64,000 bases of DNA, taken from Rubripirellula amarantea. Its GTDB lineage: Bacteria > Planctomycetota > Planctomycetia > Pirellulales > Pirellulaceae. The position numbers and the translations under genes are program-made. Below the pieces are notes generated by a model. It searched no databases, was not told the DNA's origin, and worked only from the letters and a program-made list of their open reading frames with translations. How positions within the stretch are numbered: the first letter of the stretch is position 1; each line of letters begins with the position of its first letter. Location of the stretch: NCBI RefSeq assembly GCF_007859865.1, contig NZ_SJPI01000001.1:310001-374000 (forward strand), read 5' to 3'. This document shows, piece after piece, positions 1-64,000 of this stretch.

Positions 1-42
1 GCACCGGCATGACCACTCCGACAGCGGACGCCCGGCCCGGCT

Positions 43-94
43 TCGCCGAACAGTCTCGCCGAACAGTCTCGCCGAACAGTCTCGCCGAACAGTC
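43..94. repeat. 13-nt tandem repeat, 4 copies
   Basis: The unit TCGCCGAACAGTC is repeated four times without change at 43-55, 56-68, 69-81 and 82-94, followed by a partial copy (TCGCC). Because 13 is not a multiple of 3, the repeat shifts frame at each copy, which argues against coding. It looks like an intergenic microsatellite-like expansion. Confidence 0.9.
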
Positions 95-160
95 TCGCCA
101 ATCACGCGGGCCCCCAAAATATCGCGATCGCTACAAAGTTGCCCCCGAAGCACTCGCGAG

Positions 161-187
161 AGCCACAAGCCACAAGCCACAAGCCAC
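161..187. repeat. 7-nt tandem repeat, about 4 copies
   Basis: The unit AGCCACA is repeated at 161, 168 and 175, with a fourth copy at 182 lacking the last base. The array lies in the same gene-free stretch as the 13-nt repeat. No function is evident. Confidence 0.85.
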
Positions 188-321
188 GGCTAAAAACCAT
201 AAGACTGCATGGAGCACGATGGCAATCGCGCGAGACTTGCCCCCCACCCACGACCAGTCCGTAGCGATCGGCTCGCCAACGCTATCACGGCGTCCCAGTT
301 CACCGAGCCAAAATTTCGGAC

Positions 322-636
322 TTAGGCAATCGCATTTCGGCGAAAACGCTTGGGAAGCGTGAAGGCGTACAAAATGGTGATCGTGCCGCCGGCAAGCAAC
401 ATCCAAGGCATCCATTCTTTTGGTCGCCAAACTTTGGCGGTCGCCGATGGACTTCCCGCAGGATTGATAAAACTCGACGGACGTGTCTCGTTGGCCGAGT
501 ACATGCTGGCACTGTCGATAACCAAACACTCGGCGCCAACAATGATCGCCATGATGCCGAGTGCGAGAAAGATAGATCGCCACATGGGAGGAAACGCTTC
601 CGGCTGATTGAAGAATCCAAAGAAGTCCGTGGACAC
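322..636 (-). CDS. Small two-helix membrane protein, unknown function
   Basis: This is a 104-residue protein with two hydrophobic segments, about residues 21-42 (SIFLALGIMAIIVGAECLVI) and about 77-92 (MPWMLLAGGTITILYAF), joined by a polar loop of about 35 residues and ending in a basic tail. The start is a GTG; an internal ATG at residue 18 just before the first helix is an alternative. I do not recognise a named family. The clear membrane topology separates it from the competing frames over the same DNA. It is probably an inner-membrane protein, with function unknown. Confidence 0.6.
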   Translation of the reverse strand: MSTDFFGFFNQPEAFPPMWRSIFLALGIMAIIVGAECLVIDSASMYSANETRPSSFINPAGSPSATAKVWRPKEWMPWMLLAGGTITILYAFTLPKRFRRNAIA

Positions 637-749
637 TCACCGAGCGCCCGCACGCTCCTTTATCGAGCGGCAACGACGTTCAGCGGTAGGGTTTTTCAAT
701 TGCCCTTCGCGATCGATAAATCCCGAATGATCGAGACCGAACAATCGCG

Positions 750-1616
750 TTAATCGATCCAACGTTTCATCAGCCCTTCATAGGCGTCGATTCGGCGATC
801 TCGAAAGAATGGCCAATGGGTTCGCACCACGTCGATATCATCCATCGAGCAATCGGTTGTCACCAAACACTCATCCTGGGTTCGATTCTCCGCCGCAATC
901 TCGCCTCGAGGCGAAGCAACAAACGAGGTGCCCCAGAATTCCAAGTTGCCTTCGATACCAACACGATTGGCGGCACCGACCCACAATCCATTGCTGATCG
1001 CGTGCGCTCGCATCGCCGTTTGCCAAGCATCTTGCTGACCAGCTCCAAACTCGGCTTTCTCTTCGTGAATCCAACCAATGGCTGTTGGATACAACAAGAT
1101 TTCGGCACCCGCGAGTGCCAACAGACGTGCGGTTTCGGGATACCATTGATCCCAACACACCGCAACACCAAGCTTGGCATAGCGAGTTTGAATAGGTGTG
1201 AAGCCAAGGTCGCCCGGTGTGAAGTAAAACTTTTCGTAGAACAAAGGGTCATCGGGAATGTGCATCTTTCGATACGTCCCCGCGATGCTGCCGTCGGCAT
1301 CAATCACGACCGCCGTGTTGTGGTAAAGACCAGGGGCACGTCGTTCGAACAGAGGCACAACGACGACAACCTCGTGCTTGGCAGCGACTTTGGAAATCGC
1401 CTCGGTTGTGGGTCCGGGGATGGATTCCGCCCAGTCGAACATCCGATGATCTTCCGATTGGCAAGGGTAAGGCCCGGTGAATAGCTCCTGCAGACAAATC
1501 ACCTGTGCACCGTCGGCAGCGGCTTTTTCTATCCACCCCAGAGCCGCATCCACATTCTTTTCACGAGTTCCGGCATCTCGCATTTGAACGAGCGATAGAC
1601 GAACATTTCGGACCAC
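750..1616 (-). CDS. aguB: Carbon-nitrogen hydrolase, N-carbamoylputrescine amidase-like
   Basis: A nitrilase-superfamily amidase of 288 residues, the usual size for AguB. The catalytic triad is visible: Glu44 in CLQELF, Lys117 in YRKMHIPDDP and Cys154 in VAVCWDQWYPE. The segments GPYPCQ, HIPDDPLFYEKFYFTPGD and the Trp-rich end match N-carbamoylputrescine amidases, which convert N-carbamoylputrescine to putrescine, CO2 and ammonia in the arginine/agmatine route. No agmatine deiminase gene lies within the window, so the physiological role is inferred from sequence alone. The start is GTG, 29 nt from the start of the divergent bioD. A related omega-amidase or beta-ureidopropionase activity is the main alternative. 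Confidence 0.88.
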   Translation of the reverse strand: MVRNVRLSLVQMRDAGTREKNVDAALGWIEKAAADGAQVICLQELFTGPYPCQSEDHRMFDWAESIPGPTTEAISKVAAKHEVVVVVPLFERRAPGLYHNTAVVIDADGSIAGTYRKMHIPDDPLFYEKFYFTPGDLGFTPIQTRYAKLGVAVCWDQWYPETARLLALAGAEILLYPTAIGWIHEEKAEFGAGQQDAWQTAMRAHAISNGLWVGAANRVGIEGNLEFWGTSFVASPRGEIAAENRTQDECLVTTDCSMDDIDVVRTHWPFFRDRRIDAYEGLMKRWID

Positions 1617-1645
1617 GGTTATTACTTTCGTTGTTAATGAATTGA

Positions 1646-2377
1646 ATGAAGCGAGAAGTCAGTTCCCAAATGGGCAATCCTAAATCGACCGCGTTGTTTT
1701 TTGCAGGTACCGACACTGATGTGGGCAAAACCTATACCGCATCACTGGCGGCCAAGCATTTTGCCAGCCGTGGCTTACGAGTGGGCGTCTACAAACCAGT
1801 CGCCAGCGGTTGCCGTTGCGAAAACGGCGTTCGAATTGCAGACGACGCCGCATCACTATGGCACGCCGCTGGTCAACCGCGAACACCCGACGAAGTCTGT
1901 CCGCAAAAATTTCTCGCCCCTTTGGCTCCACCCGAAGCCGCCAAACTCGAAAACTGTTTTGTTGATGACGAACAACTACTCGCAGGCCTGCTACCTTGGC
2001 TCGGTTCAGACTTCGACGTCACGATCATCGAAGGTGCCGGCGGCTTGATGAGCCCGTTGTCGACCGAACTATTAAATGTCGATTTGATCAACCGCATGAG
2101 TGACCTAATCTCAGAGCAATTTCCGCAGACTCATTTTGCAACGATCGTGGTTGCTGCCAATCGACTCGGCGTGATCCATCAAACACTTGCCACTCTTGCG
2201 GCGGCCGCTTCTCGCGATCTTCAAGTGGAGGGCGTCATTCTTTCGCATCCCACACCCACGTGCGATTCTTCCGCAGCCAGCAATGCCGCACAAATTGCTC
2301 GATTCAGTGACGCAAAAATACTCGGCGAGGTACGCCATGGAGCAACGCACCAAGACTTGAGTTTCCTAACCGCTTGA
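1646..2377 (+). CDS. bioD: Dethiobiotin synthetase
   Basis: BioD makes dethiobiotin from 7,8-diaminopelargonate, CO2 and ATP, the penultimate step of biotin synthesis, in the cytosol. The 243-residue product has the expected P-loop (GTDTDVGKTY, residues 21-30), the KPVASG segment at residues 50-55 and the acidic IIEGAGGLMSP segment around Glu129. An internal ATG nine codons in (position 1670) is an alternative start that leaves more room for a promoter, since the upstream gene is divergent and only 29 nt away. No other bio genes are adjacent, so biotin synthesis is not clustered here. Confidence 0.93.
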   Translation: MKREVSSQMGNPKSTALFFAGTDTDVGKTYTASLAAKHFASRGLRVGVYKPVASGCRCENGVRIADDAASLWHAAGQPRTPDEVCPQKFLAPLAPPEAAKLENCFVDDEQLLAGLLPWLGSDFDVTIIEGAGGLMSPLSTELLNVDLINRMSDLISEQFPQTHFATIVVAANRLGVIHQTLATLAAAASRDLQVEGVILSHPTPTCDSSAASNAAQIARFSDAKILGEVRHGATHQDLSFLTA

Positions 2378-2400
2378 TCTCTTCACTCTGATAGCGTCAC

Positions 2401-2985
2401 TCACTCTTCTTCTGACTCATCCTCGATAAAGTTCAGCGAGGCACTGTTCATGCAATAGCGTTTGCCCGTTGGTGCGGGGCCATCATTAAACACGTGACCA
2501 AGGTGTGCGTTGCAACGCGAACAATGCACTTCGGTACGAGGGTAAAACAAGAAGCGATCTGTTTTGTAACCGACCTGCTTGTCGCTCATCGGTGCAAAGA
2601 AACTTGGCCAACCGGTACCCGAGCGGAACTTCGTTTCGCTTGAAAACAGGTCCTGCCCACAAACGACGCATTCATAGACGCCTTTGAGCTTGTAGTTCCA
2701 GTAGCGGTTCTTTCGCGCCGGCTCAGTAGCCTCATTTTGAGTCACGTCGAACTGCATACGACTCAGACGCTTTCGCAACTCACGTTCGCTCGGCTTAACG
2801 AAGGGCTCGACGGAATCCACGGGTGGGTCCACCTTGTCTATCGTTGGCATCGTTAACTTAGCGTCGTCCATGTTCGCGTGGAGCGTTCCCGATGCGGTGT
2901 CCTTGCCTGTGTCACTCGGCTGATCGGCGAAGGCAACCATAGCAAGCATCGGCAATGCGGCACATAAAAGCCAAAGTCGTTTCAT
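2401..2985 (-). CDS. msrB: Exported peptide-methionine (R)-S-oxide reductase
   Basis: MsrB reduces methionine R-sulfoxide in proteins. Using the ATG at 2985, the product is 194 residues and begins with a hydrophobic signal sequence (MKRLWLLCAALPMLAMVAFA), so it is probably periplasmic, unlike most stand-alone cytosolic MsrB proteins. A linker precedes the catalytic domain, about residues 64-186. Two zinc-binding CxxC pairs are visible (C106/C109 and C155/C158), as is the catalytic Cys178 in RYCMNSASL. Downstream of the catalytic motif the tail is acidic. A longer reading with seven extra residues exists, but CAAGAGAG lies just before 2985, and the signal peptide begins there. It is convergent with bioD, with a 23-nt gap. 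Confidence 0.93.
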   Translation of the reverse strand: MKRLWLLCAALPMLAMVAFADQPSDTGKDTASGTLHANMDDAKLTMPTIDKVDPPVDSVEPFVKPSERELRKRLSRMQFDVTQNEATEPARKNRYWNYKLKGVYECVVCGQDLFSSETKFRSGTGWPSFFAPMSDKQVGYKTDRFLFYPRTEVHCSRCNAHLGHVFNDGPAPTGKRYCMNSASLNFIEDESEEE

Positions 2986-3135
2986 GGCGAGACTCTCTTG
3001 CGTCAAGGCGGGACGTCAAACGTGGTGGTTGAATCGGTAACCTTCCGATTGGTCATTAAATACCGGGTGCGAAAATTGGCGTTGGCAAAGTAAGGTGGGA
3101 CTGCGATACGCCTATCACTCAATGCACATTATTGT

Positions 3136-4299
3136 ATGTCCTCCGTCGACCTTCGCCAGATTTCCCTATCATTTGCCGGCCGAGAAGTCGTCAAAGATGT
3201 CGATCTGATGGTCCCATCGGGAAGCTACACCGTGTTATTAGGCCCGAGCGGATGCGGAAAAACCACGCTTCTGCGACTCATCGCTGGGATCCAAGCCCCC
3301 GATCAAGGGCAAGTATGGATTGCTGACAAGAACGTCACGAAGGTTCCGCCTCGGGCTAGAAATGTGGCGATAGTCTTTCAAAACGACGCGTCCTATCCGC
3401 ACATGTCGGTGCGTCAGAGCCTGGAATTCTCAGCTAAGTCGCCCGCGATTCCTCGTTCTTTCACCCAAACTTCTGACCGTGCCAACGATCAACCGTCGCA
3501 ATCGTTAGATAGGGCAATAGAGCTCACCCGGATCTCCCACCTGCTCGACCGTTATCCTGATCGACTCAGCGGAGGGGAACTGCGCCGCGTTGCGATCGCA
3601 AAAGCGGTGGCTCAAAACCGTCAAGTGCTGCTGCTTGACGAACCGCTTGCAGCCCTCGATGCAACCGCGAGCGCCGAACTAGAAATCGATCTAGTGAAGC
3701 TGCATCGCGAGTGTGGAATGACAGTGATTCATGTCACCCACGACGGACGCGAAGCAATGCGAGTAGCCGACCACATTGTTGTGATCGGCACTGGCGAAGC
3801 GAGCGGACAAATCATCCAGGAAGGGTCGCCCAACCACATCTACGCTCACCCCAATAGCCTACAGTCGGCCTCTAGCCTTACTGCGATCCCGCTGAATTTG
3901 TTCAACGCAGAGCTCACCATAGCAAACGGTGTCAAAACAATTGGAATCCGCGACCATGACGTAACACTGCATGGCGAAGGTTCTGACTGGATTCATCAGA
4001 TAGGTGATATCGCGAACCCAACATTGATCATCGCCGTTCGTCCCGAAGACGTGCGTGTGGTCTCTGACTTGGGTGAATGCACGATGGCAACAGGAATGTC
4101 GCTTAACGTAGAACGATGTCGCGCGCAAAACGCGATGGGGCAGACCCTGTGGACATCGCTCGACAACGACACCCCTCGCTTCGCCCTGACAGCGCCGAGC
4201 GATAACACCAGTAGCGAGTTGCGCCAGGTGCGTTTCGAAATCGAACTAGCTCGACTGCTGTTCTTCGCCGACAACAACGGCTCGATCGGACCCTCATGA
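3136..4299 (+). CDS. ABC transporter ATP-binding protein, CysA/MalK-like
   Basis: A 387-residue ATPase with Walker A (GPSGCGKT, residues 36-43), Q-loop Gln82, signature LSGGE (144-148), Walker B (VLLLDEP, about 164-170) and switch His202. The C-terminal third (about residues 240-380) resembles the regulatory/TOBE-type extension of sulfate, molybdate or sugar importers. No ABC permease or binding-protein gene is adjacent. Instead the stop codon overlaps the start of a TauE/SafE-type permease by four bases (ATGA). Importing or exporting function therefore cannot be assigned from context. The substrate is unknown; a sulfur-containing anion is plausible only because of the TauE-like neighbour. 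Confidence 0.88.
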   Translation: MSSVDLRQISLSFAGREVVKDVDLMVPSGSYTVLLGPSGCGKTTLLRLIAGIQAPDQGQVWIADKNVTKVPPRARNVAIVFQNDASYPHMSVRQSLEFSAKSPAIPRSFTQTSDRANDQPSQSLDRAIELTRISHLLDRYPDRLSGGELRRVAIAKAVAQNRQVLLLDEPLAALDATASAELEIDLVKLHRECGMTVIHVTHDGREAMRVADHIVVIGTGEASGQIIQEGSPNHIYAHPNSLQSASSLTAIPLNLFNAELTIANGVKTIGIRDHDVTLHGEGSDWIHQIGDIANPTLIIAVRPEDVRVVSDLGECTMATGMSLNVERCRAQNAMGQTLWTSLDNDTPRFALTAPSDNTSSELRQVRFEIELARLLFFADNNGSIGPS

Positions 4300-5054
4300 T
4301 TGAATCTTTGCTTCTGTTCTTACCGATCGCATTGATCCTAGCCTTGGGTACTTTTGTACAAGCAGCCGCCGGATTTGCAGCGGGCATGCTGATCGTGCCC
4401 GCACTCTTGTGGATGGGCTATACGATTCCTGCGGCGCAGACGGCACTTCTGATTGCAACTCTTCCGCAAAACGTCGGTGGAGTTTGGTCGTTGCGCGATG
4501 AGCTGTCGGTGAAACTAATCGCAGTGCCTTGCTTGGGACGGTTTGTGTTCTTCCCGATTGGCATCTGGCTACTAAGCGAATTGGAAACTCTCTCACCTGA
4601 AACGATACGGCAAATCGTTGGTGTGTTCATCCTGGTAGCCACTCTTTGCACCATTGCTTTTCATCCTCAACCCAAACCGAAGCTTCACCCCGCTTGGTCA
4701 TGGATCGTGTTTCCTCTTTCTGGTTTCTTCCAAGGCCTAGTCGGGATGGGCGGCCCGGCGATGGTGCTTTGGGTGCAAGCACACAATTGGAATACTCGAA
4801 AGAGTCGTGGATTCCTGTTTGCGATGTACTTAACCAGCTTTATTCCCTCGCTGTTGGTGCTTTATTACATGTTCGGAGCCCGTATCGTACCGCCAGCTCT
4901 CGCCGCAGCAGTGAGCGCGCCCTTGATGATCGTGGTAACAATGTGGGGACTGAAAGTCGGATCGTGGCTAGGGCGCGAACGCTTACGGGCAGTGACGTTA
5001 ACGTTGCTGTTGATCATCAGCCTAAGCAGCATCGCGGCGCCTTATCTGCACTAG
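4296..5054 (+). CDS. TauE/SafE-family membrane permease
   Basis: A 252-residue integral membrane protein with seven to eight predicted hydrophobic segments. The N-terminal stretch FVQAAAGFAAGMLIVPALLW and the repeated-half stretch GFFQGLVGMGGPAMVLWV are the internally duplicated signature of the TauE/SafE (DUF81) family, which moves sulfite, sulfonates or sulfoacetate across the inner membrane. The start overlaps the ABC ATPase stop by ATGA, so the two are translationally coupled. Substrate assignment to a sulfur oxyanion is family-level only. Confidence 0.88.
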   Translation: MIESLLLFLPIALILALGTFVQAAAGFAAGMLIVPALLWMGYTIPAAQTALLIATLPQNVGGVWSLRDELSVKLIAVPCLGRFVFFPIGIWLLSELETLSPETIRQIVGVFILVATLCTIAFHPQPKPKLHPAWSWIVFPLSGFFQGLVGMGGPAMVLWVQAHNWNTRKSRGFLFAMYLTSFIPSLLVLYYMFGARIVPPALAAAVSAPLMIVVTMWGLKVGSWLGRERLRAVTLTLLLIISLSSIAAPYLH

Positions 5055-5102
5055 CTGACGGTTTCACTAGCCGGACGTCTTCACTAACCGACACTCCGAG
5101 AT

Positions 5103-6521
5103 CTAGCTATTGCGATGGCGGTTGCCCCGTTTTATCCGATGCAAATCCTCTTCGCGTGTCAGCAACCCCCAATCCAGCGCTTGATCTTGGTTGTATTGCT
5201 TACCCAACGTCAACGCAATCGATGCTTTGGCCATCTCATAACCGAGGTAAAACGCGTGCGAAGCGTCAACGTTATCCGAAGCGGGTTGTTGCATTAATTT
5301 CTCAAACAACAAGAACGGATCGGCGTCACGAAGGTGCAAACCTGCCGCCAACACGTGAATCACGTCGTCCTGTGCAAACAGGCGATAATTGTTGTCCTTC
5401 AGCGAACTCGCTAGCGACGACAACATCTCAGTTGAAAACGGAGTTAACTTTGGATCGCGAAGCATTACCAACGCATCGGAAAGCCTCTTCGGTGGCACAC
5501 CATTGCGCACACTATAGTAAGCCAACCGCCGCGCTATATCGCACTCTCGCAAACTTGAACGTGCCCAGTTGATGACCTCGGTGGTCAACACACTTTCGAT
5601 TCGCAATTCTTCACAAATCGCAAGCAACATCAAATTCAACCCTGCGGAATCGACATCGGTGAGTTCAGTCAAGTTGCCGATCCCCATCATCATCGCGTGA
5701 TCAGGATAGTCGTTTCTAGTTTTTGCGTAACGAACAAGGCTTCCAGCGAAGTTAGCACCGATCGGTTCCAAAATCGGATCCAATCGTATCTTGACCCCAG
5801 CAGTGTCTAGAAATCCAATATTTTTTTCAAAACTTTTTTCGTCCCCAGGAGTGTCCGGAATCACAACAACTTCGGCTCCCCAATCGCGCGCTGATTCACG
5901 ATTAGATGAGTTGACTGATAAGACAAGCGAAGCACCACGACGAGTCGCTTCACTTGCTTCCCACTCGTCGAAAGTGTCCACGGATACTTGCAACCCCTGA
6001 TCAATGATGGCAGCTATGTAGTCGCCGATGCGATGACATCGTTGAGTGGGATCGCAACCGAAATCAATCACATCGGCGCCATCAACAGCCGCTTGCTTAG
6101 CACGTTTCACAACGGTCTCAATTGACATCCGTGGCGCGTGATTGATCTCGGCGATGATACGGGTGTTGTATCGACTTAGATCGACGGGAACACTCTTGCC
6201 GCCAAACCATTCCGGCAGGCTTCGACAATCGACGGGCCCCAAAAGCACCGGAATTTGCGAACTTTCCTGCAGCAAAGAGATTCCTTGCTCGCAGTAGCCC
6301 GGCACAACAACATGCGTTGCTTGTGACGGCACATCCCAGTGACGCAGCAACCACTTCGGCGTAATAAGCGCGGCTACCGTGATTGGTGCTACACCAATCG
6401 AATAGGCGAAACCGTACTCATGACTAAGTTTTGAAACGACGTCGCGCAACGCCACCTCGGCAAGCTTGCCGGTGATGAAATGAAAGTGATGGTGCGGCTT
6501 AGGTTGAATGACTTGGTTCAT
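5103..6521 (-). CDS. Dihydropteroate synthase-like protein (H4MPT-pathway type)
   Basis: Read from the ATG at 6521, this is a 472-residue protein. It starts with HFHFITGKLAEVALRDVV, the N-terminal domain typical of planctomycete and methylotroph DHPS-like proteins (DUF6513). A DHPS-fold TIM barrel follows (MSIETVVKRAKQAAVDGADVIDFG, then VSVDTFDEWEA and a GIGNLTELTDVD segment). This family is found with genes for tetrahydromethanopterin-linked C1 transfer and is thought to act in pterin cofactor synthesis in place of FolP. The frame is open for another 121 codons upstream, but that extension is unlike the family; AAGG lies a few bases before 6521, which is why I chose this start. No other H4MPT gene is in the window. 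Confidence 0.8.
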   Translation of the reverse strand: MNQVIQPKPHHHFHFITGKLAEVALRDVVSKLSHEYGFAYSIGVAPITVAALITPKWLLRHWDVPSQATHVVVPGYCEQGISLLQESSQIPVLLGPVDCRSLPEWFGGKSVPVDLSRYNTRIIAEINHAPRMSIETVVKRAKQAAVDGADVIDFGCDPTQRCHRIGDYIAAIIDQGLQVSVDTFDEWEASEATRRGASLVLSVNSSNRESARDWGAEVVVIPDTPGDEKSFEKNIGFLDTAGVKIRLDPILEPIGANFAGSLVRYAKTRNDYPDHAMMMGIGNLTELTDVDSAGLNLMLLAICEELRIESVLTTEVINWARSSLRECDIARRLAYYSVRNGVPPKRLSDALVMLRDPKLTPFSTEMLSSLASSLKDNNYRLFAQDDVIHVLAAGLHLRDADPFLLFEKLMQQPASDNVDASHAFYLGYEMAKASIALTLGKQYNQDQALDWGLLTREEDLHRIKRGNRHRNS

Positions 6522-6994
6522 GTTGCCTTGCATCATGATCACTGATGGGACTGCGACACAAGAGACAGCTTCAAGTTTTCGTTCTGTTTGATCAGGACTG
6601 GAAAGAGTGACCCCAAAGCGATCGGCGTGCACTAAGTCTGCGAGTGATTCGTGATCCTTACAGCGAAAAAATTGTGGACTCGTGTCACGTGTCGCTATTG
6701 ACTGACACTGACGAAGCTTTACAAAGAACAAAACGAGAGATTCGTGTTTGGCAAGCTTGTGCAAAACTTGATTGCTGACGTGGCCGGGATCTCTCGTTTT
6801 TTTATGCGCTGGCTGAAACGGGCTGACCGAAGCGTGCTGACCGAATTTGCCGACCGGCGGTCCAACTGGACTGACGACGACCACTGTCGGTTTACTTCAC
6901 GGTAAATTCATGCGTGTTAGATACCTGCGACGTTTTCTCGTTAGCAAGTCAACTTCGTTACTCCAGCACGCCTATCGACGACCATGAACCTGCG
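6522..6994. other. Divergent intergenic region between DHPS-like and HTTM genes
   Basis: About 470 bases separate the two preferred starts. Both genes have open frames reaching into it (to 6884 on the minus strand, to a GTG at 6914 on the plus strand), so the true gap may be as short as 29 bases. Around 6,820-6,860 there are imperfect repeats of GCTGACCGA. No clear promoter, RNA gene or hairpin was recognised. Confidence 0.4.
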
Positions 6995-8566
6995 ATGTTA
7001 GAGAAGCTTTCTTGTTGCACCTCGAGTCGCTGCTTTCAAGCGATTGACAACTTGCCGTTGATTTTCTTGCGAATTGTCACAGCAATTTCTATCTACGTAT
7101 GGGCCAACGACTTTCTCAGTGAAGACAAGTACCGACTGCTGTTCTTGACACCGCGTTTCTTGTTCAAGTACCCGCACCTTGAATGGATCAAGCTGTGGCC
7201 GAGCATTGGCGCCAGCGATGGAATTTACTGGCACTTCATCGTCACGAAGATCGCCGCGATTTGCTTGGGAATTGGATTTCTCACGCGGGTTTCTGCCATC
7301 ACTGCATCCTTCGGTATCGCCTATGTATTGCTTGTCGAATACCACATCTATGTCAACCATTACTACTTGCTCGCCTGCGTGAGTGCGATGCTGGCGTTCC
7401 TTCCCGCCGGAACACGTCTTTCAGTTGATGCAGCGATCGGATTGCAACAAAACCGTTTCACGATGGCACGCTGGCAGTTGGCGTTGATGCGTTTCCAACT
7501 GGGGATTCCCTATGTTTTCGGAGCGTTGGCCAAACTCAATGGCGATTGGTTAAAAGGACAACCGGCTCGATTCATTGTGCAAAACAATGGCCACATTCCT
7601 GGCATCGGGGGTTGGGACCAGTGGTCGCCCGGAATGCAAGAATTCTTCACCAACGCGTTAGCCTATGGTGGTTTCCTTTACGATTTGCTAATCGTGCCAA
7701 TGCTGCTGTATCGACCTACGCGGTGGCTGGCGGTTGCCCTGTCATCGGTCTTCCACCTAACCAACGCTGCAACACTGACCATCGGAATCTTCCCCTGGTT
7801 CATGTTGGCCACAATGGTAATTTTCTTTCCTCCCGAATTTATTGCCAAGCGATGGCAAATCATCTTGGGCCGTGGTAAGGAACGATCGAGCGAGACGCCA
7901 GCGGGAACGTATGAACCGTCAACGAGAAGACTCCATCGGGTGGGGCTTGCTGCCGCCGTTGGATATGTGATCATTCAATTGCTGCTTCCGCTACGTCCGG
8001 CACTTTACGCCGGCGACGCTAACTGGAATCAACGTGGCCATCGTTTTGCGTGGCGGATGATGCTGCAAGCCAAAGATGGCTTACTGCATTTTCGGGTCAA
8101 TGATCCCGCAACCGGCGACTACCTGATGGTACCATCAACAACGGTGGTGACCGCTTACCAATCTTCACATGCAGATCATCATCCGTTGATGATCCGTCGC
8201 ATTGCGGACGAACTAGTCATCGCGGCAAAGGAACTTGGCATTAGCAACCCTTCCGTGCATGCCTTGGCACTGGTGTCGCTTAACGGTCGTCAACCAACGT
8301 TGATGATTGATCCCTCGGTCGACTTGGCCTCGCTGCCCGCCGACGCTCCAATGAGCGACTGGTTCATCGACGACCCCGGTGAGTTCCGAGACCCACCGTG
8401 GTTGGTTCCTAAATCACAGTGGTGGCAAAGCGTAGAATTGCCGGAACCATTCAAATCATTGCAAGGAAGAACGCCGCAAGAGCTTGAAGAATTCCTGCGT
8501 ACGCTGGAAGCCCAACGTGAACAAGACGCTGATAAGTTGAAATCGCAACCTAGCTCGAAGCCGTAA
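6995..8566 (+). CDS. HTTM domain protein, vitamin K-dependent gamma-carboxylase-like
   Basis: Read from the ATG at 6995 the product is 523 residues; a GTG at 6914 would add 27. The N-terminal two thirds is a multi-helix membrane domain with the HTTM hallmarks: LPLIFLRIVTAISIYVW, SIGASDGIYWHFIVTKIAAI, YHIYVNHYYLLACVSAMLAF, GALAKLNGDWLKG and a VPMLLYRPTRWLA loop. The C-terminal part (about residues 320-520) is soluble, contains WRMMLQAKDG and KSQWWQSVELP, and resembles the lumenal half of vitamin K-dependent gamma-glutamyl carboxylase. Bacterial members are common in planctomycetes but their reaction is mostly untested. It stands alone between a divergent gene and a convergent terminator. Confidence 0.8.
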   Translation: MLEKLSCCTSSRCFQAIDNLPLIFLRIVTAISIYVWANDFLSEDKYRLLFLTPRFLFKYPHLEWIKLWPSIGASDGIYWHFIVTKIAAICLGIGFLTRVSAITASFGIAYVLLVEYHIYVNHYYLLACVSAMLAFLPAGTRLSVDAAIGLQQNRFTMARWQLALMRFQLGIPYVFGALAKLNGDWLKGQPARFIVQNNGHIPGIGGWDQWSPGMQEFFTNALAYGGFLYDLLIVPMLLYRPTRWLAVALSSVFHLTNAATLTIGIFPWFMLATMVIFFPPEFIAKRWQIILGRGKERSSETPAGTYEPSTRRLHRVGLAAAVGYVIIQLLLPLRPALYAGDANWNQRGHRFAWRMMLQAKDGLLHFRVNDPATGDYLMVPSTTVVTAYQSSHADHHPLMIRRIADELVIAAKELGISNPSVHALALVSLNGRQPTLMIDPSVDLASLPADAPMSDWFIDDPGEFRDPPWLVPKSQWWQSVELPEPFKSLQGRTPQELEEFLRTLEAQREQDADKLKSQPSSKP

Positions 8567-8603
8567 GCTAGCTCACGGTCGTAAACTAGCTCATAGGGCC
8601 TAC

Positions 8604-8640
8604 GAAAAAAGCTCGCCCCGCCGATTGGCGAAGCGAGCTT
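8604..8640 (-). terminator. Intrinsic terminator of the Wza-like gene
   Basis: Read on the minus strand, AAGCTCGC pairs with GCGAGCTT, with an inner CGCC/GGCG stem closed by an AATC loop, followed directly by a run of T (the A-run at 8605-8610 on the plus strand). It lies 27 bases past the stop of the minus-strand Wza-like gene, as expected for its Rho-independent terminator. Confidence 0.85.
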
Positions 8641-8666
8641 GGATAAATTTCGAGGGCGAGTTCCGA

Positions 8667-10028
8667 CTAGTTTCGGAATAGTTCGCGAATACCGAAGGTG
8701 AAGAAGGTGCTGATGCCGTAGTTGATCAGTTGCTCTTCACACTTGTATTGCAGGATCAGGGTGTCACCAGGCTGGATGAGCGGTCGTGATCGTGGATCGT
8801 TGATCGCTTTCGCCAAGTCGACTTCGATTGCGACTTGACCACCACACTCGTCATTACGCAGGATGTACAACATTCCTGGTGGAACACCGGTGACACCACC
8901 GCCAATGCTTAGTCCGTTCTGAGCCGCCGTGCCGCCGATGCTGCTTCCAGCGATCGCCATAGCACCGAGTGCGTCAAGGTCATAGTCACGTGGCAGCGGG
9001 AACTGTCCACCGTTGAGCAAGCCACCGGTGTAGAACACTTCGGTTTCTCGCGATTCGATGTAGACAATGTCACCATCTTGCAGTCGCACTTGATCTTCGG
9101 TGATGTTAGGCACAACCCCTGGCTTGACTCGCAACGGAATCTTTAAGATCGAAGGATCCTCAGGCAACTTGGGTGGGCAAGCACATGGGTCCAGTGCCGC
9201 AGCCGCTTGCTGTGCACGCCATTGGTCCATGAACTGTGCTCGCATTCGTTGGTCGGCTTGATTAGCACGCAGGATCTTGACCTCGTTCTTAGCATTCAGA
9301 CCAGGCAATCCGCCTGTTTCGACCAAGGCGTGCAAGATGTCGTTTTGGTAAGCAGGAAGCTTCACCAAACCACCTGAAGCACTGCGATCACTACCACCGG
9401 TAAGGAACTGAGCTCCTAAGTTTTGATTCGTCAAACCGCGTCCTCCCGCTACACCACCACCGTCTTCACGTACCACGATCACATCATAGGTGCGTTCTCG
9501 GATGAGAGTTACGATAGGGCGAGCCTTTTCGGTACGAAGAATGTCTTCTTCAATGTACTTCTCGCGGATCGCCTCACGAACTTGCTCAAGGGTCAAGCCG
9601 TCAACATCAAGTGGTTCGATGAGTGGTAACGACAGCGTACCATCATCCTGCACCGCGATCGGATACCCAATCGAAGGCGGAAGCGTGCTATCCGCATCCG
9701 GGAAGTTCACCGGCGGTGGCTCGGGTGGTTGGTTCGGCGGATTGAACGGCAGAACGCCTTCAATGTACACACCTAAGATGTCCCCACCGCTGATTTGATA
9801 ATCGCGAGGCGGTTCGATCGACAACATGGAAATGTCTACCGGAATCAAGTCATTCTTGGGTTCCGGAAAGAACTGTGGTGGCAATCGGTCGGCGGGTACG
9901 CCGTTAATCGGTTGTGTCAATGATGCACAGCCACCAAAGGTGGTCGCCAACATACCGGCGGCCACAGCGGTCGTCGCGGTGCGAAGACACAGCTTCATTC
10001 GCCCGAAAGCTGAAAGTTTCGTATTCAT
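8667..10028 (-). CDS. Polysaccharide export outer-membrane lipoprotein, Wza-like
   Basis: Read from the ATG at 10028 (453 residues), it begins with a signal sequence and a lipobox ending FGGCAS, so the Cys should be lipidated. A polysaccharide-export (PES) domain starts at DYQISGGDILGVYIEG, about residue 75. Pro-rich linkers are followed by SLBB-type segments, including a VRLQDGDIVYIESRE stretch and RPLIQPGDTLILQYK near the C-terminus. Wza-type proteins form the outer-membrane channel for capsule or EPS export. The gene is well placed at the left edge of the EPS locus but is transcribed away from it. AGAGAG lies upstream of the chosen start; the open frame allows 18 more residues. Confidence 0.87.
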   Translation of the reverse strand: MNTKLSAFGRMKLCLRTATTAVAAGMLATTFGGCASLTQPINGVPADRLPPQFFPEPKNDLIPVDISMLSIEPPRDYQISGGDILGVYIEGVLPFNPPNQPPEPPPVNFPDADSTLPPSIGYPIAVQDDGTLSLPLIEPLDVDGLTLEQVREAIREKYIEEDILRTEKARPIVTLIRERTYDVIVVREDGGGVAGGRGLTNQNLGAQFLTGGSDRSASGGLVKLPAYQNDILHALVETGGLPGLNAKNEVKILRANQADQRMRAQFMDQWRAQQAAAALDPCACPPKLPEDPSILKIPLRVKPGVVPNITEDQVRLQDGDIVYIESRETEVFYTGGLLNGGQFPLPRDYDLDALGAMAIAGSSIGGTAAQNGLSIGGGVTGVPPGMLYILRNDECGGQVAIEVDLAKAINDPRSRPLIQPGDTLILQYKCEEQLINYGISTFFTFGIRELFRN

Positions 10029-10168
10029 CCCTGAACTCTCTTGCTTAATTCCGTTTCTGGGTTTCATAAAACTCGGTTGCAATCAACCCTCGTGATTGGC
10101 CGCTCACGCTCGTCATAAGCGTGTTGCGGTTGGCCATTCACTGATGTTGGTTGATTGAACTAAATTGT

Positions 10169-11326
10169 CTATTCAAAGCTGAACGGCAATGAACCGTCAT
10201 CTTCAAGATCAGCAGCATCGCTACCGAACATGTTTTCAAGTTCGCTATCGTCGAGATCACTGTCACCGAACGAGAGGCTCACGTTTCCATCATCGTTAGA
10301 AACGTTTGGCAAACCTGCGATCACCGCGTCAGCGGAATCGGAACTTTCATTGACGATCGTTTGCGCTGTTCGCAAAGCTTCCGCCATGAGAGCGTCTTCG
10401 TCACCATTTTCAGTGGCAACGACAGATTTCTTGATCTGCTTTGTCGCTGAAATTGATTCAGCATCATCGAAGATTGGCTTGCTACCGAGTGAACTGTCAA
10501 ACTGGTACTCAAGTGATCCGCCTTCGCCGGAAATTGGCAATGGATCAATTTCAACCGGAGCCGAGTTCATGTAGGGAGCGTCCTGCATGATGGGCTGACC
10601 TTCGATGTACGGCTGACCGTCCATATAAGGCTGATGCGAGTCCATTGGTTGAGCGTAGAACGGGTTCGCGACCGTTGACGCAGGCATACCTGCACCAGGT
10701 GCCAATCCGCCCATCGTCCGAACCTGTGACCACTCGCCAATACCAGCTTCTTCAGCCGCAGCGACACCCATTGGGTATCCCTCAAACCAAGAACTCACAG
10801 CACCGTTGCCTTGAGCAGACTGATATCGCCATCCCCAGTATTGCTGTGGCGCAACCTTAGGAGTGCATCCGTTTCCACCATTCGCGACAGCCATGAAGCC
10901 ATCGATGAATCCGCCCTTAAATTCTTTGGCGTGTTTGTGGTTACAGAAGCGATCCTTTTGGCAGTGCCAAGCCTTTTCGGCCATCGCCTTGTTTCGGTAG
11001 TTCACCATGAAGTCATCGACTAAATGGTTGTCACCGAACGCTCGGCAAACGCCTGAGGTCATGGTGCAACCGGTAGAGCTGCATAACAGCAGCCCTGCTG
11101 CACCAATACTCAGTGCACTAGCACCGATGGTTCGATTGAACCAGCGTCTGAGCCAGCCGTGGCCGGACATCAGATTAGCTTGGTTACGAATTGAATTCTC
11201 ACTTGCACTTGTGACCGCCACTGCATTGTGACCCTTGCGGGTCGCGCCGAAGTTGGTTTGGGTTTCTGTGAAGTCGTCTTTGTTCTGTCGAGACGTATTG
11301 GCTACGTCGTTGGAACGAATCGCCAT
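10169..11326 (-). CDS. Putative lipoprotein of unknown function with acidic tail
   Basis: Read from the ATG at 11326 the protein is 385 residues; AAGGGGGG a few bases upstream is the strongest ribosome-binding site in the region and decides the start against the longer frame. After an N-terminal basic and polar stretch, a hydrophobic segment ends in a lipobox-like LLLCSSTGC. A Cys/His-containing segment (WHCQKDRFCNHKHAKEFKGGF) follows, then a short Tyr-Met-rich repeat region (YMDGQPYIEGQPIMQDAPYM). The C-terminal 100 residues are strongly acidic. I do not recognise the family. It lies upstream of and co-oriented with the Wza-like gene, 140 bases before its start, which suggests an envelope or EPS-export role by context only. 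Confidence 0.7.
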   Translation of the reverse strand: MAIRSNDVANTSRQNKDDFTETQTNFGATRKGHNAVAVTSASENSIRNQANLMSGHGWLRRWFNRTIGASALSIGAAGLLLCSSTGCTMTSGVCRAFGDNHLVDDFMVNYRNKAMAEKAWHCQKDRFCNHKHAKEFKGGFIDGFMAVANGGNGCTPKVAPQQYWGWRYQSAQGNGAVSSWFEGYPMGVAAAEEAGIGEWSQVRTMGGLAPGAGMPASTVANPFYAQPMDSHQPYMDGQPYIEGQPIMQDAPYMNSAPVEIDPLPISGEGGSLEYQFDSSLGSKPIFDDAESISATKQIKKSVVATENGDEDALMAEALRTAQTIVNESSDSADAVIAGLPNVSNDDGNVSLSFGDSDLDDSELENMFGSDAADLEDDGSLPFSFE

Positions 11327-11987
11327 TGTGGCCCCCCTTGGCTTTGTGGCGGCATTCTGTAAGTCAGTCATGCGGGTCGTGCGGGTCATGCCGATTTGAC
11401 ACCCCGCTCTGGGATACTTATCGCCGCATTGAGCGTTCCGGATTAGCCAAAAGCGCCGGAAATGTCAGTGGTATCAGACGAACGGTCTGTAACGACCATG
11501 ACGAATGGTTGCTTTACCCGGCCTAGGACCGACAAATCGGTCGTGGAATCCGTGCTGAAGTTGCACACTGAATTTCTGTTCAACGCGCCGTGAAACCGCG
11601 AGAAGGGAGCTCTAAACCACTTCAGAAAAGGTTTGAAACGCAATTCGCCGCTATCGCGGCGTGAAGGATGACCAAGCCAGACCAAGTGATCTGCTCAGCC
11701 CCCCCGCCGTGTAGAGGTAATCATTAGGCAGTTTTGCCAACGGCCTGCGCCAAAAGTTATAATCAATTCCGAATTGGCACTTTTTGGCAACTTTCGACCG
11801 CCTATACTGCTTCGGACTTTGGGTACCAAAGTACTCTGGTGAGCTTAGGCTGCGTTGCTTCGCACTATCATTTCAAAGACCGTTGCACACCATTTTTTAG
11901 GTGTGCATACATAACTCTTCGAAGGTGCGTACAACAAACCTGGCCTCTACCTCTCATGTATCTCGATTTGAAGGTTTGACGACCGAT
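11327..11987. promoter_or_regulatory. Divergent control region of the EPS locus
   Basis: This 660-base gene-free stretch separates the minus-strand lipoprotein from the plus-strand WecA-type gene and must hold both promoters. Two perfect hairpins are visible. One has CGCCGC and GCGGCG arms around TATC at 11646-11661. The other has TGCACACC and GGTGTGCA arms around an 8-base loop at 11884-11907, 80 bases before the wecA-type start. Neither is followed by a T-run, so they are not simple terminators. A TGGCAC-N5-GGCAA string at 11775 resembles a sigma-54 promoter but the spacing is one base short. Confidence 0.45.
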
Positions 11988-13610
11988 ATGGTTTTGCTCG
12001 TTGCCATCTGCGGTGCTATCGCTCTCGTATCATCTCTGGCTTTAGTTCCTGTCGTCAGAAGCTTCGCTAGATCAGTGGGCATGGTTGATCGTCCCGATGC
12101 GCAGCGAAAACTTCAAAGCAACGCAGTGGCACTCGGTGGAGGAATTGCGGTATACAGCTCGCTTTTAATCGCTTTCGTTGCGGCGCTGCTGATTGATCGC
12201 GCCTATTTTGGACAAATGCTCGGTGTAATATCAGTTCGCTGGTACGTTCTTTTCGGATGCGGTGCCGCTGTCTTGGCGTTAGGTTTGATCGACGACTTGT
12301 GGGGACTGCGAGGACGACAAAAGTTGCTTTTGCAATGCCTGATCGTTGCTGCTTTGGTCGGAAGTGGAACGGTGATTCAACGGTTGAGCTTGTTTGGATT
12401 GACAGTTCCTCTTGGGCCACTAGCGTTTCCCATCACCGTACTTTGGCTGATTGTTGCTGTTAACGCACTGAACCTAATCGACGGGGCTGATGGAATGGCG
12501 ACAACCGCAGGCGCCATCATCTGCATAGGACTGGGCGTTGCCAGTTTTGCGATGGGATCACCACTTGGCGGCATCGTTGGAATATCGTTGGCTGCGGCTC
12601 AAATTGGCTTCCTGGCTTACAATCGACCGCCCGCAACTATCTACCTTGGTGATGCAGGCAGCATGATGATTGGATTATTTGTGGGTGTCCTGGCCATTTG
12701 GGGCAATTTGAAAGAGTCGGCCGTGCTGTCGTCTGCGCCAGTAGCCATTCTTGCAATCCCCTTGTTTGATTCCTCAGCAGCAATCCTACGACGATGGTTG
12801 ACTGGCCGCAGCATTTACGTGACCGATCGAGCTCACCTGCATCACTTGCTACAAGAAAAGTATGGTAGAGGCAAAATGCTTTGGGTGGTCGCTGGCCTTT
12901 GCGGCATCACGGCTACTTTATCAGTGATGTCGATCACGTTTGGTATCCATTGGCTTCCCGCCGTGGGAGTTGCGGTCGCCGGCGCCGTGCTCATTTTAAC
13001 GAGATCCTTTGGTCATACAGAAGCACGTTTGGTCCTCGGCAGCACCTGGCAATTCATCCAGTCTTTTGTATTGCCCCCCCATCGTTGCGATGAAGAAATC
13101 CACCAGCGACGTGTCCCTCTCCAAGGCTCTGGACCCTGGGACACAATCTGGGAACCACTACTTAATTTCGCGAAGGCCCACGGTTTGGTGCGGCTGAAGA
13201 TCAGCCTGAGTCTGCCTTGGCTGCATGAGGGATACCATGCCCATTGGCAAAGCATTCGACTACCAGAGAAGGCACGACAAATGAACATTCGCTTGCCGCT
13301 GTTCACTCATCGAACCAAAGACGACACACAAATTCAGATCGGAACACTTGAAATTGTCGCTGCTGCCGACCATCCCGAAGTCTACCAACGCTTTGCCGAT
13401 CTCGGCGATCAACTCGCGGAACTAACCCCGCAGATTGATGCCGTCGTTCGTAAACTCGAATCCGAACGCCAGCAACTACACTCGCCAATGGGATCACCTA
13501 GTTCCGCAATTCCCAATTGCGAGACGATCACGTCAGGTGATCTTCCCTCAAATGGATCACGGAATTCAAGCGAGGAATATGCTGATGCCTCGCTACCATC
13601 GACGACCTAG
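11988..13610 (+). CDS. WecA/MraY-family undecaprenyl-phosphate sugar-1-phosphate transferase
   Basis: This integral membrane enzyme should transfer a HexNAc-1-phosphate from a UDP-sugar to undecaprenyl phosphate, starting repeat-unit synthesis. Read from the ATG at 11988 it has 540 residues. Expected motifs are all present: GLIDDLWGLRGR (Asp102-Asp103), NALNLIDGADGM (159-170), IYLGDAG (Asp222) and the WecA-group HLHH at 283-286. About ten helices fill residues 1-340. A further 200-residue soluble tail (345-540) follows, much longer than in E. coli WecA, and has no recognised domain. It heads the plus-strand EPS genes. Confidence 0.9.
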   Translation: MVLLVAICGAIALVSSLALVPVVRSFARSVGMVDRPDAQRKLQSNAVALGGGIAVYSSLLIAFVAALLIDRAYFGQMLGVISVRWYVLFGCGAAVLALGLIDDLWGLRGRQKLLLQCLIVAALVGSGTVIQRLSLFGLTVPLGPLAFPITVLWLIVAVNALNLIDGADGMATTAGAIICIGLGVASFAMGSPLGGIVGISLAAAQIGFLAYNRPPATIYLGDAGSMMIGLFVGVLAIWGNLKESAVLSSAPVAILAIPLFDSSAAILRRWLTGRSIYVTDRAHLHHLLQEKYGRGKMLWVVAGLCGITATLSVMSITFGIHWLPAVGVAVAGAVLILTRSFGHTEARLVLGSTWQFIQSFVLPPHRCDEEIHQRRVPLQGSGPWDTIWEPLLNFAKAHGLVRLKISLSLPWLHEGYHAHWQSIRLPEKARQMNIRLPLFTHRTKDDTQIQIGTLEIVAAADHPEVYQRFADLGDQLAELTPQIDAVVRKLESERQQLHSPMGSPSSAIPNCETITSGDLPSNGSRNSSEEYADASLPSTT

Positions 13611-13722
13611 CCAGATTGAAATGGTGTAGTTCGGCAAACGCATAGCGCAAGAATTACATTCGTCTATCAAGCAATACGCCAGTCCATGGCAGTACGTTAT
13701 CCAGGAGTTCGGCGTAGCAACA

Positions 13723-14778
13723 ATGCGAATCCTGATCACCGGCGGCGCTGGATTTATCGGCTCAAACCTGGTTCGCCTAGCACTGCAGCAAGGTCATCAT
13801 GTTCTTAATGTTGACGCTCTTACGTACGCTGGCAACCTGAAGTCGTTGGCTGACGTTTCCGCTAGTCCAGCCTATCGTTTTCTTCACCTGGACATTACCG
13901 ATAGTGCGGGCGTGGCCAACGCGGTGATGCAATTTTCACCTGACGCCGTGATGCACTTAGCGGCCGAAAGTCATGTGGACCGAAGTATCACGGGCCCTGG
14001 ATCGTTCGTCCAAACCAACGTGATCGGAACGTACCATCTACTCCAGGCCAGCTTGGCCTACTGGCGAACACTGACATCAGCGAAAGCTAAGCTGTTTCGA
14101 TTCTTGCATGTATCAACGGACGAAGTGTATGGTTCGCTTGAACAAGAAGGCAGCTTCAACGAAACGACTGCTTACGCCCCCCATTCACCCTACGCCGCCA
14201 GCAAAGCATCGTCCGATCATATAGTTCGAGCGTGGCACGACACGTACGATCTGCCGGTTCTAGTTACCCACAGCAGTAACAACTTTGGCCCCTATCAGTT
14301 TCCCGAGAAGTTGGTCCCCGTCGTGATTTTGAAATGTCTTGATGACCAACCGATTCCGTTGTACGGCAAGGGCGAAAACGTGCGAGACTGGTTGTATGTC
14401 GAAGACCACTGCCAAGCATTGATGGATGTCGTCACCAAAGGTAAACCGGGAGAAACGTACGACATCGGTGGCAGCAACGAATTTTCCAACTTGGACCTGG
14501 CACGAAATCTTTGTCAGATCCTCGATGAATATCGTCCATGTCAGTCGGGTAGTCCACACACCGAAAAAATCACGTTCGTCACAGACCGTCCGGGGCACGA
14601 TTTCCGATACGCCATCGACGCCAGCAAAATCAAACGGGACCTTGGCTGGGAACCTCGCGAAGACTTCCAAGCCGGGATACGAAAGACCGTTCGGTGGTAC
14701 CTCGATAATCGATCATGGTGGCAAGACATCATGTCCGGCAACTATCGACTTGACACGCACAATGCAACCGAAGATTAG
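13723..14778 (+). CDS. rfbB: dTDP-glucose 4,6-dehydratase
   Basis: RmlB/RfbB converts dTDP-glucose to dTDP-4-keto-6-deoxyglucose using bound NAD+. The 351-residue product has GGAGFIGSN (residues 7-15) for NAD binding, STDEVYG (131-137) with the Asp/Glu acid-base pair, and the YxxxK pair Tyr157/Lys161. Length and motifs are canonical. AGGAG lies about 16 bases before the ATG. It precedes the epimerase/reductase-like SDR and rmlA in the same direction, so the three form a split rml set. Confidence 0.96.
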   Translation: MRILITGGAGFIGSNLVRLALQQGHHVLNVDALTYAGNLKSLADVSASPAYRFLHLDITDSAGVANAVMQFSPDAVMHLAAESHVDRSITGPGSFVQTNVIGTYHLLQASLAYWRTLTSAKAKLFRFLHVSTDEVYGSLEQEGSFNETTAYAPHSPYAASKASSDHIVRAWHDTYDLPVLVTHSSNNFGPYQFPEKLVPVVILKCLDDQPIPLYGKGENVRDWLYVEDHCQALMDVVTKGKPGETYDIGGSNEFSNLDLARNLCQILDEYRPCQSGSPHTEKITFVTDRPGHDFRYAIDASKIKRDLGWEPREDFQAGIRKTVRWYLDNRSWWQDIMSGNYRLDTHNATED

Positions 14779-15122
14779 AATGTAGATGAGGGCAAGGCTG
14801 TTAGTGGCGAACATGAACATGATTATGAACATCGACATGAGCACCCAAGCCTCGTTACGTCGATCACTATTACCGATGCGTCTCAGACCTATCTTGTCCG
14901 CACACTCGCCATAGTGCAGATCGTAGAATGCTATGAGTCCGCATGCACGGGACAATCGCTACCTATTGCCCACTTCGCCGCTTGGGCTGTTGCCTATGCT
15001 TACGGATCACTGACGCTCTATTGGGAGCCACTTTCGGACCGCGCTGCCAACTCGCACATGAATCATCTTCTTACTTTTTCGTTTTGCATCGTCGCTTGCC
15101 CCGCTAACCACTGCCTTGTCTT
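14779..15122. other. Intergenic spacer between rfbB and the SDR gene
   Basis: About 340 bases with no gene I can support. It contains an imperfect GAACATGA-type repeat near 14,810-14,835. Short frames here have no recognisable product. The downstream gene appears to start with TTG at 15123, so part of this spacer may be a leader. Confidence 0.4.
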
Positions 15123-16019
15123 TTGATTCTATTGCTTGGTCATACCGGATACATTGGAAGTTCATTCGCGCAAGAGCTTCATCGTCGCGACCTTAGCTTT
15201 CGTGGCATCTCGCGATCCGAAGTTGATTACACCAACCGCGATTCGCTGATCTCGCTGATCCGAGAATCAAAAGCCGACTTTTTGATCAACGCTGCGGGCT
15301 ATTCTGGCAAACCGAACGTCGACGCCTGCGAAATTCATAAGTCGGAATGCTTGCAGGCAAACGCAGTCCTACCAGGAATGGTTCGGCAAGCTTGTGAGCT
15401 AACCGGAATCCCATGGGGACATGTCTCGTCAGGCTGCATCTATACCGGTCGACGTGATGATGGAAACGGGTTTCGAGAGAGCGACGCCCCCAACTTCTGC
15501 TTCCGAACCAATCACTGTAGCTGGTACTCCGGTTGCAAGGCTCTCGGCGAAGAATGCCTTGTCGGTACCGACAACATCTATATTTGGCGGATGCGTATTC
15601 CATTTAACCAATTCGACTCGCCTCGCAATTACCTCTCTAAACTGATTCGATACGACAGGTTGTTATCAGCGGATAATTCGATCTCGCATGTCGATGAATC
15701 AGTTCACGCTTGCGTGGAATCCTGGACCCAACGGATACCAACCGGCATCTACAATGTGACCAATCCAGGCAGCATTACTACCGAGCAAGTCACGGCACTG
15801 ATTCAAACGCATCTGCTGCCAGACAAAAAGTTCAAGTTCTTTGCAAGTGAAACAGAGTTCATGAACTCGGCAGCAACAACACCTCGGTCCAATTGCATCT
15901 TGGATAGTCGCAAACTTCTCTCTACCGGGATAGCCATGTCCGCCGTGGAAGACGCCGTCATTAGCGCGTTGAAACACTGGCGTTCTGCCAACCATAAAAA
16001 ACGACTTTCGATTCGGTAA
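15123..16019 (+). CDS. SDR resembling bifunctional 3,5-epimerase/4-reductase (NRS/ER type)
   Basis: A 298-residue extended SDR. GHTGYIGSSF (residues 6-15) is the dinucleotide site and Tyr135/Lys139 form YxxxK. It is RmlD-like, but several blocks look closer to plant nucleotide-rhamnose synthase/epimerase-reductase as I recall it: INAAGYSGKPNVDACE, SSGCIY, RMRIPFNQFDSPRNYLSKLI and GIYNVTNPG. Those enzymes carry out both the 3,5-epimerisation and the 4-reduction of an NDP-4-keto-6-deoxyglucose. It sits between rfbB and rfbA, and no rmlC gene exists in the window, which fits that role. The start is TTG, directly before the conserved ILLLGHTG; no in-frame ATG precedes it. Alternative: a plain 4-ketoreductase. 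Confidence 0.75.
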   Translation: MILLLGHTGYIGSSFAQELHRRDLSFRGISRSEVDYTNRDSLISLIRESKADFLINAAGYSGKPNVDACEIHKSECLQANAVLPGMVRQACELTGIPWGHVSSGCIYTGRRDDGNGFRESDAPNFCFRTNHCSWYSGCKALGEECLVGTDNIYIWRMRIPFNQFDSPRNYLSKLIRYDRLLSADNSISHVDESVHACVESWTQRIPTGIYNVTNPGSITTEQVTALIQTHLLPDKKFKFFASETEFMNSAATTPRSNCILDSRKLLSTGIAMSAVEDAVISALKHWRSANHKKRLSIR

Positions 16020-16123
16020 GCTCGACCAATTCTTAAGAGCAACCTCAGTCGAAGGCAGTACTAAAACGATGTCACCTAAAACTTCGACGAACTGACAAAG
16101 CGTGATCGCGTGATACTAGATCC

Positions 16124-17041
16124 ATGACCCCAAACCTTTCCACCGAAATCCCACCACCTTGCGACCGCAAAGGCATAATCCTTGCCGGTGGATCGGGTAC
16201 GCGTCTGCACCCAATCACCAGGGCCGTTAGCAAGCAGCTAGTCCCGGTTTATGACAAGCCGATGATCTACTATCCGCTTTCGACTTTGATGTTGGCCGGC
16301 ATACGGGACATCCTGATCATCTCGTCTCCCAACGACATTCCCGCTTTCGAACGACTGCTAGGCGATGGCTCTGAATTAGGAGTGTCGTTCACCTACGCAG
16401 TTCAACCTCATCCTGAAGGCTTAGCCCAAGCATTCATCATTGCCGCTGACTTCATCGGAAACCAACCAGTCTCGCTGATTCTGGGTGATAACATTTTTTA
16501 CGGACAAGGTTTCCGAAAGATCCTCGCCGCAGCAGCGATGAAACCACGCGGCGCAACGATATTTGCTTATCCCGTCACAAACCCGTCCGCTTACGGAGTC
16601 ATTGAGCTGGATCAACAGGGCAGGGCAGTTTCGATCGAAGAGAAACCTCAACATCTCACTTCCACTTTCCCGAAATCTCACTATGCCGTCCCAGGCCTGT
16701 ACTTCTATGACAACGATGTTGTTGAAATCGCCGCGAGCCTAAAGCCGTCATCACGAGGCGAGCTAGAGATTACGGATGTTAACCGTGCGTATTTGACTCG
16801 TGGTGATCTATCCGTTGAGACCTTCAGCCGCGGCTTCGCTTGGCTAGACACTGGTACGAAAGATAGCCTTCTCGACGCCGGAAACTTCGTCGCCGCCGTC
16901 GAAAAACGCCAAGGGCTTAAAATCGCATGCATTGAAGAGATCGCCTACTCGCAAGGCTTCATCAACGATTCACAGTTGCTCAAGCTCGCTGACACCTACG
17001 TCAACGACTATGGCGACTATCTCCGAAACTTGAAGTACTAA
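16124..17041 (+). CDS. rfbA: Glucose-1-phosphate thymidylyltransferase
   Basis: RmlA/RfbA joins glucose-1-phosphate to dTTP to give dTDP-glucose. The 305-residue product has the nucleotide-binding signature [14 protein letters not shown] (residues 17-30), [20 protein letters not shown], the LGDNIFYG metal-site segment and EEKP. Compared with typical 290-residue RmlA it has a 15-residue N-terminal extension. It follows the SDR gene by about 100 bases and supplies substrate for rfbB. Confidence 0.95.
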
Positions 17042-17432
17042 GCGTTTGCCAAACGAACCGTGGTAAAGAGAGCACAGAACAGTCGATCCTTGATGAACAT
17101 GCCAGGACACAGAGAGTGAACGCGTGCCCACATAAAGACACTCCGGCAACCTTGCCAACATTCGGACCTTAGATCATTCTTACGTCATCCTTTGCGACTA
17201 AATGGACTGGACCAAACCTGGGCTCGTTGGCTGACAACTTGCAATTCCAGCATAGCTCTCCCTGCGAAAAGAATAGAAGGCGCACAACGAGTGTCATTTT
17301 CCAAGCGGAATGCCGATCTGCTTTCGACACCCCAGTATTTCCAACGGTGGGTCTGCCCTCCACGCGGACAGAGTCCGCTCTAATCCACGCTTAATAGCAC
17401 GCACTACATATCCACAACTTGGCTCATTTCCC
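17042..17432. promoter_or_regulatory. Leader of the NusG-like gene
   Basis: About 390 gene-free bases lie between rfbA and the NusG-like gene. The notable content is a hairpin element at 17361-17382, described separately, with a near-identical copy upstream of the glycosyltransferase at 20000. An in-frame upstream extension of the NusG-like frame (from 17310) has no family resemblance and crosses the hairpin, so I regard it as untranslated. Confidence 0.45.
17361..17382 (+). promoter_or_regulatory. Conserved hairpin element, copy 1
   Basis: The sequence contains a perfect 6-bp stem, GCGGAC and GTCCGC around an AGA triloop (17364-17378), flanked by CCAC upstream and TCTAA downstream. It ends 54 bases before the GTG start of the NusG-like gene. 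A second copy with the same frame of conserved bases lies before the glycosyltransferase at 20000. It could be an RNA recruitment site for the NusG-like protein or a dispersed genomic repeat; two copies do not settle which. Confidence 0.55.
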
Positions 17433-18020
17433 GTGCCTATTCTTCCACCCGAACCAGATTGCCATCCCGCAGATTTGCTTACGGGCGATGATATTCTTGA
17501 GCGAGGCTGGTGGTTGATGTACACCAAGAGTCGCCAAGAGAAACAGCTCATGCGACGCCTTCGCCAAGCGGATGTCCCTCACTACGCTCCTCAGATCGCG
17601 AGTCGACGTCGTTCGCCTGCTGGTCGCATTCGAGTGACGTACCAACCGTTGTTCGCTAGCTATGTGTTCGTGTGTGGCGATGATGAGGCACGCTATCAAT
17701 CTGTCTGCACCGACTGTGTGCGACAGGCATCTCCGATCGAAGATGTTGAGCAGTTTGTAACTGACCTTCGGCAGATCCAAAGCCTGATCAACATGGACGT
17801 TCCCTTAACGATTGAAGCCAGGATCGAGCCAGGTGAAATGGTCCGTGTCAAAAGCGGAGTATTTGCCGGTTACGAGGGGGTCGTACTAAAACGAACTCAG
17901 GAAACACGGCTGCTCGTCTGTGTTCGGTTCATGGAACAAGGCGTCAGTGTTAAGCTCGACGACTGTCAACTTCTGCCGTTGGGGAAAGTCGACAGTCGAC
18001 CAATCGACGGCCGTGATTGA
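17433..18020 (+). CDS. NusG paralogue (RfaH/UpxY-type antitermination factor)
   Basis: A 195-residue protein from a GTG start. The NGN domain begins at GWWLMYTKSRQEKQ (about residue 25) and includes QPLFASYVFV (71-80). The KOW motif, EPGEMVRVKSGVFAGYEGVV, spans about 132-151. NGN + KOW is the architecture of NusG, but the location inside an EPS cluster and the divergence from housekeeping NusG point to a specialised factor such as RfaH, LoaP or UpxY, which keep RNA polymerase elongating through long polysaccharide operons. A hairpin element lies 54 bases upstream, and another before the glycosyltransferase downstream. Which operon it serves is inference. Confidence 0.88.
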   Translation: MPILPPEPDCHPADLLTGDDILERGWWLMYTKSRQEKQLMRRLRQADVPHYAPQIASRRRSPAGRIRVTYQPLFASYVFVCGDDEARYQSVCTDCVRQASPIEDVEQFVTDLRQIQSLINMDVPLTIEARIEPGEMVRVKSGVFAGYEGVVLKRTQETRLLVCVRFMEQGVSVKLDDCQLLPLGKVDSRPIDGRD

Positions 18021-18228
18021 ATAGAATCAGCATAACGAAACGGCGTCGATCATTGCTTCCAGTTCCCGGTGCCAATCTTTTCCAAGTCGTGACATTCAGC
18101 AAGACCGCCAGCCAATCTCAGACCCGAAGTCGGCCGTGTGACCTCTTTGCAACGCGAGTTTACCAAAATCCGCCTCTCGTCCCCCAAGCGGATAACGAAG
18201 ACCTTCATCTAAATGCGTCGAATCTGCA

Positions 18229-19536
18229 GTGACACTATCACCTAAATCAACAATCGCCGTCATCGGGCTCGGCTATGTAGGCTTACCCCTCGCACTCGCA
18301 TACGCTCGCGATGGCATTACGACCATTGGCTTCGACATTGATCAAGCCAAGACCGACGCTATCAATGCCGGACGTAGCTACATCAAGCACATCGACGCAG
18401 GCGACATTGCAAAGCAGATCAAGTCAGGCCATTTCAAAGCCACCACGGACTTTTCGCGACTAACTCAAGCTGATGCGATCATCCTTTGCGTGCCCACGCC
18501 GTTGGACCATCACTTTGAACCCGATCTGTCGTATGTCATCAGCACCATTGAAGCTGTTATCCCGCACTTGAAAGCCGGGCAAACCATAAGTCTTGAAAGC
18601 ACAACGTATCCCGGCACAACCGAAGAGGAACTCGTCAGCCGCATTGAAGCCGCTGGCTTTAAGGTCGGCCAAGACATCTTTGTTGTCTATTCCCCCGAAC
18701 GTGAAGACCCCGGCAATCCTGAATATGCCGCTACGAACATCCCCAAAGTGGTCGGCGGTCACACTCCTGCGTGTTTAGAAGCGGGCAAATCGCTTTACGG
18801 CAGCGTATTTGACCAAGTGGTTCCCGTTAGCAGCACGCAGGTGGCCGAGTTGACCAAGTTGCTCGAAAACATCTACCGCAGCGTCAACATTGGACTGGTC
18901 AACGAACTGAAGGTTGTCGCCGATGCAATGGGTATCGACATCTGGGAAGTGATCGCAGCCGCTAGCACGAAGCCGTTCGGATTCAAAGCGTTTTATCCCG
19001 GTCCTGGACTTGGGGGGCACTGCATTCCCATCGATCCGTTTTACCTGACGTGGAAAGCACGCGAATTTGGCGTACACACTCGCTTCATCGAGCTGGCGGG
19101 TGAGATCAACCGCAAGATGCCGGCCCATATCGTCCAGCGATGCAGTGAAGCGCTTAACCGAGGCAAGAAGTCGGTCAATGGAAGCAAGGTCCTGCTGATT
19201 GGGCTGGCCTACAAACCGAACGTCGATGATGACCGCGAATCGCCCAGCTACGAATTAATGAACCGGCTTACCGCGATGGGAGCCAACGTTGCCTATCACG
19301 ACCCGTATGTTCCGGTGATTCGACCGTCTCGCGAGCACTCGCATTGGGCAGGTACTCCCAGTGTCAACTGGGATCAGGCTACCATCTCAAGCTATGACCT
19401 CGTGCTGATCTCCACTTGGCACGCATGCCTGAACGTCAACGAATTGGGCAAATGGTCACAATTCATCGTTGACACTCGAAACGCTACGGCAGCTCTCCCC
19501 CCCGAAGTTCGGGCGGCGAAAGTAATCAAAGCTTAG
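18229..19536 (+). CDS. Nucleotide-sugar 6-dehydrogenase, WbpA/TviB-like
   Basis: This NAD-dependent enzyme should oxidise the C6 hydroxyl of a UDP-HexNAc to a uronate. It has 435 residues, with the NAD motif VIGLGYVGLP (11-20), the middle-domain segments ESTTYPGTTEE and YSPEREDPGN, and the catalytic Cys265 in GLGGHCIPIDPF. The LCVPTPL and ERxDPGN features match UDP-GlcNAc dehydrogenases (WbpA) better than UDP-glucose dehydrogenase. GTG start. It would provide an acidic building block for the EPS. UDP-ManNAc dehydrogenase activity is the main alternative. Confidence 0.9.
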   Translation: MTLSPKSTIAVIGLGYVGLPLALAYARDGITTIGFDIDQAKTDAINAGRSYIKHIDAGDIAKQIKSGHFKATTDFSRLTQADAIILCVPTPLDHHFEPDLSYVISTIEAVIPHLKAGQTISLESTTYPGTTEEELVSRIEAAGFKVGQDIFVVYSPEREDPGNPEYAATNIPKVVGGHTPACLEAGKSLYGSVFDQVVPVSSTQVAELTKLLENIYRSVNIGLVNELKVVADAMGIDIWEVIAAASTKPFGFKAFYPGPGLGGHCIPIDPFYLTWKAREFGVHTRFIELAGEINRKMPAHIVQRCSEALNRGKKSVNGSKVLLIGLAYKPNVDDDRESPSYELMNRLTAMGANVAYHDPYVPVIRPSREHSHWAGTPSVNWDQATISSYDLVLISTWHACLNVNELGKWSQFIVDTRNATAALPPEVRAAKVIKA

Positions 19537-19999
19537 CTGCCAAAAGGAGCGTCGGGCGTTCGCAATCACATTCGAACACCGCTTGGATTCCTGAGTGACG
19601 AACGGCGTTGACCGGGCCGGTTAGGAGGGTCGCACCGAGGCGGCCGGCCAAAATCGTGGGCAAAGGAGGGTGGCTGGCGGCTAATCCTTGTCAGCTCTGC
19701 TGGCACCAATCAGTCTGTGTGTGATTCCTGAGCTACCGATCGACGGCAAAACAATTAATCTCATGCCTCAGACTGGTTCATCAGCTCAGCTTTTAAAGCT
19801 CTTTCACCGCGCCATGCAGCCCCCTATCGGGGGAGGCTAGAAGTGGGCTGAGGGCTGGAAGGCTGAGACGAAATCTCAAGTTCTACCTATGAGTGTCCAT
19901 AATGCCATGTGATTTGGCAAAAGGGGTCACCCACGTGGACGGAGTCCGCGCTAACATCTCAGGTCTAATGCGAATCCCGCACTGTTAATCGTCGCCCAA
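19537..19999. promoter_or_regulatory. Gene-free leader before the glycosyltransferase block
   Basis: This 460-base spacer contains a CCCCC/GGGGG hairpin around TATC at 19820-19833, several GGCTGA-like direct repeats near 19,836-19,865, and the second copy of the hairpin element at 19932-19953. No gene is evident. The length and structures suggest a transcribed leader or promoter region for the long downstream block of EPS genes. Confidence 0.45.
19932..19953 (+). promoter_or_regulatory. Conserved hairpin element, copy 2
   Basis: CCACG, GTGGAC and GTCCGC arms around GGA, then GCTAA. The stem (19935-19949) is GUGGAC/GUCCGC with one G-U pair. Aligned to copy 1, 17361-17382, the conserved core reads CCACGyGGACrGAGTCCGC with CTAA following after one variable base. 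It ends 50 bases before the GTG start of the glycosyltransferase, almost the same distance as copy 1. The U-for-C change in the stem keeps pairing, which favours an RNA structure. Confidence 0.55.
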
Positions 20000-21277
20000 G
20001 TGAACACTGAAAGTCAATCGCCACGCCCTAGAATCGTGTTTCTAAACCGATGCTACTGGCCTGATTCCGAAGCGACGGGTCAGTTGTTGATGGATCTATG
20101 CATTGATCTATCGGAACATTTTGATGTCCACGTTGTCTGCGGCATCCCAAATAGCCCGACAACAAACCAGTATGTGAAGAAGGGCATCGAGCAGCGTCAG
20201 GGAGTTACGATCCATCGACTTTCACATATGCATTTCCAAAAGCGTATCCCTGCTGGTCGGCTTATCAATTTGGTTTCCTTCTCAAGAGCGGCATCGCAAT
20301 ACTTGCGAAAGACTCGCCTGAGCTGTGATGTGCTGGTCTGCGAAACGGATCCTTTTTTGCTTCCAGTTGTGGCAGCCAAACATAGCAAGCGAACTGGATG
20401 CAAGTTGATGTGCTACTTGCAGGATATCTATCCGGATGTTGCCGAAGCGATCGGCAAAGTTAGCTCGGGCTGGCTAACTCAGACCATTCGTGCGAAGTTG
20501 CGAAAGGCATATGAACGTGCAGATCGCATCGTGGTCTTGGGTGAATGCATGAAGTCACGCTTGTCTGATTCGCCGTGGTCGATTGCGGCCGAGAAGATGC
20601 ATGTCATTCCAAACTGGTCAGATTGCAGCCTCATTACGCCACTTAGCGTTCATGACAATCCATTTCGCCTCAAGCATGGACTAAGCGACCGAGTTGTTGT
20701 GATGCATAGCGGCAACATGGGACTAACACAGAGGCTTAACGTCCTAATCGAAGCAACTCAGTGCGACACTTGGCCCGAAAGGGCAATGCTATTGTTGGTA
20801 GGTGATGGTGCCGCTAAGTCCTCTTTGCAACAGCAAGCTAACGACATTGGGACAGACCGCGTCAAATTCTTGCCCTACCAGCCACGCGAAAAACTAGCGG
20901 AAAGCTTTTCCGCAGCGGACCTCCATATAGTATCCATGCACCCGAATATCACGGGCTGCCTGTGTCCCAGCAAGTTGTATGGAATCCTAGCTGCGGGTCG
21001 ACCGGTCTTGGCAATCGCGGATTCGCAAACGGACCTCTGCCAAACAGTTCGTCAAGAAGGACTAGGATGGACTTGCGAACCGGGCCAAGCCAACGCGATC
21101 GCAGATGCAGTTTCGCAAGCAACCTTAGACGATGCGAGCCGTGCAGCGGCTGGTGAGAGAGCGAGAAAGGTAGCTTTGGCGAAATTTGATCGCCCCGTAG
21201 TTACGAACCTCTTCAAAAACCTTCTTAATGATCTGCTCGATAAGCCGGTCACTACACTCCAAGACCAGATTGCTTAA
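20000..21277 (+). CDS. Glycosyltransferase family 4, WbuB-like
   Basis: A 425-residue GT-B enzyme. It opens with RIVFLNRCYWPDSEATGQLL, typical of the WbuB group of GT4 enzymes, continues with LQDIYPDVAEAIG and a helix-rich linker, and has the donor-site half with MHSGNMGLTQRL, LPYQPREKLAESFSAADLHIV and CPSKLYGILAAGRPV. It should add a sugar to the growing lipid-linked repeat at the cytoplasmic face of the inner membrane; the donor and acceptor are not predictable. GTG start. The conserved hairpin element lies 50 bases upstream. Confidence 0.88.
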   Translation: MNTESQSPRPRIVFLNRCYWPDSEATGQLLMDLCIDLSEHFDVHVVCGIPNSPTTNQYVKKGIEQRQGVTIHRLSHMHFQKRIPAGRLINLVSFSRAASQYLRKTRLSCDVLVCETDPFLLPVVAAKHSKRTGCKLMCYLQDIYPDVAEAIGKVSSGWLTQTIRAKLRKAYERADRIVVLGECMKSRLSDSPWSIAAEKMHVIPNWSDCSLITPLSVHDNPFRLKHGLSDRVVVMHSGNMGLTQRLNVLIEATQCDTWPERAMLLLVGDGAAKSSLQQQANDIGTDRVKFLPYQPREKLAESFSAADLHIVSMHPNITGCLCPSKLYGILAAGRPVLAIADSQTDLCQTVRQEGLGWTCEPGQANAIADAVSQATLDDASRAAAGERARKVALAKFDRPVVTNLFKNLLNDLLDKPVTTLQDQIA

Positions 21278-21367
21278 GTCGATGGCTCTAAATCCTATTG
21301 GATCATTAGCAATGGCTGGATTTGACTTTAGGCCTACACCCACTGCAGTTTCCATGCAGGACATTCC

Positions 21368-22351
21368 ATGCCAACTGCGTTAATCACCGGCATCACCGGT
21401 CAAGACGGGTCCTACTTGAGCGAACTACTGCTTGAGAAGGGCTACACGGTGCATGGACTCGTTCGCCGAAGCAGCAATACGGCTCGCGTGAGATTGGATA
21501 GCCTGTTTGCCGACAAGTCTACGTACGAAGAACGATTGTTCTTGCACTATGCTGAACTTGACGATGCGACCACGATTCGTCGCATCCTGATACGCTGCCA
21601 GGCCGACGAAGTGTACCACTTAGCCGGGCAGAGCCATGTGGGAGCCAGCTTTGACATTCCTGAAACGACGTGTCAGTTCACAGCGATGGGTACATTGAAG
21701 TTGCTGGAAATACTGCGAGACCTAGAGAAACGTCCTCGGCTTGTTCATATCAGCAGCAGTGAGGTATTCGGTCGACCTGACCATTCACTTCAGAACGAAC
21801 GCACACCCATGAGACCGGTAACCCCCTACGGAATTGCCAAAGCGTTCGCAACACAGATGGTGTCGCTCTACCGAGAATCGTTTGATTTGTTCGCTTGCAA
21901 CGCAATTTGTTACAATCATGAGTCTCCTCGTCGTGGCGAATCTTTCGTCACCCGAAAGATCACGCGGGCCGCGGCAGCAATCGCGTCAGGGTCGACGGAA
22001 AAATTGAAGCTTGGCTCACTCGATTCTACTCGTGACTGGGGCTATGCTCCTGAGTACGTTGAGGGCATGTGGCGAATGTTGCAACAACCAACGGCCGATG
22101 ACTACATTCTCGCTACCGGTACGAGCCACAGCATTGAAGAGTTTCTTAACGCGGCGTTTGAGTGCGTCGACCTCAATTGGCGTGATCATGTCGTCCAAGA
22201 CGCTCGCTACATGCGTCCATCTGAAGTATCCCAATTGGTTGGCGACGCCCACAAAGCACGCTCCATTCTGGGCTGGACACCGCAAACCCAATTGAATGAA
22301 TTGGCACACCTGATGGTAAACGCTGACTTACTACGGATATCCAGTCTATGA
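21368..22351 (+). CDS. gmd: GDP-mannose 4,6-dehydratase
   Basis: GMD converts GDP-mannose to GDP-4-keto-6-deoxymannose using NADP. The 327-residue product shows GITGQDGSYLSELLL (8-22), the NADP-binding VRRSSNTAR (32-40), HISSSEVFG (127-135) and Tyr154/Lys158 of YxxxK, plus YNHESPRRGESFVTRKI and GSLDSTRDWGYAPEYV. These are diagnostic for GMD. No fcl/wcaG, rmd or per gene accompanies it in the window, so the final sugar (fucose, rhamnose or perosamine) is undecided. It overlaps the next gene by ATGA. Confidence 0.96.
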   Translation: MPTALITGITGQDGSYLSELLLEKGYTVHGLVRRSSNTARVRLDSLFADKSTYEERLFLHYAELDDATTIRRILIRCQADEVYHLAGQSHVGASFDIPETTCQFTAMGTLKLLEILRDLEKRPRLVHISSSEVFGRPDHSLQNERTPMRPVTPYGIAKAFATQMVSLYRESFDLFACNAICYNHESPRRGESFVTRKITRAAAAIASGSTEKLKLGSLDSTRDWGYAPEYVEGMWRMLQQPTADDYILATGTSHSIEEFLNAAFECVDLNWRDHVVQDARYMRPSEVSQLVGDAHKARSILGWTPQTQLNELAHLMVNADLLRISSL

Positions 22352-25092
22352 GCGATCCTGCGGACATGTCGGATAAATCCCAACTAGCTGCAGAATCACC
22401 GCGTGCTTTCGCCAGCAGTAAGTCATCGAATAGGGGGCGTTCGAGTTGGCTGATCACCCGACTTCGAAACGTTCAAACTATCTCAGCGTGGTTCGCAACA
22501 GCATTGCTCGTATTATTGCCCATTGCATTATTGACCGACTTTGGGGGAGTGCTTCACTGGACTCAGTATCTCGCATTTCAAGCGGTACTCCTGATCGTTT
22601 CTGTCACAGCAGTATCGATGCTGGGCGAACAACGTTCTTCAAATCTTCGACAGCATGTTTTATTGATCCCGTTGGTGGGATGGGTGATTTATGGCTACGT
22701 TCAAACCGTATCTTTTCCTGCTTCTTTCGTTGAAGCGTTTAGTCCCGCATCGCACGCTGCGTACACACAGTGGATCGCTCCCCTAATCCCAGCGGCAAGC
22801 CTGCCGAGTCAATTTCCTATTTCAGTAGACCCCCATTCTTCACGCCATTCATTGGCGATCATGATGATGGTGATCGCAGTCGGTTGGTCATCGGCAACAA
22901 TTTTCCATACGCGCCAGCGTACCATCTTCATGCTTTCAGCCGTTTCGCTATCCGGTGCCGCACTAGCGTTGTTTGGAATCGCGAGGATGACATTTCCACA
23001 TGCAACTTTTTTCGACTTTACTGAAACGGATGCTGGCATACCGTTTGGAACGTTCGTCAATCGAAACAATGCAGCGTTGTTCTTGAACCTCTCGCTTGCA
23101 GCGAGCCTGGGCTTGCTTTCATGGCGTCTGATGGCGCTTACCGGGCAAGAGGTTGACGACTCTCAATTTGAGCTTAACGATGTTTTTTCGCTCGTGAGCG
23201 AACGAGAATCCGCGATCGCTATCGGTAGCACAATCTTGTGCTTAGTGGGACTATTGGCATGTGGATCACGGGGCGGCATTGCCGCGACACTGGTGGGATG
23301 CCTATTGGCCATGGGCTGGGTTCGCAAACGCCGAGGCTTCGTTAGCATTCCTGTCGTCGGCACTGTGATTGTCGTTGCGGTTGGGATTCTTGTAGTCCCA
23401 ATGCAACTGAAGCTCAGTAGCATCAAGCGTTTTGAATTCTTCAACAAAGACTCAAGTACGCTTCTGACAGACGGCCGATTCTTGCATTGGCCTGAAGCTT
23501 GGAACTCTGCCTTAGGGTACTTCCCCGCAGGATCCGGACTGGGTTCCTACGCCTATGCACACTTGCCGTTTAGACAGTCGACCGGTTTGTCTGCTTGGTC
23601 TACCCACGCTGACAATCTGTGGCTCGAGCTTTTGGTCGAACAAGGCGTTGTTGGAATTATCCTAGTCATCAGCATGTTCGTTTTATTGATGACTAAACTT
23701 CAGCGGTTGGCCAGTTCGCATGACTCTCTTGACCATGGCGTCCGGGCGATGGGGTGGTACTGCATCGGGGCGTTACTGTTCTCGCAATTCTTCGACTTCG
23801 GCCTAGCGATTCCCGCTAATCTCTTCTTGCTAACTCTCATGCTTGGAACAATCACAGCGAGAGCATCGGAGATCGAAACAACGTCCAAATTCACCTCAAA
23901 AACAGAGGTAGAGTTGCCTTCCGCGGAGAAAGACGCCAGTGCGGTGAAGCAATCTCACATGCGTAGACGTGCGATTTCGGTCGTTGTACGGTCTGCATCT
24001 CTGATTGCCCCGATCGCAATCCTAATCGCATTATCGACATGGTTGCCGAGGATGCGACAAGACGCTATCGCCGAACGATGGAGCAGAGACGCGGAAGTCA
24101 ATCTGAGCACTCTTAGAACCCGCAATAACGTAATAAACGAGTTCAACCAAGAAATGGGCCTCATTGCGAATGCTCTACCTACGCCTGATTTACTTAACGC
24201 GTATAGCGATGTCCAACGACAACTCGCTCGACTCACAGAAGTCGCGAATGCGAAGCCCTCAACGATCCTGGAGGCGGAACTGTACTACGACGCGACGTCA
24301 CCTCTCCAGCGTCGACTACTCAATCGCGACAGTGAAGCACATCCCATAGATCCATCCTTAGCTCCTCTACGTATTGCAGATTCGAAGGAGCAGTACCGAC
24401 AACCACTTGAAACGTGCTTTCAAGTTCTGGCAATGCGTCCGCTAGACCCTAAGCCTCGCTCGGCACTTCTTTACCTGGATTTCGTTGATGGCGACTTAGA
24501 ACGCACCAAAGCGGTTATAGAACAACTGAGTGAATTCCATAAAAGCAATCCTGATGTATTGATTGTTCTAGGTGAGTTCGCAGCCAGCGACGCGAGGCTC
24601 GACGCTGCTGCCGACCTATGGAAAACGGTACTGGAGCTATCACCCGATCTTACCGACGAAGTGATTGAATTGGCGGCAGATTACGGACTTAAAAACTTTG
24701 ACGCTATCCTTCCCTCAAATCCAATTGCCATGCGATTGGCTGCTCGCAGCATCCTTACTCGTCCAGACAAGTTGTATTGGGATGTCTTGCCGCAAACGCT
24801 CGATGGAGTTTCATGCCAAGAGTGCTCAAGTTCGCGAGAAGCATCTAGATGCCATTCTTTATCTGCCGACATTGCCTTCGCATTGGGTGAATTCGACCGT
24901 GCATTCGAAGAGTATGAAAAGTCGATACGACTGAGTGCGGACGATGTGGCATTGCGACTGAGGTATATCCGTCGTCTCGACAGAGTAGGGCGTCGAAACG
25001 ATGCCAGAATTCAAGCCAGAATGGGGCGTCAAGCGATCCCGGGCGACGACCGTTTCAACGCTATTATCAGCGAAATGGCAAACGATGAGTAA
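22348..25092 (+). CDS. O-antigen ligase/polymerase family protein with TPR-like tail
   Basis: A 914-residue membrane protein. Roughly residues 35-570 hold about twelve hydrophobic segments, with a Wzy_C-type region: FNKDSSTLLTDGRFLHWPEAW followed by GSGLGSYAYAHLPFR and the THADNLWLELLVEQG loop characteristic of O-antigen ligase/polymerase proteins. After a final helix near residue 560 a periplasmic part of about 340 residues carries helical TPR-like repeats (AAADLWKTVLELSPDL, FDRAFEEYEKSIRLSADD). It probably polymerises the EPS repeat or transfers it to an acceptor. It overlaps gmd by ATGA, so translation is coupled. The TPR-like tail could bind chain-length or export partners, by inference. 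Confidence 0.85.
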   Translation: MSDPADMSDKSQLAAESPRAFASSKSSNRGRSSWLITRLRNVQTISAWFATALLVLLPIALLTDFGGVLHWTQYLAFQAVLLIVSVTAVSMLGEQRSSNLRQHVLLIPLVGWVIYGYVQTVSFPASFVEAFSPASHAAYTQWIAPLIPAASLPSQFPISVDPHSSRHSLAIMMMVIAVGWSSATIFHTRQRTIFMLSAVSLSGAALALFGIARMTFPHATFFDFTETDAGIPFGTFVNRNNAALFLNLSLAASLGLLSWRLMALTGQEVDDSQFELNDVFSLVSERESAIAIGSTILCLVGLLACGSRGGIAATLVGCLLAMGWVRKRRGFVSIPVVGTVIVVAVGILVVPMQLKLSSIKRFEFFNKDSSTLLTDGRFLHWPEAWNSALGYFPAGSGLGSYAYAHLPFRQSTGLSAWSTHADNLWLELLVEQGVVGIILVISMFVLLMTKLQRLASSHDSLDHGVRAMGWYCIGALLFSQFFDFGLAIPANLFLLTLMLGTITARASEIETTSKFTSKTEVELPSAEKDASAVKQSHMRRRAISVVVRSASLIAPIAILIALSTWLPRMRQDAIAERWSRDAEVNLSTLRTRNNVINEFNQEMGLIANALPTPDLLNAYSDVQRQLARLTEVANAKPSTILEAELYYDATSPLQRRLLNRDSEAHPIDPSLAPLRIADSKEQYRQPLETCFQVLAMRPLDPKPRSALLYLDFVDGDLERTKAVIEQLSEFHKSNPDVLIVLGEFAASDARLDAAADLWKTVLELSPDLTDEVIELAADYGLKNFDAILPSNPIAMRLAARSILTRPDKLYWDVLPQTLDGVSCQECSSSREASRCHSLSADIAFALGEFDRAFEEYEKSIRLSADDVALRLRYIRRLDRVGRRNDARIQARMGRQAIPGDDRFNAIISEMANDE

Positions 25093-25123
25093 TACTGTGC
25101 CAGCGGAAGCGAAAACCTAGACG

Positions 25124-26578
25124 ATGAAAATCTCCACTATTTTTTTGACGCTCTTGTTCGTACTGAGCCTAGCACTTGCGATCAAGAACATCGACATCGC
25201 CATCCCGTTTGTCGCAGGCAGTGCCGCAATCACGCTACCAATCCTTTTGCTCGGCAAGGCACGCGAGTGGAAAGGATATGTCTTGTTCATTTGTGGCTCG
25301 TTCTTCCTTACTTATTTATCAAGGATACCGGTCCTGGCCTTCATCCCTGAAGACTACGGGTTTTCGTCTCGAGAAACGTTAACAGAAACTATGCTCTCCG
25401 ACACGGCGTACTCCATCGTCGCGCCGATGGCGTGCTGTATCTTAGGATTCTTTTTGCCTGTGATGGGTGGTGCCAGGATTCGATCTTTGCCTCCGGCCAC
25501 CGATCAAGCAGCCCGTCAGAGCTTTGTGGTGAAGCAAGCTCACTTGATCGTGCTCTTGTCCTACGCCGTGCTGCTTTCCCGGACCATTCTCGCGGTGTTT
25601 TTTGGAGTGGGTGTTAAGCTGATCGAGAACAAAGCAACTCACCTTCAGTTCTTGACACAGTTGATTCCTGAAATGACTTGCGTTGGCTTTTGCACCTTGA
25701 TAGTTGTCGTTTATCGCAAAAGCGTTCACAGAAACTTGGTCTATCTAGCGGGCGGATTCTTAATTCTTAACGCGTTGCTTACGATCTTGTTCGGATCCAA
25801 AGGTGGCGTATTGATGCTCGTCTTCTCCGTCGCAACGATCTTCCTAACACGGTTTCGCGACATGCCGATTAAGCGAGGTCGATTGGTGATGATCGTTCTC
25901 CCGACGATCCTAATTGTTGGCGCTAGCATCGTGACCGCGTCAACGATGCGGTGGGCGACACGAAAGCAATCTAACTTGAGCACTGGCGTTGCAAGGGGAT
26001 GGGATCGCTTGGAAATCGGTTCCGAACTTAAGGATGGCTTGTTGATGGTGTCTAAACGGGCCAGCGCGTTTGATGCGGTGCGCATTGCCCAAATCCAGAG
26101 CCCCACCGGCGCGATGAACTCCTTCAATCCTTTCAATGTCGCCTTCAATTTGGTCGGACGACTCATTCCCGGCGTCAGTCCACGGTCGATGACCATTTCA
26201 AAAGCCGTAGCTATTTACTACTTCAATAAACCTGAGGGATTTGGCGCATCCCTAGGTCTATTCCCGACGCTCAAATTGATGTTCGGTAGGTATTCCCTGA
26301 TCTCGATATTTCTCTACGGTCTATTAACCACGCTATTGTTCAGTCAAATCTGTCAGATTAGAGATCCCGATATCCGCACAACGATTCAGTACGTGTTCTT
26401 GTTTGCGACCACACGGATCATCATGTCGGGTGCCTTTGACCATCAACTATCGATCTGCATTGTTCAGATCGTTCATATTGTGGGCTTGGCTTATTTGCTT
26501 GCTCGATTCTCTCCTCGCGAGAAAAACTTTTCCAAACCAGAGTCTGCCGTTCACCTCAGTCCTCGGTTAGCTCGATGA
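25124..26578 (+). CDS. Putative Wzy-type polysaccharide polymerase
   Basis: A 484-residue polytopic membrane protein with about eleven hydrophobic segments and a large loop around residues 280-370. The pattern ILFGSKGGVLMLVFSVATIF followed by a long polar loop and then PEGFGASLGLFPTLKLMFGRYS resembles oligosaccharide repeat-unit polymerases (EpsG/Wzy-like, O-antigen polymerase). Wzy sequences are poorly conserved, so this rests mainly on topology and location between a ligase-like gene and the sulfotransferase/flippase genes. It begins 31 bases after the previous gene. Confidence 0.7.
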   Translation: MKISTIFLTLLFVLSLALAIKNIDIAIPFVAGSAAITLPILLLGKAREWKGYVLFICGSFFLTYLSRIPVLAFIPEDYGFSSRETLTETMLSDTAYSIVAPMACCILGFFLPVMGGARIRSLPPATDQAARQSFVVKQAHLIVLLSYAVLLSRTILAVFFGVGVKLIENKATHLQFLTQLIPEMTCVGFCTLIVVVYRKSVHRNLVYLAGGFLILNALLTILFGSKGGVLMLVFSVATIFLTRFRDMPIKRGRLVMIVLPTILIVGASIVTASTMRWATRKQSNLSTGVARGWDRLEIGSELKDGLLMVSKRASAFDAVRIAQIQSPTGAMNSFNPFNVAFNLVGRLIPGVSPRSMTISKAVAIYYFNKPEGFGASLGLFPTLKLMFGRYSLISIFLYGLLTTLLFSQICQIRDPDIRTTIQYVFLFATTRIIMSGAFDHQLSICIVQIVHIVGLAYLLARFSPREKNFSKPESAVHLSPRLAR

Positions 26579-26648
26579 TCATCTTTTATAAACTGTGTCC
26601 AATGATTATTTATTCACAACTTGCTCATGACGGGTACGAGGTTCACGC

Positions 26649-27473
26649 ATGAGCTTATTGCACCTGATGCTGCGTCTCGGGACGCGAAGTAAACAAGCCG
26701 TCGCGATGACGGTTGGCGGCCGAGTTCCCCTGCACATTGTGTCCGAATACCCGAAATCCGGTGGCACGTGGTTTTCGCAAATGCTTGCCGCATACTTGGA
26801 CGTGCCACTGCCAAAGATGACGTACACCCCCTCGTTTCGAGAATGTGTGATTCATAACCATTGGGGATATTCCAGTCGCTACCAACGGCCCATCTATGTG
26901 CTACGTGATGGACGCGACTTGTGTGTTTCGATGTTCTTTCACTTAGTTCGCGTCACGGAAGGTAAGAAGCCTGCACTGTTGAAGTACGTCTATTCACGGA
27001 TCCCCGATTGGGACGAACTCTCACGAGATGCAGAAGGACAGGTTTGCTTTAAGCCCGAATTTGTGGATCGCTGGATACAAAGCCCGATTGGTGTCAAAAG
27101 CACATGGGCACAGCATGTGGATCGTTGGTGGGGTCACGATGACGTTTGTTACGTCAAGTACGAAGATCTACTCGTCTCTCCCGAAGCTGTGCTGGAGCGG
27201 GCAGTTAAGTTTTGCACCGGACAAGACCACATCGACGCAGACAAACTACGGAAAGCGATCGACCAATTCAGCTTCGCCAAACAAACGGGTCGTCAACCAG
27301 GCCAGGAGGACACGTCCTCGTTCATCCGAAAAGGGATCGCTGGAGATTGGAAGAATCACTTTTGCGAGGAAAGCCGCAAGCGGTTCGAAACCTACGCGGG
27401 ACAGACCTTGCGTGACCTAGGTTACGAAACTCAAACCAACTGGTGGCAAGAACTGGCGGAGACAGGCTCCTAA
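26649..27473 (+). CDS. Sulfotransferase, PAPS-dependent (1 of 3)
   Basis: A 274-residue cytosolic sulfotransferase-domain protein. The 5'-phosphosulfate loop is VSEYPKSGGTWFSQML (residues 31-46), the 3'-phosphate segment is YVLRDGRDLCVSMF (84-97), and the C-terminal GxxGxWK signature appears as RKGIAGDWKNHF. All three PAPS-binding elements are therefore intact. In this EPS locus the likely role is O-sulfation of a sugar in the repeat unit. It is followed closely by the flippase gene, whose start lies 14 bases past this stop. Confidence 0.9.
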   Translation: MSLLHLMLRLGTRSKQAVAMTVGGRVPLHIVSEYPKSGGTWFSQMLAAYLDVPLPKMTYTPSFRECVIHNHWGYSSRYQRPIYVLRDGRDLCVSMFFHLVRVTEGKKPALLKYVYSRIPDWDELSRDAEGQVCFKPEFVDRWIQSPIGVKSTWAQHVDRWWGHDDVCYVKYEDLLVSPEAVLERAVKFCTGQDHIDADKLRKAIDQFSFAKQTGRQPGQEDTSSFIRKGIAGDWKNHFCEESRKRFETYAGQTLRDLGYETQTNWWQELAETGS

Positions 27474-27487
27474 AGTCTCGTCTATTG

Positions 27488-28978
27488 ATGAAGCCTCAAG
27501 ACAAAGTTCGACGCGACACAATCCGAGGATTCGGCTGGAGCTTCGTGAGCCAATTTGGAGTTCAGTTTGCCAGATTAGCGACACTGATTGTGCTGGCGAG
27601 ATTCTTTATTGGGCCTGCCGAATTTGGGCTGGTGAACATGTTTGTCGTGTTTACTGGCTTCTCTCAGATCCTGATCGACTTCGGCTTCACCAACGCGCTG
27701 ATTCAAAAGCAGGACGCAACCCAACGAGATTATTCCAGCGTATTTTGGCTTAATCTCGCGATCTGCGTAGTCGTATCTTGTGGCCTGATGTTGGCGTCTC
27801 CGTGGATCGCGTCGTTTTACAATGCTCCTGCGTTAACGCCGATCGCGATGACCATGGCCCCGCTTTATGTGTTCTATGGTCTGACCTCACTCCAAAGAGT
27901 TCTCCTTCGAAAGAATCTCGATTTCCGGACGATTTCGATCATCGAAGTCGTTAGCGTTAGCGTTAGCGGTTTGCTCGCGTGTGGTGCTGCCGTCCTTGGA
28001 TGGGGCGTATGGTCGCTCGTGGTGTTCTACCTCGCCACTCCGATCATGTCATCGCTGATCTACTGGCTTCAACCTGGATCTTGGAGACCCACGTTTGCGT
28101 TCTCGTTGGAATCGCTGAAGTCTCTTTCCAAATTCGGGCTGTCGATGCTGGGCAACAACAGCTTGAACTACTGGGCTCGCAACATCGACAAGGTTTTCAT
28201 TGGCCGGTACTTGGGCGAAATACAACTCGGCTTCTACAACCAAGCGTATAGCCTAGTGCTGATCCCAGTGACAAATTTTTCAAATACGTTTGTGAGTGTC
28301 ATGTTCCCGGCGTTTTCCAAAATGCAAAAGGACAACCACTACGTGTCCAAAATGTTCACATCGGTATCGCAAACGGTGCTGGCAGTGAACTTGCCAATCT
28401 TCCTATACCTGTCGATCGCGGCAAGAGATTTCGTTTTGATCTTATTGGGTAAGGAATGGGAACCGATCGTTGAACCGTTACGAGTGTTTGCCTTTATCGG
28501 TTTGTTTATCTCGATGCGAACCATTCACTCAAGTGTGTTCATGTCCCACAATCGAAATGGCACGCTTCTGAAGATCAACCTGGTATCTCGCACCTTGATG
28601 ATTGTTGGTTACTTCTTCTTAGTCCAAAACGGAATCCAGGCAGTCGCCTACTGGCTCTTACTCAGCATCATTTTGTCGTTTGCCGCGACAGCCACATGCA
28701 GTTGCCAAATCCTTCAGTTCAGCCTTCGGTCATTCATCGCCGCGCATTCGAAGATTTTCATTTCGGCACTCGCGGCCTACGTGATGACTTCGTGGCTGTA
28801 CGCTTCGCTGTGGCAGTCTCAACAGCGACTGCTGGTTCTCATTTCCTGCCAGATCGTCTTCATCGCGATCTACCTGATCGGTGCAATAGTGACCAAGGAA
28901 CCGATCATCGCTGCATTGATACGGCAGGTTCGCAAAAAATTTTCTGGCCGTACCGCCAAGAGGCAGCCGGACGCATGA
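27488..28978 (+). CDS. Lipopolysaccharide/EPS flippase, Wzx-like (MOP superfamily)
   Basis: Read from the ATG at 27488 it is 496 residues with about fourteen hydrophobic segments. The N-terminus GFGWSFVSQFGVQFARLATLIV, the GPAEFGLVNMFVVFTGFSQILIDFGF region and NYWARNIDKVFIGRYLG are typical of the PST/Wzx group (WzxC/TuaB-like), which moves undecaprenyl-linked repeat units across the inner membrane. A longer frame of 15 residues overlaps the sulfotransferase stop. The stop overlaps the next sulfotransferase start by ATGA. Confidence 0.9.
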   Translation: MKPQDKVRRDTIRGFGWSFVSQFGVQFARLATLIVLARFFIGPAEFGLVNMFVVFTGFSQILIDFGFTNALIQKQDATQRDYSSVFWLNLAICVVVSCGLMLASPWIASFYNAPALTPIAMTMAPLYVFYGLTSLQRVLLRKNLDFRTISIIEVVSVSVSGLLACGAAVLGWGVWSLVVFYLATPIMSSLIYWLQPGSWRPTFAFSLESLKSLSKFGLSMLGNNSLNYWARNIDKVFIGRYLGEIQLGFYNQAYSLVLIPVTNFSNTFVSVMFPAFSKMQKDNHYVSKMFTSVSQTVLAVNLPIFLYLSIAARDFVLILLGKEWEPIVEPLRVFAFIGLFISMRTIHSSVFMSHNRNGTLLKINLVSRTLMIVGYFFLVQNGIQAVAYWLLLSIILSFAATATCSCQILQFSLRSFIAAHSKIFISALAAYVMTSWLYASLWQSQQRLLVLISCQIVFIAIYLIGAIVTKEPIIAALIRQVRKKFSGRTAKRQPDA

Positions 28979-29979
28979 CCCCCATTCTTGACCGCCCAGT
29001 CTTTGTTGTTGGAGTCCCTAGATCGGGCACGACAGTGATGAGCACGCTGTTGTCGTCTTCACCAACCATTTGCATTGCTCCAGAAATATGGTTCTTCAAC
29101 TACTGGATGCAAAAGTATGATTTCTTGGACCTTTCCGACAGGAATAGCTACACGTTCTTCGTCGACCAATTTCTTGCGTCAAAACGTTTCCGCTACCTGG
29201 AACTGGACGCTCAACCCATTCGAGACCAACTTATCAACAGCGATGTCCAAAGCTTTCAATCTGTGTTCTCGACAGTGCTGACTCACTACGCCGACAAGTT
29301 CGCTAAGTCGCGAGTAGGCGAGAAAACCCCCGGACAATTTCAAAGCATCGAGAAGATCATCGAGTTGTATCCGGATGCTAAGATTGTGTGTATGGTCCGC
29401 GACCCTTACGCGGTTGCGGCATCGACAATCAATTCAGAGTTCGGATCCAATCACGTTTTGGATTCAGCGATACGTTGGAAGCGATACTCCAGAATCCTTA
29501 GCGAACGCTCCCATGAGAATTGCATTTGCATTGTTCGCTATGAAGACTTGGTGTTGCAATTTGAACGCGAGATTCCACGAGTGGCCACGTTCCTTGACAT
29601 AGAACTCGATCCCGCCATTGCGAAGACAAGCCGGGATGGAAATTACGCGGTCGGTGATCGTGGTGAAGGCTGGGCCAAGGATCACTTCCAAAAGGCGTTT
29701 AACGCATTGAACCCGCAGAGCATCGACAAATGGAAAACCCATTTGTCGCTTGAACAAAAGCGAGTCATCCGGTGTCAGATTGCCGACGAGATGTCCCACT
29801 GGGGCTACGCGGCTCATGAAGACGAAGGTCCTCAGTGCGAGTCTACCGCCCGAAAAGCGATGCGGCGCTGGAAGTCCAAAATGAAGGCCCTCTCTCGACC
29901 ATCGCTATTGCTTTCCAAATCACGAACCTACAACCGCCTCACCTATCGCCTGTTCGGTAAAGTCATGGAGCGGAATTGA
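28975..29979 (+). CDS. Sulfotransferase family protein (2 of 3)
   Basis: Read from the ATG at 28975 it is 334 residues; the frame is open 93 codons further upstream but that part overlaps the flippase gene and is not family-like. The PAPS loop is VFVVGVPRSGTTVMSTLL (residues 9-26) and the 3'-phosphate segment VCMVRDPYAVAASTI is present. The overall form is that of Sulfotransfer_3-type or tyrosylprotein-sulfotransferase-like enzymes. Start and stop overlap both neighbours, so it belongs to a tightly coupled operon of flippase and decorating enzymes. The substrate is presumably a repeat-unit sugar. Confidence 0.85.
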   Translation: MTPILDRPVFVVGVPRSGTTVMSTLLSSSPTICIAPEIWFFNYWMQKYDFLDLSDRNSYTFFVDQFLASKRFRYLELDAQPIRDQLINSDVQSFQSVFSTVLTHYADKFAKSRVGEKTPGQFQSIEKIIELYPDAKIVCMVRDPYAVAASTINSEFGSNHVLDSAIRWKRYSRILSERSHENCICIVRYEDLVLQFEREIPRVATFLDIELDPAIAKTSRDGNYAVGDRGEGWAKDHFQKAFNALNPQSIDKWKTHLSLEQKRVIRCQIADEMSHWGYAAHEDEGPQCESTARKAMRRWKSKMKALSRPSLLLSKSRTYNRLTYRLFGKVMERN

Positions 29980-30881
29980 TGAGTAAAGCCCTTACCGATT
30001 GGAAACTTAACCATCCTGGGCGGATTCCTGGTCCGGTGCGATCAATGGTTCAAATGGGCCTTCGAGCCACTAGCTACTGGCGACCGCTGCCGTCCTTCCT
30101 TGTGATTGGTTTTCAAAAGTGCTCGACAACGTCGCTGTACAGCCATTTGGCTCTTCATCCCCAAGTTCAGGTTTCTCATCGCAAGGAAATTGACTACTTC
30201 GGTTGCGACACGGGCCAGGACCTCGCTTGGTACAGGTCTCACTTTCCGATGCGGCGATCTAAAACGATTGCGATTGGTGAAGCAAGCACGATGTACGCTT
30301 ACATGCCGCAAGCCCCTGCTGAAGCGAAACTCCAGAATCCTAAATTCAAGTTGATCGCTGTCCTTAGAGATCCGGTTAAACGAACCATCTCGCACTATCA
30401 TCATCGGAGAAAGTGGGGCTTAGAAGAACGAACGATTGACCAGGCAATCGAAGATGCATTTCATGACTTCGACAAGGACATAGCAACATGGCAGGATGCG
30501 GCACGCCCCGACGCGGACCCGAGTCGCCCCTATCGTGAGCCTAAAGCGTCGTACCTGATCCGCAGCATGTACTCGCTACAGATTGAAAACTGGAAGAAAC
30601 TATTTGCCCCCGAACAATTACTGTTAATCCAGGCTGAAGATTTCTGGAGTCGATCCGAGGACGTCTTTCACGAGGTTGAATCATTCCTTGGCATTGATCA
30701 TCACGGCATTCGCAACAACAAGGTTTTTAACCAAGGGGCCTATCAAAAGGGCAAACCGGATTCCAACCTTAGTGCCATCCAGAATCGCTTGACCAAACAC
30801 TTTCAAGGTGAGTATCAGTGGTGCCGCGAGCAAGGGCTGACCTTTTCTAACGACACCACATCAGATCAAGAAAATGAGTGA
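29979..30881 (+). CDS. Sulfotransferase, heparan-sulfotransferase-like (3 of 3)
   Basis: A 300-residue enzyme from the ATG at 29979, overlapping the previous stop by one base (TGATG). The segment SFLVIGFQKCSTTSLYSHL (39-57) is the 5'-phosphosulfate loop, with Cys where many heparan-type enzymes have Gly or Ala. KEIDYFG and AVLRDPVKRTISHYHH are the conserved acceptor and 3'-phosphate motifs of the Sulfotransfer_1/NDST group. It is distinct in type from the other two sulfotransferases in the locus, which suggests more than one sulfation position. Confidence 0.86.
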   Translation: MSKALTDWKLNHPGRIPGPVRSMVQMGLRATSYWRPLPSFLVIGFQKCSTTSLYSHLALHPQVQVSHRKEIDYFGCDTGQDLAWYRSHFPMRRSKTIAIGEASTMYAYMPQAPAEAKLQNPKFKLIAVLRDPVKRTISHYHHRRKWGLEERTIDQAIEDAFHDFDKDIATWQDAARPDADPSRPYREPKASYLIRSMYSLQIENWKKLFAPEQLLLIQAEDFWSRSEDVFHEVESFLGIDHHGIRNNKVFNQGAYQKGKPDSNLSAIQNRLTKHFQGEYQWCREQGLTFSNDTTSDQENE

Positions 30882-31509
30882 GCGGCACACCATCGCAACG
30901 GAATCGGCCGATGTTGCGTCTGACGTTTCTGGAGCTCAACTTGATGCTCAAGCCAATCGCAAGGCTCGCAAGTATGCCGGTGGTGAGATCGCGGCGCGCA
31001 TCATGTGGGGACTCGTTTACCCGATCTTTCGCTGCAGTCCTCGAATCCTTTTTGGTTGGCGGCGATTCATCCTTAGGTGTCTTGGTGCCAAGATTGGAAA
31101 GAACGTCCACATCTACAACAGTGCCCGAATCTTCTATCCGTGGAAGTTAGAGATGGGCGACTACGCTACCATCGGCGAACATGCCGAGATTTACAACTTG
31201 GGAATGGTGACCATTCAAAGTCGTGCAACCGTATCACAACGTGCTCACCTTTGCGCAGGCTCACACGACTACAACGACCCCGCTCTTCCTTTGCTTCGAC
31301 TACCGATTACGATCGGCGAGGACAGTTGGATTTGCGCCGATGCCTTTGTGGGCCCAAACGTCACAGTGGGCAAAGGCGCCATCGTTGGTGCTAGAGCGGT
31401 CGTGATGTCGGACGTTGAACCATGGAACATCGTCTCGGGAAACCCAGCCAAGTTCATAAAGCTTCGTGAACTCCAAAATGAGCCAAACCGAAAAGAGACC
31501 GGCGAATGA
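30874..31509 (+). CDS. Hexapeptide acetyltransferase, WcaF-like
   Basis: A 211-residue left-handed beta-helix acyltransferase. After about 50 residues comes ILFGWRRFILRCLGAKIGKNVHIYNSARIFYPWKLEMGD-type sequence, followed by hexapeptide turns (YATIGEHAEIYNLG, ICADAFVGPNVTVGKGAIVGARAVVMSDV), ending in SGNPAKFIK. This matches colanic-acid WcaF-type O-acetyltransferases using acetyl-CoA. It overlaps the previous gene by 8 bases and the next by ATGA. Acetylation of the EPS repeat is the probable role. Confidence 0.88.
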   Translation: MSERHTIATESADVASDVSGAQLDAQANRKARKYAGGEIAARIMWGLVYPIFRCSPRILFGWRRFILRCLGAKIGKNVHIYNSARIFYPWKLEMGDYATIGEHAEIYNLGMVTIQSRATVSQRAHLCAGSHDYNDPALPLLRLPITIGEDSWICADAFVGPNVTVGKGAIVGARAVVMSDVEPWNIVSGNPAKFIKLRELQNEPNRKETGE

Positions 31510-32351
31510 CGTCAATCTTCATTTTGACAAAAGACGAGGAAATCAACATTGAACAGTGCATCCAATCTGTTGCATGGTCAGACGACATTGTCGTGCTTGA
31601 CTCTTACAGCTCAGATCGGACCACAGAGATTGCGCAGGATCTTGGTGCAAGAGTCGTCCAGCGGAAGTTTGACAATTGGAGCGCTCATCAGAACTGGGCC
31701 GTACAGAACATCGAATTTAAGAACCCGTGGGTGTTCTATCTAGACGCCGATGAAGCGTTCGACGACGAGCTAACGGGCGAATTGCAAGTCGAGCCTGCAG
31801 CAAACGTTGCTGCATTCAAGGTTCGCCGAAAAGATTACTTGATGGGAACATGGCTGAAGCGATCGCAGTTTTATCCGACTTGGTTCGTTCGCTACTTTCG
31901 CCCTGAAAAGATCAAGTATGAACGCTTGGCGCATCCTATCGCCATCGTCGATGGCAACGTCGAAGCACTGGCCGGGCACATTCTGCATAAACCTTTCAGT
32001 CACGGAATGCACCAATGGTTTGACAAGCACAATCGCTATAGCGACTTTGAAGCTCAAGAACTACTCGAAGAAGTCCTTGGCGACATTCACTGGAAACCAA
32101 TCTTTTCGAAAGATCACAACGAACGCCGACGCGCATTGAAACGCCTTGCCTATCGCATTCCCTGCCGTCCTACGATCTTGTACTGGTACCTCATGATCGT
32201 CCGACTTGGATTCTTGGATGGTAAAGCGGGCAGGTCGTACGCTTCGCTTCGACATCTCTACGAAACGATGATCGACGCCAAGGTGATGGAAGCCAAGTAC
32301 TTAAAGCGTCTCGAAAGCGAAGGCGACAGTCAGGTCCGCCACACTCTATGA
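31506..32351 (+). CDS. Glycosyltransferase family 2, WaaE/KdtX-like
   Basis: A 281-residue GT-A enzyme. It starts SIFILTKDEEINIEQCIQSV and has DIVVLDSYSSDRT and the metal-binding WVFYLDADEAFDDE, a pattern typical of the WaaE/KdtX branch of GT2 (beta-1,4-glucosyl transfer to LPS core). In this locus it should add a sugar to the EPS repeat. It starts with ATGA overlap to the acetyltransferase and ends with ATGA overlap to the pyruvyltransferase. Confidence 0.88.
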   Translation: MTSIFILTKDEEINIEQCIQSVAWSDDIVVLDSYSSDRTTEIAQDLGARVVQRKFDNWSAHQNWAVQNIEFKNPWVFYLDADEAFDDELTGELQVEPAANVAAFKVRRKDYLMGTWLKRSQFYPTWFVRYFRPEKIKYERLAHPIAIVDGNVEALAGHILHKPFSHGMHQWFDKHNRYSDFEAQELLEEVLGDIHWKPIFSKDHNERRRALKRLAYRIPCRPTILYWYLMIVRLGFLDGKAGRSYASLRHLYETMIDAKVMEAKYLKRLESEGDSQVRHTL

Positions 32352-33493
32352 AAGCTTCAATCACAGGTTGGCACGGGAAACAAAACGTAGGTGATGACGC
32401 GTTTTGCGCTATCTTTGCACGCTGGCTCAGTCACAACCTTCATTACGATGAAATTGCCATCAATGCCCCACGGCGATTCTTGCCAAAGGAAGCGACCTCG
32501 CAGACATGTCACTTTGACGCAAACTTCCCCGAGCAAGCACCGGGACGTTTGCACCGATTCTTGCTGGATCGCTCATTGCATCGCGGGGCGGATCTCGTGG
32601 TGTTTGGAGGAGGATCCATCTTTCACCGACACCGCTGGCGTTTGCTGGACTGGCAACTCAAGACGTACCCGAAACGCAACAGCCACCTGATGGCGATTGG
32701 TGTTTCGCTCGGGCCGTTTCCCAATTCGACACATGAAAGATTGTGTGCTCGAACGCTATCGAAGTTCGATCGTATCATCGTGAGGGACGAGCAATCTTTG
32801 GTGTGGGCAAGGGATCAAGGACTGGATCAAACAAAGTGGTGCAAAGACATTGTGCTCGGCTGGGGACACTTCTATGAAATCCCCACTCCCGCGCCAAACT
32901 CGGACCAACCTGTCAATCGAAAAGTGATTGCAATCTCGATAGCTGATCGCGAAAGTGAATTCGGATCGACCGAGACTGACGATCGAAAACGCGAAGGGAT
33001 TGTCGATGCAATCAAGACGCTGCATGCACAAGAACCGCTTCACGTTAAAATCATCGTCAGTTGCGTCCACCCTGTTCGCGGCGACCTAGCAGCGTCAGAA
33101 CGTCTACGAAGTTCGATTGAAAGTATTGGCGGCCTAGAAATTTCAGAGTATCGCTACGATGGATCGATCACGAACTATATCAGCGTTCTAAAGCAGTGCG
33201 ACGCGGCGATATGCAATCGAATGCACGCATTCGTATTTTCCTGCCTGGCGAAACGACCAGCGATCCTTATCTCGTACGCGAAGAAGATGGTCGAACTGGC
33301 GAACTACCTTGCAATCGACTCATCCGTTTTCTTTTCGACCGACGATGTCGACGCGAAGCGTCTTGAAACGACCCTTCGGGATCAACTCGCCAACCCGATT
33401 CCTGTTGTCGACGACGCCTTACTCGATGACGCTCAGTCCGACGTATCAAAGATGTTTCAACAGCTCACCTCTGAGCTAACCACGCCCGCATGA
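32348..33493 (+). CDS. Polysaccharide pyruvyl transferase family protein
   Basis: A 381-residue protein of the CsaB/WcaK group, which adds pyruvate ketals from phosphoenolpyruvate to sugars. Evidence: N-terminal ITGWHGKQNVGDDAFCAIFARW, then DLVVFGGGSIFHRHRW, the HP dipeptide region and CDAAICNRMHAFVFSCLAKRP, the conserved RxH segment of the family. Pyruvylation would add negative charge to the polymer. The start and stop both overlap neighbours by ATGA. Confidence 0.86.
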   Translation: MKASITGWHGKQNVGDDAFCAIFARWLSHNLHYDEIAINAPRRFLPKEATSQTCHFDANFPEQAPGRLHRFLLDRSLHRGADLVVFGGGSIFHRHRWRLLDWQLKTYPKRNSHLMAIGVSLGPFPNSTHERLCARTLSKFDRIIVRDEQSLVWARDQGLDQTKWCKDIVLGWGHFYEIPTPAPNSDQPVNRKVIAISIADRESEFGSTETDDRKREGIVDAIKTLHAQEPLHVKIIVSCVHPVRGDLAASERLRSSIESIGGLEISEYRYDGSITNYISVLKQCDAAICNRMHAFVFSCLAKRPAILISYAKKMVELANYLAIDSSVFFSTDDVDAKRLETTLRDQLANPIPVVDDALLDDAQSDVSKMFQQLTSELTTPA

Positions 33494-34692
33494 AAACAAC
33501 ATTAGCCGTACTCGATGAGTTTCCGTTCCCACCACGCGACGGAGTAACGTATCCGATTGCTTCGCACCTGAGTCGCATGGCGAAGCTTGGGCCCATCGAC
33601 CTCGTCACGACCCTGCCGGCCAAGAAGATTCCTGAATCTGAGCATCCGTTCCGATCGATTCACTCAATTATTCAAGGAAAACAAGCCTCCGGTCCAACGC
33701 GACTGGCGCGCGAAGTTTTCTCTGCGGTGCCATACTTCACTCGCGCGATTCCTGATTTCAGTTCGCTTGATCCCAACATACGTGATGGACATTACGATGT
33801 TCTTTACACGTCCCCAGCTTGGCTGGCGGGATGGTCCAAGCACTATCCCCGTTCTTGGAAGAACATTGAGAAGCAAGTTCTTTGCCTTAATGATTGTGTA
33901 ACCGAACGATTTGTCCGCGACTTGTTGTTAGCGAGAAAAAACTACTTGGCTTTCGACAAACGACTGCGACATTTGCTTCGTGGAAGTCGCTATCCCTGGA
34001 TGGGGCGTGTGGAAAGAAAACTACTGGATCAGTTTGATGCAGTATTGGTGCAAAGTCAGCGGGATTTAGAATCGGTCGTTCGGCATTGCGGCGAGAGCTA
34101 CCGAACGAAACTATTTGTCGTTCCCAACGGGATCAAAGAACACTTACTCAGTCTTCAATACCAACCGCCCGAAAAACCAGTACTGATGCATTTGGGATCA
34201 CTATTTGGCAACCGACGAGGCTTGATGCTCTGGTTTCTCCGTGAGGTATTTCCCAAAGTAAAGTTGCGAATCCCCGAAGCAACCATAAGGCTGTGCGGGA
34301 AGATTTCGGACGCTGATCGTAGTTCACTCGGCAAGATTGATGGCGTCGAAGTGGTGGGTTTCGTCGATACCCTCGAAGATGCGTTTAAAGGAGTATCAGT
34401 GTCGATCGCACCGCTGTTGATGCTGACAGGCTTAATCAACAAAGTCACCGACTCCATGGCAGCAGGAGTTCCGTGCACCGGAATGGGCGCCTTTGGCGGC
34501 ATTCCAGATTTCGTCAATGGAAAACACGGCATCGAATGTCGTTCTGCCCAACACTGGTGCGACGAACTAGTGAATCTTTTGAATGACCGATCGCGTCTTC
34601 TTGATATCTCCTCGCAAGCAAGAACATTGGTGCAAGAACATTTGACCTGGGACCGAAGTCATCAAACGCTCATGCAAGCGTTAGGCGCCTAG
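33490..34692 (+). CDS. Glycosyltransferase, GT4-like
   Basis: A 400-residue GT-B enzyme. The N-terminal domain opens DEFPFPPRDGVTYPIASHLSRM; the C-terminal donor domain has MHLGSLFGNRRGLMLWFLREV, EVVGFVDTLEDAFKGVSVSIAPL and NKVTDSMAAGVPC. The form recalls the exosortase-associated sugar transferases (TIGR03087-like), which would suit this exosortase locus, but I cannot confirm that subgroup. It is the last gene of a tightly coupled run beginning at the flippase; 61 bases separate it from the methyltransferase. Confidence 0.82.
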   Translation: MKTTLAVLDEFPFPPRDGVTYPIASHLSRMAKLGPIDLVTTLPAKKIPESEHPFRSIHSIIQGKQASGPTRLAREVFSAVPYFTRAIPDFSSLDPNIRDGHYDVLYTSPAWLAGWSKHYPRSWKNIEKQVLCLNDCVTERFVRDLLLARKNYLAFDKRLRHLLRGSRYPWMGRVERKLLDQFDAVLVQSQRDLESVVRHCGESYRTKLFVVPNGIKEHLLSLQYQPPEKPVLMHLGSLFGNRRGLMLWFLREVFPKVKLRIPEATIRLCGKISDADRSSLGKIDGVEVVGFVDTLEDAFKGVSVSIAPLLMLTGLINKVTDSMAAGVPCTGMGAFGGIPDFVNGKHGIECRSAQHWCDELVNLLNDRSRLLDISSQARTLVQEHLTWDRSHQTLMQALGA

Positions 34693-34753
34693 CCGATCCG
34701 TTCCGGATTTTTTCGAACTTCTTTTCGCCTCTTCACTTACACAGCTCACAAAC

Positions 34754-35494
34754 ATGACCAGGCCCGTTCATTACTTCTATCCCGAATCTAAGTTCGGTGG
34801 ATTCACAGATCTCGACGGTAGCATTCTCTTCTTCTCGCGAATTCAAAGTCTGCTGACACCTGATGCAGAAATCTTGGACGCCGGTTGTGGTCGTGGCGCG
34901 GTGCAGGATGATCCCGTCGCTTTCCGCCAGAACCTTTGCACACTTAGAGGCAAGGTCAAGCATGTGCTTGGCATTGACGTTGACCCTTGCGGCGTGGAGC
35001 ATCCGTATGTCGACGAATTCCGGCTGATTGATGACAAACGCTGGCCAGTCGAGTCGTCTAGTCGCGACCTCGTCATTGCAGATTATGTGATTGAGCACCT
35101 CGCCGAACCGGGTGAGTTTTTTGATGAAGTCAAACGAGTCCTGCGCCCGGGTGGCTACTTTTGTTTTCGCACTTCCAACAAGTGGAACTACGTGGCAATC
35201 GGGGCGAGACTGATCCCTAATCGATTGCACGGAAACGTGGTGACGAAGGTTCAAGCGAAACGCAAGAGCGAAGACACCTTCGACACTTACTTTCGTAGCA
35301 ACACACCTTTCAAGCTTCGCCGTGAAATGAGGAACCGCGGATTTGAAACAGCGATTTATGGTTACGAACCGAATCCTCAATACTTGGAATTTTCGAAGGT
35401 AGCGTATTGGCTAGGAACCTTGCACCAGAAATTTGCTCCGCGAATGCTCAAAGCATCCATCTTTGGATTTTGTCGTTTGAATGAAGAAGCCTAG
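34754..35494 (+). CDS. Class I SAM-dependent methyltransferase
   Basis: A 246-residue methyltransferase with motif I EILDAGCGRGAVQDD (about residues 36-50), an acidic strand end VLGIDVDP, motif IV region RDLVIADYVIEHLAEP and RVLRPGGYFCFRTSN. The fold is Methyltransf_11/25-like. The target is probably a sugar hydroxyl of the EPS repeat, but small-molecule or lipid targets cannot be ruled out. It converges with the minus-strand glycosyltransferase, with a 28-base gap. Confidence 0.83.
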   Translation: MTRPVHYFYPESKFGGFTDLDGSILFFSRIQSLLTPDAEILDAGCGRGAVQDDPVAFRQNLCTLRGKVKHVLGIDVDPCGVEHPYVDEFRLIDDKRWPVESSSRDLVIADYVIEHLAEPGEFFDEVKRVLRPGGYFCFRTSNKWNYVAIGARLIPNRLHGNVVTKVQAKRKSEDTFDTYFRSNTPFKLRREMRNRGFETAIYGYEPNPQYLEFSKVAYWLGTLHQKFAPRMLKASIFGFCRLNEEA

Positions 35495-35522
35495 AGGAGC
35501 TAGCGGGAGCATTCAAGTTTGC

Positions 35523-36728
35523 TTACTTCAATCGAACGCAATCCGGTGGCGTCCCGCCCGACACCGTCCAACGATAGACATCAGCCATCTTTTTTCCGGC
35601 ATCTCGCCAAGAGAACTTTTCGTCTACCAACGTTCGCCCGCAATGTCCCATCGCCTCTCGCTGGGCGTCGGACATTTCAAACAGCGTGCCTAAGCCCGCC
35701 GAAATCGAGCTTGATTCGGGTTGGACCTCGATTGCCGCATCTGCCTCGAACCCTTCCGGTAAATTGCAGAATGGTGTCATCAGTACGGGCAACTGGAAGG
35801 ACCAAGCTTCTAATACCGCCATCGGCAGTCCCTCGCTAAAAGAAGTCAGAAAAAACGCATCAGCACGACGCAAACTCGCCACCTTTTCATCATCAAACTG
35901 TGGGCCAACAAAACGAACGAAGTTTGATAGCCCAAGTTCGTCCACGGCCCGTTCGAGTTCAGACAAGTGATCGCCCTGGTTCCATCCGGCGATAACCACC
36001 ATCCAGTCGTCGATCAATGAAGCCTGCCGTCGTTGCAGTTCCTTCAAGCCTTGCAAGAATGCAGAGAGTCCTTTCTTAGGATGTATTCTTCCGACGAACA
36101 GCAAGACCTTTTTTTCTTGAGGAACTTCGTCATCCCAAACCGGTTTGGAAACAGTCAGCGACAAATCGGGCAAGTCCATGCCATTGGGGATGATCGCAAC
36201 CGAATTGTTCAATCCGTATTGGCGGATTGATTGGTATTCCGAATCGGCCAACGCGTGAAAGCAACTTGCATTTCGCATATTGGCTCCCTCGAAGAACAGC
36301 GAGGCGACCTTCTTTTTGGTGCTCGCGTTTTTTGCAGCCCAAGGATCCAGCATTCCTCGCGGTGATATCACGGTTGGCCGACGACCGCGCTGCGACCAGC
36401 GTGACGCAATGACGGAGTTGTACATCCACAGTCCGTGCGAATGCACAACATCCAAATCGGCTTCCATCACTGCCTTGCTCCAACCTCGGCCATAGCCGAA
36501 GGCTTGCGGTCCCAATGGCTGAGAAAGATGCAAATTCAGATCTTGCCAATTCGCCGCATCCTCATCAGAAAATTGATCCGTGACAGAGAAAACGCTGACA
36601 TTACAATCAAAGCTCTTCGTTCCTCGCGTGAGCGCTCTGACTGACCAATAAAGCCCCCCCGCTCGGCGGGAAACGGCGGCGGTCAGTACGCCAACATTCA
36701 ATTTCGATTGTTGGTTCGGAGTGGACAT
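35523..36728 (-). CDS. Glycosyltransferase family 4, minus strand
   Basis: A 401-residue GT-B enzyme and the only EPS-locus glycosyltransferase on the minus strand. Features: GVLTAAVSRRAGGLYWSVRAL at the N-terminus, DVVHSHGLWMYNSV, SPRGMLDPWA, LLFVGRIHPKKGLSAFLQGL and the EX7E-type stretch FFLTSFSEGLPMAVLEAWSF. These match GT4 enzymes acting in O-antigen or EPS assembly. Its inverted orientation between two plus-strand blocks suggests separate control or a local inversion. Donor and acceptor unknown. Confidence 0.88.
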   Translation of the reverse strand: MSTPNQQSKLNVGVLTAAVSRRAGGLYWSVRALTRGTKSFDCNVSVFSVTDQFSDEDAANWQDLNLHLSQPLGPQAFGYGRGWSKAVMEADLDVVHSHGLWMYNSVIASRWSQRGRRPTVISPRGMLDPWAAKNASTKKKVASLFFEGANMRNASCFHALADSEYQSIRQYGLNNSVAIIPNGMDLPDLSLTVSKPVWDDEVPQEKKVLLFVGRIHPKKGLSAFLQGLKELQRRQASLIDDWMVVIAGWNQGDHLSELERAVDELGLSNFVRFVGPQFDDEKVASLRRADAFFLTSFSEGLPMAVLEAWSFQLPVLMTPFCNLPEGFEADAAIEVQPESSSISAGLGTLFEMSDAQREAMGHCGRTLVDEKFSWRDAGKKMADVYRWTVSGGTPPDCVRLK

Positions 36729-36873
36729 GAAGCTTACTTCGATCAGTGAAACGGTTTTGGCAGCGTTAGGTTCGCCGGGGTGGGTACTTAAGATTCAGCA
36801 ACGTTACCTTTTCGTTGCCCATGATATTCCACGGGTCACCTACTCACTACTCCATACCACGACTCTCTATCTC

Positions 36874-36942
36874 TTCACGTTATGACTCCTCAATTCTTCA
36901 CGTTATGACTCCTCAATTCTTCACGTTATGACTCCTCAGCGC
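36874..36942 (+). repeat. Triplicated 23-bp start region with two 8-codon mini-ORFs
   Basis: The unit TTCACGTTATGACTCCTCA plus four bases occurs three times, at 36874, 36897 and 36920 (the last copy diverges at its end). Each copy contains ATGACTCCTCA. The first two ATGs (36882, 36905) each open MTPQFFTL followed by TGA, and each TGA overlaps the next ATG as ATGA. The third ATG (36928) is the start of the FkbM methyltransferase. The result is two identical overlapping mini-ORFs feeding into the real start. Confidence 0.85.
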
Positions 36943-37722
36943 ATCTTAAGATTATTCAAGTCATTCCACCGTTTTCCGGAGGTCATACGATGCTTCGGCG
37001 CGTTTGACAAACCATTGAAGATGGCGCGTGCGTACTTCCAAGTGGCAGGCGATGTGTACCCGATGGACGTGGTCTATCGTGGCAAGCACACGTTCACGCT
37101 GAAAGACTGGGAGGATCTTACGACGGCATGGGTTGTATTGCTGGGCAAAGAGTACCGAGTCTATCGTGAAGACAAAACGATCGTTGACCTTGGAGCCAAC
37201 ATCGGAGTATTCGCAGTCTTCGCCAAACACTGCAGCCCCGAGGCAAAGATCGTCGCCGTTGAACCTTTTCCTGAGAACCTTCAACGGCTCGATAGCACGC
37301 TCGCAGAAAACAACTTGAGCGATACGATTGCTACTCGTGGCATTGCCGTTTCGGGAGCCGATGGCGAAGTGCGTTTCGATGCGAGCCCTGACATTCCCAG
37401 TCACAGCCGTAAGATTTCAGAGAATGGTGCCTCGCCTTCGCAGACAACTCAGGTGACGGTCCCCGCGTTGTCGCTAAAGACATTTCTAGATACCGAAGAA
37501 CTAGAACAAGTCGATTTCCTGAAGATGGATATTGAGGGTGCTGAATACGACGCGATTCTCAACACTGATCCCGAAACACTAAAGCGAATCAAGCGAATGG
37601 GAATCGAGTATCACCAGCACGGCCATCAAAGCATTACCGACCATCTCAAGAAGGCTGGTTTCGCGATCACGTATCATCCCAAGTCGGGCCCCTACGGAGT
37701 AATTGAGTACACTCAAGTTTAG
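36928..37722 (+). CDS. FkbM-family methyltransferase
   Basis: A 264-residue SAM-dependent methyltransferase of the FkbM type. Motif I is KTIVDLGANIGVFAVFA (about residues 82-98), followed by IVAVEPFPENLQRL, TVPALSLKTFLD and DFLKMDIEGAEYDAIL, the last being the family hallmark. FkbM enzymes methylate hydroxyl groups, often of sugars or polyketides, so O-methylation of an EPS sugar is probable. The start codon lies inside the third copy of a 23-bp tandem repeat, and two overlapping mini-ORFs precede it, which may tune initiation. Confidence 0.88.
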   Translation: MTPQRILRLFKSFHRFPEVIRCFGAFDKPLKMARAYFQVAGDVYPMDVVYRGKHTFTLKDWEDLTTAWVVLLGKEYRVYREDKTIVDLGANIGVFAVFAKHCSPEAKIVAVEPFPENLQRLDSTLAENNLSDTIATRGIAVSGADGEVRFDASPDIPSHSRKISENGASPSQTTQVTVPALSLKTFLDTEELEQVDFLKMDIEGAEYDAILNTDPETLKRIKRMGIEYHQHGHQSITDHLKKAGFAITYHPKSGPYGVIEYTQV

Positions 37723-37803
37723 GCTCTTGTTGTTTGCCAGAGACGACGCGAATTATAGTCGCGCAATCTCTTTTCACCTCGCATTCCCGATTCTCAAACA
37801 TCG

Positions 37804-39177
37804 ATGACACTTTCTCAACTCAAGCACCGACTCGTACACCCCAAGGCGGTTGCGTTTGACAAGCAGCTTAGTGCCGTCGATGGATGGTCGAAGGATCGCT
37901 TGGCGGATTACAACTGGCAGCAGCGCAAGGCGCTCGTGAAGCATTGTGCAACCACAGTTCCGTTTTACCAACGTGCATTTCGAGACGTTGGTTTTGAAGC
38001 GGGTGATTTGAAAAGCCCCGATGATTTCGAATTGCTTCCGATTGTCGAAAAGACTCACCTGCGCGAACAGTTTGACGAGTTCATCAGTTCCAAATTCGCC
38101 GGTCGCAAGATGCCCGAAGCCACCACAGGGGGAACTACCGGTGAACCCTTGCGAGTGTACTGCGATCCCGATGTCGCAATGTCTGCTATATCTTGGCGGA
38201 TGCTTCGGTGGTGGGGTGTGGATCCAACAATGAACGCCGGTTACGTCTATCGCGCGATTCCTAAAGGACTACGGAAGAAATTGATCGACCTAGCGATCTG
38301 GCCTACCCGCCGAGCGTATCTTTCGGCGTTAGACATGACCGACGAAAACATGCGTCAATTTGCGTCGGCGCTCAAGCGAACTCGTGCCAGGTACGTGATT
38401 GGGTATGTGGGGGCTCTTCAAGCATTTGCTCGCTACGTCGCTGCCAAGGACATCAAGTTCCCTGATCTAAAAGTGATCTGGACAACTTCAGCCCCACTGC
38501 CTGAACCGGTTCGACAAGATCTGTTCGAAAGCTTTGGATGCCCGGTATACACTCAATACGGTAGTTGCGAATTTTATTTCCTGGCGGCTGAGTGCGATCA
38601 ACAATCAGGGTTACACATTGCTTCGGACGTTCGTCATGTCGAGATAGTTGGCTCACTCACGGAACCGCTTGAAGCCTCTACAAAAATGGATCAAATGGGC
38701 GACATTGTCGCTACCGACCTAACCAACTATGCGTTTCCTCTTTTGAGATATCGGCTGGGAGATAGAGGCCGCCTGTTGAATCGTTCATGCCCGTGCGGAC
38801 GCCCTTATCCATTGATGGACTACGTCCGCGGACGTACTTCAGACAACATTCAAATGAGCGACGGAACTCAAATACCTGGCGAGTTTTGGACAACGATTTT
38901 TGATGATTTCGTAGATCAAATCTCCGCTTTCCAGGTCTACCAGGCAAAAGACGGAAGCGTCACAGTACGATACGAGACTAAGGATCCGGCGCGATCAACT
39001 GCAGCGACCATTGAGACGGTTCGTCAGCGCCTTGAGGATAAAATTCAAAATCGCGTTAAGCTAATCTTCTCGCACGAAAAAGTGGATGGCCATACGGGCG
39101 GAAAAACTCAGTATGTGTTTAGCGAACTAACAGGGCCCCAGCGTCTCCCTGCCTCAAGCAATGTGGAGTCCTACTAA
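37804..39177 (+). CDS. CapK/PaaK-like adenylate-forming protein
   Basis: A 457-residue member of the phenylacetate-CoA ligase/coenzyme F390 synthetase group. The AMP-binding loop TTGGTTGEPLRVY is present (about residues 107-119), as are QYGSCEFYFLAAEC and YPLMDYVRGRTSDN, equivalent to the A5 and A8 regions. In polysaccharide clusters such proteins are called CapK; their substrate is unknown, perhaps activation of an acyl or amino-acid decoration. The last 17 bases overlap the possible start of the exosortase gene. Confidence 0.82.
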   Translation: MTLSQLKHRLVHPKAVAFDKQLSAVDGWSKDRLADYNWQQRKALVKHCATTVPFYQRAFRDVGFEAGDLKSPDDFELLPIVEKTHLREQFDEFISSKFAGRKMPEATTGGTTGEPLRVYCDPDVAMSAISWRMLRWWGVDPTMNAGYVYRAIPKGLRKKLIDLAIWPTRRAYLSALDMTDENMRQFASALKRTRARYVIGYVGALQAFARYVAAKDIKFPDLKVIWTTSAPLPEPVRQDLFESFGCPVYTQYGSCEFYFLAAECDQQSGLHIASDVRHVEIVGSLTEPLEASTKMDQMGDIVATDLTNYAFPLLRYRLGDRGRLLNRSCPCGRPYPLMDYVRGRTSDNIQMSDGTQIPGEFWTTIFDDFVDQISAFQVYQAKDGSVTVRYETKDPARSTAATIETVRQRLEDKIQNRVKLIFSHEKVDGHTGGKTQYVFSELTGPQRLPASSNVESY

Positions 39178-40915
39178 CGTGTCACTACCTCAATCCACAA
39201 GCGGTCACTGGACAAAGGACCGCAAGAGTGAAGTGAAAGCAATTGCCCTTCTGTCGATTGTTTCGGCCATATTGGTAGTTGCCTACGGTCCCTTTCTCTA
39301 TGGCAACTTTCGGTTTATGTATCGCAGGCCGCATTATAGCTACTTCCCGGTAATGTTTGTCGCTGTCGGGTGGATGGTGTACCAGCGTTACTACGAACGC
39401 TCAACAAGCACGTCATTGCTGCTACCCAACTTCTGTCGCATCGCCTCGTACGTGGCGGCAAGCATTTTTTTCTTTATGGCAGTTGCTCTGGCGTCACCAG
39501 TTCTAGGAACGTGTTCCTTTATCTTTCTAATTGGCGGGTTAATCGGACAACGGCGGGCGGCCGGTTTCCTACCAGGAGCGTTTGCGATTTGGCTTTTGCT
39601 TTGGTTTACGATTCCAATTCCTTTGCAAATTGATCGAATCCTAATCTCGAGTTTGCAAAGCCTAAGTGCGAAGGTCAGCAGCAACTTGCTTGATCAAATT
39701 CCGGTGTACCACATGATGCGTGGAAACGTGCTTGAGTTACCCGATCGACGCCTCTTCGTCGATGAAGCTTGCAGCGGCATCACCTCACTAATCTCCTTTC
39801 AAGCGTTTGCACTTTCCTACGGAGTTTTTCGTCGACGCCACTGGTGGCACCTCGTCATTCTGAGTCTATCTGCCATCTTCTTTGCGTTTTTGGTAAACGT
39901 CGCTCGTGTGTCTACGATTGCGATGATGCTGCAAAAGTACGGAATTGACCTGACGAGCGGTCTTCCTCATGAGGTGATTGGACTATTACTACTTGCCGTA
40001 GGCATCATTAGTGTGATTGCTTTGGATCAAGTGATGGATGCTTTCAATCCTGGCTCTATTCGCACCCAAGTCGACTTAACAAGTCCTGCTGTAAAAGACA
40101 AAAGATCGGCAGGACCAAGTTCAGTCATATGCCCACTTTTGCTCAGGCGTTCGTTCCTGAGTGCATCCGTGTTCATTGCTGTTTTCGGGATATACAACAC
40201 CTACATCCTTACCGCAGGATTTGACTCCCCACGGTTGGCCGTCAGCAATGCGCACGCACTGAAGCAGTCGGACCTACCGGCTCAAGCAGATGGATGGAAC
40301 ATGCTCGCCTATGATTCGGTCAATCGTGACACGGATCATCCCTTCGGCGAGTACTCCAAAACGTACGCCTATGGAGGTTATGGTCGCCAAGCAATTTTTT
40401 CATTTGACTATCCATTCTTCGGCGACTGGCACGATCTAACAGGTTGCTATCGAAGCAGCGGGTGGAAAGTAGGGCATCAACAAACGTTGAAAGGCAATGC
40501 GAACGAAATCCACGGCACAGATGCGAACACCGCATGGGACTCGTATGCAGCAGAGTTCACCAATAAACAGGGCGAACACGGCTACTTGATGTTTTGCTTT
40601 GTTGCCGAAGACGGCAATGCGGTCGATGTCCCCTCGGCCGAAACCACTGCATTTATAAAGCGATTAATGTCGAAGGGGCGTCACCCTTGGGAGCGGACCA
40701 TTTACCAAATACAGCTATGGACCACGTCCCCGAACAAGTTTTCAGAGGCAGACAAAGCAAAACTGCGAGGACTGTACGAACAACTGCGAGAATCAGCACG
40801 AACGGCATTTTCAGGCGATTCAAACACGTTGACTGGCAATCTTTTATCGCGTGATCTTGAGTCTTTCGAAAATATTGATAGTCAACTCAAAGCAAATCCA
40901 AATACTGCGTTGTAA
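39161..40915 (+). CDS. Exosortase with C-terminal EpsI-like domain (intact)
   Basis: A 584-residue membrane protein. About eight helices in the first 300 residues contain the exosortase catalytic set: Cys204 in DEACSGI, Arg249 in NVARVST and His270 in GLPHEVIG. Exosortases cleave and sort proteins with C-terminal PEP-CTERM-like tags. After a further helix near residue 330, a periplasmic domain (350-560) with DLTGCYRSSGWKV and HGYLMFCFV resembles EpsI. A related fused form occurs in planctomycetes. The ATG overlaps the upstream gene by 17 bases; a GTG at 39179 is an alternative start. A TPR protein follows after 10 bases. Confidence 0.88.
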   Translation: MWSPTNVSLPQSTSGHWTKDRKSEVKAIALLSIVSAILVVAYGPFLYGNFRFMYRRPHYSYFPVMFVAVGWMVYQRYYERSTSTSLLLPNFCRIASYVAASIFFFMAVALASPVLGTCSFIFLIGGLIGQRRAAGFLPGAFAIWLLLWFTIPIPLQIDRILISSLQSLSAKVSSNLLDQIPVYHMMRGNVLELPDRRLFVDEACSGITSLISFQAFALSYGVFRRRHWWHLVILSLSAIFFAFLVNVARVSTIAMMLQKYGIDLTSGLPHEVIGLLLLAVGIISVIALDQVMDAFNPGSIRTQVDLTSPAVKDKRSAGPSSVICPLLLRRSFLSASVFIAVFGIYNTYILTAGFDSPRLAVSNAHALKQSDLPAQADGWNMLAYDSVNRDTDHPFGEYSKTYAYGGYGRQAIFSFDYPFFGDWHDLTGCYRSSGWKVGHQQTLKGNANEIHGTDANTAWDSYAAEFTNKQGEHGYLMFCFVAEDGNAVDVPSAETTAFIKRLMSKGRHPWERTIYQIQLWTTSPNKFSEADKAKLRGLYEQLRESARTAFSGDSNTLTGNLLSRDLESFENIDSQLKANPNTAL

Positions 40916-40925
40916 GGCGTACGGC

Positions 40926-42362
40926 ATGACATCTCAACCATCCTCCAATGATTCTTCCGATGTGCTTTCACAGCCCATTATCGGCGAGTCCACGTCTCAG
41001 CCACTTTGGGCGCAATGTCGAGGCAGCGTTGCTGTTTTATTGGGGATGTTCGTGTTTTCTATGGTCTGCCTATGGTCCTGCTTGGGAACTAGCCCTCGAG
41101 TCGTGCATGCTTATCAAAGTGCAATCGAGAATCCGGATATCGTTGGAACGGTAGCTGCAGAAGAAATGCTTCTTGAAAAACTCGAAACGCTTGGAACGAC
41201 TACAGCAATGACCGAGTTCCGCAAGATTACCGCGCGTGAAAATGGCTTCGCGATAGAGTCCAATATTGAGAAAGTGGAAGCGTTAGCCGAAGAGTCCAAT
41301 CTATCGGCTGCGAGGAGTTGGTTACTTCACTTAGCATTGAGCGACGATGCTGGTAAGTACTGGGATGCCCCAAGCGAAATCGCACGTGAGCAAGCGGACG
41401 CGATGGTGGCGCGGTACCCAGCCAGTGTTCACCCGCTGACCTTGGCAAGACTGGCTTGGGCGGAAGGGGATGTGGGCGAGGCACTTTCGCTGGCTCGCAT
41501 CGCCGGTCAAACCGACCCCGAGGCATTTGAACTCTTGCGGAAAGTCGCTAGAACCGTCGGAAACCCAACCCAATTATCGGATGTTGCAAAGGAAATCGTC
41601 GCTGCTTACGACACTGCGGTAGCAAAGGCGTCTGAGCAATCTGACGAAAATGAGCAAAACGCGGTCGTTGATTTCAGAACGTCTCAATCATTCAGAACTG
41701 CGTATTTACTTTCGCTTGATCACTTGCAAATGCACGATCGGATCACCGAAATCATTCACGCAATGGGATTGCTGCAACCTGACGATCAAGAAGTCGCTTC
41801 GGAACTAACCCGTTGTTTGATTGATGCTGTGCTCCGCGAGATCGACCGTGCGGAGCCGCGAGCGGATATTCTAGTGAGTTTGATCGAACGAACGTGCGAC
41901 CCTTCACTTGGGCTCAACATGGTTCAACCTCTCATTGATCAACTTGTTGCCAACTCGGGCAATGCCCATCACCCACTAAACAATGTAGTGGGGCATTTAA
42001 TCCAATCCCCCAATACATCCCCTTCGGTGCTTTTGGCCCTTTCAAAGTCTTTCGCCGGCGCCGGTGGCCATCAACAAGCGTTAGCGCTAGCACAGAAGGC
42101 GATTCAGCGAGCTCCCAACGAGCCACGAAGCTACTTCCTCACCGCGCAGCTATTGCAGCAAGTCAGAGGAGGAATTTCCAAGGAGGTTTTAGAACTATCC
42201 AAGCGTGCCGTGACGCTCGACAGCGAAGAACCAATCTACTGGATGTATCGAAATCGGCTTCTCCAAGCGACCAACAATTGGGAGACCTTGGCCGACGAAA
42301 TGCTTTCTTCAGAAACGACTGGAAAGGGCGACCTTACAACCGGACAGCCTTCGCCGCTATAA
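40926..42362 (+). CDS. Membrane-anchored TPR protein (partner of exosortase 1)
   Basis: Read from the ATG at 40926 it has 478 residues; a longer frame would overlap the exosortase by 65 bases. One transmembrane segment (about 33-53) is followed by a large helical domain with TPR-like repeats, clearest in the last 150 residues (GGHQQALALAQKAIQRAPNEP, EVLELSKRAVTLDSEEP). The bulk is probably periplasmic. A similar exosortase + single-helix TPR pair occurs again at 45183-48409, which argues that the TPR protein is a functional partner. No enzyme motif is visible. Confidence 0.75.
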   Translation: MTSQPSSNDSSDVLSQPIIGESTSQPLWAQCRGSVAVLLGMFVFSMVCLWSCLGTSPRVVHAYQSAIENPDIVGTVAAEEMLLEKLETLGTTTAMTEFRKITARENGFAIESNIEKVEALAEESNLSAARSWLLHLALSDDAGKYWDAPSEIAREQADAMVARYPASVHPLTLARLAWAEGDVGEALSLARIAGQTDPEAFELLRKVARTVGNPTQLSDVAKEIVAAYDTAVAKASEQSDENEQNAVVDFRTSQSFRTAYLLSLDHLQMHDRITEIIHAMGLLQPDDQEVASELTRCLIDAVLREIDRAEPRADILVSLIERTCDPSLGLNMVQPLIDQLVANSGNAHHPLNNVVGHLIQSPNTSPSVLLALSKSFAGAGGHQQALALAQKAIQRAPNEPRSYFLTAQLLQQVRGGISKEVLELSKRAVTLDSEEPIYWMYRNRLLQATNNWETLADEMLSSETTGKGDLTTGQPSPL

Positions 42363-42643
42363 GCGCAATTCCACGAACACCTTCCGTCTTAGTCGACAAC
42401 CGTGGATAAAGACCTCGCTTATCGCTAGGTCTGACACTTCGCCCAATTGTCCGGGGGCCGGTTATTGCGGTTGTTCCGAATAGGATTGTTTTTGCCGTAA
42501 AACGCGTGCGTAAATTGGATATCAATCGTACGAATTTCTAGGCAAATCGCGAACCGCTCGATAGACTGTACCGTTCCTTCGGCTCAAGTTCGGTCAAACC
42601 GGCACGACACACGACTCCCTAATCTCATCACGACGTAATTCTT

Positions 42644-45139
42644 ATGCAATTGCCTCCTCAACGTGGCCTAAGTAAGACTGACCAATCCTGGTCAGCCGAT
42701 GCTTCTCGAAGTGGAAACGAATTCGGTGACAATGGCGAATCTGCGGATTTGCTCGCTGCCCTTTGGCGTTACCGCTGGGCCGTTATCCTGCCGGCCATTG
42801 TAGGTGCCGTCGCCGGATTGCTCGTGTTTTTGAAGACACCCGAGACATTGATGTCATCAACTAAGTTGATGATCGAAAGCGATCGTCCAGCAATCTTAGA
42901 CTCGATCTCTGGTGATGTAATTGGTGGAGTGCCGAGTATAGAAATTCTTGAATCACAGTTATTTAGTGACCGCGTTGTCTCAATGGCTTTTGAAGACGAG
43001 CGGATGCAGCCCTATCGAGAACAATTTGACAACTCGTTCCGGGCTTTCCTGGCAACTGCTATTGAGTCACTGAAGCTAGAACCTGAGGTTTCAGACATCA
43101 GAAATGCTCAGTCATTGATAGCTGTTATGTCTTTCCAGCACACTAACGCTGACTTGTGCGAGAACGCTGTCAAATCCTTCAACGATGCTTTGGAAGACTT
43201 CTACAACGAACGTCACAAGAGTTCGCGAGATGAATTGCTGCGTCTGATTACAGTTGCAATAAATGATTTGCATCCGAAGATGAACGAACTGGAAAACAAG
43301 TATAGCCAATTTCGAACGAACGCACCTTTGGCATGGAACAACGAGGGAGAGGCGATCAATCCACACCGCGAGCGTCAACTGTTCTTGGTTGCCAAGCGAA
43401 GCGAGATGATCGAAAACATGCGTGCCAAAGCCGCACAACTAGCTGCTGTCGAAGCCATTGCTAAACAAGCCACGAATCCAATCATTGCCTTGAGCGTGAT
43501 CGGACAAATGTATTCCGTGAAGATAAGTCTTCCTAATGCCGGAAGTTCGGGCGATCGGGAGATCCGGGAGGCTGATGGCCAACTTGCGATGCTTGAGCTT
43601 GACCAGCAACTTGTTCCGCTGATGATCAAACGTAACCAGTATGCGAACGAGTATGGCGAAGGTCACCCTACCGTTAAACAACTCGATGCTGAACTAACGA
43701 TGATGAAAGCTGAGCTAAAGCGAATCGTCACCGACCAAACATCGCGTCTTCTAGAACTGATTGAACAAAGTCAAGCCAATGCTTCCGATCCGGTAGGCCA
43801 AGCAAAAGAAGCTGTCGCAGCGGTAATCTACGCGGCGAAGGCGGAACTCTCCCTGCTCAATGATCAAATCAAAGAGACCGATGCTCAAATCGAAGTAGAA
43901 AAGCAAGGCGCGATTGAACTTGCCAAGTATGAACAGCAAAACATTGGCATGATGCGGGAGGTTGACCGCTACCGCGAATTGATGAACCAACTCGAAGAGC
44001 AAATGGCTCGCGTACGGCTAACCGAAGAAGAAGGTGGCACGCGATTGAGCAACCTAGTTGCTCCTCAACCAGCAGTAGTTATTGGCCCTAGCTTGCTAAA
44101 GTCCCTCGCAATAGGCACTTTCTTGGGATTGATGCTTGGCTCCGGACTGGCTCTGTTGTTGGAAAAGAATGCAAATACGTTCCGCGATGCGGATGAGATT
44201 GCCACGATGTTGGGTGTTCCCGTGCTCACGCACGTTCCATTCTTCAAGGCAAAGCAACGCCGGACTAAGAAGGGAGAAATCAACGCATATGCTGATCTAG
44301 ATCCGTCGTTGTTAGTTCTGCACCAACCTTCATCGGTAGCAGCAGAAGCAATTCGATCATGCCGTACCTCCGTTTTCTTTGATACGGTCGGGATCGACGG
44401 CGGGAAGATCATTCAAGTTTCAAGTCCGTTGCCTTCGGACGGCAAAACAACGGTAGCTGGCAACTTGGCCTGCTCCATAGCACAGAGTGGTAAGAAGGTC
44501 CTAGCGATTGATTGTGACTTGCGTCGTCCTCAGTTGACGGACAACTTTGCGATGCAGGATAAGCTCGGCCTCACCAATGTTCTTAATGGTCAATGTGACC
44601 CTGTTGATGCTTGCCATCAGACTCCGCTTGCTACGTTGCGAGTGATGCCTAGCGGCCCCATTCCAGCCAATCCAGCCGAAGCATTGACGCTACCTGAAAT
44701 GGTCGAATTGTTGGACTTAATGCGAGAAGAGTTCGATTACATTGTCATTGATACGCCGCCGCTACTAGTGGTAACTGACCCGAGCATCACAGCCAGCATG
44801 GCAGACTGCGTCGTCCTAACCATTCGAATTCGCCGCAAGAGCAAACCCAACGCTAAGGAATCGGTGAACATCCTGCGCAGCGTCGGTGCCAATCTGCTAG
44901 GCGTTGTAATTAACAATTCCGATGAAGCGGGCACTAGCGATGGTTACAGAGGCTATGGCTATTACCGTTACGGGCGATACACCAGTCGCTACTCTCGCCG
45001 ATCCGGCAAATCGAGTGGCGGCACGAATGCTCGCGAAGAATACACTCCAATGGTCGTTGAAGGCCGTGGTGTTGGAGCCCTTCGCATGGAACGACCTTCC
45101 CAGGCCGCCAGCAGTGTCGAACCTTCGGACGAAGCATGA
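42644..45139 (+). CDS. Fused Wzz chain-length regulator and BY-kinase
   Basis: An 831-residue polysaccharide co-polymerase with an autokinase domain. N-terminal Wzz region: a first helix near 46-66 (VILPAIVGAVAGLLVFL), a long coiled-coil periplasmic part and a second helix near 484-505. The cytoplasmic tyrosine kinase follows with Walker A SSPLPSDGKTT (about 590-600), Walker A' VLAIDCDLRRP (about 620-630) and Walker B DYIVIDTPPLL (about 700). The Tyr cluster GYRGYGYYRYGRYTSRY near 767-783 is the expected autophosphorylation tail. It sets chain length together with Wzy and Wza. It lies between the two exosortase/TPR pairs, 281 bases after the first. Confidence 0.93.
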   Translation: MQLPPQRGLSKTDQSWSADASRSGNEFGDNGESADLLAALWRYRWAVILPAIVGAVAGLLVFLKTPETLMSSTKLMIESDRPAILDSISGDVIGGVPSIEILESQLFSDRVVSMAFEDERMQPYREQFDNSFRAFLATAIESLKLEPEVSDIRNAQSLIAVMSFQHTNADLCENAVKSFNDALEDFYNERHKSSRDELLRLITVAINDLHPKMNELENKYSQFRTNAPLAWNNEGEAINPHRERQLFLVAKRSEMIENMRAKAAQLAAVEAIAKQATNPIIALSVIGQMYSVKISLPNAGSSGDREIREADGQLAMLELDQQLVPLMIKRNQYANEYGEGHPTVKQLDAELTMMKAELKRIVTDQTSRLLELIEQSQANASDPVGQAKEAVAAVIYAAKAELSLLNDQIKETDAQIEVEKQGAIELAKYEQQNIGMMREVDRYRELMNQLEEQMARVRLTEEEGGTRLSNLVAPQPAVVIGPSLLKSLAIGTFLGLMLGSGLALLLEKNANTFRDADEIATMLGVPVLTHVPFFKAKQRRTKKGEINAYADLDPSLLVLHQPSSVAAEAIRSCRTSVFFDTVGIDGGKIIQVSSPLPSDGKTTVAGNLACSIAQSGKKVLAIDCDLRRPQLTDNFAMQDKLGLTNVLNGQCDPVDACHQTPLATLRVMPSGPIPANPAEALTLPEMVELLDLMREEFDYIVIDTPPLLVVTDPSITASMADCVVLTIRIRRKSKPNAKESVNILRSVGANLLGVVINNSDEAGTSDGYRGYGYYRYGRYTSRYSRRSGKSSGGTNAREEYTPMVVEGRGVGALRMERPSQAASSVEPSDEA

Positions 45140-45182
45140 CCGTCACTCACAAGTCAGCCTCGCCTCTTTGGGATGTTAGTTC

Positions 45183-46901
45183 ATGACGACGCTGGAAGAC
45201 ATTATGGCCACGCATGGTCAGACAAATAGGAAACCCTTGGGATACTTGTATTGGCTTGCACTGCTGCTGCCATTCCTGCCCATGCTGCTGCCTTATCTGG
45301 CGTCATTGTGGAGCCTGGACTACTACCGATTCTTTCCTATCGCATTGCTAACCGTCGCCTTTCTAGCCTGGAAGCGAGTAGCTCGACCGCTAGAGCCTCC
45401 ACGAGGATATTTTGGCTGGATTCTCGTTGGCTTAGCACTCGCACTAGCAGCTAGCAGTATTATCGTGGGCACGTTCGCCCCAGCTGTGATCGGGTTTGCC
45501 ATCGCAATCACTGGCTTCTTCTGGTCGCAGAGCGATCGTTCTGGGAGTTCAACCTTCGCATTGTGCCTGCCAGTATGGGTTTTGGTCAGACCTCCTTTTG
45601 GACTCGATGAGCTTCTCATCGTCTGGCTTCAACGCGCCTCCGCTCGACTCATGAGCGTGATTTTAGACTTCGTGGCAATTCCGCATGGAATTCGAGGAAA
45701 TGAATTACGGTTGCCGGACAAGGAGCTATTCGTTGCTGAATTGTGCTCCGGCATTCTGTCGTTTTATACGATTGCGTTTCTCGCATTTATCATAATGGCA
45801 CTGATGAGACGCAAGATTTTCTTGGCACCGGTTTATCTAGCCATTGCGGTCATTGTCTCAGTAGTTGCCTACACCGCCAAGATCTCACTGATCACGATGG
45901 CGGACGCTTGGCTGCAATGGGACTGGACGTCTGGTTGGGCGAGTTCCATCTTGGGCTATATCATTCTATTGCTATGCTTCGGTCTGCTTTGGTCGTTTGA
46001 CAACCTAGTGGCTAGCTTTTGTCATCCTGTTGAAGGGACGCATGGCGCGAGTGAATACAACCCTTTGGTCAAGTTATGGAATCTGCTATTTGACGATGGC
46101 AAAGAGGCTTCACTCAGTCAAACAACTGAGACCAGACAGTCGAATTCAAGATCTAACATGCGCTACGTGTTCTTGTCACTGTGCTTGCTGTTGACGCTTG
46201 GAACCCTGTTTGCGTCTATCAGTTATGTCAGTGCAGGAACGAGCTCATCGGGTGACGATGTGTCTTTGCAGCTTATCATCGACCCATCGCCTCAACTTAT
46301 CGAGGACGCGACGAAACACCTGACGATCGAAGATCACCAACGAAACCGCAACAACGAAAACCGGAAGCTTGGCCGTAACGCCGACATTTGGACGTGCACC
46401 TTTCAAGATGCTACTTGTCAAATTTTGATCAGCCAAACCTTTTCGAGGTGGCAAGAATTTTCAATCTCGTATCAACGGGACTGGAGACTTCTCAACCGAG
46501 GAAGGTCGAGCATTCCTGAGGACGTCACAGACATTACCGACAGGACTCCAATAGCAATGGCAAGGTTTCGCAAGCGAGTCGACACTGCGAACTCGTACGG
46601 ATACCTTTTATATTCCGCACTCACTCCTGATGGCGTCGCCGTTGCTCCGCCCCAAGACCTGGGTAGGTTAACTGCTTATCTTGATTTCCGGAGGAGCAAC
46701 CAACGAGAACCTCTGCTGATGATGCAAGCGTGGCTTATCACTGAAGGACGTTTATCTGCAGCGGAGATCGACGAGGTCCGAAGCGACTTTTTTCGGATCC
46801 GAGACTCCCTCGCTTCGGAGGTCCGATCCGGTGCCAGTAGTCAACAACCACGTACTCCCGATGTGCCAGTCACCGGAGAATCCCAAGGCCTTGATCAATG
46901 A
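45183..46901 (+). CDS. Exosortase-like paralogue with altered active site
   Basis: A 572-residue protein with the same layout as the exosortase at 39161: about eight helices, then a helix near residue 330 and a periplasmic C-terminal domain. Cys188 in AELCSGI is kept. In ungapped alignment to the first exosortase (Cys204-Arg249-His270, intervals 45 and 21) the equivalent positions are Lys233 (TAKIS) and Ser254 (GWASSILG). Two of three catalytic positions are thus substituted. The protein may be a catalytically dead partner, have changed chemistry, or use shifted residues. It overlaps the next TPR gene by ATGA. Confidence 0.8.
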   Translation: MTTLEDIMATHGQTNRKPLGYLYWLALLLPFLPMLLPYLASLWSLDYYRFFPIALLTVAFLAWKRVARPLEPPRGYFGWILVGLALALAASSIIVGTFAPAVIGFAIAITGFFWSQSDRSGSSTFALCLPVWVLVRPPFGLDELLIVWLQRASARLMSVILDFVAIPHGIRGNELRLPDKELFVAELCSGILSFYTIAFLAFIIMALMRRKIFLAPVYLAIAVIVSVVAYTAKISLITMADAWLQWDWTSGWASSILGYIILLLCFGLLWSFDNLVASFCHPVEGTHGASEYNPLVKLWNLLFDDGKEASLSQTTETRQSNSRSNMRYVFLSLCLLLTLGTLFASISYVSAGTSSSGDDVSLQLIIDPSPQLIEDATKHLTIEDHQRNRNNENRKLGRNADIWTCTFQDATCQILISQTFSRWQEFSISYQRDWRLLNRGRSSIPEDVTDITDRTPIAMARFRKRVDTANSYGYLLYSALTPDGVAVAPPQDLGRLTAYLDFRRSNQREPLLMMQAWLITEGRLSAAEIDEVRSDFFRIRDSLASEVRSGASSQQPRTPDVPVTGESQGLDQ

Positions 46902-48409
46902 TGCAATACTTTAACCCTCTTGCATGGGCTCGGTGGATTCGTCAATTCGTTTATGCTTGGCTGCTTTCCATTCCTTGGCAAAGTGCCGCTAAGGCCTCTC
47001 CCGCTGTTGCGACGCTCATTGTGATTTTAATCGTGGCGTCAGTTGCGTTTTCGGGCTTTAGTTCGTGGCGTAATTCGCTTATCGCGGCGCAGACGGAGAC
47101 CGCCTGGCAAAACGAAGACTACGCTACCGCTGAATTGGTAATTCGACGCCAGCTCAACATGAACCGACAGTCGCCCGATCTGCTTTACAGATTGGGGCTC
47201 GCACGTGATTCCCAGGAAGAGCGTGACGAAGCAACTGAAATCATGCGAAACTTGGTTCGGTCATATAACCATGCTCCCGCAGCCATGTGGATTTTGCGAA
47301 ACGTCTATTCTGAATTGGCATGGGCGAAGCTCAGCAAAGCTGAACGCAATGAGCTGGGGAACCTGCTATCTCTGCTCAGCCGGGAAGCTCCCAAAGACCC
47401 CAACATCAAACGTACATACGCGGACTACCTCATCACCACAGGTGATGAAGAGATGGCAATCAAACTTCTTTCCGAACTGGCAGAGAATCAGCCCATGCAG
47501 GGCTTACGGGCTGCCGCAGTCGCAAAACGACTTGGAAAGAATCGACAATCTGTAATGCTCGCCGAGCAAACGCTCAGCAACTTGCAAAAGCGGGCTTCTG
47601 AAGAACCTGGTGACATTAGGCTCTCACTTGCAATTGCCCAGAACCAAATTTTCTTGGAAAAGCATCCCGAATCCGTTCGTACTCTGCAAACCGCAATCGC
47701 CAATGCAAAGACTCCTGAAGAAGCAGACCTTCTTCGGATGTCGATGAGCGATGCAATCGTCGTTTGGATTGGCTCGATAGAAAAAGCTCCAGTCGAAACC
47801 CAAGAAGACAAACTGCAAGTGCTTAAGATGCTGCAGGTCGCGTTAAAGTTCGCGCCGAATAATCCCCGAGTGTTGACACTCGTGGCGGATCAGGTGCTAG
47901 CAACGCTGGACGAAAATGATGAACAACTCAAAAAAATTCGTAATGCCCTCGTATCAGGCAGCTCGCCTGGTATCGCGCACTTCATTCGGGGCACCGCAGC
48001 ATTGATGAAAGACGATGTTGAACGAGCTACTACGTCTCTCGAATTGGCAGCAAAGGAATTGCCTCGTAGCGGAGCTATTCTCAATAACTTAGCCGTGGCA
48101 CTGTCGATGCGTGGTGACGAGCACCTAGAGCGGGCCTTAAAAATATCCGAGCAGGCAATTTCGACGACCCCAAACGCTACTCCGCATTTTTATGAAACTC
48201 GCGGTCAAATACTCTTCCGGCTAAAACGATATCAAGACGCGATAACCGACCTCGAATTGGCGCTTAGCGTCCCGTCGCTAGCACCACAGGCTCATTTGTC
48301 GCTCGCAGTTTGTTATCGCGAACTTGGAGAACCAGAGTTGGCAAAAATGCATGAAGAAGCTGCAAAAACGACTGCCTCAGCCAGCGAACCTACTTCTGAG
48401 TCCTCATAG
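46898..48409 (+). CDS. Membrane-anchored TPR protein (partner of exosortase 2)
   Basis: A 503-residue protein with one transmembrane segment (about 37-54, TLIVILIVASVAFSGF) and about ten TPR-like helical repeats, for example ATAELVIRRQLNMNRQSPDLLYRLGLA and YQDAITDLELALSVP near the end. It shares length and topology with the TPR protein at 40926 and is translationally coupled to the second exosortase, whose stop lies within its tandem ATG-ATG start. Probably a periplasmic scaffold for assembly or sorting. It ends the EPS locus, with a terminator about 55 bases on. Confidence 0.78.
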   Translation: MMQYFNPLAWARWIRQFVYAWLLSIPWQSAAKASPAVATLIVILIVASVAFSGFSSWRNSLIAAQTETAWQNEDYATAELVIRRQLNMNRQSPDLLYRLGLARDSQEERDEATEIMRNLVRSYNHAPAAMWILRNVYSELAWAKLSKAERNELGNLLSLLSREAPKDPNIKRTYADYLITTGDEEMAIKLLSELAENQPMQGLRAAAVAKRLGKNRQSVMLAEQTLSNLQKRASEEPGDIRLSLAIAQNQIFLEKHPESVRTLQTAIANAKTPEEADLLRMSMSDAIVVWIGSIEKAPVETQEDKLQVLKMLQVALKFAPNNPRVLTLVADQVLATLDENDEQLKKIRNALVSGSSPGIAHFIRGTAALMKDDVERATTSLELAAKELPRSGAILNNLAVALSMRGDEHLERALKISEQAISTTPNATPHFYETRGQILFRLKRYQDAITDLELALSVPSLAPQAHLSLAVCYRELGEPELAKMHEEAAKTTASASEPTSESS

Positions 48410-48460
48410 GACTATGTCGCTGCATCAAATCACCACTTGATGACTTTTCCCCTAGAGGCA

Positions 48461-48494
48461 CAAAAAAAACGGCCGACTTTCGTCGGCCGTTTTC
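48461..48494. terminator. Bidirectional terminator between TPR gene and groEL
   Basis: A perfect 9-bp stem, ACGGCCGAC and GTCGGCCGT around a TTTC loop (48469-48490), is flanked by an A-run on the left and TTT on the right, so it can terminate both the plus-strand EPS operon and the minus-strand groESL operon, which converge here. Confidence 0.9.
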
Positions 48495-48519
48495 GTTGGT
48501 TCATGCTAAGCAGTTGGGC

Positions 48520-50142
<1,623 letters not shown>

Positions 50143-50192
50143 CTATGTGATTGGTAGTGAAAGAGAAAGGAATGGGTGGGTCGACCGAGCGA

Positions 50193-50510
50193 TTACTCGA
50201 TGACAGCCAGCACGTCGTCTTCGCGCATCAACAGATACTCGACGTCGTCGATTTCGACGGTTTCACCAGCGTAGTGACTGAACAGAACCACATCGCCATC
50301 CTTAAGCTGGCTCTTCGCACGACTGCCATCGTCAAGCAGCTTGCCGCTTCCGATTGCGACAACGGTGCCGCGAGCAGGTTTTTCACGAGCGGAATCAGGC
50401 AGCACGATACCGCCAGCAGTGGTTTCTTCGCTTTCGACTCGCTTGATAACGATGCGTTCGCCCATGGGTTGCAAGCGAACTTTGGAGTTCTTCTTCGTGG
50501 CAGTCGCCAT
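50193..50510 (-). CDS. groES: Co-chaperonin GroES
   Basis: A 105-residue Hsp10. VRLQPMGERIVIKRVESEETTAGGIVLPDSA contains the mobile loop, followed by GTVVAIGSGK and a DVVLFSHYAGETVEIDDVEYLLMREDDVLAVIE-type C-terminus, all canonical. It caps the GroEL ring. The N-terminus has an extra basic stretch (MATATKKNSK). The upstream sequence carries ACTCTAAAG twice in tandem just before the ATG; neither this nor the region beyond it matches CIRCE. Confidence 0.96.
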   Translation of the reverse strand: MATATKKNSKVRLQPMGERIVIKRVESEETTAGGIVLPDSAREKPARGTVVAIGSGKLLDDGSRAKSQLKDGDVVLFSHYAGETVEIDDVEYLLMREDDVLAVIE

Positions 50511-50859
50511 CTTTAGAGTCCCTTTAGAGTGAGTGGTAGGAAAGAGTTAATTGAGTGTTCGGGAAGCGTTGCGGCCAAATTTCGACGCTCAACCAGCACT
50601 GCCTTCAAAAAACTCAGGCTGGACCGAGAGCGCACCTTTGGCAGGTCACGCGAATTTGTTCGCTAGAACAGCAAGCGGTGTGCCATTCGCAAAAACAAAC
50701 CTCTAAAGCGTTGACAGAAAACAACTTAAGACAAACCGACTATGCGAACGCACAACTCCGCTTACCAAATTGGCAGAGCGTACTGGACCTATCCGCACGG
50801 AGGACTGGCGCGGGAAAATGGATCAAGACTTCGACGCGGAATTAGCAGTCGAAATGCGA
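50511..50859. other. groES upstream region
   Basis: About 350 bases between the groES start and the DinB-type stop, both on the minus strand. It should hold the groESL promoter. Short hairpins occur (for example GCGAA/TTCGC at 50650-50663) but no T-run or named regulatory motif was found. A D-arm-like string at 50760-50780 is discussed under rejected items. Confidence 0.4.
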
Positions 50860-51351
50860 TCAGATGACCACTGCCTTGCCAAGGTTTCGTCGAACGGGCA
50901 CGAATTGGCCGACGTGCATCATCGGATGAGTAGCAATCAGCATGAAAACGCCCGCTACATTGGGACAGAACCCGGCCAATCGCTCCGGTGGATCCTTGGC
51001 AAGGTCTTCGTCCGTTTGGGCATCAATGGCTGCGAAGGCTGACGCTTTTAACTGCTCAAAGTACTGCAGGTACTCATCCTTGGTTCGAAACTCCGCCGCA
51101 TCATCACTTCCGACGTTCTCTTTGCCGTGCGTTTCCGCAAATCCCTCAGGGAGCTCAATCCCGTGACCAGGAGCCACCGATTCGAGCAGCATGACTTCGG
51201 AGCTGATCAGATGCCCTAGTTGCCACGCGACGTGATTGCAGCCTTCGCAGGGCCGATTAAGCAACTCTGCGTCCGAAAGGTCACTTACGTAAGTCGACAA
51301 CACCATCCGGCTGAAGTCATAGGCGTTCTTGATGGCATCTTTGGCATGCAT
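50860..51351 (-). CDS. DinB-fold protein
   Basis: A 163-residue four-helix-bundle protein of the DinB/YfiT superfamily. The probable metal-binding His residues are visible in NHVAWQLGHLISSE and in HPMMHVGQFVPVRR, the two conserved blocks of the fold. Members act in thiol transfer (for example mycothiol- or bacillithiol-dependent S-transfer) or are of unknown role. Length is normal. Its function here is not resolvable from context. Confidence 0.82.
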   Translation of the reverse strand: MHAKDAIKNAYDFSRMVLSTYVSDLSDAELLNRPCEGCNHVAWQLGHLISSEVMLLESVAPGHGIELPEGFAETHGKENVGSDDAAEFRTKDEYLQYFEQLKASAFAAIDAQTDEDLAKDPPERLAGFCPNVAGVFMLIATHPMMHVGQFVPVRRNLGKAVVI

Positions 51352-51484
51352 AACGGCACTTTCGGAAAGGAGTGAGAGAAAAGCGGCAAACGGCGGAGCT
51401 TCGTTTTAGCCCGTTTCTTCTAGGACCGTATCGATGAGTCGCGGTTACACCCCAAAATAAAGGCCAGGATTTCTCGCTGGCCAA

Positions 51485-51540
51485 ACAAGACGAACATCAC
51501 AAGACGAACATCACAAGACGAACATCACAAGACGAACATC
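51485..51540. repeat. 14-nt tandem repeat, 4 copies
   Basis: The unit ACAAGACGAACATC is repeated four times exactly, in the spacer between the DinB-type gene start and the transketolase stop. Unit length is not a multiple of 3, and no gene spans it. It resembles the other short intergenic tandem arrays in this window. Confidence 0.9.
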
Positions 51541-51580
51541 GTGAAGACGGTCGCTAGTGAAGCCGGGCGTCCACGGGGAA

Positions 51581-53626
51581 TTAGGCTTTCGCGGCAGCAG
51601 CCACGGCAGCGGCATTGATGCCGAAATGCTCGTAAACCTTGTCGAACGGTCCACTGGCACCGTACCCGCTCATTCCGACAAATTTGCCCTGGCTACCAAT
51701 CCAGCGGTCCCAGCACATCCGCAGGCCTGCTTCGACTGCGACTCGGTTGGTCACCGCCGGCGGCAATACTTCGTCGATGTACGCTTGGTCCTGATCAGCA
51801 AACAGATCCATGCAAGGCATGCTCACGACACGAACCTTCTTGCCCTCGGCTTCCAGTGTTTCGGCTGCTGAAACGGCGTAGTTCAACTCGCTGCCACTAC
51901 CCATCAAAATAACGTCGGGTGTGCCATCGCAGTCCTTTAGAACGTAGCCACCTTTGGCACATCCCGAGGCCGCCGCATACTTATCCCGGCAAAGGGTAGG
52001 CATGTTTTGACGAGACAGAACGAATGCTGCAGGACTGCGATGCATTTGCATTGCGGTGCGGTAGCACTCAGCGACCTCATTGGAATCGCCAGGGCGGAAT
52101 ACGAAAAGATTAGGGATCGCACGGCAAGCAGTCAGGTGCTCGACTGGTTGGTGAGTTGGACCGTCTTCGCCGACACCGATCGAGTCGTGTGTAAGGATGT
52201 AAAGGACGGGTTGATGCATGATGGCTGCCAACCGCATTCCGCCACGCATGTAATCAGTGAAAACAAAGAACGTCGCACCGTAGGCACGCAGCCCAGAGAG
52301 CGATAAACCGTTAACAATCCCTGACATGGCGTGTTCGCGAATGCCAAAGTGCAAGTTGCGTCCGCTGTACTGTTTGGGCAAGAACTCACCAGCGCCATCG
52401 AACGTCAAGTCGGACTTGTTGCTTGGCGCCAAGTCAGCGGATCCGCCAATCATGAAAGGGATGTTCTTGGCAATGGCATTGAGCACTTTGCCACTGCTAT
52501 TTCGCGTGGCATCACCCTTCGCATCGGCAGGGAAGACTGGGATATCCGCGTCCCAACCCGCAGGCAATTCGCCAGCGAACATGGCCTTCAATTCAGCAGC
52601 CTTTTCGGGATGATCCGACTGATACTTGGCCCATTGCTTCGACCAGGCTTCGTACGCTTCTGCGCCTCGGGCTCCCAGATTCGCCGCAAAATGCTCACGA
52701 ACGCCATCAGGAACGTAGAACTTCTCATCCTTTGGCAGTCCGTAGCTTTCCTTAGCCAGGGCGACTTCATCCCAGCCCAAGGGTGCACCGTGTGCGTTGT
52801 GCGTGTTTTGCTTGTTGGGGGCACCATAACCGATGATGCTTTTGATGATGATGATCGTCGGCTTGTCTTTGCAAGCTTGGAAGTTCGCTACGGCTTTGGC
52901 AATCGCCTTTCGATCATTGGCATCAGCGACATGAACAACGTTCCACCCAAGACCTTCGAACCTAACGCCGACGTCTTCGCTGAACGCCAGATCGGTATCA
53001 CCTTCGATCGTGATGCTGTTGTCGTCATAGAGCCAACAAACGTTATCGAGTTTCAGGTGCCCTGCGACGGAAGCAGCTTCACAAGCAACACCCTCCATTA
53101 GGTCCCCGTCGCTGCAAATCGCGTACACGTTGTAGTCAAACAACTTAGCGTCAGGAGTGTTGTAGTTTTCGGCGAGCCATTTTTGAGCCATCGCCATGCC
53201 AACACTGTTGCTGACACCAGCTCCCAAGGGTCCGGTCGTGGTTTCGATTCCGGCAGCTTCGCCATACTCGGGGTGGCCCGCGCAAACGCTACCGATTTGG
53301 CGAAAGTTTTTGATTGCGTCGAGCGAAATGGCAAGCTCGCCGTTGCCTTTGCCATTGCGATCCACCTCTTTAACGCCCGCCAAGTGCAGGGTGCTATAGA
53401 GCAGCATCGAGGCATGTCCGCAGGACAGAACAAAGCGATCGCGTCCGGGCCACTGAGGGTTTTCCGGATCGTAGCTCATCGTGTGATTGAACAATTGATA
53501 TGCGATTGGCGCTAATGCCATCGGCGTACCGGGGTGACCGCTGTTGGCCGTTTGCACGGCGTCCATGCTGAGGGCTCGGATGGTGTCAACGGCCAAGGTG
53601 TCGATGTCAGTCGATGCAACGCTCAT
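51581..53626 (-). CDS. tkt: Transketolase
   Basis: Transketolase moves two-carbon ketol units between sugar phosphates in the pentose phosphate pathway, using thiamine diphosphate. The 681-residue product is full length. Visible motifs: HPGTPMALAPIAY near the N-terminus, the TPP/metal segment CSDGDLMEGVACEAASVAGH, ATRNSSGKVLNAIAK, the pyrimidine-site region FGIREHAMSGIVNG and SIGVGEDGPTHQPVEHL. The ATG is preceded by AAGAGAGACCTCGCCG, very similar to the leader of msrB in this window. It appears monocistronic. Confidence 0.97.
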   Translation of the reverse strand: MSVASTDIDTLAVDTIRALSMDAVQTANSGHPGTPMALAPIAYQLFNHTMSYDPENPQWPGRDRFVLSCGHASMLLYSTLHLAGVKEVDRNGKGNGELAISLDAIKNFRQIGSVCAGHPEYGEAAGIETTTGPLGAGVSNSVGMAMAQKWLAENYNTPDAKLFDYNVYAICSDGDLMEGVACEAASVAGHLKLDNVCWLYDDNSITIEGDTDLAFSEDVGVRFEGLGWNVVHVADANDRKAIAKAVANFQACKDKPTIIIIKSIIGYGAPNKQNTHNAHGAPLGWDEVALAKESYGLPKDEKFYVPDGVREHFAANLGARGAEAYEAWSKQWAKYQSDHPEKAAELKAMFAGELPAGWDADIPVFPADAKGDATRNSSGKVLNAIAKNIPFMIGGSADLAPSNKSDLTFDGAGEFLPKQYSGRNLHFGIREHAMSGIVNGLSLSGLRAYGATFFVFTDYMRGGMRLAAIMHQPVLYILTHDSIGVGEDGPTHQPVEHLTACRAIPNLFVFRPGDSNEVAECYRTAMQMHRSPAAFVLSRQNMPTLCRDKYAAASGCAKGGYVLKDCDGTPDVILMGSGSELNYAVSAAETLEAEGKKVRVVSMPCMDLFADQDQAYIDEVLPPAVTNRVAVEAGLRMCWDRWIGSQGKFVGMSGYGASGPFDKVYEHFGINAAAVAAAAKA

Positions 53627-54084
53627 CGGCGAGGTCTCTCTTTGAACGATTTGAGTAGGAAATTGCTTAGCAAATCGTAATGACCCAGCAGTCGAATCGA
53701 AAGGGCTGGACGCTAGAAAACTGCCCCCTCACAGGACAGACCGCCGACGCGACGCCACATCACGATCCCTGCACTCTCCATCAACAGCCATTCTGTCGAC
53801 CAATGCTGCCCAGGGACGACCACCTGCGGAAAAAAGCGATCACCAGCAGAGCTTTACACACCGCCTAGTTCGGATTGTGAGGGAAAGGAGTCGTCAATCG
53901 CCTGCAGCAACCATGCCCCGCAGAGAAATGCCGCGAATCTTGGATTATGATCTGTATCAAGGCTCACGCGTACCTCTTCTGATCGCGACCCGAGCAATAC
54001 ACTCAAACGCACTATCGCTTGCGTCTACTACGATTCACCCAAAATAGACCTGGCGTGCAGTATGCCGGACGTTCCAGGAAGACT
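53627..54084. other. Spacer between transketolase and acyltransferase genes
   Basis: About 460 bases between divergent genes. It should contain both promoters. Short frames have no family resemblance. I see no RNA gene, repeat or strong hairpin here. Confidence 0.4.
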
Positions 54085-55155
54085 ATGCCCCGCTCCCGCG
54101 ATCCCAACTTAGACCTACTGCGTGCGATCGCTATCTTGATGGTTCTGGCTTTTCACATTGTCCCGATGTGGCCGACCAAGTATCCAGCACTCAAGGCAGC
54201 AACCCACCTCGGAAAGTACGGCGTCATCCTCTTCTTTGTGCTTAGCGGATGGCTGATTGGTGGAATTTACTGGCGTGAGTACGCCAAAGAAGGGCGAGTT
54301 CGGCTGGGCAACTTCTGGATGCGTCGCTGGATGCGCACGGCACCTCCCTACTTCGCGGGAGTCCTGCTGGGCTATGGTGCCGTTCGCCTAGCTCGATACG
54401 AGCCGTTTGACTTTCGTTACCTGTTTTTCCTGCAGAATTACGAGACAGACATGCCCTTCTATCGAATCAGTTGGTCTCTGTGCGTCGAAGAGCATTTCTA
54501 CCTCGTGCTACCTTTTGTGGGATTCGCTCTGACAAAGTTGAATCGCACCTGGGCCGCGATTGCGTTATGGACACTTCCCTTGCTTCCGCCTCTATTGCGA
54601 GTGATTGACCCGAACGCAGGACTTGAAACCCCGTTTGGCTATGGCCACGCGGCGACCCATCTTATCGCTGAGGGATTAATCCTAGGCGTGGCAGCGTCCT
54701 TCACTGCTCGCTTTTTCCCACAAACCTGGGCGTCGATCCAAAAAGCAGCTTCCTACCTGTTCGTTCCGGCGTTGCTGGTGTTCGCGTCATTGACTTGGTG
54801 GGACGAGCACTCGATCTACTATGCCGGGCAATCGGTGGTCGCGTTCTGCTGTCTCGTCTGGCTTGCTGCTTTGGCAGGACGCCGTGCCGTGCCGTATTCG
54901 GCAAACTCGGTGGTCTATGCGATTGCAATCACGTCCTACAGCGTTTACCTGACACACAGTCTGGCAATTCATTTTGCGCGTCGCTACTTTGTTCCCAAGG
55001 GCAGCCTCGGATCAGAACTCCTATGCTTGGTGCTTTGGCTTACCTTGATTGCTGCTTCCGGCATACTGTTTTACTTTTGCATCGAACGAACCGCGATCGC
55101 GCTGCGGGAACGCGTGACGAGACAAACTAAAGATCCGCAAGGCACATCGTCTTAG
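54085..55155 (+). CDS. Membrane acyltransferase 3, OafA/YrhL family
   Basis: A 356-residue polytopic protein with about ten hydrophobic segments. It begins NLDLLRAIAILMVLAFHIVPMW, which contains the catalytic His region of the acyltransferase-3 family, then GVILFFVLSGWLIGGIYW and RISWSLCVEEHFYLVLP, all signature blocks. Such enzymes O-acylate surface sugars across the inner membrane. The start at 54085 has AGGA upstream; the open frame extends 22 codons further. It lies outside the EPS locus but could act on its product. Confidence 0.88.
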   Translation: MPRSRDPNLDLLRAIAILMVLAFHIVPMWPTKYPALKAATHLGKYGVILFFVLSGWLIGGIYWREYAKEGRVRLGNFWMRRWMRTAPPYFAGVLLGYGAVRLARYEPFDFRYLFFLQNYETDMPFYRISWSLCVEEHFYLVLPFVGFALTKLNRTWAAIALWTLPLLPPLLRVIDPNAGLETPFGYGHAATHLIAEGLILGVAASFTARFFPQTWASIQKAASYLFVPALLVFASLTWWDEHSIYYAGQSVVAFCCLVWLAALAGRRAVPYSANSVVYAIAITSYSVYLTHSLAIHFARRYFVPKGSLGSELLCLVLWLTLIAASGILFYFCIERTAIALRERVTRQTKDPQGTSS

Positions 55156-55311
55156 TAACAATAGCGAAGTTGTAGCGAAGCAGACCCAAGGGGACTCTAA
55201 AACGCGACATGAGGCTCGACGCTAAACAAACCGTCGCCAAATGTTTGGCTGCAGGCCGAGAACAGCCACCTCTCCAATCAAAGCACACAGAGTGCTTGTC
55301 TTCGATTTGCT

Positions 55312-56082
55312 TCAGAATACCCAATGCTGCATCCGCGAAAGCAAATCGCGGTTGGTCAGGTCAAAATCTAGCGGCGTGAGCGTCACGTTGCCCGCGCGAA
55401 GCTGAGCCACGTCGGCCTGTTCAGGTGGTGGCGTGGCAGGATCGGACCAAAGTGCCCAGTAATAGTGGCGACCTCCCGGATCCGTTCGCCGCTCGTAACT
55501 ACGCCCATACTGAGCCAAACCCATCGGCACGACCTTTGTCTCCCCTTTGCCTGCCCCCTGATGATTAATCGTGGCAGCAGTGGGGATATTTAAATTGAAG
55601 AGTCGCCCAGCGGAATCGGGTTGCTTCACAACCTTCGCGATAACATCCGTCGCGATTGCAGCCGCAGCATCAAAATCGGCGTCCTCGTCGTACTCTAAAG
55701 ACACCGCGACGCTCGTCACACCGAAGAACGCACCTTCGATCGCCGCAGCCACTGTGCCGCTGTAAAGGACATTGATACCAGCATTAAGGCCGCTGTTGAT
55801 ACCACTAACGACCAAGTCGACGGGTTCTTCGCGAAAAAGTTCGGTGATTGATAGCTTCACGCAGTCTGCGGGTGAGCCATCCACCGCCCAAGCCCAATGC
55901 TTTCCGTCCCGGTGAATGGATTTGCAAGTCAGCGGCGTCAAAAAAGTGATGGAATGACCAACGCCGCTTTGTTCCGTTGCGGGAGCTGCAACAACCACAT
56001 CACCGAGTCGGCTTAAACTTCGATGTAGAGCGGCAAGTCCGGGGGCAAACACACCATCATCGTTCGTCAAGAGAATTCGCAT
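55312..56082 (-). CDS. surE: 5'-nucleotidase SurE
   Basis: A 256-residue phosphatase that dephosphorylates nucleoside 5'- and 3'-monophosphates. MRILLTNDDGVFAPGL holds the metal-binding Asp8-Asp9, and EQSGVGHSITF and VVSGINSGLNAG supply the Ser and Asn ligands; YSGTVAAAIEGAFFGV is also conserved. The gene is divergent from guaA and its start is close to the upstream end of the guaA leader. Canonical length. Confidence 0.95.
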   Translation of the reverse strand: MRILLTNDDGVFAPGLAALHRSLSRLGDVVVAAPATEQSGVGHSITFLTPLTCKSIHRDGKHWAWAVDGSPADCVKLSITELFREEPVDLVVSGINSGLNAGINVLYSGTVAAAIEGAFFGVTSVAVSLEYDEDADFDAAAAIATDVIAKVVKQPDSAGRLFNLNIPTAATINHQGAGKGETKVVPMGLAQYGRSYERRTDPGGRHYYWALWSDPATPPPEQADVAQLRAGNVTLTPLDFDLTNRDLLSRMQHWVF

Positions 56083-56223
56083 CGGTAACCTGGATGGATC
56101 GAAATGAGACTTAAAGGAGCGGTTCTTTCGCAGATAAAGCAGGCGAGCCCCTTCATCAAATCAGTGTCATTTTCTACACTTCGAGATTCGATTCCGCGAC
56201 TCCCAAGAAGATGCGACTCCCGC

Positions 56224-57822
56224 ATGAGCGACAAGATGGCCACTGAAACCCTGTCCGGTGAAACCGCTCCTGCTGAAAGCCTGACCGAGCAACGCATCGT
56301 CGTTCTCGACTTCGGTTCGCAGTACGCACAATTGATTGCTCGCCGCGTGCGAGATCAAAACGTCTACTGTCAAATCCTTCGCCACGACATCACCGCCGAG
56401 CGAATCGCGGAACTCGCTCCCAAAGGAATCATCTTGTCGGGCGGTCCGGCAAGCGTTTACCAAGATGGTGCTCCGCGATGCGATCCAGCTTTGTTCAAGC
56501 TTGGCATTCCCGTCCTTGGAATTTGCTATGGCATGCAACTGACCTGTGACGCGTTGGGTGGCAAGGTTGCCAAGACGACGACTCGAGAATACGGGCCCGC
56601 CAATTGCACCGTGCAGATGCAAAACGAACTCTTCGCTGACTTGCCGTCGGAGATGGACGTTTGGATGAGCCACGGTGACCAGATCTCTTCAGTTGCCGAA
56701 TCCTTTGAGACCTTAGCTTCGACACCGACTTGCCCTCACGCTGCGATTCGGCACCGCGAGTTGCCTGTCTTTGGAATTCAATTTCATCCGGAAGTCACTC
56801 ACACACCGCTAGGCGGCAAACTGCTCGAAAATTTCGTGGTGGGAGTTTGTGGCTGCGAAGCAACGTGGCACCTGAGCGATTTTGCGGAAGCAGTCATCGA
56901 GCATGTTCGCGAGACGGTAGGCGACCGACGCGTGATTTGCGGACTCTCGGGTGGAGTCGATTCATCTGTTGTTGCGGCATTGCTTTACAAAGCCATTGGA
57001 TCCCAACTCTCTTGCATCCTGGTCGACAACGGTTTGCTGCGAAAGAACGAACAGCAACTCGTCATTAAAGAATTCAGCGAACACTTCAAGACTGACCTGC
57101 ACGTCGTCCATGCCGAAGATCGCTTCATGGCTTCGCTGGCCGGCATCTCGGAACCGCAAGAAAAGCGTCGACGAATTGGCCATGACTTCATTGAGTGCTT
57201 TAAGGCGGAAGCATTGAATATCAAGGACGCGCACTTCCTTGCTCAAGGCACCTTGTATCCAGACGTGATCGAAAGCGGTGCCGACCCCGATGGTCCCGCT
57301 GCGACGATCAAACTGCATCACAATGTTGGCGGTCTTCCCGAAGAACTCGGCTTCGAACTGATTGAACCACTGCGAGACTTGTTCAAAGACGAGGTCCGCA
57401 GACTGGGATTGGAACTTGGATTGCCAGAGAACCTGGTTTGGCGTCATCCGTTCCCGGGCCCAGGCTTGGCGGTACGCTGCCTCGGTGAGGTCACGCGAGA
57501 GAAATTAGCAGTGCTTCGTGAGGCCGACGCGATCGTGGTGGAAGAAATCGAAAAGGCCGGTCTTTACCGCCAAACAAGCCAATCCTTCGCGGTTCTGTTG
57601 CCAGTGCAAAGCGTTGGCGTGATGGGTGATGCCCGCACTTACGACAACGCTGTCGCGATTCGTAGTGTCGACACGTCCGACTTCATGACAGCGGACTGGA
57701 GTCGCTTACCCTACGACTTGCTGGGCCGTATGAGTTCACGAATCATCAATGAAGTTAACGGGGTCAATCGAGTTTGCTACGACATCAGCAGCAAACCGCC
57801 CGCCACGATCGAATGGGAATAG
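56224..57822 (+). CDS. guaA: GMP synthase (glutamine-hydrolysing)
   Basis: GuaA converts XMP to GMP. Read from the ATG at 56224 it is 532 residues, close to the usual 520-525; the frame is open another 40 codons to 56104, but that portion has no family match. Domains: class I glutamine amidotransferase with nucleophile Cys in GICYGMQL and IQFHPEVTH, then the PP-loop [15 protein letters not shown] and the C-terminal dimerisation region ending [18 protein letters not shown]. Cytosolic purine synthesis enzyme. An ATG at 56236 is a further possible start. Confidence 0.96.
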
Positions 57823-57987
57823 TAGATGTATTCGTTACTGGACGACTACTGACGACAGACGATCATTGACGACAACGAAGTGGTTTTGATGACTCCACCG
57901 TTTACCACCTCCCGCAACTAGTTCGCGTTTACCCAATTCGCCGATCACAAGTTCACCTTTCACCTCAATTTTTCAAACTTAATTCCC

Positions 57988-59673
57988 ATGTCGCGTCACT
58001 ACATCTACCAAGTTGAAAGCCTCACGAAGAAGCACGGCCAAAAGACAGTGCTCAACGAAGTGAACTTGGCTTTCTATCCCGGCGCTAAAATTGGTGTGCT
58101 CGGTCCTAACGGAGCAGGAAAGTCGACGCTGATGCGAATCATGGCCGGCCAAGACACTGAATTCGAAGGATCGGCAAGACTCGGCAAAGGTTACACCGTT
58201 GGATACCTCGAGCAGGAACCGCCGCTCGACGAAACCAAGACCGTGTTTGAAAACGTGCAGATTGCCGTTGCCGAGCGTCAAGCCATCTTGGATCGCTACA
58301 ACGAAATCGGCGGTCTGCTAGGCGAAGTCACTGACGACAAAGAAATGCAAAAGCTTTGCGACGAGATGGCAACGCTTCAAGACAAGATTGACGCGGGCAA
58401 TTTGTGGGAACTTGATCGCCAAGTCGAAATGTCGATGGCAGTGATGAATTTGCCGCCGGGCGATGCGAGTGTAAAAACTCTTTCGGGCGGTGAAAAACGA
58501 CGAATTGCACTTTGCCAATTGCTCATTCGCCAACCTGACTTATTGCTGCTCGACGAACCGACCAACCACTTGGATGCCGAGAGCGTTTCGTGGCTCGAGC
58601 AGCACTTGGCCAAGTATGCCGGAACCGTCGTTGCGGTAACGCACGACCGTTATTTTCTCGACAACGTTGCCCAGTGGATTTTGGAAATCGACCGCGGCCA
58701 AGGAATCCCCTTCGAGGGTAACTACACCGCATGGATGGAAAACCGAGCGAAACGATTACAAATCGAACAACGTCAACAACAAGCCAAAGACAAGACGTTG
58801 GCCCGCGAACTTGAGTGGATTCGCATGAGCCCCAAGGCTCGTCAAGCGAAGAGCAAAGCTCGGATCAGCGCGTACGACAAACTGCTTGCCGAACAACAGA
58901 ACTCTCAGATCGACGAACTCGAAATCCAGATTCCTTCAGGCCGTCACCTGGGCGATCTCGTCATCGAAGCCCAAGGTGTGAATAAAGGCTTTGGCGATCG
59001 CATCTTGATGAACGACCTTTCGTTCCGCTTGCCTGCTGGTGGAATCGTCGGTGTGATCGGTCCCAACGGTGCTGGTAAAACGACGCTGTTCCGAATGCTG
59101 ACTGGTCAAGACAAACCTGATAGCGGAAACATTCGAATCGGCGATACCGTTGACCTGGGCTATGTTGACCAAAGTCGCGATTCACTCGATCCCGACAAAA
59201 CGGTTTTCCAGGAAATCAGTGGCGGCACCGAAACGATTGTGATGGACGGACGCAACGTGAACGCACGTTCGTACGTATCCAAATTCAATTTCAAAGGCCC
59301 CGACCAAGAAAAGAAAGTCGGCAACTTGTCCGGTGGGGAACGCAATCGCGTTCACTTGGCAAAGTTACTGCGTCGAGGTTGCAACGTTTTGCTTCTTGAC
59401 GAACCCACTAACGACTTGGACGTCGACACATTACGAGCACTAGAAGAAGCAATCGCCCACTTTGCCGGTTGTGTTGTCGTGACATCGCACGACCGCTGGT
59501 TCCTCGATCGCTTGGCAACCCATATCCTAGCATTCGAAGGTGAAGGCAAATTGACGTGGTGCGAAGGAAACTTCGACACTTACGAACGTGGCCTACGCGA
59601 ACGCATGGGGCTCGATCCAGAGGACGAAGCATCCGCGATGAAGGCTCGGTACAAAAGCATTCACGCCGGCTAG
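57988..59673 (+). CDS. ettA: ABC-F protein EttA, energy-dependent translational throttle
   Basis: EttA is a ribosome-binding ABC-F ATPase that gates the first elongation step according to the ATP/ADP ratio. The 561-residue product has two ABC domains: first Walker [11 protein letters not shown] (about 39-48), signature [15 protein letters not shown], Walker [13 protein letters not shown]; second Walker [12 protein letters not shown], signature [15 protein letters not shown] and [11 protein letters not shown]. The linker between them includes the basic stretch of the P-site tRNA-interacting motif. No membrane segment. Length and organisation match EttA. Confidence 0.95.
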
Positions 59674-59746
59674 GCTTTGAACTTGGCTCAAGCCTTGGGC
59701 ACTTTCTTTATTTCTATTTCCCTTAACACCCCGAGAACAAATCAAG

Positions 59747-59929
59747 ATGGCTGTAGTAAGAGTTGGAACAAACCAGAAGTACGCCAATGGCTGGGATGCC
59801 GCGTTCGGCAAGACTGCCAAGAAGAAAAAAACTGCAGCGCCCAAAGTAACCAAGAAGAGTGCGACTGCTAAGAAGAAATCAACCAGCAAGCCTGCTGCCA
59901 AGAAAAAGGCTGCCAAGAAAAAGAAGTAG
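59747..59929 (+). CDS. Lysine-rich mini-protein, unknown function
   Basis: A 60-residue protein. The first 22 residues (VRVGTNQKYANGWDAAFG) are ordered-looking and the rest is almost only Lys, Ala, Ser and Thr, with five KK-rich blocks, similar to histone-H1-like tails. I recall no named family. The Ala/Lys tail suggests binding to DNA, RNA or ribosomes, by inference. It lies 73 bases after ettA in the same direction, and may be co-transcribed. Confidence 0.65.
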   Translation: MAVVRVGTNQKYANGWDAAFGKTAKKKKTAAPKVTKKSATAKKKSTSKPAAKKKAAKKKK

Positions 59930-60099
59930 TTGAATCCTAGTCGTCACGCCCGCCTCCTATCGTTTCCAGCTCTCGCCTATCAAGACCGTCATTCGAGTTA
60001 TTCACGATTGTTGAAATCGCGGCCGCTTAGATTCGACATGGCGAAGTGATGCTATCACGACGCGAGACCGAATAATCCGCTGGAAAACCCAAGCCAATC

Positions 60100-63000
60100 A
60101 TGCCCAAATCCTTGCCACCGGAATCGTTGTGCGAAACGCTGCGCCGGTTGGCCGGGTATCTGAATTTTTCGTCGGGCTCGGCCTCACAGGGTGCGGGCGC
60201 GAATCAGCGATCTTTGACTGACGCTATTGATCCGGCGACGCTTGCGGCCTGGAATCACGTGTACGCAATCGCGACTGAAGGTGACCCCATGACCGGGTTA
60301 CCAGCGTGGTTGGTGGTCAAGGATTGGGTTGTCTTGACGCTCGCGGAGCTATCGGCACAGCAGCCAGCATTTCGCGATACCAGCCAAGCTGATCGAATCA
60401 CCGGCTTGTTGTGGAGCAAGTTGCTTCCGGACTACCTGGACTTCCATCGCGATGCGCTGTTTCACCAACAACCTGAATTGCTCTTCAACGGGTTCTTCAT
60501 GGCTCGCGCCGCCGATGCATTGCTTAACGTTTGCGTCAACGATCAATCCAGCGAAACGAGTGACAGCGAAATCATACAGTTGGCAATCGACCAACTTGAC
60601 GACTTCGTCGGCTATCGACCTGTTGCCATGCTGGAAAATAGACGATGCCAGCCTTACCGGCATGAATACGTGTGTCCGGTCCCATTGTACGTGGCTGGTG
60701 CTGGTGTTTCGGCAGGCCCCTATTTCGAGATCATTACTCGCGCGATCGCGGTTCTAAAGCAAACGGATGAATCCGTACTGCATGCTGCTTCATTCGATCC
60801 CGAGCGCATGGTCGAACTATCACTTGATCCTCGTGCTTACGATTTTGATCATCCAGTAAACCGTCGCCCCAATTACCATTTCGGTGGTTGGGACGAAGGC
60901 TCGATTTCAAGCGATGGACATTACTATCGGTTCATCGTTCGCTCGGTCACTCTCGACGCTCTGCTAAGCCGCCTTAGTGACGAAGAGGAAGGGTGTCGCG
61001 ACGAATGGATGGACGAATGCGCTACCGTGCTTGCGGGCACGATCCTGATGGCATCGGGCATCACCGGGTGGGGTCCTGGTGCTTATTCCAGCGACATCAC
61101 ACTCAGTTCGTTGATGAAGCCCATTGCGGCCTACCGTGATGCGTTCTACCGCGACCGTTTGACGGCGTGCGAGGGAGAACATGGACAACGATTGCGACGA
61201 GAGTGCGAGTTGCGTCACCAGCCCTTTGGCGGTGTTCGACAGCACCTTAACGCTGCGCTTGCTCAAAGCAGAGCCGCTCAACTGCAACATGTTCAACTGG
61301 CTCGTTTGTACGCGCGAATGGGCTACCCCGAAGCGGCCAAGCGACAAGTCGATGCGGTGCCCGCGGCGTCGGCAAGATTGATATGCCGAATCGATTGCGC
61401 GATGACAATCGGTTTAAGGCGGCTCAGAGAAGGTCGGCTTGAAGACGCGGTCGAAGTTCCCGAACAAGTCTTTGACTTACTTAAGCGAGGCATCGAGTGC
61501 GGCGCGGTGATTGACCCTTGGGATATCCTTGGTTCCGCCGGCAATTTCAGCCTTTACCCGGGCCCCGAAAGCAGCGTTCACGACCAACGTGTCGACGACG
61601 TCATTTTCCTAATCGAACAGATGTTTGGATACATCGCGCGAGTCTGGAGCGAAGCGTCGGCGCGTGATGAGCACGACATCTATGAAAAGATGGAAACATG
61701 CTATCGGGACGTTGCACTTTGGTGGCGACAGTATGCTGCCCACACGGTCGAGTCGGTCGAAGCAGCCGATCCGCTTGAATCGTTCGAGTCGGCGAAGCTT
61801 GTCGCCCGAGCACTTCAGTTGTGGCATCAAGGTGGCGCCGAAGCGGGCAATGTTCGCTTCTGGGCACCCCACGCCGATCTGTTCGATTCGCCACGCGCGT
61901 ATGCGTTGGTGATCTCGGCTCTTTTGGAACGTGAAGATTTTGTGCCTGCGATGGCCCTACTAGTTCATTGGCTAAGCAATGCCGACCGAGTCGGCATTCG
62001 ACTCGGCGCTAGCTCGCTGCCGCGTCTGAGTGAACGATGGTTGCTGAAGTTACGGGGCTCCATCCGACCAGGCGCTACCGAAGATACTTGGCCATTGGCT
62101 CGCAAGTTCTTTGATTACCTTGAAGCCAATGCAGAAGAGTATTGGTCAGCACCGCGGTTTAGTCTCGGGGAAAGCCGCACGATCCAGCGAGATTGGGACC
62201 GCGAACTGTTAGCCGCCGATGGCGAAGACCCGGACCAAGACGACGGCGAATCGGCTGGTCTGTTTGACGCCGCTTACGAAGGCATGACCTATCGTGACAC
62301 GACGGACGACGGAAACGAAGGTGCGATCTACGATCCTGACGCAGAAAATAGCGGTGACGAACTCGAAGCCGAATCCAAGCGACTGATCGAGCATCTTAGC
62401 TTCTTGCAATCGCTTGCTCGAATGTGGGCGGTAGCGGCCGACATCGCCGTCACGGACCAGAGCAGTGCCGACCTGGGTGATCGCTGGCATTCGCTTCAAT
62501 CTTGGGCCAAACGAGCCAAAGAAAATCGAATTGGTTTGCTTGAACTTCTCGATGCGGTTCGCGCCTACAAAATTGCTCCCGCTGGCAGCGATAAAGATTC
62601 GATGCGCAGCTACGATCGTCGGCGAGTCCTGCGTGATTCGTTGATGGAACGAATCATCAATACCGCCGTCGAAATGTCCGACGCGAGACGATTGATCAGC
62701 GGCGCGATGATGTCACTTCCTAATCTGGAAGAAAGCGATACCAACCAAGGCAAAACGACGTTCGTCAAAGCAGCCATCGACGACGACTTGGCGGAAGATG
62801 ACGCCGGTGCAATACGCGTCTTTGGAGCCGTAATTGCCGGCGACAAAAAAGAAGCGCAGCGACAGTTCCCCATGTTTCTTGACGCGTTGAGCGACAAGAG
62901 TTTGCTTTACATTCCGCTATCGCGAGGCGGCGATCCGGTCAAAATCTATGTGGCCCGACTTCGCCAACGCGCGCTTCGCCACTTGATGCACTGGCTTCCA

Positions 63001-64000
63001 AGACGAGGCTTGATCGCTGAAACGTGTCGCCTGATCGAAGTGGCTCGTGAGATGGAACAACAAAACCCTATCGGAATTGGTGCTGTCACTGAATTCGACT
63101 CACTGTTTCAGGCAGGCTTCCGATCACTCGTCGCTTCATTGGTAGAATCAACGAAACACGCAGCCGATGTCGAGAAACGATCAGAACTTACCGAAGACGC
63201 TCTGATCAATTCACTCGAGCGATTAACTGAAACCATGCTCGCCAGTTGGCTTGCGCACTCCCAAACGCTTCGCCTTTCACCTTTAGAAATCGTTACCGAT
63301 CCCAAGAAGTGGGAACAGATGGTTGCGTTCATCAAGACCTATGGCGACCCGATCTTTACGCAAACGTTCTTGCAGCTTGGGAATGTTCGCGCAATCCTGC
63401 ACCAAGGAGTTGCTGACTGGATCGAGCGAGCGATGGAGCAGGATGATGAACACTTTCGCGAAACAAAGTTGTTTGAAGATCTAGAAAACGGAACGCTGCG
63501 TTTGTCGCAAGCCGAACGATGGATGACGCTCGTTTATGAAGCGTTGATCGATCACCATGCCGAGTACCTTGATTACAACAGCACAACTACGCAAAGCGAT
63601 CGCGGAGACATGGTTTACATGTTTCTTGATTTCCTGCGACTGCGAGTTCGCTATGAACGAATCGCGTGGAACTTGAAACCCGTCATGTGGGCTCATGAAG
63701 TTCTGGTACGAGGTGGCCTCGAAAAGGCTGCAATCATTTGGCGACGAAGCTTAAGCGAACGCATCGGCGCCGAAGCAGAAATCTATGTCAAGCGTCTTCG
63801 TGACTTGCAAAAGACTTACGCGATGCGGATGCCGACAGTGGCCGATCGGATCATGGAACGTTTTGTGCAACCGATGACCATTGATCGCATGCGAGCACTC
63901 GTCGGCCCCGCAATGCGAGACGCTGAGTCGGGTGAAGAAAGCAAAGCGTTTGAAATCCTTGAGCAAGAAGCGGAAATCTTGACGCGGCATCCCACCGGTG
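60100..64000 (+). CDS. Very large hypothetical protein, truncated by window end
   Basis: An open frame of 1,300 codons starts at the ATG at 60100 and is still open at the last base, so the C-terminus lies outside the window. I translated it through and saw no stop. No signal peptide or transmembrane segment is evident. The sequence is soluble, helix-rich and acidic, with many Trp, Leu and Arg residues; an Asp/Glu-rich stretch lies near residues 706-760 (GEDPDQDDGE, DAENSGDELEAE). I do not recognise a domain. The helical, repeat-like character would suit a TPR- or scaffold-type protein, but nothing proves it. Confidence 0.8.
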   Translation, partial: MPKSLPPESLCETLRRLAGYLNFSSGSASQGAGANQRSLTDAIDPATLAAWNHVYAIATEGDPMTGLPAWLVVKDWVVLTLAELSAQQPAFRDTSQADRITGLLWSKLLPDYLDFHRDALFHQQPELLFNGFFMARAADALLNVCVNDQSSETSDSEIIQLAIDQLDDFVGYRPVAMLENRRCQPYRHEYVCPVPLYVAGAGVSAGPYFEIITRAIAVLKQTDESVLHAASFDPERMVELSLDPRAYDFDHPVNRRPNYHFGGWDEGSISSDGHYYRFIVRSVTLDALLSRLSDEEEGCRDEWMDECATVLAGTILMASGITGWGPGAYSSDITLSSLMKPIAAYRDAFYRDRLTACEGEHGQRLRRECELRHQPFGGVRQHLNAALAQSRAAQLQHVQLARLYARMGYPEAAKRQVDAVPAASARLICRIDCAMTIGLRRLREGRLEDAVEVPEQVFDLLKRGIECGAVIDPWDILGSAGNFSLYPGPESSVHDQRVDDVIFLIEQMFGYIARVWSEASARDEHDIYEKMETCYRDVALWWRQYAAHTVESVEAADPLESFESAKLVARALQLWHQGGAEAGNVRFWAPHADLFDSPRAYALVISALLEREDFVPAMALLVHWLSNADRVGIRLGASSLPRLSERWLLKLRGSIRPGATEDTWPLARKFFDYLEANAEEYWSAPRFSLGESRTIQRDWDRELLAADGEDPDQDDGESAGLFDAAYEGMTYRDTTDDGNEGAIYDPDAENSGDELEAESKRLIEHLSFLQSLARMWAVAADIAVTDQSSADLGDRWHSLQSWAKRAKENRIGLLELLDAVRAYKIAPAGSDKDSMRSYDRRRVLRDSLMERIINTAVEMSDARRLISGAMMSLPNLEESDTNQGKTTFVKAAIDDDLAEDDAGAIRVFGAVIAGDKKEAQRQFPMFLDALSDKSLLYIPLSRGGDPVKIYVARLRQRALRHLMHWLPRRGLIAETCRLIEVAREMEQQNPIGIGAVTEFDSLFQAGFRSLVASLVESTKHAADVEKRSELTEDALINSLERLTETMLASWLAHSQTLRLSPLEIVTDPKKWEQMVAFIKTYGDPIFTQTFLQLGNVRAILHQGVADWIERAMEQDDEHFRETKLFEDLENGTLRLSQAERWMTLVYEALIDHHAEYLDYNSTTTQSDRGDMVYMFLDFLRLRVRYERIAWNLKPVMWAHEVLVRGGLEKAAIIWRRSLSERIGAEAEIYVKRLRDLQKTYAMRMPTVADRIMERFVQPMTIDRMRALVGPAMRDAESGEESKAFEILEQEAEILTRHPTG

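Follow-up and report, generated by a model that had tools for sequence, protein, structure and literature searches.

Two copies of a short hairpin-forming element stand before genes of a polysaccharide locus in the planctomycete Rubripirellula amarantea, and one of these genes encodes a NusG-like protein. Is the element the signal by which such a protein is recruited to the operons that it serves? We analyzed a window of 64,000 nucleotides (NZ_SJPI01000001.1, positions 310,001 to 374,000), the whole genome, and genomes of the same family and class. From these sequences, the element is most likely a new ops-type recruitment element of a trans-acting planctomycete NusG paralogue.

Two element copies in a polysaccharide locus

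The relevant features of the window are as follows.

11901..17041, + strand: polysaccharide genes 5' of the NusG-like gene, comprising glycosyltransferase 4, GDP-mannose dehydratase, RmlD-like and nucleotidyltransferase genes (Pfam)
17354..17384, + strand: element copy 1, divergent (31-nt frame; hairpin 17364-17378; model E 9e-4 in own genome)
17433..18020, + strand: specialised NusG paralogue, NGN + KOW, 195 aa, GTG start (Pfam, NCBIfam; start via conserved MPILP)
18229..19536, + strand: UDP-glucose/GDP-mannose dehydrogenase family gene (Pfam PF03721/PF00984/PF03720)
19925..19955, + strand: element copy 2, near consensus (31-nt frame; hairpin 19935-19949; model E 2.4e-8)
20000..21277, + strand: glycosyltransferase, first gene 3' of copy 2 (Pfam PF00534, PF13579)
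21368..34692, + strand: same-strand run with GDP-mannose 4,6-dehydratase, O-antigen ligase/Wzy_C, sulfotransferase and flippase genes (ORFs, Pfam)

The glycosyltransferase 4 gene is presumably WecA-like, going by its name. In the downstream run, Pfam annotation covers the ORFs up to 28978, among which the ORF at 25124-26578 has no Pfam match.

The element occurs twice in the window, as a first-pass annotation of this DNA had reported. Copy 1 is CCACGCGGACAGAGTCCGC (17360-17378) and copy 2 is CCACGTGGACGGAGTCCGC (19931-19949); a single base separates each from the CTAA after it. A search allowing up to three mismatches returned two matches in total, both of them these copies, while 100 shuffles of the window gave a mean of 0.04 matches and none contained two. 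The minimum-energy fold of both copies, as DNA and as RNA, contains the reported 6-bp stem and 3-base loop, and the predicted fold of copy 2 has one extra stem pair. The reported spacings also hold. The stem of copy 1 ends 54 nt before the NusG-like GTG at 17433, a start fixed by the aligned MPILPxEPDC, and copy 2 lies 50 nt before the glycosyltransferase GTG at 20000. The copies had further been called near-identical; both are there, but they are not equally typical, since copy 2 fits the family-wide consensus and copy 1 is more divergent.

Exact copies are rare in the genome and confined to polysaccharide clusters. The first-pass annotation had proposed a genome-wide search, with hundreds of scattered copies as the sign of a dispersed repeat. 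The core GYGGACNGAGTCCGC has three exact matches in 6.95 Mb, all in polysaccharide clusters, which rules out a dispersed repeat in this genome. Two are the copies before the NusG-like gene and the first glycosyltransferase; the third lies 2.7 Mb away in a second polysaccharide cluster, reads GTCACCCAAGTGGACGGAGTCCGCGCTGAC, which is close to copy 2, and stands 93 nt 5' of an ORF in a cluster with Wzy_C, a flippase, glycosyltransferases and Bac_transf. The copy before the NusG paralogue is the most divergent of the three. Seven one-mismatch matches to the core lack the conserved flanks. A sequence model run on this genome gave seven matches at E <= 1, two of them strong.

A specialised NusG paralogue beside the element

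The NusG-like gene encodes a specialised paralogue that has an NGN and a KOW domain and is not the housekeeping NusG, which bears out its initial identification. Its Pfam NusG score is 32 bits (above the cut-off) and its KOW score is 20.4, just under the cut-off of 22.3. The genome encodes exactly two proteins with a NusG domain, and the other one scores 80.7 bits. Among NCBIfam models, UpxY scores best (73.4 bits) and falls short of its cut-off of 100; the RfaH equivalog (61 bits against 144.5) and LoaP (25.8 bits against 125) likewise score below their cut-offs. For the homologue alignments, seven of 30 paralogue loci with a stop in the matched stretch were left out of alignment A4 (L107, L109, L114, L118 and L120-L122); L123 and L126 were also left out of alignment A5, and 35 of the 120 listed homologues were taken in.

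AlphaFold2 predicts the paralogue KOW as a beta-barrel, the open form, with a pLDDT of about 70-80 there, from a 56-row alignment and with no positive control folded.

The element is a sharply bounded signal in relatives

In relatives, the consensus is TGTCACCCAMGTGGACGAAGTCCGCGCYGA, a signal with sharp limits that spans about 31 nt. Conservation among 56 distinct aligned sites is confined to these approximately 31 nt, with almost none outside. We searched the family with the 27-mer CACCCAMGTGGACGRAGTCCGCGCTGA, allowing up to three mismatches and using the reversed pattern as the control. It matches 28 of 149 family genomes, against none for the control, and element-bearing genomes other than G142 (see below) have one to five copies each. 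At class level, 15 of 198 genomes match; ten of these belong to four other families, and the control again matches none.

A 20-mer with two mismatches was discarded as too loose; control matches were about as common as real ones in most genomes. A sequence-only model finds matches in 67 of 149 family genomes at E 0.01, many of which are weak and may be chance, and we relied on weak matches only where they lie near a paralogue. An intrinsic terminator was rejected, as no T run follows the element in the consensus; two related class-level sites (L229, L230) do have a T run after the element. Membership of a known RNA family was also rejected, since the one match of nine loci to Rfam was weak and irrelevant.

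The element heads polysaccharide operons in a fixed orientation

Element sites lie in front of long same-strand gene runs. Of 47 sites, 46 share their strand with the first ORF downstream (random places: 302 of 498), and the gene run that continues on this strand has a mean length of 6.1 genes (random places: 1.1). One of 48 sites falls deep inside an ORF (274 of 500). The sole opposite-strand site (L158) is at the paralogue of G148; the paralogue search gives the same strand there, and we counted it as a miss. The distance from element to start is variable, with a median of 133.5 nt.

The genes that follow are predominantly sugar genes. The 131 ORFs after 45 sites (up to three ORFs each, 120-999 aa; the 69 G142 sites and some of the other family sites were left out) include Epimerase (36), GDP_Man_Dehyd (35), Polysacc_synt_2 (20), Glycos_transf_1 (11), UDP-sugar dehydrogenase (9), ABC2 exporter (9) and NusG (4). 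Among 115 random ORFs, no family exceeds three, and none of the families tallied above is among the 25 commonest of 120. The commonest 25 families are listed for the element, random and distant sets alike, so that single control matches could be hidden. The distant set (43 ORFs) has a similar make-up: GDP_Man_Dehyd 10, Epimerase 10, glycosyltransferases 3 and NusG 2.

The element tracks the paralogue

Genomes with the element nearly always encode the paralogue. This is so for 27 of 28 element genomes in the family (107 of 149 family genomes overall) and for all 15 at class level, against 105 of 198 overall (hypergeometric p 4e-5, kinship uncorrected). Of 29 family genomes whose paralogue has at least 56% identity, 23 contain the 27-mer, versus 5 of 120 others (Fisher p 6e-17, kinship uncorrected). 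Because the genomes are related, these p-values overstate independence. Possession of polysaccharide genes alone does not explain the link, since a Bac_transf sugar transferase is present in 193 of 198 genomes. The 27-mer is absent from six of the 29 family genomes with a close paralogue (at least 56% identity); two of these, G092 and G116, also have no match to the model, and G088 does not appear among the genomes that match it.

The element is also found beside the paralogue gene far more often than expected. It lies directly 5' of it in 12 genomes (G000, G011, G036, G075, G086, G111, G127, G138, G148 and G065, with G257 and G316 outside the family). Among 104 model matches listed outside G142, a list that does not contain window copy 1, 11 are within 1 kb of a paralogue where 0.03 are expected. 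Among 30 listed matches in genomes without a site in the model, G075 being left out as a near relative of G011, three are within 1 kb (G065, G119 and G089; 0.009 expected) and five within 20 kb (0.19 expected). Outside the family, four of 10 elements lie within 400 nt of a paralogue: those of G257 and G316 directly upstream, and those of G278 and G309 about 340 nt downstream. At 21 of 30 paralogue loci, the flanks searched contain no element copy.

Conservation points to sequence rather than the hairpin alone

The stem is well paired, but the pair counts lend no support to selection on pairing as such. Across 55 aligned sites, it is paired in 96.4% of cells, and no pair has changed on both sides; three of the six pairs never vary and carry no information either way on covariation. 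Nine of the 55 lack the second pair. Within GGAC/GTCC, the three inner pairs are invariant and the fourth is G-C in 51 sites and G-T in 4. The copies of R. amarantea fold as RNA at -9.7 to -12.8 kcal/mol. Given the lack of covariation support, recognition may be of non-template DNA or of RNA.

Conservation of the unpaired flanks comes close to that of the stem, and a divergent form, AAAGGAACGAAGTCC, found in three genera (G006, G066 and G109; L220, L225 and L226), has a disrupted stem and folds poorly. Together with the broken pairs, this points to sequence reading. We therefore lean, on conservation patterns, towards the element being read as sequence, like the non-template DNA at ops, rather than as a stable RNA hairpin alone. 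The hairpin as sole determinant was rejected on the pair counts, and a competing upstream pairing does no better. In alignment A3, from which L074 was left out because it contains N, this pairing (columns 3-17) joins GTCAC with GTGGAC, overlaps the main hairpin and is possible in 87% of cells.

Loops are GAA in the family consensus and GGA or AGA in R. amarantea. CsrA-type sites have GGA in a loop, as do two copies in this genome; a CsrA-type site was set aside because the family consensus loop is GAA.

Element copies in integron-like arrays

One genome of the same genus, G142 (apparently Rubripirellula obstinata CECT 8602), has 69 element copies. By number alone, this would resemble a dispersed repeat, but each of the 19 examined is followed, at a constant distance, by an attC-like site. 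They lie just 5' of attC-like sites in apparent integron cassettes, not at polysaccharide operons. All 19 have GGATAAC 44 nt after the core start, about 26 nt past the end of the 27-mer, and 18 of the 19 have GTTATCC at +131, as expected of attC sites. At loci L051-L060, the examined copies lie within a conserved tail of about 300 nt. G142 encodes an integron integrase (428 bits; cut-off 265), and the contig piece that carries it (L191) contains no element and no attC-like pair. Within the array, L051:2748-4890 has an IS91-family transposase gene beside a XerD/integron-integrase-like tyrosine recombinase that scores below all cut-offs.

R. amarantea itself has an integron-like cassette array (L246; G000:C2:1785000-1802762), with small ORFs and, by eye, 13 copies of a 54-nt attC-like repeat. 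The fourth, weak element copy of this genome lies inside it.

One possibility, which we regard as doubtful, is that each G142 cassette carries its own recruitment element, so that the paralogue would be reloaded at every cassette and the polymerase carried through folded attC sites. If so, long cassette arrays would be expressed and an antitermination system would be built into the integron. Alternatively, the element in these arrays may be a captured sequence.

Comparison with known NusG paralogues

The arrangement recalls RfaH and ops of Enterobacteria, in that a sense-oriented leader element precedes long polysaccharide-type operons. The ops sequence is 12 nt, GGCGGTAGNNTG. The element described here is about 31 nt with another sequence, and by eye its consensus does not match ops. 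In RfaH, the autoinhibited KOW is a helical hairpin, whereas a beta-barrel is predicted here, and the element precedes the paralogue's own gene in several genomes, a further difference from RfaH/ops.

UpxY of Bacteroides capsule operons is alike in having the best NCBIfam score and a gene that heads a polysaccharide operon. It is described as preventing premature termination in leaders 5' of upxY (PMC7819879) and as activating its resident operon (PMC7593976). Going by that description, the planctomycete system differs, with one paralogue gene and elements in distant clusters. The structures listed for comparison include none of UpxY, which has no bearing either way. LoaP of Bacillus is described as a NusG paralogue that targets a leader hairpin, dfn (PMC12691694), and the pairing of a NusG paralogue with a leader hairpin, here a candidate target, is similar. 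LoaP reads a UNCG-type RNA hairpin, whereas the loops here are not of this type.

A search of the open-licence literature found no publication that brings planctomycetes together with RfaH and NusG. Recruitment signals of specialised NusG paralogues appear to be rarely known, ops and the LoaP hairpin being those described in the literature seen here.

A candidate recruitment signal and its alternatives

The position, orientation, conservation and gene neighbourhood of the element, and its co-occurrence with the paralogue, are established here. The initial proposal of a recruitment signal for a planctomycete NusG paralogue gains support from the element's rarity, its placement at polysaccharide operons and its proximity to the paralogue, from which we infer binding, loading and antitermination. 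Thus, the element is probably an ops-like recruitment signal for the specialised NusG paralogue whose gene adjoins it. Because this gene has a copy before it and further copies lie in remote clusters, the factor would act in trans on a small regulon. Polymerase in the leader of a polysaccharide operon would expose the element, in single-stranded form on the non-template DNA or as a short hairpin of the nascent RNA. The paralogue would bind the exposed element, load on RNA polymerase in place of NusG, and then keep the enzyme from pausing and from (Rho-dependent) termination along the whole of the long operon. The predicted open beta KOW makes a recruitment signal less obviously needed.

The element could instead be a promoter part or activator site of a polysaccharide regulon of which the paralogue gene is one member. 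Its GGAC-GAA-GTCC inverted repeat, perfect in most of the 55 sites, could be read by a dimeric DNA-binding protein, and the variable distance to the start and the operon-head placement fit such a site. We consider this unlikely, as the conserved flanks lack symmetry, the orientation is the same at 46 of 47 sites, conservation is contiguous with no unconserved spacer, and the commonest arm, GTGGAC/GTCCGC, forms a wobble-paired hairpin and no duplex dyad. Outside the family too, the signal goes with the paralogue, even though polysaccharide genes are present in nearly every genome.

A repeat of mobile or integron origin that spread and came to stand before operons, with no role of its own, would account for the G142 copies before attC-like sites and for the weak copy in the R. 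amarantea array. It is very improbable given the few copies per genome elsewhere in the family, the absence of anything shared beyond about 31 nt in 56 sites, the fixed orientation, the strong gene preference and the presence outside the family. Slighter still is the chance that a leader RNA hairpin acts without the paralogue, whether by attenuation, through an effect on RNA stability or by binding some other protein. Such a hairpin would draw on the stable RNA folds in R. amarantea and the widespread competing upstream pairing; the broken second pair, the lack of covariation, the poorly folding forms of G006, G066 and G109, and nine loci without a notable Rfam match argue against it.

What emerges is a candidate signal of defined extent, 31 nt, which a presumed cognate protein accompanies in five families of one class. 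Regulons could be predicted by a simple sequence search, and co-evolution of factor and site would be directly testable. A predicted open KOW combined with distant targets also bears on the notion that action in trans is confined to autoinhibited paralogues.

Some clusters contain the element twice. At L140, L141, L150 and L162, two same-strand copies lie a few kb apart in one cluster, as in the window; such paired copies might serve reloading.
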